Source: a virus. From it: 35,740 nucleotides of DNA. The first letter of the stretch is position 1, and every line of letters begins with the position of its first letter. The notes below the pieces were generated by a model, which saw only the letters and a program-made list of their open reading frames with translations, was not told where the DNA came from and made no database searches. Shown one piece after another: positions 1-35,740 of this stretch. The translations under genes and the position numbers were made by a program. The stretch lies in the IMG/VR virus record IMGVR_UViG_3300037247_001712, positions 1 to 35,740 of that record. One strand, written 5' to 3'.

Positions 1-127
1 TTTATAAATATCAATTTCACTATTTTTTGTCAGATTTTCTTCAATTTTAACAGGCGTAATAGAATCATTATCAGTAATAAACACTTCTCCAGTATCATTT
101 CTAATAGCAAAACCATCATCAATTAAA
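1..127. repeat. Left copy of 127-bp terminal direct repeat
   Basis: These 127 bases are identical to 35614-35740. A repeat of exactly 127 that starts mid-gene and keeps the reading frame is what an assembler leaves when it closes a circular contig with k=127. It is therefore more likely an assembly overlap than a biological terminal repeat. The unit genome is then 35,613 bp. Confidence 0.95.
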
Positions 128-1755
128 GTTTCTATATCTCCTTCCCTGTCATTACTATCTTCCAATAGAGATTTTACAAAATCTGCTATATCATCAAATG
201 GACAATCATCTCGTAATTCAGCAATAATTTCTGAAATATTTGCATCTTCATCGATCCTACCATCATCCATTGCTTCATCTATCATAATTTGACATTCTTC
301 TTTAGTATCAAGACCTTCTTCAGGCTCTATTTCGACTGGAGGAATAGTACCTTTATTAGTAATCATATCTTGGCCAACGCCTCCTGCACCTGCGCCGCCA
401 CTTGCTGAAACAATTCCAGCATTTCTCAATTTTTCAATAGCTTCTTCTCTATCACTACCACTACTCCCACGTAATGCACTATTTACAAGATCTGGTATAT
501 CATCATCGTCTACTTCATCACCTTCTATATCATCAATAACTTCCTCTACAGTTGGTTTTTTGGAAGTTATACGTCTGCGTGTAGGTATTTTTTCCCTTCT
601 TGCAATTTCCGCTTTCTCTGCCTTTTCTATTTCCTTCTTTTCTTTAGCTTCTGCTTTCTCTATTTCTTTTTTTGCTTTAGCCTCAGCTTTTGCTATTTCC
701 TTAGCTGTTTTAGCTGCGGCTTTTTCAGCTTTCTCTATTTCCTTCGCCGCTGCTTTTTCTTGTTTTGCCGTTTCTTTAGCAGCTGCCTTGGCTGCTTTTA
801 ATGTATCCTTTTCTTCTTTGGCTACACTCTTCTTAGTCTCCTTTGCTGCTTCCTTTGCTCCAAGAAAAGCCTGTCTGATATCGTCTGGCAGTAATTTAGT
901 TTCACCGCTCAATATCTGATCTGCAACTATTGACATTAATTCAGGATCTACGAAAGTTTTAAATTGAGCCAATAAAGAGTTCTTTACATTTCTAAGTACT
1001 TCGGCATGAGTCTCTCCTTCAATTTCTTGTATAAATTTATCTGTTACAATTCCTGTTTGTTCTGGAAATGTTGAATCTCTTTGATTCTGCATAGCCTCTT
1101 TTGTTTCTTTTATATATTTTTTAATGGGATTAATAAAGGCTTTTACAGCAGAAAGACCAAGATCTTTAATTAGCTCCAAAGTTGATTTAGCTTCTTCTGG
1201 TAATGTAGGATCTTGTATTATACTGTCAAGACTAGAATCAATTTCGCTATCGCCTTTTCCGCTAATTGTAAATGAAGCACTTGTTATAGAATCAGGTGCA
1301 ACAATATTAGAGCTAATATTACGTAAACTCTCATTTACATTTAATTTTCTTCCCCTTGTACTCAAAGAACCACCACGAGACTCTCTACTACCAACAGGAA
1401 AAGGAGAAGGAGGTCCAACAAACGATGGTGAGACAGAATCCTTTTTCCGGCTACTAGCACCACCACCAATGCTTCCAGGCCTAGAACCACCAACTTGACC
1501 AGGCCTACCAGCATGTGCAAAATGACCAGAACCTATACCACCATATTTTATAACTGGACAGTTTTTATTATCCTTACATTGTTCGATTAACTTCAAAGGA
1601 TCGGAGTTATCAAATTCAGCGGGAAATGGAAATTCTAATTTATGATCTGAACTTAAACGAGTTTTAGGGAACCCAATAAGACTTGCCGTAGGATCATCCA
1701 TAAAAGCATATTTATGAACATCATCAGGTTTTGGAAATGGTAATTTCAATGTCAT
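1..1755 (-). CDS. Prohead protease/scaffold polyprotein, N-terminal 585 residues (continues at 35613)
   Basis: N-terminal part of a 984-residue protein that crosses the circular joint and ends at 34414. The frame stays open from the ATG at 1755 to base 1 and resumes in phase at 35613. Visible parts: a globular start; near residues 73-87 a glycine-rich GSGHFAHAGRPGQVGGS motif of a kind that recurs in phage head proteins; a Pro/Ser/Gly linker; a helical segment (about 170-280); a very Lys/Ala/Glu-rich coiled coil (about 290-385); then an acidic region. The protease itself is in the C-terminal part. The coiled coil probably acts as an internal scaffold, as in capsid protease-scaffold fusions. 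Mu-type protease I is usually about 360 residues, so this is unusually long. No Shine-Dalgarno precedes the ATG, but a promoter-like sequence does. No separate MuF gene is seen between portal and protease. Confidence 0.8.
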   Translation of the reverse strand, partial: MTLKLPFPKPDDVHKYAFMDDPTASLIGFPKTRLSSDHKLEFPFPAEFDNSDPLKLIEQCKDNKNCPVIKYGGIGSGHFAHAGRPGQVGGSRPGSIGGGASSRKKDSVSPSFVGPPSPFPVGSRESRGGSLSTRGRKLNVNESLRNISSNIVAPDSITSASFTISGKGDSEIDSSLDSIIQDPTLPEEAKSTLELIKDLGLSAVKAFINPIKKYIKETKEAMQNQRDSTFPEQTGIVTDKFIQEIEGETHAEVLRNVKNSLLAQFKTFVDPELMSIVADQILSGETKLLPDDIRQAFLGAKEAAKETKKSVAKEEKDTLKAAKAAAKETAKQEKAAAKEIEKAEKAAAKTAKEIAKAEAKAKKEIEKAEAKEKKEIEKAEKAEIARREKIPTRRRITSKKPTVEEVIDDIEGDEVDDDDIPDLVNSALRGSSGSDREEAIEKLRNAGIVSASGGAGAGGVGQDMITNKGTIPPVEIEPEEGLDTKEECQIMIDEAMDDGRIDEDANISEIIAELRDDCPFDDIADFVKSLLEDSNDREGDIETLIDDGFAIRNDTGEVFITDNDSITPVKIEENLTKNSEIDIYK

Positions 1756-1762
1756 AACAAGA

Positions 1763-1791
1763 ATAATTGCGGAAATATTTTGTTATGTCAA
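1763..1791 (-). promoter_or_regulatory. Candidate sigma70 promoter for the protease-capsid operon
   Basis: On the minus strand TTGACA (1791-1786) is followed by 17 bases and AATTAT (1768-1763). The expected start of transcription falls at or within three bases of the protease ATG (1755), which lacks a Shine-Dalgarno, so the transcript might be leaderless. The -35 is perfect and the -10 is weak. Confidence 0.45.
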
Positions 1792-1808
1792 GTAAAAAAT
1801 ATAAACTT

Positions 1809-1823
1809 CTGTCATTATGGCAG
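1809..1823. other. 15-bp near-palindrome related to 14543-14557
   Basis: CTGTCATTATGGCAG lies between the stop at 1825 and the protease promoter. It differs by one base from the perfect palindrome CTGCCATTATGGCAG at 14543. It could be a regulator site or a weak hairpin at the end of the upstream gene. Chance is possible with only two copies. Confidence 0.35.
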
Positions 1824-1824
1824 G

Positions 1825-2205
1825 CTATAGGAAGATATTGGATTTGTTTGGTTTCTTGTCAACAACCTTTAATCCTGTCAGTTGTCGCACAAGTTTTAAT
1901 TGCAGATTAGATAGACGATTATAGTTTAGAAGTAATTCTCTATCTTCTGTAGATGGCTTTAAAATATTTATATGCTTTAGTTCAGGTTGGATTTTATTTA
2001 CTAATGCTGTACATTCATTAAGCTGTGTTTTTAATGATTCGGTTGGATATTTGGGTGAGTTCTTTTTCCAGTTATATTTTTTTGACCAATGAAAAACAGT
2101 CTGATGCTGTTTAATACCTTTTTGTTTTGCAATCTTCCGAAAGGAAAAACCTTGTTGCCATAATTTTTCAGCATCTTTAATAAAATCAATTGAATAATTA
2201 CCCAT
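1825..2205 (-). CDS. Small HTH protein, terminase small subunit-like
   Basis: A 126-residue protein. The N-terminal third (about 5-45, ...LWQQGFSFRKIAKQKGIKQH...W..KYNW) reads as a helix-turn-helix of the kind found in phage terminase small subunits and Mu gp27-like proteins. The C-terminal half is helical with Leu-rich segments and could oligomerise. I chose the ATG at 2205 because it overlaps the portal stop (ATGGGTAA) and has AAAGGAT just upstream; a longer frame to 2253 would need a non-ATG start deep in the portal gene. Its place after the portal is unusual, since small terminase normally precedes the large subunit. A transcriptional regulator is the alternative. Confidence 0.5.
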   Translation of the reverse strand: MGNYSIDFIKDAEKLWQQGFSFRKIAKQKGIKQHQTVFHWSKKYNWKKNSPKYPTESLKTQLNECTALVNKIQPELKHINILKPSTEDRELLLNYNRLSNLQLKLVRQLTGLKVVDKKPNKSNIFL

Positions 2206-3346
2206 CTTGAATAGATCCTTTGTGGTCGGGATCTTTCTCGTTAACACTATCAACTGTTTTGGGAATTATAAAATCAATTTTAGGCGGTAGTGGATTAGCA
2301 AAGTTCAGCCTAGTAAACCTATCAATAATTTGAGGCTGGATTGTTTTTCTGAGAATCCTTACATCATTTATTTTATACTCCGCCCTTACGTCTGTATGAG
2401 TGCGAGAAAGGGCATAAGAACCACGTCTGCCTTCTTCAACAGTTTGTGTTGCACCCAAAGCCGCTTTGGACATTTCGGCATTGCACGCATCAATCATATT
2501 TTGATAACTGATATCACCCTGGGAAACTTTTGCGAACTCTAAAGTAAAACTATCGGGAATAGAAATACCAGAAGAATTCTGTAAATCTTCAAGTGCAGCA
2601 TTCGCCGCAGTTTGTAAAGCAGTTGAAGTATCACCGCTTGGATATTTCATTATTGCTGTGGGCCCACCGAACTTTTCCAGGAATATAGCCCAAAATTTAA
2701 AACCAGTTTCTTTTTTGAACCAATAATACCAATATAGTTTTTCTAATAATGGTTTGCCATATGGAGAATTAGAATCGAAATTTGCATGTAAGAATTTTTC
2801 CATTGGTAACTTCTTTTCATCTGAAAAGCTCTGTAACTTAAACCATAACTCATAACCAGTTTTCTTTTTTACCTTAAATATGAAATGTTGTTGTTGATGG
2901 AATACTAATTTAGCAATAACAATCTTGTTTTGAAATTCATCATTTTTATTTGTTGGCCTGGAAACTATTTCATGTATAGAAAACCCCTTGGGTATTGCAT
3001 CGAGAATATCAAAGAAATGGTTTTCAATCGGAATTTCATCTAAGAGAAACTGAATGAAGATCATTTGCTCTGCGGCTTCTAGGGAATCGTTTTTAGGTTC
3101 GAGGGTATAAGGAAAAGAGCCAGCGCCCATTTTACGAGTTGTGATTATCGAGTACACATGAGCATCTGTATCAAGCATCTTGTCATAATAATCAAAACCT
3201 TCATGTTGTAGTATCTTGTCGGGGGACCGTAGTTCTAAATCAAACTTTGTAAATAAATCTTTGTTTAAAAGGACAACAGCATTTTCGTGTACAGGTGATT
3301 TTACTTTAGCTGATTTAGATACTCTTCTATTGTTTTTATGTGCCAT
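2198..3346 (-). CDS. Portal protein, Mu gp29-like (DUF935 family)
   Basis: A 382-residue protein that should form the dodecameric portal at the capsid vertex through which DNA is packaged. The diagnostic block is at about 195-225, YGKPLLEKLYW followed by WFKK and FKFWAIFLEKFGGP, which is typical of Mu gp29/DUF935 portals. Also typical is the later stretch with YQNMIDACNAEMSKAALGAT and GSYALSRTHTDVR. The length is a little short of Mu gp29. The ATG at 3346 has no Shine-Dalgarno; a TATAAC lies six bases upstream. Terminase, portal, protease and capsid follow in this order on the minus strand, the usual head-gene order. Confidence 0.85.
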   Translation of the reverse strand: MAHKNNRRVSKSAKVKSPVHENAVVLLNKDLFTKFDLELRSPDKILQHEGFDYYDKMLDTDAHVYSIITTRKMGAGSFPYTLEPKNDSLEAAEQMIFIQFLLDEIPIENHFFDILDAIPKGFSIHEIVSRPTNKNDEFQNKIVIAKLVFHQQQHFIFKVKKKTGYELWFKLQSFSDEKKLPMEKFLHANFDSNSPYGKPLLEKLYWYYWFKKETGFKFWAIFLEKFGGPTAIMKYPSGDTSTALQTAANAALEDLQNSSGISIPDSFTLEFAKVSQGDISYQNMIDACNAEMSKAALGATQTVEEGRRGSYALSRTHTDVRAEYKINDVRILRKTIQPQIIDRFTRLNFANPLPPKIDFIIPKTVDSVNEKDPDHKGSIQDG

Positions 3347-3390
3347 AGACAGTTATATTGATAATTTATTCTGAAATTGCAAATAAAATA

Positions 3391-3612
3391 TTAGACAACT
3401 GTCTTATCACAAGCAAGAGATATTAATACATTGGCTAGATTTATTGTTTGTTGGCGGGTGAATCTAATTGCTTTTACAGGTTCCCGAAATGCTATGACTA
3501 CTTGGCCATTTACAATATTAATAGTAATGTTAATTTCTTTGGGGATTTCTTTTGGTGGGTTCTTATCTTTTTTATAATTAAACAAGTTTATAATCTTTGA
3601 GTCATTTCCCAT
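3391..3612 (-). CDS. Hypothetical protein, 73 residues
   Basis: Not recognised. It has a basic, Asn/Lys/Pro-rich N-terminus and a predicted beta segment (INITINIVNGQVVIAF), then a helix (RQQTINLANVLISLAC). It overlaps the end of the SpeD-like gene by 11 bases in another frame, so it is translated from the same message. It sits between the SpeD-like gene and the portal. Confidence 0.6.
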   Translation of the reverse strand: MGNDSKIINLFNYKKDKNPPKEIPKEINITINIVNGQVVIAFREPVKAIRFTRQQTINLANVLISLACDKTVV

Positions 3613-3988
3613 TCCACACCCCCCTTTTAATAGTATTTACATTAAACATTATTGCCCCAAAGTAGTTTCTGGTGAACTTGATTGCATCTATGTTGTCAAA
3701 TGGCTTACATGAAAATATATTAATATATGCTTCTTTCAATATAGTTAACGCATGTATGGTTATCGAACTTGTGATTATAAATTGAACTGCGGTAATACCA
3801 ACAACATGAGGCTCAGTTCTTTTTTCTTTTTCTGGAATTCCTTCATCATCCCAAAAATATAGATCTTCCCTTTTCATATCTATAAGATCGCACAGCCCGA
3901 TAAAATATGCTGCTATATGTTCTCGGGTAAACATTAGTATATCACAGCCCTTTAGGTCTAGAATTAATTCTTGGCCGTATGATTTCAT
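3602..3988 (-). CDS. speD: S-adenosylmethionine decarboxylase (SpeD)-like pyruvoyl enzyme
   Basis: A 128-residue protein matching the small bacterial AdoMet decarboxylase fold. It opens with GQELILDLKGCD, like the GxHxxxDLxGC start of SpeD. The self-cleavage site reads TSSITIH. Ser74, His79 and Cys94 have the same +5 and +20 spacing as Ser63, His68 and Cys83 of the Thermotoga enzyme; Ser74 would become the pyruvoyl group. The residue before Ser74 is Thr rather than Glu, and the one after is Ser rather than His, so substrate or cleavage may differ. Known relatives of this family have become ornithine or arginine decarboxylases, so the substrate is open. Strong Shine-Dalgarno (AGAAAGGGGG). It sits oddly inside the packaging module, between the glycosylase-like gene and the portal. 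Confidence 0.72.
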   Translation of the reverse strand: MKSYGQELILDLKGCDILMFTREHIAAYFIGLCDLIDMKREDLYFWDDEGIPEKEKRTEPHVVGITAVQFIITSSITIHALTILKEAYINIFSCKPFDNIDAIKFTRNYFGAIMFNVNTIKRGVWNGK

Positions 3989-4008
3989 TTTTCCCCCTTT
4001 CTAATAAT

Positions 4009-4551
4009 TTAAATAAGTTTTAAATTACATGCTCTCCATATAATAATATCAACTGTTCTTAATTTATCACCAGTTTGATCTGCAAGTTTTTTACATAAAG
4101 ATAATACATCAGTATTATACTTTTTTGCAATTCTTATTAAATGGCGATCTGGCTTAACGCAATCCTCACCAAGATTTTTAGCTAAATGATATTTTGTAAT
4201 ATCTCCAATAAAATGAAGGCTCTTGCAAAATTCAATTTTATCTTTCGCTTTTGTGTATTTATCAAACAACAATTTATGTTGATTAATCATTAATTTTATT
4301 GCACTAACTTTTCCTTTATGTCCAAATACACTAGAAATATCTTTTTTATCACAAATCGCCTGTAATATTTTCTCATAAATTTTTTCAGCAATTTGATTTT
4401 TCATACCTGAATTACAAACAACCCAAATAAATTGAATACAAAATTCAGTAGAATCTTTGCATGGCTTGATATCTTCTGACCAATCAATTTCATTGGCAAA
4501 TCCTTTTTTAATAATTTCATCTTTAAGGTCAAGATATGTTTTTAAGTCCAT
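4009..4551 (-). CDS. HhH-GPD DNA glycosylase-like protein
   Basis: A 180-residue, all-helical protein. A helix-hairpin-helix candidate is LHFIGDITKYHLAKNLG (112-128), followed by KPDRHL (133-138), where Asp135 sits where HhH-GPD glycosylases carry the catalytic Asp. The front half has FIWVVCNSGM and a GHKGK segment seen in phage members of this group. It may remove or bind a damaged or modified base, or act as a structural relative: related helical domains also occur in phage thymine-hypermodification proteins. No Fe-S cysteine cluster is visible. It starts seven bases after the terminase stop with no clear Shine-Dalgarno, so it is probably coupled to it. Confidence 0.6.
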   Translation of the reverse strand: MDLKTYLDLKDEIIKKGFANEIDWSEDIKPCKDSTEFCIQFIWVVCNSGMKNQIAEKIYEKILQAICDKKDISSVFGHKGKVSAIKLMINQHKLLFDKYTKAKDKIEFCKSLHFIGDITKYHLAKNLGEDCVKPDRHLIRIAKKYNTDVLSLCKKLADQTGDKLRTVDIIIWRACNLKLI

Positions 4552-4558
4552 TATATTA

Positions 4559-6085
4559 TTAATAATTTGACAAATGTTCCTGATACTTAGATTTATTCTT
4601 AAACAATTTACTCTGTGTTACAATTCTTTTAGTTGGTGTGAAATTAATTCTCTGCGACATTGCAAGAGTAGAACTTTTCTTATAAACAAAATCAAATAAT
4701 ACGTCTGTTAATGCTGCGCCCACGGCAAGACATGACGAATCAATCGCATCGTCTAATTCATCACCCGGAGCAATTAATTTAAAAGAAGAACCACTATATA
4801 TCTTCTCGCAATTAAGAAATTGACGAGTCAGAGATATCCACGGCCCAAAATCTTTAATGCGAGGCCGAATTAATCTCTTATGTTTTATTTCACTAAGAAG
4901 TTTATCGTGAAGAGTAGGAAGATTAAACGCAGTAACACCAACCACTTTCTCCCCAAAAATTGCTTTAAGGAAATCAGTATTAGTATCTCCCACGCCAGTT
5001 GACTCTGACCATATTTTTTTCAACCGTGGATATTTATTCAAAAATATCTGAATTTTAATATGTTGTTGAGGATAATCATCACCTTGTAATTCCAGGAGAT
5101 CAATAAATTTTAGGCACAGTAAAGTTTTTTCAATTACAGTTACAAACGTATTAGTTAAAGTTTTCCCCCAATCAATACCAACATATATATTATCTGAAGT
5201 AGTTTCCCCTGGATTATAATTACCAATCATATCAATATTATCCCAAAGTTCAGGAGTGATGGGATTGCCGGTTTTCAAATTCCAGATTAAAAGAAAGTTT
5301 AATTGAAATTCACTTGAATCCTTGGATATACGAGTTAATTCTTTTTTTACCCATTTGGTATAATTTTCAGAATACTTCTGCGCTTCAGCATATGGAAGTC
5401 GCGAATGTAATCCTTCTTTTTTATTAGTTTGAATTTGATTATAAAAGGAAAGTTTAGCAGTCCACGAAATTCCATAAGATATAATAGTTCCATTAGTCGA
5501 TGATACCATTGGAGAATATGCTTTATGCCAGGAGTAGGCAACAATTTTGTGAGCTTCGTCAAATATCAATAAATGAGCACTTTCACCTTCAGTTACAGAA
5601 ATAGGATTCCCAGACAAAGCAATTATTGATGAACCATTACTAAGACCAAATAAAGATAAAGATCTATTTGTTACTTCAATTTCTAAATCAGACAGGAGGG
5701 CAATGTAATAAGGTTTTAGGGAAATGCCTTTTAATCGTTTGAGTGTAATTCGTGCTTGTTCAATTTTCGGCGCTACGATTACAATATTAAAACCATTTTT
5801 AAAAATATGTAGGCTGGGAAATATGTCAGTATATTTTTTCTGTTTAGCCAGTTCAGGAAGTAAGACCATACAGATTTGAGATAGTATAACTATTGATGTG
5901 GTTTTCCCTGTCTGCCTTGCATGTTCCCGAGTCAGAGAATTACCGTAACCGAATAGGATATCTTCAAGTTCAACAAGAAGAACGTCTAGTTGATATGGAT
6001 ATAGATCCTCGTTGAATATATGTTTCTTGATTAGAGATATAAAGTTTGAAGGTAGAAGGGTTAGTAGTTTTGGTTTATCTTTCAT
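4559..6085 (-). CDS. terL: Terminase large subunit
   Basis: A 508-residue packaging motor. ATPase half: Walker A-type RQTGKTT (57-63), Walker B LLIFDEAH (172-179) and a likely coupling motif near SYGISW (203-208). Nuclease half (RNase H fold): VGIDWGK with Asp305, SESTGVGD (360-367), and DELDDAID (442-449) carrying the C-terminal acidic residues. It cuts concatemeric DNA and drives it through the portal. Full length for the family, with all expected catalytic residues. Its position upstream of the portal is conventional. The ATG at 6085 has only a weak ribosome site. Confidence 0.92.
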   Translation of the reverse strand: MKDKPKLLTLLPSNFISLIKKHIFNEDLYPYQLDVLLVELEDILFGYGNSLTREHARQTGKTTSIVILSQICMVLLPELAKQKKYTDIFPSLHIFKNGFNIVIVAPKIEQARITLKRLKGISLKPYYIALLSDLEIEVTNRSLSLFGLSNGSSIIALSGNPISVTEGESAHLLIFDEAHKIVAYSWHKAYSPMVSSTNGTIISYGISWTAKLSFYNQIQTNKKEGLHSRLPYAEAQKYSENYTKWVKKELTRISKDSSEFQLNFLLIWNLKTGNPITPELWDNIDMIGNYNPGETTSDNIYVGIDWGKTLTNTFVTVIEKTLLCLKFIDLLELQGDDYPQQHIKIQIFLNKYPRLKKIWSESTGVGDTNTDFLKAIFGEKVVGVTAFNLPTLHDKLLSEIKHKRLIRPRIKDFGPWISLTRQFLNCEKIYSGSSFKLIAPGDELDDAIDSSCLAVGAALTDVLFDFVYKKSSTLAMSQRINFTPTKRIVTQSKLFKNKSKYQEHLSNY

Positions 6086-6093
6086 TTTTTCAT

Positions 6094-6354
6094 CTAGCTA
6101 GCCTTTGCACCTGTGGCTTCGATGTTTTCAGCTTCTTTAATATATCTTAATGCTGTATCGTGTCTTGATTCATTAGGATACTTGCTAGCTACAGCCATAA
6201 TCAAATTATTGTATTTGTTATGCAATAATAATTCTTCCTTTTTTTCTCTTTCCACATAATCAATAATGGCTTGCTTGGCTTCAACATAAAAATGGTTATT
6301 TGAACATGCATCTCTGTATTCCTCAATTAATTCGTTCAGTTTATCATTATTCAT
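6094..6354 (-). CDS. Hypothetical helical protein, 86 residues
   Basis: Not recognised. It is mostly helical and charged (LIEEYRDACSNNHFYVEAKQ). I place the start at the ATG at 6354, which overlaps the previous stop as ATGA; a TTG start four codons upstream is possible. It ends eight bases before terL, so it may be a terminase partner by position only. Confidence 0.6.
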   Translation of the reverse strand: MNNDKLNELIEEYRDACSNNHFYVEAKQAIIDYVEREKKEELLLHNKYNNLIMAVASKYPNESRHDTALRYIKEAENIEATGAKAS

Positions 6355-6542
6355 TTTTTTAACCAATAATTCTCATCTATTATTCCCGCATCACTTTCAA
6401 CAATTGAATTATTTTCTAAAAATTTAGTTAAGTATTTATATGGATTATTTGTGGGATCTTTCAATATTTCCCTCTCTGTAAAATGTTCACCTTTGCATTG
6501 AATAATATCACCAGCTTTAAATTTTTGATTATCGTATTTCAT
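6351..6542 (-). CDS. Hypothetical protein, 63 residues
   Basis: Not recognised. It starts MKYDNQKFKAGDIIQCKGE, which reads like a small SH3-like beta protein (the KAGDII pattern). It overlaps both neighbours by four bases (ATGA), placing it firmly in the operon. Confidence 0.6.
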   Translation of the reverse strand: MKYDNQKFKAGDIIQCKGEHFTEREILKDPTNNPYKYLTKFLENNSIVESDAGIIDENYWLKK

Positions 6543-6682
6543 TTTATTCCCTTCCTACCCTTTTGCATTACTTTCTGTTGACTAGAAGTAATTGCACGTT
6601 TTGATTTCCTTCCACCTTTAGAAGCCAAATATATAGCAATGATTCTATCACTGATTTCTTTTAAACATGATGGGCATTTCAT
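6539..6682 (-). CDS. Small basic CxxC protein, 47 residues
   Basis: A short frame with ATGA overlaps at both ends (6682 with the upstream stop, 6539 with the downstream start). The protein begins MKCPSCLKEISDRI, a single CPSC zinc-knuckle-like pair, then a very basic tail (GGRKSKRAITSSQQKVMQKG). It may bind nucleic acid; the function is unknown. Confidence 0.6.
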   Translation of the reverse strand: MKCPSCLKEISDRIIAIYLASKGGRKSKRAITSSQQKVMQKGRKGIK

Positions 6683-7011
6683 TTCTTTTCTTTTAAAATT
6701 GCCTTATTCCCTTTAATTTCCCAATTATCAAATTCCTTTTGCTTCACACCATTCAAAGCAAGCCAGATTTTAAATGTATTAAAATAATCATTACTTGCCT
6801 TTTCAATAGCCAGTTTTATAGCAGTCAATCTTAAATTTGCTAATTCATTATATCGCCTGTACTCTTCCAATTTGATTAAAGTTTCATCGTTGATAATTGT
6901 TCCAGATTTTAATTCAACACTCGATCTGAAAGTAACCTCATCTGCGACCAAGACAATATTACATATAAAACAAATTACAATCATCGAAATAAATATTCTA
7001 AATGCACCCAT
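6679..7011 (-). CDS. Exported or membrane-anchored small protein
   Basis: A 110-residue protein with an N-terminal hydrophobic segment (about 4-22, FRIFISMIVICFICNIVLV) that may be a signal peptide or anchor, followed by a helical periplasmic part. The Shine-Dalgarno AAGGAG lies inside the end of the upstream gene. It could be spanin-like, but there is no further support. Confidence 0.6.
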   Translation of the reverse strand: MGAFRIFISMIVICFICNIVLVADEVTFRSSVELKSGTIINDETLIKLEEYRRYNELANLRLTAIKLAIEKASNDYFNTFKIWLALNGVKQKEFDNWEIKGNKAILKEKK

Positions 7012-7300
7012 AAAGTCTCCTTTCTTTTAGTTCATTCACATATACTATAGATGTTCGGGGAATAGTCATTTCTCCGCAACCTTGTTCTCCTGCATGAATT
7101 TCTTTATTTTCTGGAGACATATGAGGAATGATAACTACATTATATTGGCTTTCCCTTACAAGCCATCCAACAGAATAACAAAAATGTTCTGGTGGTGTTT
7201 TGTCAGGAATATCTCCCCATTGAGAAGTGCATCCAACACTATCTCTCCATTTGATATAGACGAGTTTATATTTTATGTTACATTCAATTAGTTTTGTCAT
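6998..7300 (-). CDS. Conserved phage-type hypothetical protein, 100 residues
   Basis: It begins MTKLIECNIKYKLVYIKWRD and continues with CTSQWGD, FCYSVGWLVRESQYNVVIIPHM. This layout (IKWxDS..., SVGWL, then a hydrophobic strand ending in PH) recalls a widespread small phage protein of unknown role. It is the first gene after the promoter at 7310-7338, with AGGAT before its ATG. Confidence 0.6.
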   Translation of the reverse strand: MTKLIECNIKYKLVYIKWRDSVGCTSQWGDIPDKTPPEHFCYSVGWLVRESQYNVVIIPHMSPENKEIHAGEQGCGEMTIPRTSIVYVNELKERRLYGCI

Positions 7301-7309
7301 AAGTTATCC

Positions 7310-7338
7310 TATTTATCATAACCGCTTATGAAAGTCAA
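7310..7338 (-). promoter_or_regulatory. Candidate sigma70 promoter for the packaging genes
   Basis: On the minus strand TTGACT (7338-7333), a 17-base spacer and TAAATA (7315-7310), within the only gap between the appendage genes and the terminase cluster. The -35 is good and the -10 is imperfect. Confidence 0.45.
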
Positions 7339-7350
7339 GTTAAATATTAT

Positions 7351-8295
7351 TTATGGAATTGTAACATCAAAATCTTCACTTGGGTTTTCATCTGTAGAGA
7401 ATTCTACATAGCTTGCATCAATACCAGATGGTCTACGTTTCCATGACCATGTGGAAATTGGTGTATTGGTAGATTCATCATCAAATAAAACTGTCAGAGA
7501 ATCTTTCTTTTTTCTTGGAGTACCGGAAAAAGCTGCTATTGGAACGGGCAAATCAAATTCAGCAACTCTGTTGAAAGCAGAATCTGGTACATAAAATTTA
7601 GATCCATCTGGTTTGAAAAAAAGCCCAAATGAAAAGGGCGTTTGGGAAATGCTAAATAATTGTAGAAAGGTTGATGAAGAAATATCCCAGGCTACAGACA
7701 AATCGTATTCATTGATTTTATCTTGAACGGATCCTGTAACGTACATTTTTAATCCATCAGGTTTAAAAAACAGACCTTTAGGACTTGCATCTTGTCCAAC
7801 AACACTAAGAGTTTGAAGAAAAGTAGATGATGTTATATCCCAAGCTACGCTTAAATCATATTCGTGAATTGAATTTGAGGCATCACCAAGTAGATAAAAT
7901 TTTAGCCCATCGGGTTTAAAAAATAAAGCGGTTGGACTTGTATCCTTACCTGACACATCGAGAAGTTGTAAGAAAGTGGCTGATGTAATATCCCAAGGAG
8001 TACTTAAATCATATTCATTGGTATTACGGCTGGTCCTACCAGATACATACATTTTGGTTCCGTCTGGTTTGAAAAAAAGCCCTTGAGGATTAATGTCCTC
8101 AGAATTGACAGAGAAAACTTGTAAAAAAGCTGCAGATGAGATATCCCAGGCTGTACTTAAATCATATTCATTGACTCTATCACTATTCCCTATGACGTAC
8201 ATTTTAAGTCCGTCTGATTTAATAAAAAGACTAGCAACAATAGTAAGTGATTTGTTTTGTAAATGAACGGTAGTTGATATGTCCCATGCAGTCAT
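7351..8295 (-). CDS. Beta-propeller repeat protein, likely appendage or receptor-binding
   Basis: A 314-residue protein built of five tandem units of about 46-51 residues. Each unit reads roughly WDISSSTFLQ, then LFFKPDGLKMYVTG, then INEYDLS: four-stranded blades of a beta-propeller. A C-terminal region of about 60 residues (from PVPIAAFSGTP) contains a W-W pattern like a PKD or Ig-like fold. Such propellers occur in phage adhesins and bacterial surface proteins. No signal peptide. Between the connector genes and the packaging genes it is best read as a tail or spike component; this is inference. Confidence 0.6.
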   Translation of the reverse strand: MTAWDISTTVHLQNKSLTIVASLFIKSDGLKMYVIGNSDRVNEYDLSTAWDISSAAFLQVFSVNSEDINPQGLFFKPDGTKMYVSGRTSRNTNEYDLSTPWDITSATFLQLLDVSGKDTSPTALFFKPDGLKFYLLGDASNSIHEYDLSVAWDITSSTFLQTLSVVGQDASPKGLFFKPDGLKMYVTGSVQDKINEYDLSVAWDISSSTFLQLFSISQTPFSFGLFFKPDGSKFYVPDSAFNRVAEFDLPVPIAAFSGTPRKKKDSLTVLFDDESTNTPISTWSWKRRPSGIDASYVEFSTDENPSEDFDVTIP

Positions 8296-8309
8296 AATTG
8301 TTTTTTTAT

Positions 8310-9104
8310 TTAATTAGGATCTATAAAGGCCTGAATAAAGTTACGCTTTTCAATAGTATCAGTTCCATCAGCATTTGTAATAGTTAGCTGAATATCCCAT
8401 TCTTGAATAGCCCAGGGTGGTGTTTGTCTGCGGTAAAAAGCAGATAATGTTTTTTGCATAAAAGCTTGATAGGTTCCCAACATTATTGCTCTTGTTTGTC
8501 CTTCTCTCCACCAGCTTGGCGGAATGAAGATATTATACCAATGTTCTTTTTTTGGCCTTGGTCCATTAGCAATAGGAATATTACCTGAGTCTGGTTGAAT
8601 GTTCCATGTTTTAACTGCTTGATCCCTAAAAACTTTATGTGTCTTGTTAAGTGATATATCAGCCTTTTCATTTGGTTGTGAGATGATGTCTTTAAATGGT
8701 TTTCTCCGCCCTAGTCTTTGCCTTTTAGGTTTTTTAGGAAATCGACCTTGTGGTCTTTTTCTTTTTGATAGTGGTATCATTATCTTTCTTCTAAACCTAT
8801 CATCCCTTTCTATTTCATCGGGCTCAAAATCAAAAGGCCAGTTGGTATGACTTGGAGTAAAAAAACTAGGATCGGTATCAAAATGTTCAAGATCTCTTAG
8901 TTCCATTTCAAGAAATAGATTGGTATGTGCAATTTGCAATCTCTTATCTCGAGGATTTAGAAGGTGTTCAAGTTCCACTCGATTATGTGCTCTGAGTAAT
9001 AATTGTGTTGGAAGTGAATGTACAAAAGATTTGTTTAACAGACTTGTTGATAAACTTCCGATATCTCCTGCGGTAAGAATTTGTGCTTTTGTTAATTCAG
9101 CCAT
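8310..9104 (-). CDS. Probable structural protein of unknown family, 264 residues
   Basis: Not recognised. The middle third (about 105-135) is extremely basic (KRKRPQGRFPKKPKRQRLGRR), flanked by acidic and Trp-rich parts; the C-terminus has a beta region (WDIQLTITNADGTDTIEKR). It starts seven bases after the gp36-like stop. By position it could be a head-tail or tail component that contacts DNA. Confidence 0.5.
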   Translation of the reverse strand: MAELTKAQILTAGDIGSLSTSLLNKSFVHSLPTQLLLRAHNRVELEHLLNPRDKRLQIAHTNLFLEMELRDLEHFDTDPSFFTPSHTNWPFDFEPDEIERDDRFRRKIMIPLSKRKRPQGRFPKKPKRQRLGRRKPFKDIISQPNEKADISLNKTHKVFRDQAVKTWNIQPDSGNIPIANGPRPKKEHWYNIFIPPSWWREGQTRAIMLGTYQAFMQKTLSAFYRRQTPPWAIQEWDIQLTITNADGTDTIEKRNFIQAFIDPN

Positions 9105-9110
9105 GAAATG

Positions 9111-9572
9111 TTAGAAGAAATCAAGTTTGCGATCTGCTAATCCAGGATTAATACGATTACCATCTCGATCTATTTTAGAAATTGCGGCTATCGGCTCAAC
9201 TCCTGTTCTTGTATTATGAATTGCATCCTTTTCAACTGAACCATCCGGGCCCGTGGCAAACAATCTTAACTTATTAATTAACGATTTAGCTTCTTGAAAG
9301 AACGGATTGTAAGTGGCGAACTCAAAACCCGCAGTAGTTGAATTGGATTTCAATATTAACCCTACGGCATAATTAGCTTCGGCAAGCATTATTGTTTTAG
9401 AAACTGTACCAGTAAAAGGAACTGTATATCTATCTCTTAAATTATCATTTACCCAATCATTAGCTTTCGCTCGTTCCTTTGCAAAATCACTTTCTCCAGT
9501 CGCATGGTCTGGTGCTGTGGCTATTGCATGAAATAATTGATCCAAATCTTCGTCTGCACTATATGTTGCCAT
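9111..9572 (-). CDS. Head completion/connector protein, Mu gp36-like
   Basis: A 153-residue protein starting MATYSADEDLDQLF and containing WVNDNLRDRYTVPF (about 40-53). This is the pattern of the DUF1320/gp36-type connectors that dock beneath the portal: a helix, then LxxRYxxPF. The C-terminal 50 residues are an extended tail. Good Shine-Dalgarno (AGGAGAAAT). It supports a Mu-related head. Confidence 0.65.
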   Translation of the reverse strand: MATYSADEDLDQLFHAIATAPDHATGESDFAKERAKANDWVNDNLRDRYTVPFTGTVSKTIMLAEANYAVGLILKSNSTTAGFEFATYNPFFQEAKSLINKLRLFATGPDGSVEKDAIHNTRTGVEPIAAISKIDRDGNRINPGLADRKLDFF

Positions 9573-9658
9573 CTTTATTTCTCCTGATAATGTTAGAAAT
9601 TTCCTGTAAGCTTATTCTTTATTTGTATTTTGTCAAGTCTCAACAGAAAGCTCCAACA

Positions 9659-9886
9659 TCACATGCCTTTTCCGATCAGCTTATGTTCTAATGTATGTCC
9701 GGCATTTATTACATCTTGTTCTGTAAGCTCGATATGTTTGGTAGTATCTTTTCCAAGCGCCAGGATTAATAATACGATACGTTCCCGGATATCTCCCAAC
9801 TTATGTTTTTTGTTGAATTGTTCGCTGAAGCTTGGTTCTGGTTTGCATGTGTTATATGCTTGAAATGATTCTCGGCTTATTTTCAT
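9659..9886 (-). CDS. Hypothetical helical protein, 75 residues
   Basis: Not recognised. Charged helical protein (FNKKHKLGDIRERIVLLILALG). It overlaps the upstream gene by ATGA. The gap after it (9573-9658) holds only a TTGACA-containing stretch and the next Shine-Dalgarno. Confidence 0.55.
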   Translation of the reverse strand: MKISRESFQAYNTCKPEPSFSEQFNKKHKLGDIRERIVLLILALGKDTTKHIELTEQDVINAGHTLEHKLIGKGM

Positions 9887-10056
9887 TTTTGTTCAATTAT
9901 TCCAAGAGCATCTATAATATCCTGTCGCTTAGCTTTCCATTTCCTTAATATTTTACCACCACCCCAAGGTTTACTACCGCAAATACGCATATTGTTAATA
10001 CTTACAGAATCTCCTTCTACTCCTGAAATAAGTTCTATTAATATATATTCTTCCAT
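9883..10056 (-). CDS. Hypothetical protein, 57 residues
   Basis: It starts at the ATG at 10056 (MEEYILIELISG), which has AAAGGGA at good spacing; a TTG start at 10083 is less likely. A beta-rich start is followed by a basic helix (KWKAKRQDIIDALG). Function unknown. Confidence 0.55.
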   Translation of the reverse strand: MEEYILIELISGVEGDSVSINNMRICGSKPWGGGKILRKWKAKRQDIIDALGIIEQK

Positions 10057-10079
10057 ATTATTTCCCTTTCTGTAAACAT

Positions 10080-10265
10080 TCAACCATTATAATTTCTTTC
10101 TGTAATCTTCTCGCTTATCTCTTTTCCGTTTCCATCAACCATTGTATTTATATGACCAGAAACAATAACATCAACAACCCATTTCCCGGAAGTAGTTTTA
10201 ACCCAAAACGGATGAATACCTTTTCTGCAATGTCTGACTAAATATACTTTACGTATTTCAAGCAT
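10080..10265 (-). CDS. Hypothetical protein, 61 residues
   Basis: It starts at the ATG at 10265 (MLEIRKVYLVRHC), preceded by AAGGAA. A longer frame to 10421 overlaps the neighbouring gene and is unlikely. It reads as a small beta protein (HPFWVKTTSGKWVVDVIVSGHINTM). Function unknown. Confidence 0.5.
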   Translation of the reverse strand: MLEIRKVYLVRHCRKGIHPFWVKTTSGKWVVDVIVSGHINTMVDGNGKEISEKITERNYNG

Positions 10266-10272
10266 TATTTTT

Positions 10273-10509
10273 TTATTCCTTGTCAAAATCCCAATCAGTA
10301 GATACTGCTTCTTGCCATGTACCATCAAGATAAATCTGAAATTCACTATCATTATTAATCCACCTGTAAGGTAACGGTGCTCTACAATGATATATGTTTC
10401 TTTCTCCAATAGATGCACCATTTCCTTTATCTAACAATTCTTGTCTTAAAAAAGCTAATCCATCACCATCTCTGATTAATTCCTTTAAATATTTATTATA
10501 TAAATTCAT
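10273..10509 (-). CDS. Hypothetical protein, 78 residues
   Basis: Begins MNLYNKYLKELIRDGDG, with a strong GGAGGT ribosome site. Acidic, Trp-containing C-terminus (WINNDSEFQIYLDGTWQEA). Not recognised. Upstream, 10510-10625 holds no gene. Confidence 0.6.
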   Translation of the reverse strand: MNLYNKYLKELIRDGDGLAFLRQELLDKGNGASIGERNIYHCRAPLPYRWINNDSEFQIYLDGTWQEAVSTDWDFDKE

Positions 10510-10625
10510 TTTTTATACCTCCAAAAAAGAGCCGTGACGTTGCCTTGCAAAATAAATGGTTTTTATTAAAAAAATAGTGCGAAGCATTTCCTTATTACTC
10601 CCGAACAAAGTGAGGGAAAAATTTT

Positions 10626-10820
10626 TTAAGTAATTTTGATAACTTGATAATCTTGTCGGACAAGATATTTTTGACATGCGATTGTTGAAATACGAACGCT
10701 TGTTACTTCCAGATTCTTTGCGAGTCTATCACTTTCTGTTTCAATTATGTCTTTCTCCATCTTACTCATATAATCGTTATATCTTTCCGTCATATCTTTT
10801 TCTATTTCGCCTAAACTCAT
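10626..10820 (-). CDS. Hypothetical helical protein, 64 residues
   Basis: Helical, charged (MSLGEIEKDMTERYNDYMSKMEKD). The Shine-Dalgarno GAAGGAGA lies in the last codons of the upstream gene. Function unknown. Confidence 0.55.
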   Translation of the reverse strand: MSLGEIEKDMTERYNDYMSKMEKDIIETESDRLAKNLEVTSVRISTIACQKYLVRQDYQVIKIT

Positions 10821-10821
10821 T

Positions 10822-11058
10822 TTATTCTCCTTCTATGATTACACCCTGATTATTTTCTTTAGCTAATTCTATATGAATTGATCCTTTATTGTGTCCACAA
10901 CAGCTGGATATTGTTTCAATATCCAAATTATTTAAATCTTTTATAATTGAAGCAATACAACTATCAATTTGTTTTTCTCTATAATATTCCTTTCCAGTAC
11001 AACTAAGGAAATTAGGTATTTTAACTATACATGAAACTGTATTCCCCCATTCACACAT
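10822..11058 (-). CDS. Conserved phage-type protein with SCCGH motif, 78 residues
   Basis: MCEWGNTVSC at the start and TISSCCGHNKGSIHIEL near residues 51-67. This WGxTV...SCCGH arrangement recurs in small phage proteins; the Cys/His residues may bind metal. The start is the ATG at 11058, overlapping the upstream TGA by one base. Confidence 0.6.
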   Translation of the reverse strand: MCEWGNTVSCIVKIPNFLSCTGKEYYREKQIDSCIASIIKDLNNLDIETISSCCGHNKGSIHIELAKENNQGVIIEGE

Positions 11059-11282
11059 CAAAATACCTCCAGTGATTCGTCAGTCATAAATCCATGTTCA
11101 CATTTTGGACACATAACACAAAACGGTTTATCAATGTTTACCCTTCTATGATATTTTATATGTTTTTCATATTCTTTGATTGCTTCTTGTCTTGTCATAG
11201 TCCCTGTTCTTACTACATGCCATCCGCATTTACAATCTAACTGAGCATCACTTAATGATACTATTCTTAACTTATGTTCCAT
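11058..11282 (-). CDS. Small zinc-binding protein, 74 residues
   Basis: Contains CKCGWH and CVMCPKCEHG, two Cys pairs that suggest a zinc ribbon, with intervening histidines (EKHIKYHRR). GGAGG precedes the ATG. Probably nucleic-acid or protein binding; function unknown. Confidence 0.6.
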   Translation of the reverse strand: MEHKLRIVSLSDAQLDCKCGWHVVRTGTMTRQEAIKEYEKHIKYHRRVNIDKPFCVMCPKCEHGFMTDESLEVF

Positions 11283-11288
11283 AATATA

Positions 11289-11375
11289 TCATCCTCCGAA
11301 TAATACAAAGTTTAGTGCCTGACTAAAGGCATAAGATAAAATAATAATTGTAAATACTTTGTAAAGTTTATTCAT
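11289..11375 (-). CDS. Tiny membrane peptide, 28 residues
   Basis: MNKLYKVFTIIILSYAFSQA and eight more residues: a single hydrophobic helix with a basic start. It overlaps the upstream gene by eight bases. It resembles the 22-residue peptide at 17328-17396 in design. Could be real or a by-product of AT-rich DNA. Confidence 0.35.
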   Translation of the reverse strand: MNKLYKVFTIIILSYAFSQALNFVLFGG

Positions 11376-11538
11376 TTATTTGCTTTGTTTTTCTAAGCCA
11401 TTTCCAACATTCCCCTGCCCTCATATTCCCGATATATTTATTACCTTTAAAAATAGAGCGTTGGTAATTAATTCCTTTTGTGTGGCTATAACCTAATTGT
11501 GTTAAGACTTCGGATAATGTCATATTTTTCGTTTCCAT
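11368..11538 (-). CDS. Hypothetical basic protein, 56 residues
   Basis: METKNMTLSEVLTQLGYSHT, then a basic, aromatic C-terminal half (RAGECWKWLRKTKQ). The start is preceded by GAAAGG. The first 20 residues could form a small HTH-like helix pair. Unknown role. The 182 bases upstream (11539-11720) hold no gene. Confidence 0.5.
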   Translation of the reverse strand: METKNMTLSEVLTQLGYSHTKGINYQRSIFKGNKYIGNMRAGECWKWLRKTKQINE

Positions 11539-11720
11539 AATTATTTTTTCCTTTCAACATCAAGCGCCTTGCAGAGTTTGAAAAAATTATTTATAATTTC
11601 CTATTTAAAAAATTAGAATGATTTCCGTTGTGCCTTGAAGGTGTAATCTTCCCTGTTTTTATTTACACATTTTGCGCATGGAAGCTCAACAAGACACTAG
11701 GGGATTATTCAATTAATATA

Positions 11721-11924
11721 TCAAGGAGAATCAATACCATTATCTAAATCTATCATCTGTGCATCTACGAATTCCATACCACCTTCGCCGAGTCCATCAG
11801 GTTCTACTTCATAACATTCTCCACAATTTGGATTATTACATTCAACTGAAATAGTATCTCCAAATCCTGCAGTACCTAAAATTTCCAAATTTCCTATTTT
11901 ACATTCTCTGCATTTTCTCGACAT
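11721..11924 (-). CDS. Small zinc-ribbon protein, 67 residues
   Basis: CRECKIG at the N-terminus and CNNPNCGECYEVEPDG about 25 residues later form a likely four-Cys ribbon. The Glu-rich tail EVEPDGLGEGGMEFVDAQM recalls a common small phage protein. Shine-Dalgarno AAAGGGAGAA overlaps the preceding gene's last codons. Confidence 0.6.
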   Translation of the reverse strand: MSRKCRECKIGNLEILGTAGFGDTISVECNNPNCGECYEVEPDGLGEGGMEFVDAQMIDLDNGIDSP

Positions 11925-11928
11925 AATA

Positions 11929-12516
11929 TTATTCTCCCTTTAATGCTGTAAAGATTTTCTCGAATTGTTCGACTGTTATGCCTGATAATTCAATTTTCAG
12001 TTTATCACCGTAGCTTTCAACACTTAAACTAATTTCTTCTCCTAATACCTCATAAGCTGTTACTCTCTTGTCATAGCCTGTTCCATATGGTTTTTGTTTT
12101 AAAATCATTGCAACTTTGTTTATGTTAGCTTCTTTTTTATCAAGGCGTTCATTTGTTGTATTTGCAAAATCAAAGGCTTTTTGGTGTTCAATTTCAAAGG
12201 TTGGGAAGAATCGCCTTTCAATATCTCTAGCAATTTGTTCAGGTGTCTTTGAGCATGACAGGTTAATTTCAAGGCGTTTTTCGTTATATGAATGGCTGTT
12301 ATCCTTTGCTCCAGGATATGAGGCACAAATATTGAATTTCCCCTTCGGACTCCAATTATAATCACCACCAACAATGTGAAATTCTTTACCGTTTTTTCGC
12401 AACCATGAATAACCGTAGGAAAATCTGTCCTCTTTGAATACAACATTATAGCCTAAGAGTTTCGCAATTTTCTTAATCTTGCCTTGATATTCTTTTTTTT
12501 CCTGTTCTGGTCGCAT
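11929..12516 (-). CDS. Hypothetical protein, 195 residues
   Basis: Not recognised. Alpha/beta protein: basic helical start, beta-rich middle with several Trp/Tyr (FSYGYSWLRKNGKEFHIVGG), a long helix (about 100-140) and a C-terminal helix-strand part (LSVESYGDKLKIELSGITVE). Good AAGGAG ribosome site. The largest protein of the small-gene block. Confidence 0.6.
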   Translation of the reverse strand: MRPEQEKKEYQGKIKKIAKLLGYNVVFKEDRFSYGYSWLRKNGKEFHIVGGDYNWSPKGKFNICASYPGAKDNSHSYNEKRLEINLSCSKTPEQIARDIERRFFPTFEIEHQKAFDFANTTNERLDKKEANINKVAMILKQKPYGTGYDKRVTAYEVLGEEISLSVESYGDKLKIELSGITVEQFEKIFTALKGE

Positions 12517-12540
12517 TTCAATTGCTCCTTTCTAAAAGTT

Positions 12541-12586
12541 AGAATAATTACCCTTGCCTGCCTTCACAAGCTCGGGTGATAATTCT
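12541..12586. other. Intergenic inverted repeat
   Basis: AGAATAATTACCC (12541-12553) faces GGGTGATAATTCT (12574-12586); 11 of 13 positions pair. It sits between the stop at 12585 and the gene starting at 12516. There is no U-run, so it is more likely a processing or stability hairpin than a terminator. Confidence 0.4.
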
Positions 12587-12755
12587 AAAACGAATTATCA
12601 GAGGATGATTCTTTTTCATCTTCTGGTGGATATTCTTCCAAGACATTAAAGCAACTTGCATCAATTAATTGGGCTAATTTCCGAAAGTTATCTATAGCTT
12701 CTGCCTCATTTTCTCCATCAACAATAATTTTAAGATCTACTTCAAAACGTTTCAT
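12585..12755 (-). CDS. Hypothetical acidic protein, 56 residues
   Basis: MKRFEVDLKIIVDGENEAEA: a beta strand then helix, then an acidic tail (PPEDEKESSSD). GGGGGAT precedes the ATG at 12755. The pattern resembles the small beta-alpha-beta proteins common in phages. Function unknown. Confidence 0.55.
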   Translation of the reverse strand: MKRFEVDLKIIVDGENEAEAIDNFRKLAQLIDASCFNVLEEYPPEDEKESSSDNSF

Positions 12756-12797
12756 AAAATCCCCCAATCTAAAAAGTTAAAATTGTTTGCTAATATT

Positions 12798-13154
12798 CTA
12801 TACAAAAGTAACCCCTTTTCTATAATCTAAAACCCGACACTTATGCTCAACTGCGAAACCATACATAGACTCCGTACCTTTACCACCGGGAAATAACAAT
12901 ACTGCATCAGCGTAAATAGCCATATTTCTATTTCTAATCCAACCTGCAGATCGACCAAACTTATGCCAATTTGCAGGAAACTCTGTAAACTTGATACCAT
13001 AACCTAATGCGTAAAACTTAGCTTCTGTATCTGCACCAGAAGCACCACCTGATACTATCTCAGTGATGTTATGCTTAACAATAATACTATCTAGTAACTT
13101 AATGTCGTTATCTGTAAATTTATAATGTCGCCCACCACTAATAGCTAGTTTCAT
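12798..13154 (-). CDS. YspA-like SLOG-family protein (DUF2493)
   Basis: A 118-residue Rossmann-like protein. KLAISGGRHY at the start, IVSGGASGADTEA (33-45), FPANWHKFGRSAGWIRN (59-75) and ADAVLLFPGGKGTE (83-97) match the YspA branch of the SLOG superfamily. These domains bind or process nucleotide-derived ligands; phage copies are common but of unknown role. Its ATG overlaps the upstream stop (ATGA). Confidence 0.75.
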   Translation of the reverse strand: MKLAISGGRHYKFTDNDIKLLDSIIVKHNITEIVSGGASGADTEAKFYALGYGIKFTEFPANWHKFGRSAGWIRNRNMAIYADAVLLFPGGKGTESMYGFAVEHKCRVLDYRKGVTFV

Positions 13155-13309
13155 TTTGTTTCTATGTCCCGAATTAAATTAGAAATATATCTTCTTTGAG
13201 TTACTAAAGCAGAGGGTATATGAATGAGATCTAATTCGAATAAAATATCGATACATTTATTTAAGTGATCTTCAACTTCTTTTAATTTTAACAATTCTTT
13301 TGTAACCAT
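13151..13309 (-). CDS. Small helical protein, first gene after the control region, 52 residues
   Basis: MVTKELLKLKEVEDHLNKCI, an amphipathic helix, then a second helix (ALVTQRRYISNLIRD). AGAGGAATAG ribosome site. It is the first gene downstream of the structured leader and terminator (13523-13337), so readthrough of that terminator may control it and the operon. Function unknown. Confidence 0.55.
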   Translation of the reverse strand: MVTKELLKLKEVEDHLNKCIDILFELDLIHIPSALVTQRRYISNLIRDIETK

Positions 13310-13336
13310 GTTCTATTCCTCTTTTTCGCCTATAAT

Positions 13337-13379
13337 AAAAAAGCCGGAAAATCACCTGATTTTGTTTTACGGCTTTTTT
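13337..13379 (-). terminator. Intrinsic terminator (bidirectional) before the first operon gene
   Basis: AAAAAAGCCG (13337-13346) pairs with CGGCTTTTTT (13370-13379); inside, AAAATCA pairs with TGATTTT. Each strand ends in a T-run, so it can stop transcription both ways. On the minus strand it lies 28 bases upstream of the ATG at 13309, a place typical for an attenuator. Confidence 0.75.
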
Positions 13380-13393
13380 AGAGATGTTTTATT

Positions 13394-13523
13394 AGGAATG
13401 AACGTAGCGATTCTCCGCTTATCTTTACCTATGAACTCCCCTGCTTAGGGTAAAGCAGATAGTATGAACAAAAGTGTCTTGTCTTTTGGGCGTGCTAGAT
13501 GCTACGTGGAGTAGAATATTCCT
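13394..13523 (-). ncRNA. Structured RNA, putative 5' leader/attenuator element
   Basis: Nested pairings enclose 130 bases: AGGAAT (13394) with ATTCCT (13518), ACGTAGC (13402) with GCTACGT (13501), and two hairpins, CTGCTT/AAGCAG (13441/13453) and CAAAAG/CTTTTG (13469/13483). On the minus strand it precedes the terminator and the first gene, the layout of a riboswitch or attenuator. On the plus strand it would end at a T7 tract (13529-13535) as a free RNA. I match it to no known family; orientation is unresolved. Confidence 0.45.
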
Positions 13524-13551
13524 TTGGTTTTTTTGTGATAAGGATTGATAT

Positions 13552-13570
13552 CTATAGTAAATTTGTATTA
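13552..13570 (-). promoter_or_regulatory. Possible promoter upstream of the structured leader
   Basis: The minus strand reads TAATACAAATTTACTATAG. TACTAT could be a -10 with a poor TTAAAA-like -35 in the T/A-rich stretch upstream. It superficially resembles a T7 promoter but has one extra base and no phage RNA polymerase is encoded. Confidence 0.25.
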
Positions 13571-13605
13571 AATTCTTTTTAAAAAAAATATTCTAACATT
13601 GATGC

Positions 13606-13654
13606 ATATGCCACACTACTGTCTGATATGCCACAAATTGGTGTATATGCCACA
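13606..13654. repeat. Three 20-bp-spaced iterons (ATATGCCACA)
   Basis: ATATGCCACA occurs at 13606, 13626 and 13645: spacings of 20 and 19 bases, about two helical turns. An A/T-only tract (about 13560-13595) lies directly beside them. Same-face iterons next to an AT-rich segment are the usual form of a replication origin or an initiator-regulated operator. Which protein binds is not known. Confidence 0.55.
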
Positions 13655-13665
13655 ACTGTAAACCT

Positions 13666-13706
13666 GTTCATTAAATGAACAATAATAAAGTGTATAAAAA
13701 TTATAC
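13666..13706. promoter_or_regulatory. Two small dyads, possible regulator sites
   Basis: GTTCATTAAATGAAC (13666-13680) is a perfect 15-bp dyad. GTATAA/TTATAC (13692-13697, 13701-13706) is a second. Both are operator-like but unassigned. Confidence 0.4.
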
Positions 13707-13725
13707 AGTCTGTAAAGATTTAAGG

Positions 13726-13830
13726 TGCAGGAATTTAACTGCATTAATAAGTAGGTAATTGAACAAAAGGAATGTGCAGGAAAATTACTGCGTACTTTAT
13801 ACGTTGTAACTGCCATAAATTTGGTGCAGG
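13726..13830. repeat. TGCAGG repeats at about 50-bp spacing
   Basis: TGCAGGAATTTAACTGCA (13726-13743, itself a TGCAG/CTGCA dyad) is echoed by TGCAGGAAAATTACTGCG (13775-13792) and a partial copy beginning TGCAGG at 13825. Starts are 49 and 50 bases apart. Probably binding sites for one protein. Confidence 0.4.
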
Positions 13831-13959
13831 TATCAATTCAGGGAACCGTGGGTAGCTACATGGGATTTTTGTTTAAGTTAGGGTGGGTGGGAAGCTTATG
13901 ATGTGGGAAAGCCAAGTGATACTGTGATAATAATCAATAGATATTAAAATAAACGGTAT

Positions 13960-13975
13960 TGTTCCACGTGGAACA
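13960..13975. promoter_or_regulatory. parS: parS-like centromere site (perfect palindrome)
   Basis: TGTTCCACGTGGAACA is a perfect 16-bp palindrome matching the chromosomal parS consensus bound by ParB CTPases (TGTTnCACGTGnAACA). Only one copy is seen. No ParA or ParB gene is in the genome, so the binding protein would be the host's. It lies in the non-coding control region, 0.3 kb from the iterons and 0.9 kb from the 12-copy array. Confidence 0.7.
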
Positions 13976-14052
13976 TTTATCTGCTGAGCAGGAGAATGAT
14001 CAAGTCAAGACTTGGGATGCTTTGCGGGTGGGGCATCTTGGTTAGCTTGTCC

Positions 14053-14234
14053 TTGGACTGCTGAAATTTGGGCTGCTACTTGTAGAATATTTATACACTG
14101 TATCAAAATGACACACTTTTTCAGGATTAATTGACTGTATCAAATTGACACAGTTTTGGGTTGCTACTTGGACTTGGGATTTTTTGGGCTGCTCCTTATA
14201 TAGTAAGCGAACCTCGGGCTTGTCTTGGGCTGCT
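14053..14234. repeat. Degenerate TTGGGCTGCT repeats in a G-rich stretch
   Basis: TTGGACTGCT (14053), TTGGGCTGCTACTTG (about 14068), TTGGGTTGCTACTTG (about 14156), TTGGGCTGCT (about 14184) and CTTGGGCTGCT (about 14224). The two operator copies lie among them. Frames through here on both strands are simple by-products of the repeats; I accept no gene. Confidence 0.4.
14099..14152. promoter_or_regulatory. Two copies of a 17-bp operator-like dyad
   Basis: TGTATCAAAATGACACA (14099-14115) and TGTATCAAATTGACACA (14136-14152), 37 bases apart. The consensus TGTnTCAAnTTGAnACA is dyad-symmetric. A third copy lies inside the gene at 19961-20818 (20232-20248). The half-sites resemble parS arms but with a three-base centre instead of two. 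Confidence 0.55.
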
Positions 14235-14542
14235 GGCCGTGGTTGTCGGGAAGCAAATTGGGCTAGCTTACACCTGGCTAGCTCTGACAAAACAAAATAG
14301 CGAGCATTTAAAAAATCTGAAGATATACATAAAGAACTTTATGTTAGTCCTAAACCTTTACAGCCAAAGGATAAAATATCACTCCGATAGCTCTACGTTT
14401 GATAATGATTCATTATCAGATGAAGAGCGCGTCAGTACCGCCTTGCGGTATTAATTCGGAGTAAGGATATTTTACTTCAGATTTCAATCAAGCGAGCGAC
14501 TCCGCTTTTCCTCAGTCAGATAATCGCTTTTAAAATTTTATT

Positions 14543-14557
14543 CTGCCATTATGGCAG
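14543..14557. other. 15-bp perfect palindrome
   Basis: CTGCCATTATGGCAG, one mismatch from 1809-1823. About 100 bases earlier TACCGC-CTT-GCGGTA (near 14437) is another hairpin. Otherwise the stretch 14240-14740 shows no gene that I can support. Confidence 0.35.
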
Positions 14558-14743
14558 TCCGATATCTGAGGACAATAGATATTTATCTTGAAAGCCCACC
14601 CGGAGGGACAAATCATATTCACTAACAAATCTACTCATCATTAAAGAGCACACAACCACGCATCCAACTCACCTTACTATCTCATTACATAATATAAAAA
14701 TTAATGTAACTGCGTGTCCAGAAGAGTTAGCGTAAGCTATACT

Positions 14744-14770
14744 AAGCGAGCGCAGCGAGCGAAGCGAAGC
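14744..14770. repeat. Short AGCGAGCG tandem repeats
   Basis: AAGCGAGCGCAGCGAGCGAA and a following AGCGAAGC form a GC-rich island in AT-rich DNA; a further AGCGAGCG copy is near 14490. Meaning unknown; it flanks the left end of the 12-copy array. Confidence 0.4.
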
Positions 14771-14826
14771 TAATCATATATTTAGAAGAGCTTGCGCGTA
14801 AGCGCGATTATCATTCTTAATAAGTT

Positions 14827-15688
14827 AGGATTACCATTCCTATTAAATTTTGGGTTCCCCTTTTTCTTTTCTCCCTTTATTTCAATTTAATTTTATAGGA
14901 TTACCATTCTTATTTTTTTTCCTTCCCTCATTTTTTTTCTATTCATTCTTCCTACCTAGGTTAGATTTTAGGATTACCATTCTTATTTTCTTCAGATAAA
15001 ATTTTTCTTCCCTATTCTTCCTTCTCTATTTCTCCTTCTCTTTTCTATAAGATTACCATTCCTACTACCTTCTTATTTTCTTATTTCTCTTCTCCTACCT
15101 TATTCTCTTATTTATTCCTCTGTTATAGGATTACCATTATTGTTCTTCTCCACACTTTTTTTATTTTCCTACCCCTTCTTCCTTTCTATTTTTCTTCATA
15201 TATTCTAAGGATTACCATTATCCTTCCCTCTCTGTTCCTTCTTATCCCCTTACCCTATCCTGCCTATTTGCTCTTGTGTCTTAGGATTACCATTCCTCTC
15301 TATTCTTACTCCTTTCTATTCTTCCCTATCCCCCCTTCTGTCTGTTCTACTTTCTTCTTACATGGGATTACCATTCTTATCTACCTATCCGCCTATATAT
15401 CTTCTTACCTACTTGAATTTTTAGTTCAAGCGGCTTCTACACAGGATTACCATTCCCGCTTTGCTATCATTTAACCCCCGGTCTATTGAAGCTTTAGTTT
15501 CTGCTCAGGTGTTGATTTGAGTAGGATTACCATTCGTATCTAAACTTGTGTTCATACTTGAGCGCGAGTACAAAGTCAAATTCAAGTTCAATTTGAATAG
15601 GATTACCATTCGGAGTTAAAGGTGAGTTCAAGCTCAAGCTCAGTTTAAATGTCGATTTAAAAAAGAATTTTACATAGGATTACCATTC
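14827..15688. repeat. Array of twelve 13-bp direct repeats spaced about 77 bp apart
   Basis: AGGATTACCATTC (core GATTACCATT invariant in all twelve) starts at 14827, 14897, 14970, 15049, 15127, 15208, 15283, 15364, 15443, 15523, 15599 and 15676. Steps are 70, 73, 79, 78, 81, 75, 81, 79, 80, 76 and 77. A degenerate copy is at 14804. All have the same orientation. The intervals are unrelated to each other in sequence, though those up to about 15400 are almost pure pyrimidine on the plus strand. No gene is present. The repeats are too short and the intervals too long for CRISPR. Best reading: an array of protein-binding sites (partition, origin or packaging). Confidence 0.8.
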
Positions 15689-15951
15689 TTGTTTTAAAAA
15701 AATTTAAAAAACTTTTATTTTTTAGAACTTTGATTTGAAATTTCTGTTTTTTCCAATATTCCTATTTATTCATTTTGCTGGATAACACAACAGATTCTAA
15801 AGTAGTTACAATTTTCTTTGTTCATACCGTGAACGCTCGAGGATTGATTGTGTGGGGGAAAATGGGGTTTGGTATGGTATGGGAAGGAAATGTGGTGGAA
15901 AGTGGCTGGTTGGTGGTGATATGGGCGGGGATTATGGTGGTTTGGGGTATA
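15689..15951. other. Gene-free segment with a G-rich plus strand
   Basis: After an A/T-rich part (to about 15780), the plus strand from about 15851 to 15951 is strongly G- and T-rich with many GGG or GGGG runs (for example GTGTGGGGGAAAATGGGG), giving G-quadruplex potential. Open frames here are low-complexity. The segment ends at the stop of the gene at 15952. Confidence 0.45.
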
Positions 15952-16164
15952 TTAGGGAGTATTTCTTTCCTTTTTCATTAATTCTTCTATTTCCTGTTGA
16001 AGTTGATAGGCAATATCTTCGCTTTGTCCTATAGAAATACTTGCGGGTTGAGTATGTAAAACACAAGCAAATAATTCCATGGTATCTACCTTTGCTGCAA
16101 GTATTTCATTTCGCCGTCTTAACTGCTCAATTTCTGATTTAGCATTAATTAATAAATCTAACAT
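15952..16164 (-). CDS. Small coiled-coil protein, 70 residues
   Basis: MLDLLINAKSEIEQLRRRNE, then ILAAKVDTMELFACVLHTQP and a second helix (AYQLQQEIEELMKKE). Helix-loop-helix coiled coil, a design often seen in small phage proteins. AAAGGATGG ribosome site. Last gene of the long transcript before the repeat array. Confidence 0.6.
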   Translation of the reverse strand: MLDLLINAKSEIEQLRRRNEILAAKVDTMELFACVLHTQPASISIGQSEDIAYQLQQEIEELMKKERNTP

Positions 16165-16191
16165 TATTCACCATCCTTTCAATAATTATTA

Positions 16192-16359
16192 TTATTTCCA
16201 TTTCCGTATCTTTTTCTTTTTAGATGTTACATGCCAGCATTTACAGATCTTACATTTATATGGCCGTTTTATCACCGAGCCGAAGTTCCTAAGTCTCGAA
16301 ATAACTGTCATGGCTTCTGCGCGGTTTTTGTATCTTTTTTTTAAGCCTGAACATTTCAT
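16192..16359 (-). CDS. Small zinc-binding protein, 55 residues
   Basis: MKCSGLKKRYKNRAEAMTVI, then RPYKCKICKCWHVTSKKK. Cys3, Cys36, Cys39 and His43 could bind zinc. The layout (C, KKRY, basic helix, YxCxxCxxxHxTS) is shared with the protein at 24849-25025, so the two are paralogous or one family. Function unknown. Confidence 0.6.
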   Translation of the reverse strand: MKCSGLKKRYKNRAEAMTVISRLRNFGSVIKRPYKCKICKCWHVTSKKKKIRKWK

Positions 16360-16411
16360 TAATTGAGTTTTATTCTTTGCTCATAATTATTATTTTATAA
16401 ACTTGAGCTTT

Positions 16412-16675
16412 TTAACTATCTTTCTCAACTATTTTTCTTAATTCTGCCATTTCAATTTTTAGTTTGATCACTTTAGTTTTTAATTCGATCACTTCAGTTT
16501 CTAGTTCGAAAAGCTGTCGCATAAGTTTACCAATTTCACTAACAATCAATATTTGAATATTTCTATGTTCTATACTTAATTCAGGTATTTCATTGGCAAC
16601 TTTTCCGTACCCCACGCCTTGAAAGGAAAGAAACAATATAGCAACCAAAATTATTATATATTTTATTATTTTCAT
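16412..16675 (-). CDS. Exported coiled-coil protein, 87 residues
   Basis: N-terminal signal or anchor (KIIKYIIILVAILFLSFQGV, residues 2-21), then a leucine-zipper-like helix (ELETEVIELKTKVIKLKIE). AAAAGGAGA ribosome site. A spanin-like or membrane role is possible, but it is far from the lysis block. Confidence 0.6.
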   Translation of the reverse strand: MKIIKYIIILVAILFLSFQGVGYGKVANEIPELSIEHRNIQILIVSEIGKLMRQLFELETEVIELKTKVIKLKIEMAELRKIVEKDS

Positions 16676-16706
16676 TTGTTATCTCCTTTTATTAAGTGAT
16701 TATTCT

Positions 16707-17138
16707 TTAAGATTGTGGTGTATTAAGTGCTTTTTCTAAAGAACAATTATTTCTTATTCTAAACCATAAAGTGTCGTAAGTTAAGCCGGCCCACTCTGCC
16801 CATTCTGCGATAGTTTTTTCCATGCCTTTATATATAAAAGTTCTATTATTCCCTTTATTATTATTTTGTTCTTTCACAGTAGCCCATCTGCAATTACTTG
16901 GACAATAATTTTTTTCCTTGTTTTTTCTATCTAGTGTAGTACCTTCTGGCCTCTCACCCATATCCCTTAAGAAGTTTTTAAACTCATACCATTGTGTGTA
17001 TATTTTTATTCCTTTACCTCCATAAATTGAAAACCATAGATGTTTTGGATTAAGACACCTTTCCTTCATCGATCGCCATGAGTTATATGCTAGCGTTCTC
17101 TTGGAATTCCAATTATTTTTTCTTACTTTTTTAGCCAT
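16707..17138 (-). CDS. HNH-type endonuclease/DNA-binding protein
   Basis: A 143-residue protein with YGGKGI (39-44), a W..F..FL.DMG segment, LDR (69-71) and CPSNCRWAT (79-87): the signature of a common free-standing phage HNH-like family. The C-terminal 40 residues (KTIAEWAEWAGLTYDTLWFR) form a helix-turn-helix for target recognition. Probably a homing-type mobile gene or DNA-binding protein. It overlaps the RHH gene by 16 bases. Confidence 0.65.
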   Translation of the reverse strand: MAKKVRKNNWNSKRTLAYNSWRSMKERCLNPKHLWFSIYGGKGIKIYTQWYEFKNFLRDMGERPEGTTLDRKNKEKNYCPSNCRWATVKEQNNNKGNNRTFIYKGMEKTIAEWAEWAGLTYDTLWFRIRNNCSLEKALNTPQS

Positions 17139-17311
17139 TTATTATGTTTATTTATAAATCTATTCAATTCTTTTTTATCGCTAATCTTTATACAAAATTC
17201 AATCATTCTTCTCACAATCTCAGATTGATTTGTTTGATTTACTTTAGCTGTAAATTTTAATTTCTTTGCGGTACTCTCGTCAACGTAACTATGAACGATA
17301 ATTTTATTCAT
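17123..17311 (-). CDS. Ribbon-helix-helix DNA-binding protein
   Basis: A 62-residue protein with a beta ribbon (MNKIIVHSYVDESTAKKLKF) followed by NQSEIVRRMIEFCI, the second helix of CopG/Arc-type repressors. Likely a small transcription factor; it is the best candidate in this genome for binding one of the operator repeats, but no evidence links them. No Shine-Dalgarno. Confidence 0.6.
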   Translation of the reverse strand: MNKIIVHSYVDESTAKKLKFTAKVNQTNQSEIVRRMIEFCIKISDKKELNRFINKHNKWLKK

Positions 17312-17327
17312 TAAATATTTATATTAA

Positions 17328-17396
17328 TCATAAAAGTAAAAGTATAATAACTATTAAAATAAAGGTACTAATTAAATCTTTATAGAGTTTTTTCAT
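17328..17396 (-). CDS. Tiny membrane peptide, 22 residues
   Basis: [20 protein letters not shown] plus two residues: one hydrophobic helix. It overlaps the upstream stop as TAATG, which favours coupled translation. The short length keeps confidence low. Confidence 0.35.
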   Translation of the reverse strand: MKKLYKDLISTFILIVIILLLL

Positions 17397-17656
17397 TATG
17401 GTTCTACTTTTTCATAAGTCTGTTCAAATATATCTGGTTTACATGGGTAAAATTCACCTTTAATGCCTTTAATAATCCAATCGCCCTTGCGTGCAAACAT
17501 ATCACCTTCTAAAGTCTTAATTCTTAATGTACCATCTTGACACATTCTTATATCATTCATCTTGTCCTTAATTTCCTGTGGTAATGTTTTACTAAAATCT
17601 AACCAACCATCAAACAACCACGCATCAATCACTACTGGTTTTTTTCTATATTTCAT
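17396..17656 (-). CDS. Conserved phage protein (KYRKKPVVI...GDWIIKG family)
   Basis: An 86-residue protein with [12 protein letters not shown] at the start and [20 protein letters not shown] near residues 58-77, ending in QTYEKV. This small beta-rich protein is widespread in phages under PGDYG-like or hypothetical labels; its function is not known. Strong AAAGGAGG ribosome site. Confidence 0.75.
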
Positions 17657-17701
17657 CTTTTCACGCCTCCTTTAATATTTTAATGTAATTCTAATTTATT
17701 C

Positions 17702-19192
17702 TTATTCAATTATAATCGCCTTCCTAAACCACTCTGCAAGATATTCCATTAGATCTTCAAACTTTTCATCAAGAATGATAGCTTCACAGAAATCCTTATC
17801 ATGTCTATTGCCACGACCGCAACCCTGCATAATAGCTTGTGCTGCCATAGCCATAAACCATCTTGAACCAAATCGACCTGAATGGCATCGAGCACTAATA
17901 CATTTATCTCCTAGGTTACTAAATGGAACTTTAGGCCAAATTATAAAACGACATAAATCATCAAATAGATCTAACCCACGTTCTGAAGATGGGGAAACCC
18001 ATATAACTGGACCTTCCGATTCTCTAAATATCTTAAACATTTCATCTTTATCGTCTGTATCATGGGTAATAAATCGATCATTACCAATATCCATAATTTT
18101 GTTATTAAGCCTATAAGAAATTGTGTGTATAAGTCCTTTTACATTTTTACGTTTATCTACTTCGACTTCTACTTCATTAATGATCTTATAATGTTCATGT
18201 TTGTTTCTGTATGACATTGCAATTATTGGCCTGTAGTGAATATAACGATTTTCGACAGGATAAGGACTACTTACTTCAATATAGTCCATATCGGATAGAT
18301 TTAATCCCAGTAAGTTACACAATATGGGTTTTGGCGGTAACGTAGCTGACATAAGTATGAATTTTTCAGCATGGGACCATAGATATTGCTCTGTAATCTC
18401 AGAAGTCAGCCAGACAGGTTTAAAAGACCAGCCTTTATCGTTATGATCAAATAACCACGATTCGTCAACAAGTTTCAGGAAGAGTTCAAGTTTTCGAACA
18501 AACATTACACCCTGGACATATACTTTATCTAAACAATTCCCTGCAATATTAGGATTGTAGTTTGGTTTAAGACGTTTCCAGGCATTATGAGCCCATTCGA
18601 ACCATGCATCATATTTTGTGATGTATTTAGGTAATTTAAGCCCATAATTAGCTATTTGAGACTTGGATACGAATAAACAGACAAAATTAACAAGAATATT
18701 GTCTAAAGTATCAGCTTCATCAATTATAACTATCTCTTGATTTGAAAAGGACCGCGCATAGTTGGCTTCGTATAGAAAGTAATAAGTGTTTAAGATTCGG
18801 TATTTTGAAGCCAATACCCTTGCCTTGGCATCATAATAATCACATGATATATCAGCTTCTTTATATTCCGTGCATTTCTTCAGGCAGGAATCAGCTTTAA
18901 GATACTTATATAAATTACATATATAATTGCTACGGCCTTTGATTGTTTCAGCTTCCGGGAAGTCGTGATGTAATTGATCTTGTAATTCTTTTTTACTACA
19001 GACATAAGTTGTACGGTTGGCAAGATAGTGTCCAGCCATCATGCCAATAAGAGATTTGCCATTTCCAGTTGGTGCGCTAACAGCAATTACTTTTTTATCA
19101 AATGATAGAATTTGTTCGTCAATATGCTGTTGAGTTTCCTTAAATCTTTTCTTTGCCTTTGTACTTTGAAAATTCTTAAATGGTATGTTCAT
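17702..19192 (-). CDS. SF2 helicase, XPD/DinG-like with Fe-S cluster motif
   Basis: A 496-residue helicase. Motif I APTGNGKS (40-47), DEAD-type motif II IIDEAD (156-161), SAT motif III (MSATLPP), and motif VI QGCGRGNR near residue 460. Between motifs I and II lie Cys92, Cys103, Cys107 and Cys117, where XPD and DinG hold a 4Fe-4S cluster. These enzymes unwind 5'-3' and depend on the cluster. Shorter than XPD or DinG (600-700), as phage versions often are. It likely serves replication or recombination, since no DnaB-type helicase is visible. ATGA overlap with the gene upstream. Confidence 0.8.
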   Translation of the reverse strand: MNIPFKNFQSTKAKKRFKETQQHIDEQILSFDKKVIAVSAPTGNGKSLIGMMAGHYLANRTTYVCSKKELQDQLHHDFPEAETIKGRSNYICNLYKYLKADSCLKKCTEYKEADISCDYYDAKARVLASKYRILNTYYFLYEANYARSFSNQEIVIIDEADTLDNILVNFVCLFVSKSQIANYGLKLPKYITKYDAWFEWAHNAWKRLKPNYNPNIAGNCLDKVYVQGVMFVRKLELFLKLVDESWLFDHNDKGWSFKPVWLTSEITEQYLWSHAEKFILMSATLPPKPILCNLLGLNLSDMDYIEVSSPYPVENRYIHYRPIIAMSYRNKHEHYKIINEVEVEVDKRKNVKGLIHTISYRLNNKIMDIGNDRFITHDTDDKDEMFKIFRESEGPVIWVSPSSERGLDLFDDLCRFIIWPKVPFSNLGDKCISARCHSGRFGSRWFMAMAAQAIMQGCGRGNRHDKDFCEAIILDEKFEDLMEYLAEWFRKAIIIE

Positions 19193-19383
19193 TCGGTTAG
19201 CGCCTCATTCTGTTCTACTACACTATCTGGTAATTTTTCCATATCCGAAAAATAAGAAGAACAATTTATGCAGTATGCTTGAAAATTTAACATGTCTACA
19301 TATTTAAAGCCTTTATATAATTCACGATCGGCTTTATGTTCTATACGTCCACATCCAGGACAATAATAAAATTTTTCGTTCAT
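19189..19383 (-). CDS. Zinc-ribbon protein, 64 residues
   Basis: CPGCG (8-12) and CINC (38-41) form a four-Cys ribbon. It precedes the helicase and overlaps it by four bases, so it may be a helicase partner; the function is not known. Confidence 0.6.
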   Translation of the reverse strand: MNEKFYYCPGCGRIEHKADRELYKGFKYVDMLNFQAYCINCSSYFSDMEKLPDSVVEQNEALTE

Positions 19384-19402
19384 AATAAAAAGTGAGCGAT
19401 CT

Positions 19403-19480
19403 AGGCAAATAGAAAGACAGGAGTCGAACCTGCATCTCCCCGCTAAAGGTGAGTTCCCATTACACTACTTTCTATTGCCT
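19403..19480 (-). tRNA. tRNA-like sequence, shortened and probably non-standard
   Basis: On the minus strand TAGAAAG (19474-19468) pairs perfectly with CTTTCTA (19416-19410) as a 7-bp acceptor. The T arm is canonical: GCAGG, loop TTCGACT, CCTGT. The core is only 65 bases: the D arm is reduced (GTGTAATGGG...) and the anticodon stem is imperfect around CTTTAGC. Depending on pairing the anticodon reads UUA (ochre) or UAG (Leu CUA). AGGCAA and TTGCCT extend the acceptor by six more pairs beyond one bulged base. No CCA is encoded. It may be a decayed tRNA or a tRNA mimic. Confidence 0.45.
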
Positions 19481-19515
19481 AAACCACTTCTTGATGGAAA
19501 ACTTTGTTTTTTTGC

Positions 19516-19764
19516 TTATTTCCAATGTCTGTAAAATTGACGCAATGCCATCTCGTAATCAAAACTAGGTGGTGGTATCATACATCTATCCAATTTACCT
19601 AATGCTTTATCTTCCTCAAATTGTTCTCTACAAGAATCACAATGCAACGTATGTATTAATTCATAGCATGGCATGTCATACTCGCCAGCCACAATCATTA
19701 ACCTGATGTTTGAGTAAACGGGCATATGATCATCACACTTACGACAATATAAAAAGAGTCCCAT
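19516..19764 (-). CDS. Zinc-ribbon protein, 82 residues
   Basis: CRKCDDH (7-13) and CDSC (42-45) make a likely zinc ribbon, followed by a helical tail (FDYEMALRQFYRHW). AAAGGGAGA ribosome site. It follows the TTTTGTCCTATTTCA repeat cluster, which lies in its leader. Confidence 0.6.
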   Translation of the reverse strand: MGLFLYCRKCDDHMPVYSNIRLMIVAGEYDMPCYELIHTLHCDSCREQFEEDKALGKLDRCMIPPPSFDYEMALRQFYRHWK

Positions 19765-19795
19765 TTTTTTCTCCCTTTTTTCGCTTGTAATGGAA

Positions 19796-19954
19796 AATTT
19801 TATTTTCTTGGGATTTTCCTTTTTGTCCTATTTCAGCGACTTTTCATTTTCCCTAATACTATGTTTAAAGATACGGGAATTTTATTTTTTTGGTTTTTTC
19901 CTTTTTGTCCTATTTACTTTTGTCCTATTTCAACTTTACTTTTGTCCTATTTCA
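19796..19954. repeat. Four TTTTGTCCTATTTCA repeats
   Basis: Copies at 19821-19835, 19903-19916 (ends TTTA), 19918-19932 and 19940-19954. The first two are each part of a longer imperfect repeat of about 39 bases starting near 19796 and 19878 (82 apart). The last three are 15 and 22 bases apart. They fill the gap between the 285-residue gene and the zinc-ribbon gene. Iteron-like; they could be an origin, an operator or repeats acting in the RNA. Confidence 0.6.
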
Positions 19955-19960
19955 AAAACA

Positions 19961-20818
19961 CTAAGTCTTTGCTGCGTAGGAATCTAAGCCATCAATAATC
20001 TTGAAAAAGTTATACTCAGTTTTGCAAATTCGCCTTTTCAATATCCATTTCGATAAACAAAAAAGTCCGGCAACGAAACAACCCCTTATAACCTCTGATT
20101 TTGATTGATTTTCAAGAAATTCGTTCTCATATTTGTGTAAAATTATGTGAAATCTCTCAGACAGTCTGGCTTTCAAGTATTTATTATTCGAGTCTCGCTT
20201 TAATCTATACATGGCTGAAGTAAGCGGAGATTGTGTCAATTTGAAACACTTTTTCCTAATAGAATCCAAAACATGCAGATCTCTTTCTTTGAATTCTAAC
20301 TTGGGAATATCCCAGGATCGATAGATTTTGTTCCAGATTTCTCGGCCATATTCATTGTTACCGTAACTTTCAACCAATAATTTCAGGTACCCTACAGTTT
20401 TTTTATCCTCTAAATTCAGTCGGTTTAGAGATAAATCAAATCTTTTCATGTTTTCTATTTTCCGGTTATTTCTACAGTGTATTAGAATTGCTTCTATCAG
20501 GTCCCTATATCCTAGATAATTCGCGAGTTTTGCTTTTGCTAATATTCCTATTCCTACGACTGCCCTTATCATGTCCGCTTCCCGGGCCCTGACAATGCCT
20601 CTGTTGCGCAAAACCTCCATTAAACTGTAATGGTATGCTGAGATCGTAAAAGAGGCGTTCTGGCTCTTAAACTTATCACCTTTGAATAAGCTGAGAAGGT
20701 TATAGAAGATTTCGGGTTGAATTTGAGTTTCTATGCCAATATATCCGATTGTGTCGATGGGATCTGACATATTACCATCCCCAGGCTTGATTAGATTGGA
20801 CTTGTCTGGTTTGTTCAA
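19961..20818 (-). CDS. Replication-module protein of unknown family with LIKP N-terminus
   Basis: A 285-residue, mostly helical protein not matched to a family. It starts with TTG at 20818 after a G-rich ribosome site (nine G in a row on this strand). The first 20 residues contain NLIKPGDGNM, matching VKPGDGDM in the protein at 22336; those codons differ at every third base, so the conservation is at protein level and supports the TTG start. Basic and hydrophobic helices follow. It is flanked by iteron-like repeats downstream and carries an internal operator-like site, so a replication initiator or regulator is possible; that is inference only. Confidence 0.6.
   Translation of the reverse strand: MNKPDKSNLIKPGDGNMSDPIDTIGYIGIETQIQPEIFYNLLSLFKGDKFKSQNASFTISAYHYSLMEVLRNRGIVRAREADMIRAVVGIGILAKAKLANYLGYRDLIEAILIHCRNNRKIENMKRFDLSLNRLNLEDKKTVGYLKLLVESYGNNEYGREIWNKIYRSWDIPKLEFKERDLHVLDSIRKKCFKLTQSPLTSAMYRLKRDSNNKYLKARLSERFHIILHKYENEFLENQSKSEVIRGCFVAGLFCLSKWILKRRICKTEYNFFKIIDGLDSYAAKT
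20232..20248. promoter_or_regulatory. Third copy of the 17-bp operator-like dyad, intragenic
   Basis: TGTGTCAATTTGAAACA fits TGTnTCAAnTTGAnACA. Its reverse complement differs from the copy at 14136 by one base of 17. It lies inside the coding region at 19961-20818. It is also followed by CTTTTTC, as is the copy at 14099. Confidence 0.5.
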
Positions 20819-20835
20819 ACTTTACCCCCCCCCTT

Positions 20836-21087
20836 TTATAATGTTGGATAGTTACCCTCTTTATTCGATTTGTTAAATTCAGTCAACCAATCTTTTTCTG
20901 TGGTTTCATACCAATTCTGTGTATAGCCTTCATCTTCAAACCCAACAGGCTTTAAGCGGGCAGCACCATCTTCTGCAACTAATACCCAATTATATAATGT
21001 AGTTTTTACTGCTCCTATAATGTGCATACAACCACCACCTGAATGACGATAATATCTACCAATTTTAAAATAAGCAACCTTTTTCAT
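20836..21087 (-). CDS. Conserved phage-type hypothetical protein, 83 residues
   Basis: MKKVAYFKIGRYYRHSGGGC, MHIIGAV, LVAEDGAARLKPVG, then NWYETTEKDWLTEF. This small beta protein pattern (GRYYRH, MHI, NW..I..DW) recurs in phages without a known role. AGAAAGGAG ribosome site. Confidence 0.65.
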   Translation of the reverse strand: MKKVAYFKIGRYYRHSGGGCMHIIGAVKTTLYNWVLVAEDGAARLKPVGFEDEGYTQNWYETTEKDWLTEFNKSNKEGNYPTL

Positions 21088-21109
21088 ACTAACTCCTTTC
21101 TAAATTATA

Positions 21110-21137
21110 TTGACAAAGATATAAACATTGATATTAT
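21110..21137 (+). promoter_or_regulatory. Plus-strand sigma70-like promoter
   Basis: TTGACA (21110-21115), a 16-base spacer and TATTAT (21132-21137; one mismatch from TATAAT). It points away from all genes, towards the hairpin at 21160-21205, and is one of the better promoter matches in the genome. Confidence 0.5.
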
Positions 21138-21159
21138 ACAGCCATCTTCCTTCTCTTGT

Positions 21160-21205
21160 GATCGAGGCAGGGGTAGCTCATACCAATACTATCCTTGCCT
21201 CGATC
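21160..21205 (+). ncRNA. Candidate small hairpin RNA, antisense orientation
   Basis: A 17-bp stem (GATCGAGGCAGGGGTAG with CTATCCTTGCCTCGATC) and a 12-base loop. Two positions pair as G-U if transcribed from the plus strand but would be A-C mismatches from the minus strand, so plus is favoured. A promoter-like sequence starts 50 bases upstream. No U-run follows. If transcribed further it would be antisense to the gene at 21208-21378. Confidence 0.45.
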
Positions 21206-21207
21206 TA

Positions 21208-21378
21208 TTAAACTTTCAAGAGTTCTTCTTTATATAATTTCAACCAGCACATATTTTTACAATCCCTTGTGTTATCTTCGAGATAGAAAACTACCCATCC
21301 ACGTTTTCTTAAATAATTCATCATTAATCTATGATGAAAATGTTTAGCATTAGTCAGCCAAGTAAAAAATTTCTTCAT
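21208..21378 (-). CDS. Hypothetical basic protein, 56 residues
   Basis: Start taken at the ATG at 21378 (MKKFFTWLTNAKHFHHRLMM), with GGGTAAGGG upstream; a longer frame to 21426 begins in the previous gene. Basic with several His; not recognised. Confidence 0.5.
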   Translation of the reverse strand: MKKFFTWLTNAKHFHHRLMMNYLRKRGWVVFYLEDNTRDCKNMCWLKLYKEELLKV

Positions 21379-21388
21379 ATCGTCACCC

Positions 21389-21556
21389 TTACCCTTTCTT
21401 TGAATAATTATGATTGTAAACATCACCGTTTGTATATTCTATCCTGCAATCTTCCTTTCGATCTCGATGCATAGCCCTGTGTCTTGCAATTCCTAAATAA
21501 TGGAATTCCTTTTCACAAGTATAACAATAACAATTTTTTGAATTTGTTACCTTCAT
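21389..21556 (-). CDS. C2H2 zinc-finger protein, 55 residues
   Basis: CYTCEKEFHYLGIARHRAMH: Cys11, Cys14, His26 and His30 in C-x2-C-x11-H-x3-H spacing, with the Phe and Leu of a classical C2H2 finger. Small C2H2 proteins like this are known in phages. Start placed at the ATG at 21556 just past the upstream stop, with GGAAAT before it. Likely nucleic-acid binding. Confidence 0.65.
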   Translation of the reverse strand: MKVTNSKNCYCYTCEKEFHYLGIARHRAMHRDRKEDCRIEYTNGDVYNHNYSKKG

Positions 21557-21557
21557 C

Positions 21558-21830
21558 TTATTTCCAACAATGCTTTCTGCCATTCCAATTCTTCAGCTTA
21601 CTTTTCAACTCCGACATTTCCAGATTACTCAAATGAAACAAAGCTTCTTTAGCTATTTCATGTTTGTACTCAATAAGCTGTTTATTAAAATGTTTTTTAA
21701 GTAGTTCAGCATAATTATCATCATTACAATTCCAATCAAAATAATACATAGGAGCCTTTACTTCCAAATGTGATTGAATTTCCAATCTAACCTTATTATC
21801 TACTCTTTTAAACCATGTAAATAAACTCAT
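21558..21830 (-). CDS. Hypothetical helical protein, 90 residues
   Basis: Start at the ATG at 21830 (MSLFTWFKRVDNKVRLEIQS), with GGAGAG; the frame extends to 21863 but that start overlaps the ERCC4 gene. Helical, charged. Not recognised. Confidence 0.5.
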   Translation of the reverse strand: MSLFTWFKRVDNKVRLEIQSHLEVKAPMYYFDWNCNDDNYAELLKKHFNKQLIEYKHEIAKEALFHLSNLEMSELKSKLKNWNGRKHCWK

Positions 21831-21831
21831 T

Positions 21832-22335
21832 TTATACTCTCCGTTTATAATTATAATATCCAATCAACCAATTAATAACTTTATTTTCACAATCTTTTCT
21901 ACTTCCGAAATATACATGTAAACCATATTTAATTTCAAATGCTATTAGAGTCGCGTATATAGAATTTGGATGAACATCAGTATATGATAGATACGGAGAC
22001 ATTAATTCTTCTTCTTTACATTCAATGACAAGCCCCTTAAATTCTGCTATCTGCATACGTTTTAACATACGTTTGAAACGTAAACGGCCACTCGTAATAG
22101 AACCGTAAAAATCTCCTTGATTCTTTCTTTCAATTGCTATATTATTTTCAAAGCCCTTACAAGTATAGTCTCCAAAATCCAGCTTAGTTAGTATTGTGGG
22201 AATATCTTTAAACTTATATGGTTGCTGTTCCCGGGTATCGATACTAATAATAAATCCATCTGGAATTGAAGGCCTATACTTGCAAGATTGAGGATTAATC
22301 TTTACTGTGGGTTTGATTAATCTTTCTTTCGTCAC
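21832..22335 (-). CDS. ERCC4-type nuclease
   Basis: A 167-residue single-domain nuclease. SIDTREQQP (31-39), FGDYTC (54-59) and IERK (68-71) are the GDxn-ERKx3D-type active site of XPF/Mus81/ERCC4 nucleases, which cut branched or flapped DNA. It begins with GTG right after the upstream stop and carries ERLIKP at residues 4-9, the shared peptide of this module. Confidence 0.75.
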   Translation of the reverse strand: MTKERLIKPTVKINPQSCKYRPSIPDGFIISIDTREQQPYKFKDIPTILTKLDFGDYTCKGFENNIAIERKNQGDFYGSITSGRLRFKRMLKRMQIAEFKGLVIECKEEELMSPYLSYTDVHPNSIYATLIAFEIKYGLHVYFGSRKDCENKVINWLIGYYNYKRRV

Positions 22336-22869
22336 TTACCAGCCCGATTCTTGTTCTTCACCTGTGCCTGTTTGAACATCGGAGCTAGCCGCTTTCTTTG
22401 CTCCTGTACGACTACTATTAACCGCTTCAACCTTGATTACATTTACAGTAGAATATTTCTCTCCCTCTTTCTTAGCAATAACATCTACATCACACATTAA
22501 ATGTAATCCTTCTAATTCAAGCACAAGGCGTTGTTGAAACTTTTCATCCCTTAGCATACTTGGTGGTAAGCCTTCTGTCGGATCTGATTTGTACTTATAC
22601 TTTTTTACCATCTTCGGCCATACATTTGAACGAATTATGACATCCAAAAGTTTACGCAGTCCAGTCTCAGTTGAATACTTAAACCACATTTTAACTTTTG
22701 CATCAGGATCATCTATATAAGCAAGAACTAATTTTAAAGCATCCTTATCTGCACCTTCAATTTCACGTTCTTTACTTATAAATTCATATTTATTAACTCC
22801 TGATGGTGGATCGTTCCATAAAGAACCACCCATATCCCCGTCACCTGGTTTTACTAATTCTTCTACCAT
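22336..22869 (-). CDS. Putative ssDNA-binding/recombination accessory protein
   Basis: A 177-residue protein, not firmly assigned. MVEELVKPGDGDM at the start carries the shared peptide. A middle alpha/beta domain (KVKMWFKYSTETGLRKLLDV, LELEGLHLMCDVDVIAKKEG) is followed by a flexible, acidic tail ending EEQESGW, like the tails of SSB proteins. The place next to a Sak4-like ATPase is where many phages put SSB or DUF669-type proteins. Good AAAGGGAAG ribosome site. Confidence 0.4.
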   Translation of the reverse strand: MVEELVKPGDGDMGGSLWNDPPSGVNKYEFISKEREIEGADKDALKLVLAYIDDPDAKVKMWFKYSTETGLRKLLDVIIRSNVWPKMVKKYKYKSDPTEGLPPSMLRDEKFQQRLVLELEGLHLMCDVDVIAKKEGEKYSTVNVIKVEAVNSSRTGAKKAASSDVQTGTGEEQESGW

Positions 22870-23035
22870 TATGCTGCTTCCCTTTCTTTGGTAAATTGTT
22901 ATAATAACCTTCTACTATTTTAAAATGTTCGATGGTACAACAACGTAAACCGTCTGTCTTTTTCCTACATATTGGACATGGCACTTTTACCCTCCTTCCT
23001 TTATTATCTTCTTTTCTGTTCCATAATATTTCCAC
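22841..23035 (-). CDS. Small Cys-rich protein, 64 residues
   Basis: KVPCPICRKKTDGLRCCTIE gives CPIC and a CC pair, a possible zinc site. The start is GTG at 23035 with a weak ribosome site, and its end overlaps the next gene by 29 bases, so either end could be misjudged. Confidence 0.4.
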   Translation of the reverse strand: MEILWNRKEDNKGRRVKVPCPICRKKTDGLRCCTIEHFKIVEGYYNNLPKKGKQHNGRRISKTR

Positions 23036-23064
23036 GACTTCATTTCTTCACAATATACATCTTC

Positions 23065-23178
23065 TCAATGTCCTTCGCCTTCTTCATTATGTATTTTTAC
23101 TTGAAGGGAAGGTTCTGTCTTTTTACCATGTTCGTCACATAAAACAAGCCATCGAAAATCTATATTATGAATTGTCAT
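23065..23178 (-). CDS. Small protein, 37 residues
   Basis: MTIHNIDFRWLVLCDEHGKK then TEPSLQVKIHNEEGEGH. The start overlaps the ATPase stop as TAATG. The RWLVLxDEHGKKTEPxLQ phrase looks like a conserved small phage domain. Function unknown. Confidence 0.5.
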   Translation of the reverse strand: MTIHNIDFRWLVLCDEHGKKTEPSLQVKIHNEEGEGH

Positions 23179-23933
23179 TAACTCAATGCCTCCAGACTCG
23201 TATTCGGATTCCTATCCTCAACATAAATATCCAATATAGGCTGAGGTAAACTTTGTAAACAACTTGTACTCTTACCTTCCCCGGCTTCTGCACTATATAT
23301 CAACACAAACCTACCTTTATTCTTTGGTATGAATTTCTTGAAGTCGAGTATGCCTCTTGGTGACTTAATCGGCTTTCCTGTATATTTAGCCATGAACGAT
23401 CCATCAGCACATCTAAAGTCAACATTAGGTGGATATACAATATCACCATTATCATTTGTTCTTGTTGATACAAGACCAATTAAATCAAAATGACTTTTTA
23501 AATCTCTACCAAATTTCTTGCCGATAAAGTTTGGAGCTACAGCTAAATCTCTATTATATTTTGGATCTTCCATGCCTTGTGAAAGTCCTACAACAGTAAT
23601 TTCGCGCTGAGTAATTAATTTAAGAACCTTGCAGATCCTATTCATGTGTGAAGCCAATCCACCATAAACAGCTTCATCGGCCCTGACTGTGTCAACTAAA
23701 TGCCGTCTAGGTTTAAATATTTCTGCCTCAAATGTTTCATCTTCCATTGTACTGAGTAATACTAGATTCATCCAATATGACATTGAGTCAAACATTATAG
23801 ATTTGTATTTAAAGACTTTATCAGCTATCTCTTTTTCTATTTTATACAAAGATTCAATTAACTCGTCTTGTGATCCAGGACAAATAAAAGTTACATCAAT
23901 TTTACTATTCTTGTCTTTCGGTATTACTTTCAA
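23178..23933 (-). CDS. RecA/Sak4-like ATPase with circularly permuted domain order
   Basis: A 251-residue protein. The N-terminus starts in mid-fold: VTFICPGSQDELIESLYKIE (14-33), then the Walker B-like strand KSIMFDSMSYW (44-54) and strand EITVVGLSQGM (111-121), ending at FMAKYTGKPIKSPRG (180-194). Only after this comes what is normally the start of such proteins: FKKFIPKNKGRFVLIYSAEA (198-217), Walker A GEGKST (218-223) and DIYVEDRNPNTSLEALS to the end. So beta1 and P-loop follow, rather than precede, Walker B. The start is a TTG at 23933 with AGGTAGGTG upstream; the frame is closed in front of it, and no second P-loop lies nearby. Expected role: strand annealing/recombination. Alternative: a rearranged, inactive gene. 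Confidence 0.7.
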   Translation of the reverse strand: MKVIPKDKNSKIDVTFICPGSQDELIESLYKIEKEIADKVFKYKSIMFDSMSYWMNLVLLSTMEDETFEAEIFKPRRHLVDTVRADEAVYGGLASHMNRICKVLKLITQREITVVGLSQGMEDPKYNRDLAVAPNFIGKKFGRDLKSHFDLIGLVSTRTNDNGDIVYPPNVDFRCADGSFMAKYTGKPIKSPRGILDFKKFIPKNKGRFVLIYSAEAGEGKSTSCLQSLPQPILDIYVEDRNPNTSLEALS

Positions 23934-23943
23934 TTTTAATCAC

Positions 23944-24849
23944 CTACCTTTCTTTTGTTAATATTTCATAAGCCTTTTTTAAATGGATTATAGCATTGCT
24001 CAATATATTATGACATTTATTGGTAGATAATGACGGTAATGGAATTGCTCTAAATGCTCTGGCAAAAGCTATCAACTTTTCAATATCTGGTAACAAGGCT
24101 AATCTAAGTTTTTCATCTTTCTTCGCTTGTTCTTCTACTCTAAGTTTTTCTTCTTCCTTTCTCTTGGCTAATTGATCTGCCTCAACTTTTGCCCTCTCTG
24201 CCATTTCTTTTTCTTCATTTCTAATCCGAATTTCTCGATCTTCTTTTTCTTTTTGTTCTGCAATAATACGTTTTTCGGCATCAACTTTATCCTGTGCAAT
24301 CTTAATCTTTGCTTCTTTTTCTTCCTGTTCGATTCTGATTTTTTCTAAACGCTCAGACTCTATCCTTTGTTCCTCTCGAATCTTTTCTTGATGTTCTTCT
24401 TCTTCTTTTTTTCTGTCGGCTTCTTCCTGTTCGATACGTTCTCTTTCTTCAGTTTCTTTCTGAGTTTTAATCCTTTCCTTTTCATCATCAACTATTTTTT
24501 CCTGTGATATAAGATGTTCTTCGATAGGTAAAAGTAAACCGAATATTCGCTTGGCTTCAAAATCTACCGCCTTACTAAACCTAAGACTTTTTCTTTTTAA
24601 CCATTTACGTTTTTTCTCAATTTCAACCCGTTTATTCTTAACTTGTATGCGAGCCTCATGAACAATTTTATAACCTCCCTTGTCATTTACATTTTTAACC
24701 TTCAATGTTATAGCTTTATCAGACATTGCAGAAATGTAAACATCTGTAATGTTGTATTTTTTTAACTCTGTCTTAATAAATGCTTCGTCTGCTAATTCTA
24801 TACCACCCTCTATTTGATCATCAGCTTGATTTTCCATATATTCGCCCAT
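23944..24849 (-). CDS. Long coiled-coil protein of the recombination module
   Basis: A 301-residue protein. N-terminal about 100 residues are a small domain (ITDVYISAMSDKAITLKVKN, ARIQVKNKRVEIEKKRKWLK) resembling the start of DUF1351-type phage proteins found beside recombinases. Residues about 115-250 are an uninterrupted Glu/Lys/Arg coiled coil. The C-terminus is a helical bundle (LALLPDIEKLIAFARAFRAI). It overlaps the upstream gene as TAATG. Confidence 0.55.
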   Translation of the reverse strand: MGEYMENQADDQIEGGIELADEAFIKTELKKYNITDVYISAMSDKAITLKVKNVNDKGGYKIVHEARIQVKNKRVEIEKKRKWLKRKSLRFSKAVDFEAKRIFGLLLPIEEHLISQEKIVDDEKERIKTQKETEERERIEQEEADRKKEEEEHQEKIREEQRIESERLEKIRIEQEEKEAKIKIAQDKVDAEKRIIAEQKEKEDREIRIRNEEKEMAERAKVEADQLAKRKEEEKLRVEEQAKKDEKLRLALLPDIEKLIAFARAFRAIPLPSLSTNKCHNILSNAIIHLKKAYEILTKER

Positions 24850-25025
24850 TATTCACTACCTTTCTTTTTTTGACTTGTTAAATGATATATTTTACATTCA
24901 GTACAATAATATGATCGTACTTCCTCTTTTCCTTTACGATCAAACCGTGATTTGCGCTTAAGTATTGCCAGTTGTAACATGGCTCCAATATGGCTATATC
25001 TTTTCTTTATGCATCTATCATTCAT
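24849..25025 (-). CDS. Small zinc-binding protein, 58 residues
   Basis: MNDRCIKKRYSHIGAMLQLA then EEVRSYYCTECKIYHLTSQK. Cys5, Cys44, Cys47 and His51 mirror the layout of the 55-residue protein at 16192-16359. ATGA overlap upstream and TAATG downstream. Confidence 0.6.
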   Translation of the reverse strand: MNDRCIKKRYSHIGAMLQLAILKRKSRFDRKGKEEVRSYYCTECKIYHLTSQKKKGSE

Positions 25026-25264
25026 TTAAACCTAATCATTTTGAAGAACTCTTTTTCGAGGGATAATGCTTCTTCCATTAAATCATGGTCTTGTGAGGCT
25101 TTTACCTTATCTTCTTCCCATACTCTCCAACATATTAATCTTGCTTTATCCCTGGTATAGTGTTTTACTTTTATCAGCCATGCTACGAATCTATATTTTT
25201 TATGGCCTTCTGTTTCTGTAGATTCGCTATTTGGTGTTGGTTTAATTAGTTTTTCTTTTTTCAT
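25022..25264 (-). CDS. Small LIKP-bearing protein, 80 residues
   Basis: MKKEKLIKPTPNSESTETEG, then a helical domain (FVAWLIKVKHYTRDKARLIC and RVWEEDKVKAS). The start at 25264 is an ATG inside the end of the Cas4-like gene. No family recognised. The N-terminal LIKP peptide and flexible Ser/Thr/Glu linker suggest a tethered accessory protein. Confidence 0.55.
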   Translation of the reverse strand: MKKEKLIKPTPNSESTETEGHKKYRFVAWLIKVKHYTRDKARLICWRVWEEDKVKASQDHDLMEEALSLEKEFFKMIRFK

Positions 25265-26168
25265 AAATATCATCGCTAATTCCACCACTATTACAAATAT
25301 TTAACATATCACATTGCCAGGGGTTTATGCATTGTGTGCGGTTTTGATACCAATAATCCTCTTCAACACAATCTTGAATCTGCTGTCCTACCCATTTGTA
25401 TCGAGTCTTTAATCCTCCTAAATCAAATTCAGAACGGTAGAACTTAACCCCAAAACTTTGTGTTTCTTTTTTATATCCAGTAAAATAGAATGAAGCGCGT
25501 TTAACCATATCACGGACACATCGATCTTTATAATCTTCCAAACTTTCATCTTTAAAATTACCTGTTTGTTTAAGTGCGGGTGTGCGAATAGCCCAAATAA
25601 TACCGTAGCCATATTTAGGATTTGATAAAAGATATGTGCCTAGTTGATCGTGAATCCAATATGGGTTGGTGTAATATTCCGGCTTGGTGGTACATTTAAT
25701 GTCAATAAAATGTGAATTATCTTGTGCTAACAAGTCTATGAATCCTTTAATTTTGGGATAACCATCATCTTGCCAAAGAAAAGGATGTTGACCTTCATAA
25801 TCTCTAAATTCTAATCCAAATAATTGTTTAAAAGATTTAACCATTGCAGTAGCTTTTTGATACCATAATGAATTACTATCACCTTCATTAACATGCAAAG
25901 GTTGTGAAGTAATTATATTGTCTACATAAGTTCCAATCTTTAATGCATCAGATTTGTATTGTTCTTTTAATTGTATTCCCTTAATTTGAGCCAAATAATA
26001 TAATCGTGGGCATTTGATAAAATTATTAACACCTGAGTAACTTAGTATGGGTTCAAATTTAGAAATATATTCAATGCAGCGGAAATATTCAGGCCGAGAG
26101 CATAAGCCGGGTTTAATATAATGAGAACATGGTTTGGATTTTGATGGTTTTATGAATTTACAAGACAT
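25242..26168 (-). CDS. PD-(D/E)XK exonuclease, Cas4/RecB-like with Fe-S motif
   Basis: A 308-residue nuclease. GFID (Asp145) and IDIKC (Asp156, Lys158) are the active site; Gln175 in HDQLGTYL fits the QxxxY motif. Cys53 in IKCPRLYYL and Cys280, Cys286, Cys292 near the C-terminus match the Fe-S cluster ligands of Cas4/AddB-type enzymes. An extra N-terminal Cys group (3, 14, 23, 31) surrounds two IKP peptides (KFIKPSKSK and HYIKPGLC). Likely processes DNA ends for recombination; no CRISPR genes are present. Confidence 0.75.
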   Translation of the reverse strand: MSCKFIKPSKSKPCSHYIKPGLCSRPEYFRCIEYISKFEPILSYSGVNNFIKCPRLYYLAQIKGIQLKEQYKSDALKIGTYVDNIITSQPLHVNEGDSNSLWYQKATAMVKSFKQLFGLEFRDYEGQHPFLWQDDGYPKIKGFIDLLAQDNSHFIDIKCTTKPEYYTNPYWIHDQLGTYLLSNPKYGYGIIWAIRTPALKQTGNFKDESLEDYKDRCVRDMVKRASFYFTGYKKETQSFGVKFYRSEFDLGGLKTRYKWVGQQIQDCVEEDYWYQNRTQCINPWQCDMLNICNSGGISDDIYEKRKTN

Positions 26169-26169
26169 G

Positions 26170-26349
26170 TTATTTCTTTAGAGTAACTTTTAAAATTCCT
26201 TCTATTGTTTGCCCTTTTCGTATATGATGTTTTAATTTCAAAAATTTCTTCCCATAATCTTTGTTTACGGCAAATAAATATCTCTCTCCTTCTTTTTCTC
26301 TTATTTCATATTCACCAGCACAATAATTTCTAAATATTAATACTTCCAT
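26170..26349 (-). CDS. Hypothetical protein, 59 residues
   Basis: Start at the ATG at 26349 (MEVLIFRNYCAGEYEIREKE) with AAAGGGAAG in front. Beta-rich and basic (FLKLKHHIRKGQTIEG). Not recognised. Confidence 0.55.
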   Translation of the reverse strand: MEVLIFRNYCAGEYEIREKEGERYLFAVNKDYGKKFLKLKHHIRKGQTIEGILKVTLKK

Positions 26350-26378
26350 TACTTCCCTTTCTTCGCCCAACCTAGTTA

Positions 26379-26603
26379 TTATCTTAAATCCTGAAAATAA
26401 TCATCTAATAAACCTTCGGGGTCTTTATCTATAATTAAATCTTTCAATTCCTTATCGTTAAAATCTTCCCACCTTGCAATGTCTACCTTTTCATATAAAA
26501 TCTTAAGCTGTTCAAGTTTTTGATTTCTAGTATAGCCATCTAAAATTATGTCGTAATCCTGTTTTATTATATCAGAATGGATTTCATATTCATCTTGAGA
26601 CAT
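26379..26603 (-). CDS. Hypothetical acidic helical protein, 74 residues
   Basis: MSQDEYEIHSDIIKQDYDII, acidic throughout, ending LLDDYFQDLR. TAATG overlap with the upstream gene. Not recognised; an acidic DNA-mimic or partner protein is conceivable. Confidence 0.5.
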   Translation of the reverse strand: MSQDEYEIHSDIIKQDYDIILDGYTRNQKLEQLKILYEKVDIARWEDFNDKELKDLIIDKDPEGLLDDYFQDLR

Positions 26604-26752
26604 TATTTTTTTCTTTCAATCTTTACAAGCTCTTTTATGTAATATGGAATCATATCACATATTTCTTTTGCATAATTGGCTTTTAGAAATCTGATGTAAT
26701 TCTTATGTTTCTGGAGGTTTCTTTGGGTTTGTTGTTTTTGGCTGGTTCCCAT
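26603..26752 (-). CDS. Small basic protein, 49 residues
   Basis: Start at the ATG at 26752 (MGTSQKQQTQRNLQKHKNYI). Gln/Lys-rich start and helical end. First gene of the replication block. The gap before it (26753-26851) shows no further gene. Confidence 0.45.
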   Translation of the reverse strand: MGTSQKQQTQRNLQKHKNYIRFLKANYAKEICDMIPYYIKELVKIERKK

Positions 26753-26851
26753 AATTACGCACTTTAGCATAATTACGCAGAAATGCAAGATAATTCTGAA
26801 ATATATTTAAATTATTTACAAAGGATTACTGTGAAATGAGTTAGGATGTGA

Positions 26852-27172
26852 TTAAAGTGAGCTTCGTACAATCCAGAAGAAAGAACCAATAATACCAGAT
26901 AGTATTACCAAAAGAATACCAGTATATATTTTTTGTTTTGTATTGATTGCTATAACTTTCTTATCAATTTCTTCAATTTCTTTGCCTTGATTCTTTACAT
27001 TGTTCAACTCAGAACAAATGCCAACTTTCTTAATCACTTCTTTTTTCCATTCATTATCATTAGTCTTGTGTTCTTTAAGTTCATTTTTAAAATGCCCCAT
27101 TTCTTGCGCATGCAGCGCTGTGCATTTATCAATCTTGTTTAACTTGGTAAGTATTTTTCCATTTCCAAACAT
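26852..27172 (-). CDS. Coiled-coil protein with C-terminal membrane segment (XhlA-like)
   Basis: A 106-residue protein: helical, charged first 80 residues, then one membrane helix (YTGILLVILSGIIGSFFWIV, 83-102). This is the layout of XhlA-type holin accessory proteins and some holins. Last gene of the presumed lysis block. Confidence 0.5.
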   Translation of the reverse strand: MFGNGKILTKLNKIDKCTALHAQEMGHFKNELKEHKTNDNEWKKEVIKKVGICSELNNVKNQGKEIEEIDKKVIAINTKQKIYTGILLVILSGIIGSFFWIVRSSL

Positions 27173-27178
27173 AATTAT

Positions 27179-27400
27179 TTAATCTCTTAATTTTCTTTCC
27201 TGTAAATTTAACCCTTTCTCTGTTAAATCTAATCCTCTTTTTGTTTGCTCTATTTTAATTTTCTCATGCTTACGATCTAAAATTTCTTTGGATATATACG
27301 CAAGCCCACCTAGTCCCCATGCAATCTCTTTACCTGTAATTAAACAGCCAGTATTCCAGCAAAGTAATACAATTGATAATATAAACATTCTTAGCTTCAT
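27179..27400 (-). CDS. Small lipoprotein, 73 residues
   Basis: Signal peptide MKLRMFILSIVLLCWNTGC with lipobox NTGC (Cys19), then a helical, charged tail (EQTKRGLDLTEKGLNLQERK). Small outer-membrane lipoprotein in a lysis block: spanin-like (Rz1 role) is possible. Its signal resembles that of the next lipoprotein (FILS..LLC). Confidence 0.55.
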   Translation of the reverse strand: MKLRMFILSIVLLCWNTGCLITGKEIAWGLGGLAYISKEILDRKHEKIKIEQTKRGLDLTEKGLNLQERKLRD

Positions 27401-27408
27401 TAGATAAT

Positions 27409-27675
27409 CTACGGAATTATTGCCATTTTTACCATTACCTCAGCCATCTTCATCATTACATCAAGGGCTTTTGTGTTATCACCAGAAGATGAGTCAAACT
27501 CAACCTGTTTCGAGCCATCCGCATTAACAGTAACCTTAAATCCCTTTATCTGCTGTTTGCCAAGAATCCTTGAATATTTAAGTTCTGTGCCGTCCTCATT
27601 GATGTAATGAACAGAAGAACAGCTCATCATGCTTCCGCAAAGCAATGCAAGTGATAATATAAATATTCTTATCAT
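27409..27675 (-). CDS. Small lipoprotein, 88 residues
   Basis: Signal peptide MIRIFILSLALLCGSMMSC (Cys19), then a beta hairpin-like region (YINEDGTELKYSRI, KVTVNADGSKQVEF) and a Met-rich helix. TAATG overlap upstream. Lysis or envelope role inferred from position. Confidence 0.55.
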   Translation of the reverse strand: MIRIFILSLALLCGSMMSCSSVHYINEDGTELKYSRILGKQQIKGFKVTVNADGSKQVEFDSSSGDNTKALDVMMKMAEVMVKMAIIP

Positions 27676-27839
27676 TATTTTCCCTCGACAAATCTTTTAA
27701 TAGCCTCCATTAGTTCGTCAATTGTCTTTCTTTCTGTAACCATAGCCCTGGATTTAGGATCGCGTTGCTCTGGAGTAGGGATTAATATTCTTATGAAGTC
27801 TATTCGCAATTGTGCGTATTGTTCTTTGGATATTCTCAT
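27675..27839 (-). CDS. Hypothetical protein, 54 residues
   Basis: MRISKEQYAQLRIDFIRILI then PTPEQRDPKSRAMVTERKTI. Helical, basic. Overlaps TAATG with the next lipoprotein; its ATG follows the upstream TGA directly. Not recognised. Confidence 0.5.
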   Translation of the reverse strand: MRISKEQYAQLRIDFIRILIPTPEQRDPKSRAMVTERKTIDELMEAIKRFVEGK

Positions 27840-28013
27840 TCATACTTTTACCACCTTTAAACTAAAATCATATTTCTTCATGGTGTCCAGAAAGTGAGCT
27901 CTCTTTTTGCTTTTTAATAATACTAAAATGTAGTCATGCGAAAGCGATTCCATAAAGCCATCTACATTCTTTTCATTCAATGGATAATCACATTTGTCTT
28001 TACAAACTGTCAT
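27840..28013 (-). CDS. Hypothetical protein, 57 residues
   Basis: MTVCKDKCDYPLNEKNVDGF, then a hydrophobic strand and basic helix. Overlaps the upstream membrane gene by ATGA. Not recognised. Confidence 0.5.
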   Translation of the reverse strand: MTVCKDKCDYPLNEKNVDGFMESLSHDYILVLLKSKKRAHFLDTMKKYDFSLKVVKV

Positions 28014-28207
28014 GTCTTTTGTTTGTCCAGAAAGTAAAATGTAACGGCAATCATAGCGAGCTTAATCCAGTCGGATAATATAGCTATAATATTTTTTGGA
28101 TCGTCTGCTGCTCCCATGATTGAAATAATACCAGCGATTATAAGAATGACATTTAGTGCAATCATTCGGCCTAGCTTCCGGCTATTATCACTAAAATTAA
28201 AACTCAT
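28010..28207 (-). CDS. Two-helix membrane protein, holin candidate
   Basis: A 65-residue protein with membrane helices at about 13-33 (RMIALNVILIIAGIISIMGA) and 43-60 (ILSDWIKLAMIAVTFYFL) and a charged end. Size and topology fit a class II holin. No endolysin is recognisable beside it. Confidence 0.5.
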   Translation of the reverse strand: MSFNFSDNSRKLGRMIALNVILIIAGIISIMGAADDPKNIIAILSDWIKLAMIAVTFYFLDKQKT

Positions 28208-28518
28208 TTCTCCCCCTTTGTTTTTAATATGACTTTTGATGCTTCAGCATCAACTTTTACTTTTATTGATTGCCAATCAGCAAGCTCAGATTGTAAGTTG
28301 AATATTTTATTTGTTAGTTGGTCGATTTTTGTATTTACTAAGTCTAAAGTCAATATTATTGTTTTTGTTATCGGTTCAGATTCTTCAACTTGAACCACTC
28401 CCTTTCTGATTGCTTCATTATCTGCGGTTATTTTCTTATATGATTTTATGGCATGAGCTTCGGCATTAGCAATAAAAAAAATTCCTATAAAACATATTCC
28501 AAATATTAAATTCTTCAT
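28204..28518 (-). CDS. Exported coiled-coil protein, 104 residues
   Basis: Signal peptide (KNLIFGICFIGIFFIANAEA), then a periplasmic helix with heptads (LVNTKIDQLTNKIFNLQSEL). AGAGGAAATT ribosome site. Lysis-block membrane or spanin-type role is possible. ATGA overlap with the holin candidate. Confidence 0.55.
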   Translation of the reverse strand: MKNLIFGICFIGIFFIANAEAHAIKSYKKITADNEAIRKGVVQVEESEPITKTIILTLDLVNTKIDQLTNKIFNLQSELADWQSIKVKVDAEASKVILKTKGEK

Positions 28519-28527
28519 AATTTCCTC

Positions 28528-30033
28528 TTAGTTAAGTGTTACGCCAATATGTAAAGAAGCGTCATTGATAGAATTGTTTACTGCAGTTGTGATTCTAACG
28601 ATTACACCTTCACCACTATTGCCAGCTACTGCGGTTGAAAGACCAGATCTTTTATATGCAAAGCTTTCTCCGCTTGCTACATCATTATTAGTATTATAAT
28701 CTGTGGCAAGACTTATTAATGCTGTTTGATTAGGTATAAATGCTGATTCATGATAAAGAAAGGCGGTGGCCTCATGATGTAATAATTCAATATTTAAACC
28801 AGTTTCATTTGCTCTGGCTTCACCTGTCATTTCAAAGTCCGTAACAGTAAATGCTCTATTGCCAAAATCTTCATATTTTACAAATCCATAATTAAAATCA
28901 AAGGTTCCGGCAGATCCAGTTAATGTATATGTTATCTGGCCAAGCCATTTTTTAGATGTTTCAAAATAGTCATTTATTAAAGCCGTATCAGCATCGGCTA
29001 CAATAATTTCTGTATCCGAATCATTTCTTGCTCCAGCATCGGTTATTGAAACGCCAGTTACCGTTAATACTAGATCGGTTCCGCCTGCACCTTCGGCCAC
29101 ACAAAAAGCATGTGCTCCATGTGCTTGTCCAGCAGTACCAAATGTTTGTATTACTGTACCACCAATAACTAACTGCGCTTCAGCAGCAGCAAAAATATAA
29201 TGTCCACCTATATAGAAAGTGTCAGCAGTACCAGGATTTGATAAAGAATATGATTTAAAGGAAGGTGTACCGCCTATCTGTTCCCATCCTGTATTACTTG
29301 CGGAACCGCTTATCTTAAGATATAAACCGCCGTTAGTTGTATCTAATGTTAAATCACCAATACTACCAGTTATTACACCTTCGGGAGAAGCGTCATCACG
29401 GAATATCTGGAAATCACCACCAGTATTAGATATTTCTAATATAGCGGAAGTATCTACTCCATTAGATTTTATTTCAGTAAGAGTTTCAGATGATGCTTCT
29501 GTAACCCTTATACCTTCTATTGATTTTGATATGAGGGAAATATAATTACTTGAAGGAAGCCCGCCAAGACCAGAAGTGGTATCACTACTATCTGGAAGAA
29601 GTCCTGGATTTGTTGCAGAAGTGGTAGTATTTTGTATTCCTGGCCTCCCTGCGGTATTAGGTCGGATTAAACTTGCAGTAAATGCCCATGTTGGAGCGGT
29701 ATCAAATACAAAAGTCATTTGAGAACCAGCTATTTTAAGCCCTGTATCAGAATTGCTTATAAATGCTAATGCGGGCGCAGCATCACTACCATCGGAAAGT
29801 AAGATGAAACCATCAAATGAAACCCCCCCGGAAACCGAAGATAATGTAGTTCCATCTGCAAATGAAATCTGATTCCATTTACCCGAACCATTCAAATCAT
29901 TTTTTAGTGCTTGCCAGACTTCAGTTGAACCTAAAGGCGTGGGGATATTCCATTGCGAGAATGATGTCTTGGCAATAGTCAAGAAAAAGAAACTAATTAT
30001 AAAAAAGACAGATAAGAATTTTTTATTTAACAT
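28528..30033 (-). CDS. Fibre-like protein with N-terminal signal peptide, 501 residues
   Basis: A signal peptide (residues 1-25, FFIISFFFLTIAKTSFS) is followed by repeated Ser/Thr/Gly/Asp-rich beta segments. Residues near 235-255 (TNGGLYLKISGSASNTGWEQ) match a phrase common in phage tail-fibre shafts. The rest (about 290-501) looks like a beta-sandwich tip domain. A Sec signal is odd for a virion protein, since tailed phages assemble in the cytoplasm; it may be an exported, surface-acting protein instead. AGAAGGAAT ribosome site. Confidence 0.55.
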   Translation of the reverse strand: MLNKKFLSVFFIISFFFLTIAKTSFSQWNIPTPLGSTEVWQALKNDLNGSGKWNQISFADGTTLSSVSGGVSFDGFILLSDGSDAAPALAFISNSDTGLKIAGSQMTFVFDTAPTWAFTASLIRPNTAGRPGIQNTTTSATNPGLLPDSSDTTSGLGGLPSSNYISLISKSIEGIRVTEASSETLTEIKSNGVDTSAILEISNTGGDFQIFRDDASPEGVITGSIGDLTLDTTNGGLYLKISGSASNTGWEQIGGTPSFKSYSLSNPGTADTFYIGGHYIFAAAEAQLVIGGTVIQTFGTAGQAHGAHAFCVAEGAGGTDLVLTVTGVSITDAGARNDSDTEIIVADADTALINDYFETSKKWLGQITYTLTGSAGTFDFNYGFVKYEDFGNRAFTVTDFEMTGEARANETGLNIELLHHEATAFLYHESAFIPNQTALISLATDYNTNNDVASGESFAYKRSGLSTAVAGNSGEGVIVRITTAVNNSINDASLHIGVTLN

Positions 30034-30071
30034 TTTTATATTCCTTCTGAAAAATTAATTGAAGGGTTAAA

Positions 30072-30572
30072 TTATTTATGTGTTACTACCGAAGTACTGC
30101 AATTAATTATATCTGTGCCATTAGTATTTACTTTCACACCAAGTCTGTATGATGTCCAATATTCAGTAATAGGTATTGATGTGTCTATAGTTGAACTGGC
30201 CGCAATATTTTTAGTATGGATATTGGCCCAGGTTGACATTACAGTACTAACTTTTCCTTCAAGCCGAAAATCTAAACTTGTAGATCCTAAAAGGGAAACG
30301 GAAATAACAAGAGTTTTAGGACCAACAATACCTGTTATATCTACTTCTCCATCTGTTGTTAAAGTACCACCAGCCTCATTATAAACATATGATGTAGAAG
30401 TAGGATTAAATGAAGTAAAATGGTCTATGTGCTGGCCATATGCTAAGCCAGTATTAAAATCTGTAACAGTTACTCCATTTACATCACGTGCATAGGTATT
30501 GCCACAAAACAAACCTGTTAAAACTAAACAAAATATTAATGATCGTAAAATATTCCTTTTTCTATTTAACAT
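30072..30572 (-). CDS. Exported beta-rich protein, 166 residues
   Basis: Signal peptide (about 1-28, LIFCLVLTGLFCGNTYA), then a beta-rich domain (GTLTTDGEVDITGIVGPKTL, SLDFRLEGKVSTVMSTWANI). Start MLNRKRN resembles MLNKKF of the next gene. Not recognised; structural or surface protein by context. AGGAGG ribosome site. Confidence 0.5.
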   Translation of the reverse strand: MLNRKRNILRSLIFCLVLTGLFCGNTYARDVNGVTVTDFNTGLAYGQHIDHFTSFNPTSTSYVYNEAGGTLTTDGEVDITGIVGPKTLVISVSLLGSTSLDFRLEGKVSTVMSTWANIHTKNIAASSTIDTSIPITEYWTSYRLGVKVNTNGTDIINCSTSVVTHK

Positions 30573-30837
30573 TTTTAAGCCTCCTTATTATAATTTTCTT
30601 TTCATTGGATCTAAGCACAGCAAGAAAAATTTGTTCTAATTCATTTAAATTCATATAGTATTTAAGTTCTGTAGGATTCCACGCAATTGCACTTTTATTG
30701 TAATACAATGCCTTTTCAATATTCTTGTGCGCAAACCATTGCCGAGCGGTTTTCATATCAATGTCAGCTTTTAATCTGAATAATGAAAAACAAATTAAAA
30801 GACTACATACAATGATTACTGCTATTCTTAATGCCAT
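30562..30837 (-). CDS. Membrane-anchored TPR-like protein, probable split C-terminus of the O-antigen enzyme
   Basis: About 91 residues from the ATG at 30837. One membrane helix (ALRIAVIIVCSLLICFSLF), then a TPR-like pair (ARQWFAHKNIEKALYYNKSA, AWNPTELKYYMNLNELEQ). Cellular Wzy/WaaL-family proteins often end in such a segment, so this may be a detached C-terminal part, in a different frame overlapping the upstream gene by about 35 bases. No ribosome site of its own. Confidence 0.5.
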   Translation of the reverse strand: MALRIAVIIVCSLLICFSLFRLKADIDMKTARQWFAHKNIEKALYYNKSAIAWNPTELKYYMNLNELEQIFLAVLRSNEKKIIIRRLKNVK

Positions 30838-31948
30838 AAATCGCACCGCCAAACATTGAAAATAATAAAGTTATAGGTATATATGCCGGATTAAATTGTC
30901 GAAAGATTAAATATGCCAGACATATTGCCAGTAATGTATAAAATAGATTATGATTTTCTGTTTTATCAATTTTCAAAAAACTTTTTATTGAGCAATATCC
31001 AAGATAGCAAAGTGACAAAAGACCGATTACGCCTAGTTTAGCAAAATGACCTAAAATAATATTATGCGGTCTAATATTATCTTGACCAACACCAAAAATA
31101 GGAAAAGCTATACCAACTTTAAATGCATCAGTATAACGCTCTAATCTAAGTGAATAACTGGGCAGTCCTATAAATCTGATATAAAGATTAGATGTAGAAT
31201 ACTCGTAACGGTTAAAAAAAATTCCAATAATAAGAATTGTTGCAATTATAGATAATGTAATAATTTTAAAGTATTTATTGCTTTTGTATATAAATAATAA
31301 AGGTATTGAAGTAAATATGATTGCTAATAATCCAGATCGTGACATTGTGATAAAAATAGAAAACATTAATAATAGTAACGTGCCATATAAATATAATTTC
31401 TTTGTTCTTGTAATTTCAAATAAAACAACGGGAATCATCATAGCAATAAAGCATCCAAAGAAAACTGGATTTCCAAAAGTTGAAGAAATTCGGTTTCGTA
31501 TTGGTAAATAATCAAAGGTTACAATATTAGTTGATTGAAGAATACCATAAATACAAATTAAAATACTGATAATAATTAAAGACTTGAAAATAATCTTAAT
31601 ATTATCTTTATTAATAAAATTAGCAGATAAATAAAAAAAGGCGAGGTATATCAAAAGAGATAAAACCCCGCCATGTTGCTTGTACCCACCAAAAAAGGAT
31701 ATCACCCAATTATAAGAAAAAATCATTGAAGTGATACCGGCAAGTAGATAGATTAAAAGTGCAAGATTAACACCTTTTGTTTTACGAAAGATCCCATTCT
31801 TAAATCCTTTTACAGCCCAAAAGATACAAGCAATTGAAGTGCCTATAAACATAAAGGCTAATTTAGGCGCATCAAATGTCGTGTTTGCGTGTTTCAGAAG
31901 AAATATTCCACTGGTTCCACAAACAGTAGCCACAATAATATATAACAT
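30803..31948 (-). CDS. O-antigen polymerase/ligase-like membrane protein (Wzy_C family)
   Basis: A 381-residue protein with about ten hydrophobic helices. SSTFGNPVFFGCF, then TMSRSGLLAI, then FGVGQDNIRPHN in the large periplasmic loop are hallmarks of the Wzy/WaaL family. Such enzymes polymerise or ligate O-antigen. In a phage it could alter the host surface (serotype conversion or superinfection block). It is set among exported proteins rather than cell-type glycan genes, and starts by TAATG overlap with the upstream gene. Confidence 0.75.
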   Translation of the reverse strand: MLYIIVATVCGTSGIFLLKHANTTFDAPKLAFMFIGTSIACIFWAVKGFKNGIFRKTKGVNLALLIYLLAGITSMIFSYNWVISFFGGYKQHGGVLSLLIYLAFFYLSANFINKDNIKIIFKSLIIISILICIYGILQSTNIVTFDYLPIRNRISSTFGNPVFFGCFIAMMIPVVLFEITRTKKLYLYGTLLLLMFSIFITMSRSGLLAIIFTSIPLLFIYKSNKYFKIITLSIIATILIIGIFFNRYEYSTSNLYIRFIGLPSYSLRLERYTDAFKVGIAFPIFGVGQDNIRPHNIILGHFAKLGVIGLLSLCYLGYCSIKSFLKIDKTENHNLFYTLLAICLAYLIFRQFNPAYIPITLLFSMFGGAIYGIKNSSNHCM

Positions 31949-32610
31949 TATTCTGTAGATTCATATTCAATCTGTATTGCATGGATATCTATTGTATCGG
32001 TAAACGCTGAAGCACTTTCATCTACAAATATAGTAGTATATAATACATCATCAATTGTCAATGTTGTTACTTCTGGATTTAATACTGTTTTAAATACTAA
32101 ATCTGCCGCACCAGTCCATTGGGTATCAGCTACAGCAGTCATGCCGGACACAGTCGCATCGACTGCCTCACCAGAGGCTATAGAAAGCACAGTACCATCA
32201 AAGGTTACGGTATCTGAAGCAGTTTCAGCAGATTCACAAGACCAGAGAATATTATATCTTAAACTATCCGTAACATAGCCATCTGGAATAATCCAGGAAA
32301 AATCAATAAAATCATCGCTAGATCCCGCACCACCATCAAATTGTAACACTTGCCATACGTTACCAGTACCACCAGTGGTTGTTGTTTGTACAGGACCACC
32401 ACTTCCACGAATTACAATATCACTGGGAAGAATAGTTTCCATTACTGTCCGACCACCAGTAAATACTATCTGATCCGTGACATTCAGCTTACCCTTGATT
32501 AACGTATTACCACTGTGAAAATTCGGCCAGGACTCACTAAAGGCATTTGAAGCCAATACAAATAAAGAAATCGCAACAATACAAAAACCTATTTTAATAT
32601 TTTTGAGCAT
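31948..32610 (-). CDS. Exported beta-rich protein, 220 residues
   Basis: Signal peptide (KNIKIGFCIVAISLFVLASN, to about residue 25). Then a beta-rich body (GKLNVTDQIVFTGGRTVMET; DGYVTDSLRYNILWSCES) with a fibre-like Gly/Thr segment. Not recognised; possibly a surface-exposed structural protein. Operon overlap at both ends. Confidence 0.5.
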   Translation of the reverse strand: MLKNIKIGFCIVAISLFVLASNAFSESWPNFHSGNTLIKGKLNVTDQIVFTGGRTVMETILPSDIVIRGSGGPVQTTTTGGTGNVWQVLQFDGGAGSSDDFIDFSWIIPDGYVTDSLRYNILWSCESAETASDTVTFDGTVLSIASGEAVDATVSGMTAVADTQWTGAADLVFKTVLNPEVTTLTIDDVLYTTIFVDESASAFTDTIDIHAIQIEYESTE

Positions 32611-32855
32611 TAGATTGACTCCATTAAACGGTCAAGTAATCTGATAAATTTAGAATAATTTGGTTTGTCTAAATGTTTTGCTTCTCTGGTTTGACGTAAA
32701 GCATAAAGACTTTTTAAATCAGGCGCTTTGCAGGCCAAAAGAAATAGTTTATCTAAAGTGGTGGTTTGTAATCGAGTAGCATTGCTCTTTTTCATACGGA
32801 TTTTCTTTGCTCGTCTTGCATTTTGTACCTTACGTTCTTTAGTTAAAGTTAACAT
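32610..32855 (-). CDS. Hypothetical basic protein, 81 residues
   Basis: Lys/Arg-rich N-terminus (KERKVQNARRAKKIRMKKSN), then helices. Follows the capsid gene; by position a head or DNA-binding protein is possible. TAATG overlap downstream. Confidence 0.5.
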   Translation of the reverse strand: MLTLTKERKVQNARRAKKIRMKKSNATRLQTTTLDKLFLLACKAPDLKSLYALRQTREAKHLDKPNYSKFIRLLDRLMESI

Positions 32856-32893
32856 AATTGTTTTGATTATAAAGATTATACAAATAAAACTAA

Positions 32894-33844
32894 TTAAGCT
32901 AATACATCACTTAAAAGAAAACCGCTTGCAGCCGCAGTTATCTTTTCTTCGGCAATATCAAACTGAACGTCAATTATTTCATTACGTCTATCCATGAATG
33001 TTTCGGTTTTTCTACCAGCAGCTTGGAATGTATAGGCAAAGGTGGGGTCCATTTTAACTGGGCTTTTCTTTTTATTAACATAACCGATCCATACGAAATC
33101 TCCCCATATTCGCGCAATGGCTTCAGTTGCACCCGGAAGTGAAGTAACGCTCCTTGCACCTGGAACTACAAGTTCAAGCCCAAATAATGATGGTAAGATC
33201 AGATCATCAGTAATAAGATCTCTACTTTCAAGCTGTTTAATCAATGCTCTTATTTCTGGATGTTGTCTAATTTTTCTCCATGTAACAACAGGAATCATAA
33301 TTGTATTAGGTTCAAATCCGCTAATTGCAACAACTTCTCGGGAAGATTCTATTTTTGCCTCGGGGCTACTATTTATGAAATCGCTCCATTGATTTCCACC
33401 AGTAAGGGTTTCTTTGTTGCTGCCACCATAATTACCAGCAGTAGTGAAAAGCGTTGCAACTCGATTTTCCTTCTTTATCAGAAGTAGAGAGAGCAATCCT
33501 TCTTGGATCGATTGAACAAGCTTCAATTCCTTATTCTTATGCTGTTTGAAGTCTCTAGGATCAATTGGTTTGGCAAGAGAATGAGCAATCGCATTGTAAG
33601 TATTCTCGCTTACGACTGGATCATCTGGTTCATTGGAATGGCCTCGGATTGTTCTTACATCTTCAACGGTTTCATTAAGGTAGTATTTATCCCATGAGAA
33701 ATATACGCCTTGCTCTGCATCTTCACCAACATCGATAATTGGGCAAAGCTTGTCAGCAACAAAGCCGTAATTGGGAAATCCAACTGACAACTGTGAAAGC
33801 AACTTATTTGTTTGCGGTGTGGTTGAGATCGCTATAAACCCCAT
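32894..33844 (-). CDS. Major capsid protein
   Basis: A 316-residue protein with the HK97-type layout expected after protease and decoration genes. It has an N-terminal part near FPNYGFVADKLCPIIDVGED, a helical spine region (KELKLVQSIQEGLLSLLLIK) and a C-terminal beta region (RIWGDFVWIGYVNKKKSP; FMDRRNEIIDVQFDIAEEKI). Length and position fit Mu-related heads. Strong AAGGAG ribosome site, as expected for the most abundant virion protein. Confidence 0.75.
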   Translation of the reverse strand: MGFIAISTTPQTNKLLSQLSVGFPNYGFVADKLCPIIDVGEDAEQGVYFSWDKYYLNETVEDVRTIRGHSNEPDDPVVSENTYNAIAHSLAKPIDPRDFKQHKNKELKLVQSIQEGLLSLLLIKKENRVATLFTTAGNYGGSNKETLTGGNQWSDFINSSPEAKIESSREVVAISGFEPNTIMIPVVTWRKIRQHPEIRALIKQLESRDLITDDLILPSLFGLELVVPGARSVTSLPGATEAIARIWGDFVWIGYVNKKKSPVKMDPTFAYTFQAAGRKTETFMDRRNEIIDVQFDIAEEKITAAASGFLLSDVLA

Positions 33845-33912
33845 TTTCTAACTCCTTGAAAAAGATTATTTGTAACTATAGTAACTTAATATAAAATTGT
33901 AAATTTAGTATA

Positions 33913-34356
33913 TTATGAAGCCGTGACTGTATACAACATAACTATAACTTTGATATATGACTTATCAGTACCATCTTCAAGGGCTCTTGCAACGATAAGG
34001 TCACCGTTAGCAATAGTAGTCTGAGCCTGGAGCATCCCATTTTCGGTATCAGTAGTTGAACCTTCTTCGCATGTCAGATAATCACCGCGATTACAAGTTG
34101 AGGTTATACGAGCAAGACAAACTTGACCAGCAATCGCTACACGGGTAGTCTGGCCATCATTAGCATCATCTTGGGCAATCCCTTCAATTGTTGTAAGAAC
34201 GGAGCCTGTCTCACCAGTTGCAATTGGCTTGACTTGGTTATCTACAGTACCCGCAATAACACCAAGGCCCTTTCTAACCTGAACCGTAGAAGCAGAAGTT
34301 TGTTCCTCTGCAATTGAATTCATCATACCTTCTGAAATCGGAATTGATACTGGCAT
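33913..34356 (-). CDS. Capsid decoration/stabilising protein
   Basis: A 147-residue beta-rich protein. The order protease, decoration, capsid is usual. Phrases such as GVIAGTVDNQVKPIATGETG, VAIAGQVCLARITSTCNRGD and RALEDGTDKSYIKVIVML match the DUF2190-type small trimeric decoration proteins. AAGGAG ribosome site. Confidence 0.65.
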   Translation of the reverse strand: MPVSIPISEGMMNSIAEEQTSASTVQVRKGLGVIAGTVDNQVKPIATGETGSVLTTIEGIAQDDANDGQTTRVAIAGQVCLARITSTCNRGDYLTCEEGSTTDTENGMLQAQTTIANGDLIVARALEDGTDKSYIKVIVMLYTVTAS

Positions 34357-34413
34357 AACTTAACTCCTTAAATAAATTTATAAAACCCTGTATTTTTAAA
34401 TTATATTATAACT

Positions 34414-35740
34414 TTACTTATTTGCTAAATTTTTCAGCGCAAGAACTCTATCAAAAGCAACACTATATTCTACTTTATCTTTTTCTGCAAGTGCTAAAAC
34501 TTGATTATGCAATTCATCTTGACTGTTTTTGAACGCAATTGGATCTTCAATTATTTCATCTAATACAGCTTTTTCGTTAAGAAATAGTGCATTGTCTTTG
34601 TTAAGCGTTACTATATGGTCAATGAACTTAAACAGTTTATCTTCTTCAGTAAAGTTAAGTATTTTCATAGCTTCATCAATAAATGCCGGAGTAAAAATTT
34701 TACTTTTAGAAGCACGGAAACTGTCTTTCTTTGATCCAATAATATGCTCGTTAGCCTCTTTTAATTCAGAACCAATGATTTTAACAGAATCTGAAAGTTT
34801 TGTGATTATATCGTTTTGGGATTTGATCTTTTCAGATAATTGAATATCAGCCTCTACACGATTAGGATCATTTATAGGATTACCGTTCTCATCAAATCGC
34901 TGCCCTTCCTTACCTCCTTTTTTCTGACTTTTCAGAGCCTCTAATTGATCTTCAAGTTCAGCGATTTTCACTCTTAATGATTTAACAATCTGACTTTCTT
35001 CAGTTACATCTTGAAGCTTAAGAACTCCTTCTACATCTTTTTTCAATCCCTTTAAAGTTTTTTCTAAAAATTTAATAAGATTCACGTTTTTTTCCTCCGG
35101 TAAAATTTTATAAGGTAAATTGTCTGAATGATATATTACTGTTAAATCGTTGAGTGTTTTTATTCTAGGTACATCAGCACCAAGAATACTAACCGCTCTT
35201 ATCGTAGGCCCAAATTCTTCTTTTGTCTCAGGATCGATATAATTATTATATAGTTCCGCTGAAAGTCTTTTATAAGAACCACTTTCTATTAATCTAATTA
35301 TAGCTTCGGGTACATTGGAAAAATAAGCCAATAATTTATTAGTTGCATCTTTTCGCTTTACATCGGTTATCCAGCCAGCAGAAGGAAAACCAGAATTTTG
35401 GACAAGAGCCTGTTTTTCGTCATGGCCTAGTTTTACTGGAGGATTGAGTGTATCTTTTAATTTATAGAAATTTGATATAATTATATCAAGTATAGAAGGA
35501 TCATCGAATTCAAATATTTCCTTCCATCCTAAATCTTTGCTTGTATTTTCTGCAAATGCAGATAGAAATAAAGGACAACCGTTATTTTGAGTTACAGGAC
35601 AGGATTCAGCCAATTTATAAATATCAATTTCACTATTTTTTGTCAGATTTTCTTCAATTTTAACAGGCGTAATAGAATCATTATCAGTAATAAACACTTC
35701 TCCAGTATCATTTCTAATAGCAAAACCATCATCAATTAAA
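34414..35740 (-). CDS. Prohead protease/scaffold polyprotein, C-terminal part
   Basis: Continuation of the gene that starts at 1755. Residues 586-984 lie at 35613-34414; the 127 bases beyond repeat the left end. PPVKLGHDE carries the catalytic His (about 649), KRLSAELY the catalytic Ser (about 703), and SILGADVPRIK follows: the pattern of Mu-type prohead protease I (peptidase U35-like). It matures the capsid by cutting itself and the scaffold. The remaining C-terminus (about 785-984) is a helical scaffold with heptads (SLRVKIAELEDQLEALKSQK). The frame is open to the window end, so the ATG lies beyond the joint. Confidence 0.82.
   Translation of the reverse strand, partial: LIDDGFAIRNDTGEVFITDNDSITPVKIEENLTKNSEIDIYKLAESCPVTQNNGCPLFLSAFAENTSKDLGWKEIFEFDDPSILDIIISNFYKLKDTLNPPVKLGHDEKQALVQNSGFPSAGWITDVKRKDATNKLLAYFSNVPEAIIRLIESGSYKRLSAELYNNYIDPETKEEFGPTIRAVSILGADVPRIKTLNDLTVIYHSDNLPYKILPEEKNVNLIKFLEKTLKGLKKDVEGVLKLQDVTEESQIVKSLRVKIAELEDQLEALKSQKKGGKEGQRFDENGNPINDPNRVEADIQLSEKIKSQNDIITKLSDSVKIIGSELKEANEHIIGSKKDSFRASKSKIFTPAFIDEAMKILNFTEEDKLFKFIDHIVTLNKDNALFLNEKAVLDEIIEDPIAFKNSQDELHNQVLALAEKDKVEYSVAFDRVLALKNLANK
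35614..35740. repeat. Right copy of 127-bp terminal direct repeat
   Basis: Identical to 1-127; see that entry. It must be counted once when the genome is closed at 35,613 bp. Confidence 0.95.

Follow-up and report, generated by a model that had tools for sequence, protein, structure and literature searches.

A putative iteron-like array of one-orientation repeats beside a T-tract in a phage without close cultured relatives

The window, i.e., the whole 35,740-nucleotide stretch of viral DNA analyzed here, harbors twelve exact copies of the word GATTACCATT (extended form, TAGGATTACCATTC), all in one orientation, across positions 14829 to 15687 of the plus strand; on the minus strand, which represents the gene direction, the word reads GAATGGTAATCCTA. 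We tentatively propose that these copies, together with a variant thirteenth copy, may constitute an iteron-like array of 12 to 13 sites for one DNA-binding protein, positioned beside an unwinding element in a region involved in replication or maintenance, a reading that we consider plausible while holding it somewhat short of probable. The array flags what is likely the control region of a phage group without close cultured relatives, and its 13-bp word provides a simple handle for fishing out the DNA-binding protein.

The first and last 127 bases of the window were found to be identical by sequence comparison, and the record is, therefore, a circular viral genome, complete at 35,613 bp, in which nearly every likely gene is located on the minus strand. 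Family scans identified a phage-type large terminase and a Mu-type portal and major head protein, in addition to a Rad3/DinG-type helicase, an ERCC4-type nuclease, and a PD-(D/E)XK exonuclease; a terminase ATPase-subunit match was also obtained, and one protein possesses a homolog in the related contig G002 which matches Sak4-like annealing proteins. The closest records are the IMG/VR contigs L043, which matches the window at 100% over 17.8 kb and stops short of the array, G002 (34,541 bp; terminase 84% identical to that of the window), and G004 (24,433 bp; terminase 73% identical), the latter two being linear and possibly incomplete records, with the G004 contig being incomplete. Cultured phages yielded distant matches only, no DNA match to the window was present in phage and plasmid collections, and a scan of genome contigs returned no capsid relative. 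The array is situated in a gene-poor control region (13155 to 15951), the sole long gene-free region of the window, which also contains the variant copy, a T-tract, a nested stem-junction, a parS-type palindrome, and other short repeat families. These families are found beside the array at positions 13597 to 14198 and comprise three copies of ATATGCCACA, three TTTGGGCTGCTACTTG-like copies, two copies of GTGCAGGAA..ACTGC, and two of CTGTATCAAAWTGACAC.

Copies of GATTACCATT start at positions 14829, 14899, 14972, 15051, 15129, 15210, 15285, 15366, 15445, 15525, 15601, and 15678, with steps of 70, 73, 79, 78, 81, 75, 81, 79, 80, 76, and 77 bp (mean, 77.2), and exact copies occur in this region only of the window. 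The coefficient of variation of the steps is 0.045, compared to a minimum of 0.279 among 20,000 random placements, and 16 matches with at most one mismatch were observed against 4.7 expected, with no shuffle reaching 16. The preliminary description had reported twelve one-orientation repeats at approximately 77 bp in gene-free DNA; this was confirmed as lying far beyond random placement and is extended here by the variant copy GATTATCATT (14806 to 14815, plus strand). This word is the one that occurs four times in G002 as AATGATAATC, and the variant is located 23 bp from the first GATTACCATT, the G002 array likewise ending in a close-set pair (20 bp). Conservation is confined to approximately 14 positions per unit, encompassing a 10-bp core which is invariant in 12 of 12 copies and the flanking positions T(-3), A(-2), G(-1), and C(+10), which are retained in 10, 11, 11, and 10 of the 12, respectively. 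Most spacers have diverged to background, yet two pairs of neighbors exceed shuffled sequences in mutual similarity (z = 4.3 and 3.2), and the earlier picture of an invariant word separated by unrelated spacers consequently holds for the core and for most of the spacers only. No helical phasing of the copies was detected in the window or in G002 (coherence P = 0.23 and 0.09, respectively).

A counterpart is present in G002 at approximately 28758 to 29544, where eleven copies are arranged on the strand pointing to the tail-gene block in the order four AATGATAATC followed by seven AATGAAAATN, with steps mostly of 91 to 96 bp and short steps at both ends. The words of the two viruses share the core AATGRWAATC, usually followed by C. 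Judged by sequence comparison, the G002 array is homologous to that of the window and differs from it in word, spacers, and spacing; the preliminary description had suggested looking in related phages for the same motif and spacing, and it is the array that was recovered there, with another word and period. With respect to the terminase, the tail-gene block has been flipped and rearranged between the two viruses (window 7351 to 13532 versus G002 30418 to 33555), and despite this flip the orientation of the array toward the block is kept in both viruses, the G002 array being located at the point where its two gene blocks diverge.

Because the core is invariant while most spacers are at background, and because a homologous array exists in G002, the proposal that the 13-bp/10-bp word is under selection is supported by these comparisons. 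The preliminary description had gone further in attributing both site and spacing to selection for binding by one protein; selection on a short directional site withstands scrutiny, but the argument from spacing is weaker, given the difference between approximately 77 and 92 bp in the two viruses, the lack of helical register, and the similarity of some spacers. Growth by duplication of a unit is probable, since some neighboring spacers resemble one another, in G002 (z = 6.1) as in the window, and since the G002 word variants are grouped in blocks. Such duplication would account for the nearly regular steps without invoking a functional ruler, and the regularity is, therefore, considered to be at least partly a trace of this process.

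In G004, the genes around the corresponding place are ordered similarly to those of G002, and the approximately 770 bp between its T-tract and stems contain no array, degenerate arrays included, above the level of the six shuffles used for comparison. A single near-copy, ATTGATAATC, lies 5 bp after the T-tract. On the strand concerned, words as close as this have a density of 0.29 per kb, from which, by our own arithmetic, a chance hit within 15 bp of the T-tract has a probability of approximately 0.004. G004 thus seems to be a single-site virus, and the three genomes accommodate both an ancestral state and a loss. The preliminary description had named as counterevidence any related phage that lacks the repeats while retaining the same biology, a situation which G004 half presents, being without a significant array yet carrying an apparent single site beside the same T-tract. 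As G004 retains related replication genes, the array would not be essential to that biology. The resulting series of apparently one, 11, and 13 sites illustrates how a directional array with long spacing may develop from a single protein-binding site by amplification.

The T-tract of the window, TTTTTTAAATTTTTTT (15696 to 15711, minus strand), precedes the first copy, in minus-strand sense, by 8 bp and is the only such tract on either strand. The window, G002, and G004 each contain a single tract of the form T6+ A2-4 T6+, situated on the sense strand, compared to an expectation of 0.00 to 0.03 per strand, and this tract is followed by the sense-strand word AATGGTAATC after 8 bp in the window, by AATGATAATC after 9 bp in G002, and by ATTGATAATC after 5 bp in G004, such that tract and first site are conserved as a pair. 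It is plausible that one sequence-specific protein loads in one orientation on the asymmetric sites, which start 8 bp from this easily melted tract, that the tract serves as the unwinding element, and that the bound multisite complex sets the initiation or copy control of the DNA of a circular, probably self-replicating phage. We infer that the array would have arisen from a single site beside the tract through duplication of a unit of approximately 77 to 92 bp, after which the spacers may have drifted while the sites were kept.

The array resembles the iteron arrays of plasmid and phage origins in that its many direct repeats all point the same way and occupy non-coding DNA next to an AT-rich tract, here the unique and conserved T-tract with its putative unwinding role. 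Iteron origins are characterized by tandem, helix-phased repeats of approximately 17 to 22 bp, and classic iteron spacing is about 20 to 22 bp, whereas the units of the window and G002 are 10 to 14 bp long and are spaced by 70 to 96 bp (steps of 70 to 81 bp in the window); the spacing, at 77 to 92 bp in the two viruses, far exceeds that of classic iterons, as the preliminary description had remarked of the window. Also at variance with an iteron-like function, one relative has at most one site, the region contains no DnaA box, the third-position GC skew exhibits no clear switch at the array, and no initiator gene was identified, with no known Rep family initiator being found among the window proteins scanned.

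Two proteins had previously been put forward as candidates for binding the array. The first, of 285 residues (19961 to 20818), drew no family assignment in the scans and is present in the window, G002, and G004, i.e., with or without an array, the G004 protein being 74% identical to that of G002. Two ribbon-helix-helix (RHH) modules were read in it by eye and are only a lead, and an AlphaFold2 model of the family (pLDDT 36.7) was too poor to use. The second, an RHH protein (17123 to 17311), weakly matches a transcriptional repressor family, and no relative of it was detected in G002 at an E value of ≤1e-4. An HNH protein (window 16707 to 17138) is common to the window and G002 and was not found on the incomplete G004 contig; such genes come and go.

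A less likely but serious alternative is that the array acts as a transcription roadblock, on which a phage repressor bound to asymmetric one-orientation sites halts RNA polymerase entering the downstream gene block. The short asymmetric sites are oriented in one direction relative to that block in both array-bearing viruses, and a precedent is available in the mycobacteriophage L5-type repressors, which bind more than 20 asymmetric 13-mers, the orientation of which is correlated with transcription (PMC9283540). The stoperators of cluster A mycobacteriophages, such as L5 and TipsytheTRex, share with the array an asymmetric 13-bp site, a transcription-tied orientation, and many copies per phage, and the weak repressor match of the RHH protein accords with such a function. 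Stoperators are, however, dispersed genome-wide in many short intergenic gaps, while the exact copies described here are grouped at a single location at nearly regular intervals, and one gap would not need a dozen sites. Furthermore, no repressor conserved between the two viruses was found, and the scans returned the RHH protein only, with no match to an L5-family repressor.

Slightly less credible still is a centromere or stability locus, in which the array would tether or partition plasmid-like viral DNA, perhaps with host ParB at a nearby parS site. About a dozen directional sites do lie near one exact copy of a chromosomal-type parS palindrome, TGTTCCACGTGGAACA (13960 to 13975), which is identical to parS2 and parS3 of Pseudomonas aeruginosa (PMC4368675), and no integrase was recognized among the window proteins in the family scans. 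StbA of plasmid R388 also stabilizes its plasmid through direct repeats, the ATPase StbB not being required for stability (PMC3098194). The R388 stbDR repeats, similarly about ten in number and short, are, however, 9 bp long and 2 nucleotides apart (compared to approximately 64 here), form two sets of five beside the stb operon, and have no counterpart in the window in the sense that no StbA relative was identified. No ParA, ParB, ParM, or TubZ, and no partition ATPase, was recognized among the proteins scanned; with respect to ParABS, the window thus offers a parS site, no recognized ParA or ParB, and an array that is not itself parS. As the palindrome was not found in G002, which carries the array, nor in G004, parS and the array are not considered to form one unit. 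It is very improbable that the control region represents a composite maintenance locus in a phage-plasmid without recognizable partition genes of its own, in which a protein of the phage covers the directional array and host chromosomal ParB is recruited at a borrowed parS; were this the case, the viral circle would travel along with the host chromosome.

Downstream of the array, a nested stem-junction (14312 to 14485, minus strand) combines a closing stem, a long arm capped by the hairpin TGATAATG/CATTATCA (14400 to 14418), a small hairpin, and a further hairpin, ACATAAA/TTTATGT (14327 to 14344). The same layout, including an ACATAA/TTATGT-type hairpin, is seen downstream of the array region in all three viruses with differing stem sequences, as judged by eye from three sequences (loci: window, 14312 to 14485; L058, 15014 to 15155; L167, 5319 to 5470), and folding is strong in the window, G002, and G004 (z = -4.8, -10.4, and -4.6, respectively), a feature that counts in favor of the iteron-like reading. 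This element, together with the strong purine bias of the gene-sense strand, would also suit an array acting as RNA, namely, a long purine-rich transcript with AAUGGUAAUCC every 77 nucleotides and a structured 3′ part, serving as a decoy or R-loop primer. Most array spacers are 76 to 86% purine on the minus strand, and the highest-purine 500-bp intervals of that strand genome-wide fall inside the array. The RNA reading is nonetheless improbable: the purine bias is weaker in G002, no consistent promoter is apparent, and no Rfam family was matched, the stem-junction included. Moreover, the stems are built from 60, 53, and 54 Watson-Crick pairs in the window, G002, and G004, respectively, with G-U pairs numbering only 3, 1, and 0, and the reverse strand of the stem region folds equally well or better, so a DNA cruciform is as plausible as an RNA structure.

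The notion of a functionless minisatellite, produced by unit duplication and with cores conserved merely because they are recent or homogenized, draws on the duplicated appearance of some neighboring spacers and the blocks of G002 variants, and it is rendered very doubtful by the retention of all 10 core bases in 12 copies between mostly unrelated spacers and by the persistence across viruses of both the word and its position next to the T-tract. An assembly artifact, proof of which the preliminary description had named as counterevidence, is unlikely, because the spacers differ from one another and a second, independent virus carries a version of its own.

The dismissal of CRISPR in the preliminary description was justified. 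The period of 70 to 81 bp is CRISPR-like, but the conserved part spans approximately 10 to 14 positions rather than the about 23 to 47 bp of a CRISPR repeat, and no cas set was seen: a PADLOC scan of nine proteins returned only family-level DinG/Cas3 and Cas4 matches, i.e., the phage helicase and nuclease, and the DinG-type helicase and Cas4-like nuclease are also present in the array-less G004. A genome-wide scan with motif and spacing recovered CRISPR-looking arrays (classed by appearance alone) and coding repeats, from unrelated bacteria. Coding repeats were rejected, as most viral hits with at least two copies are spaced by multiples of 3, unlike the window steps. No open reading frame in the array is conserved in G002. 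Translation starts at the ATG of the minus-strand motif were also discounted, Shine-Dalgarno matches not being enriched before it. One G002 word resembles part of a Fur-like box, which is broken by the window copies and by the other G002 copies.

Elsewhere in the window, an S-adenosylmethionine decarboxylase-like protein (3602 to 3988; PF02675, E value of 2.9e-11) is phage encoded, perhaps for polyamines, and the product of positions 4009 to 4551 matches the PADLOC model OGG (E value of 2.5e-39), by name an 8-oxoguanine glycosylase-like protein. A tRNA-like gene, whose anticodon is unassigned and which is also an Rfam match, is located at 19408 to 19475 on the minus strand. Positions 30803 to 31948 encode an O-antigen ligase-like protein (Wzy_C), which is 76% identical in G002 and possibly changes the host surface.
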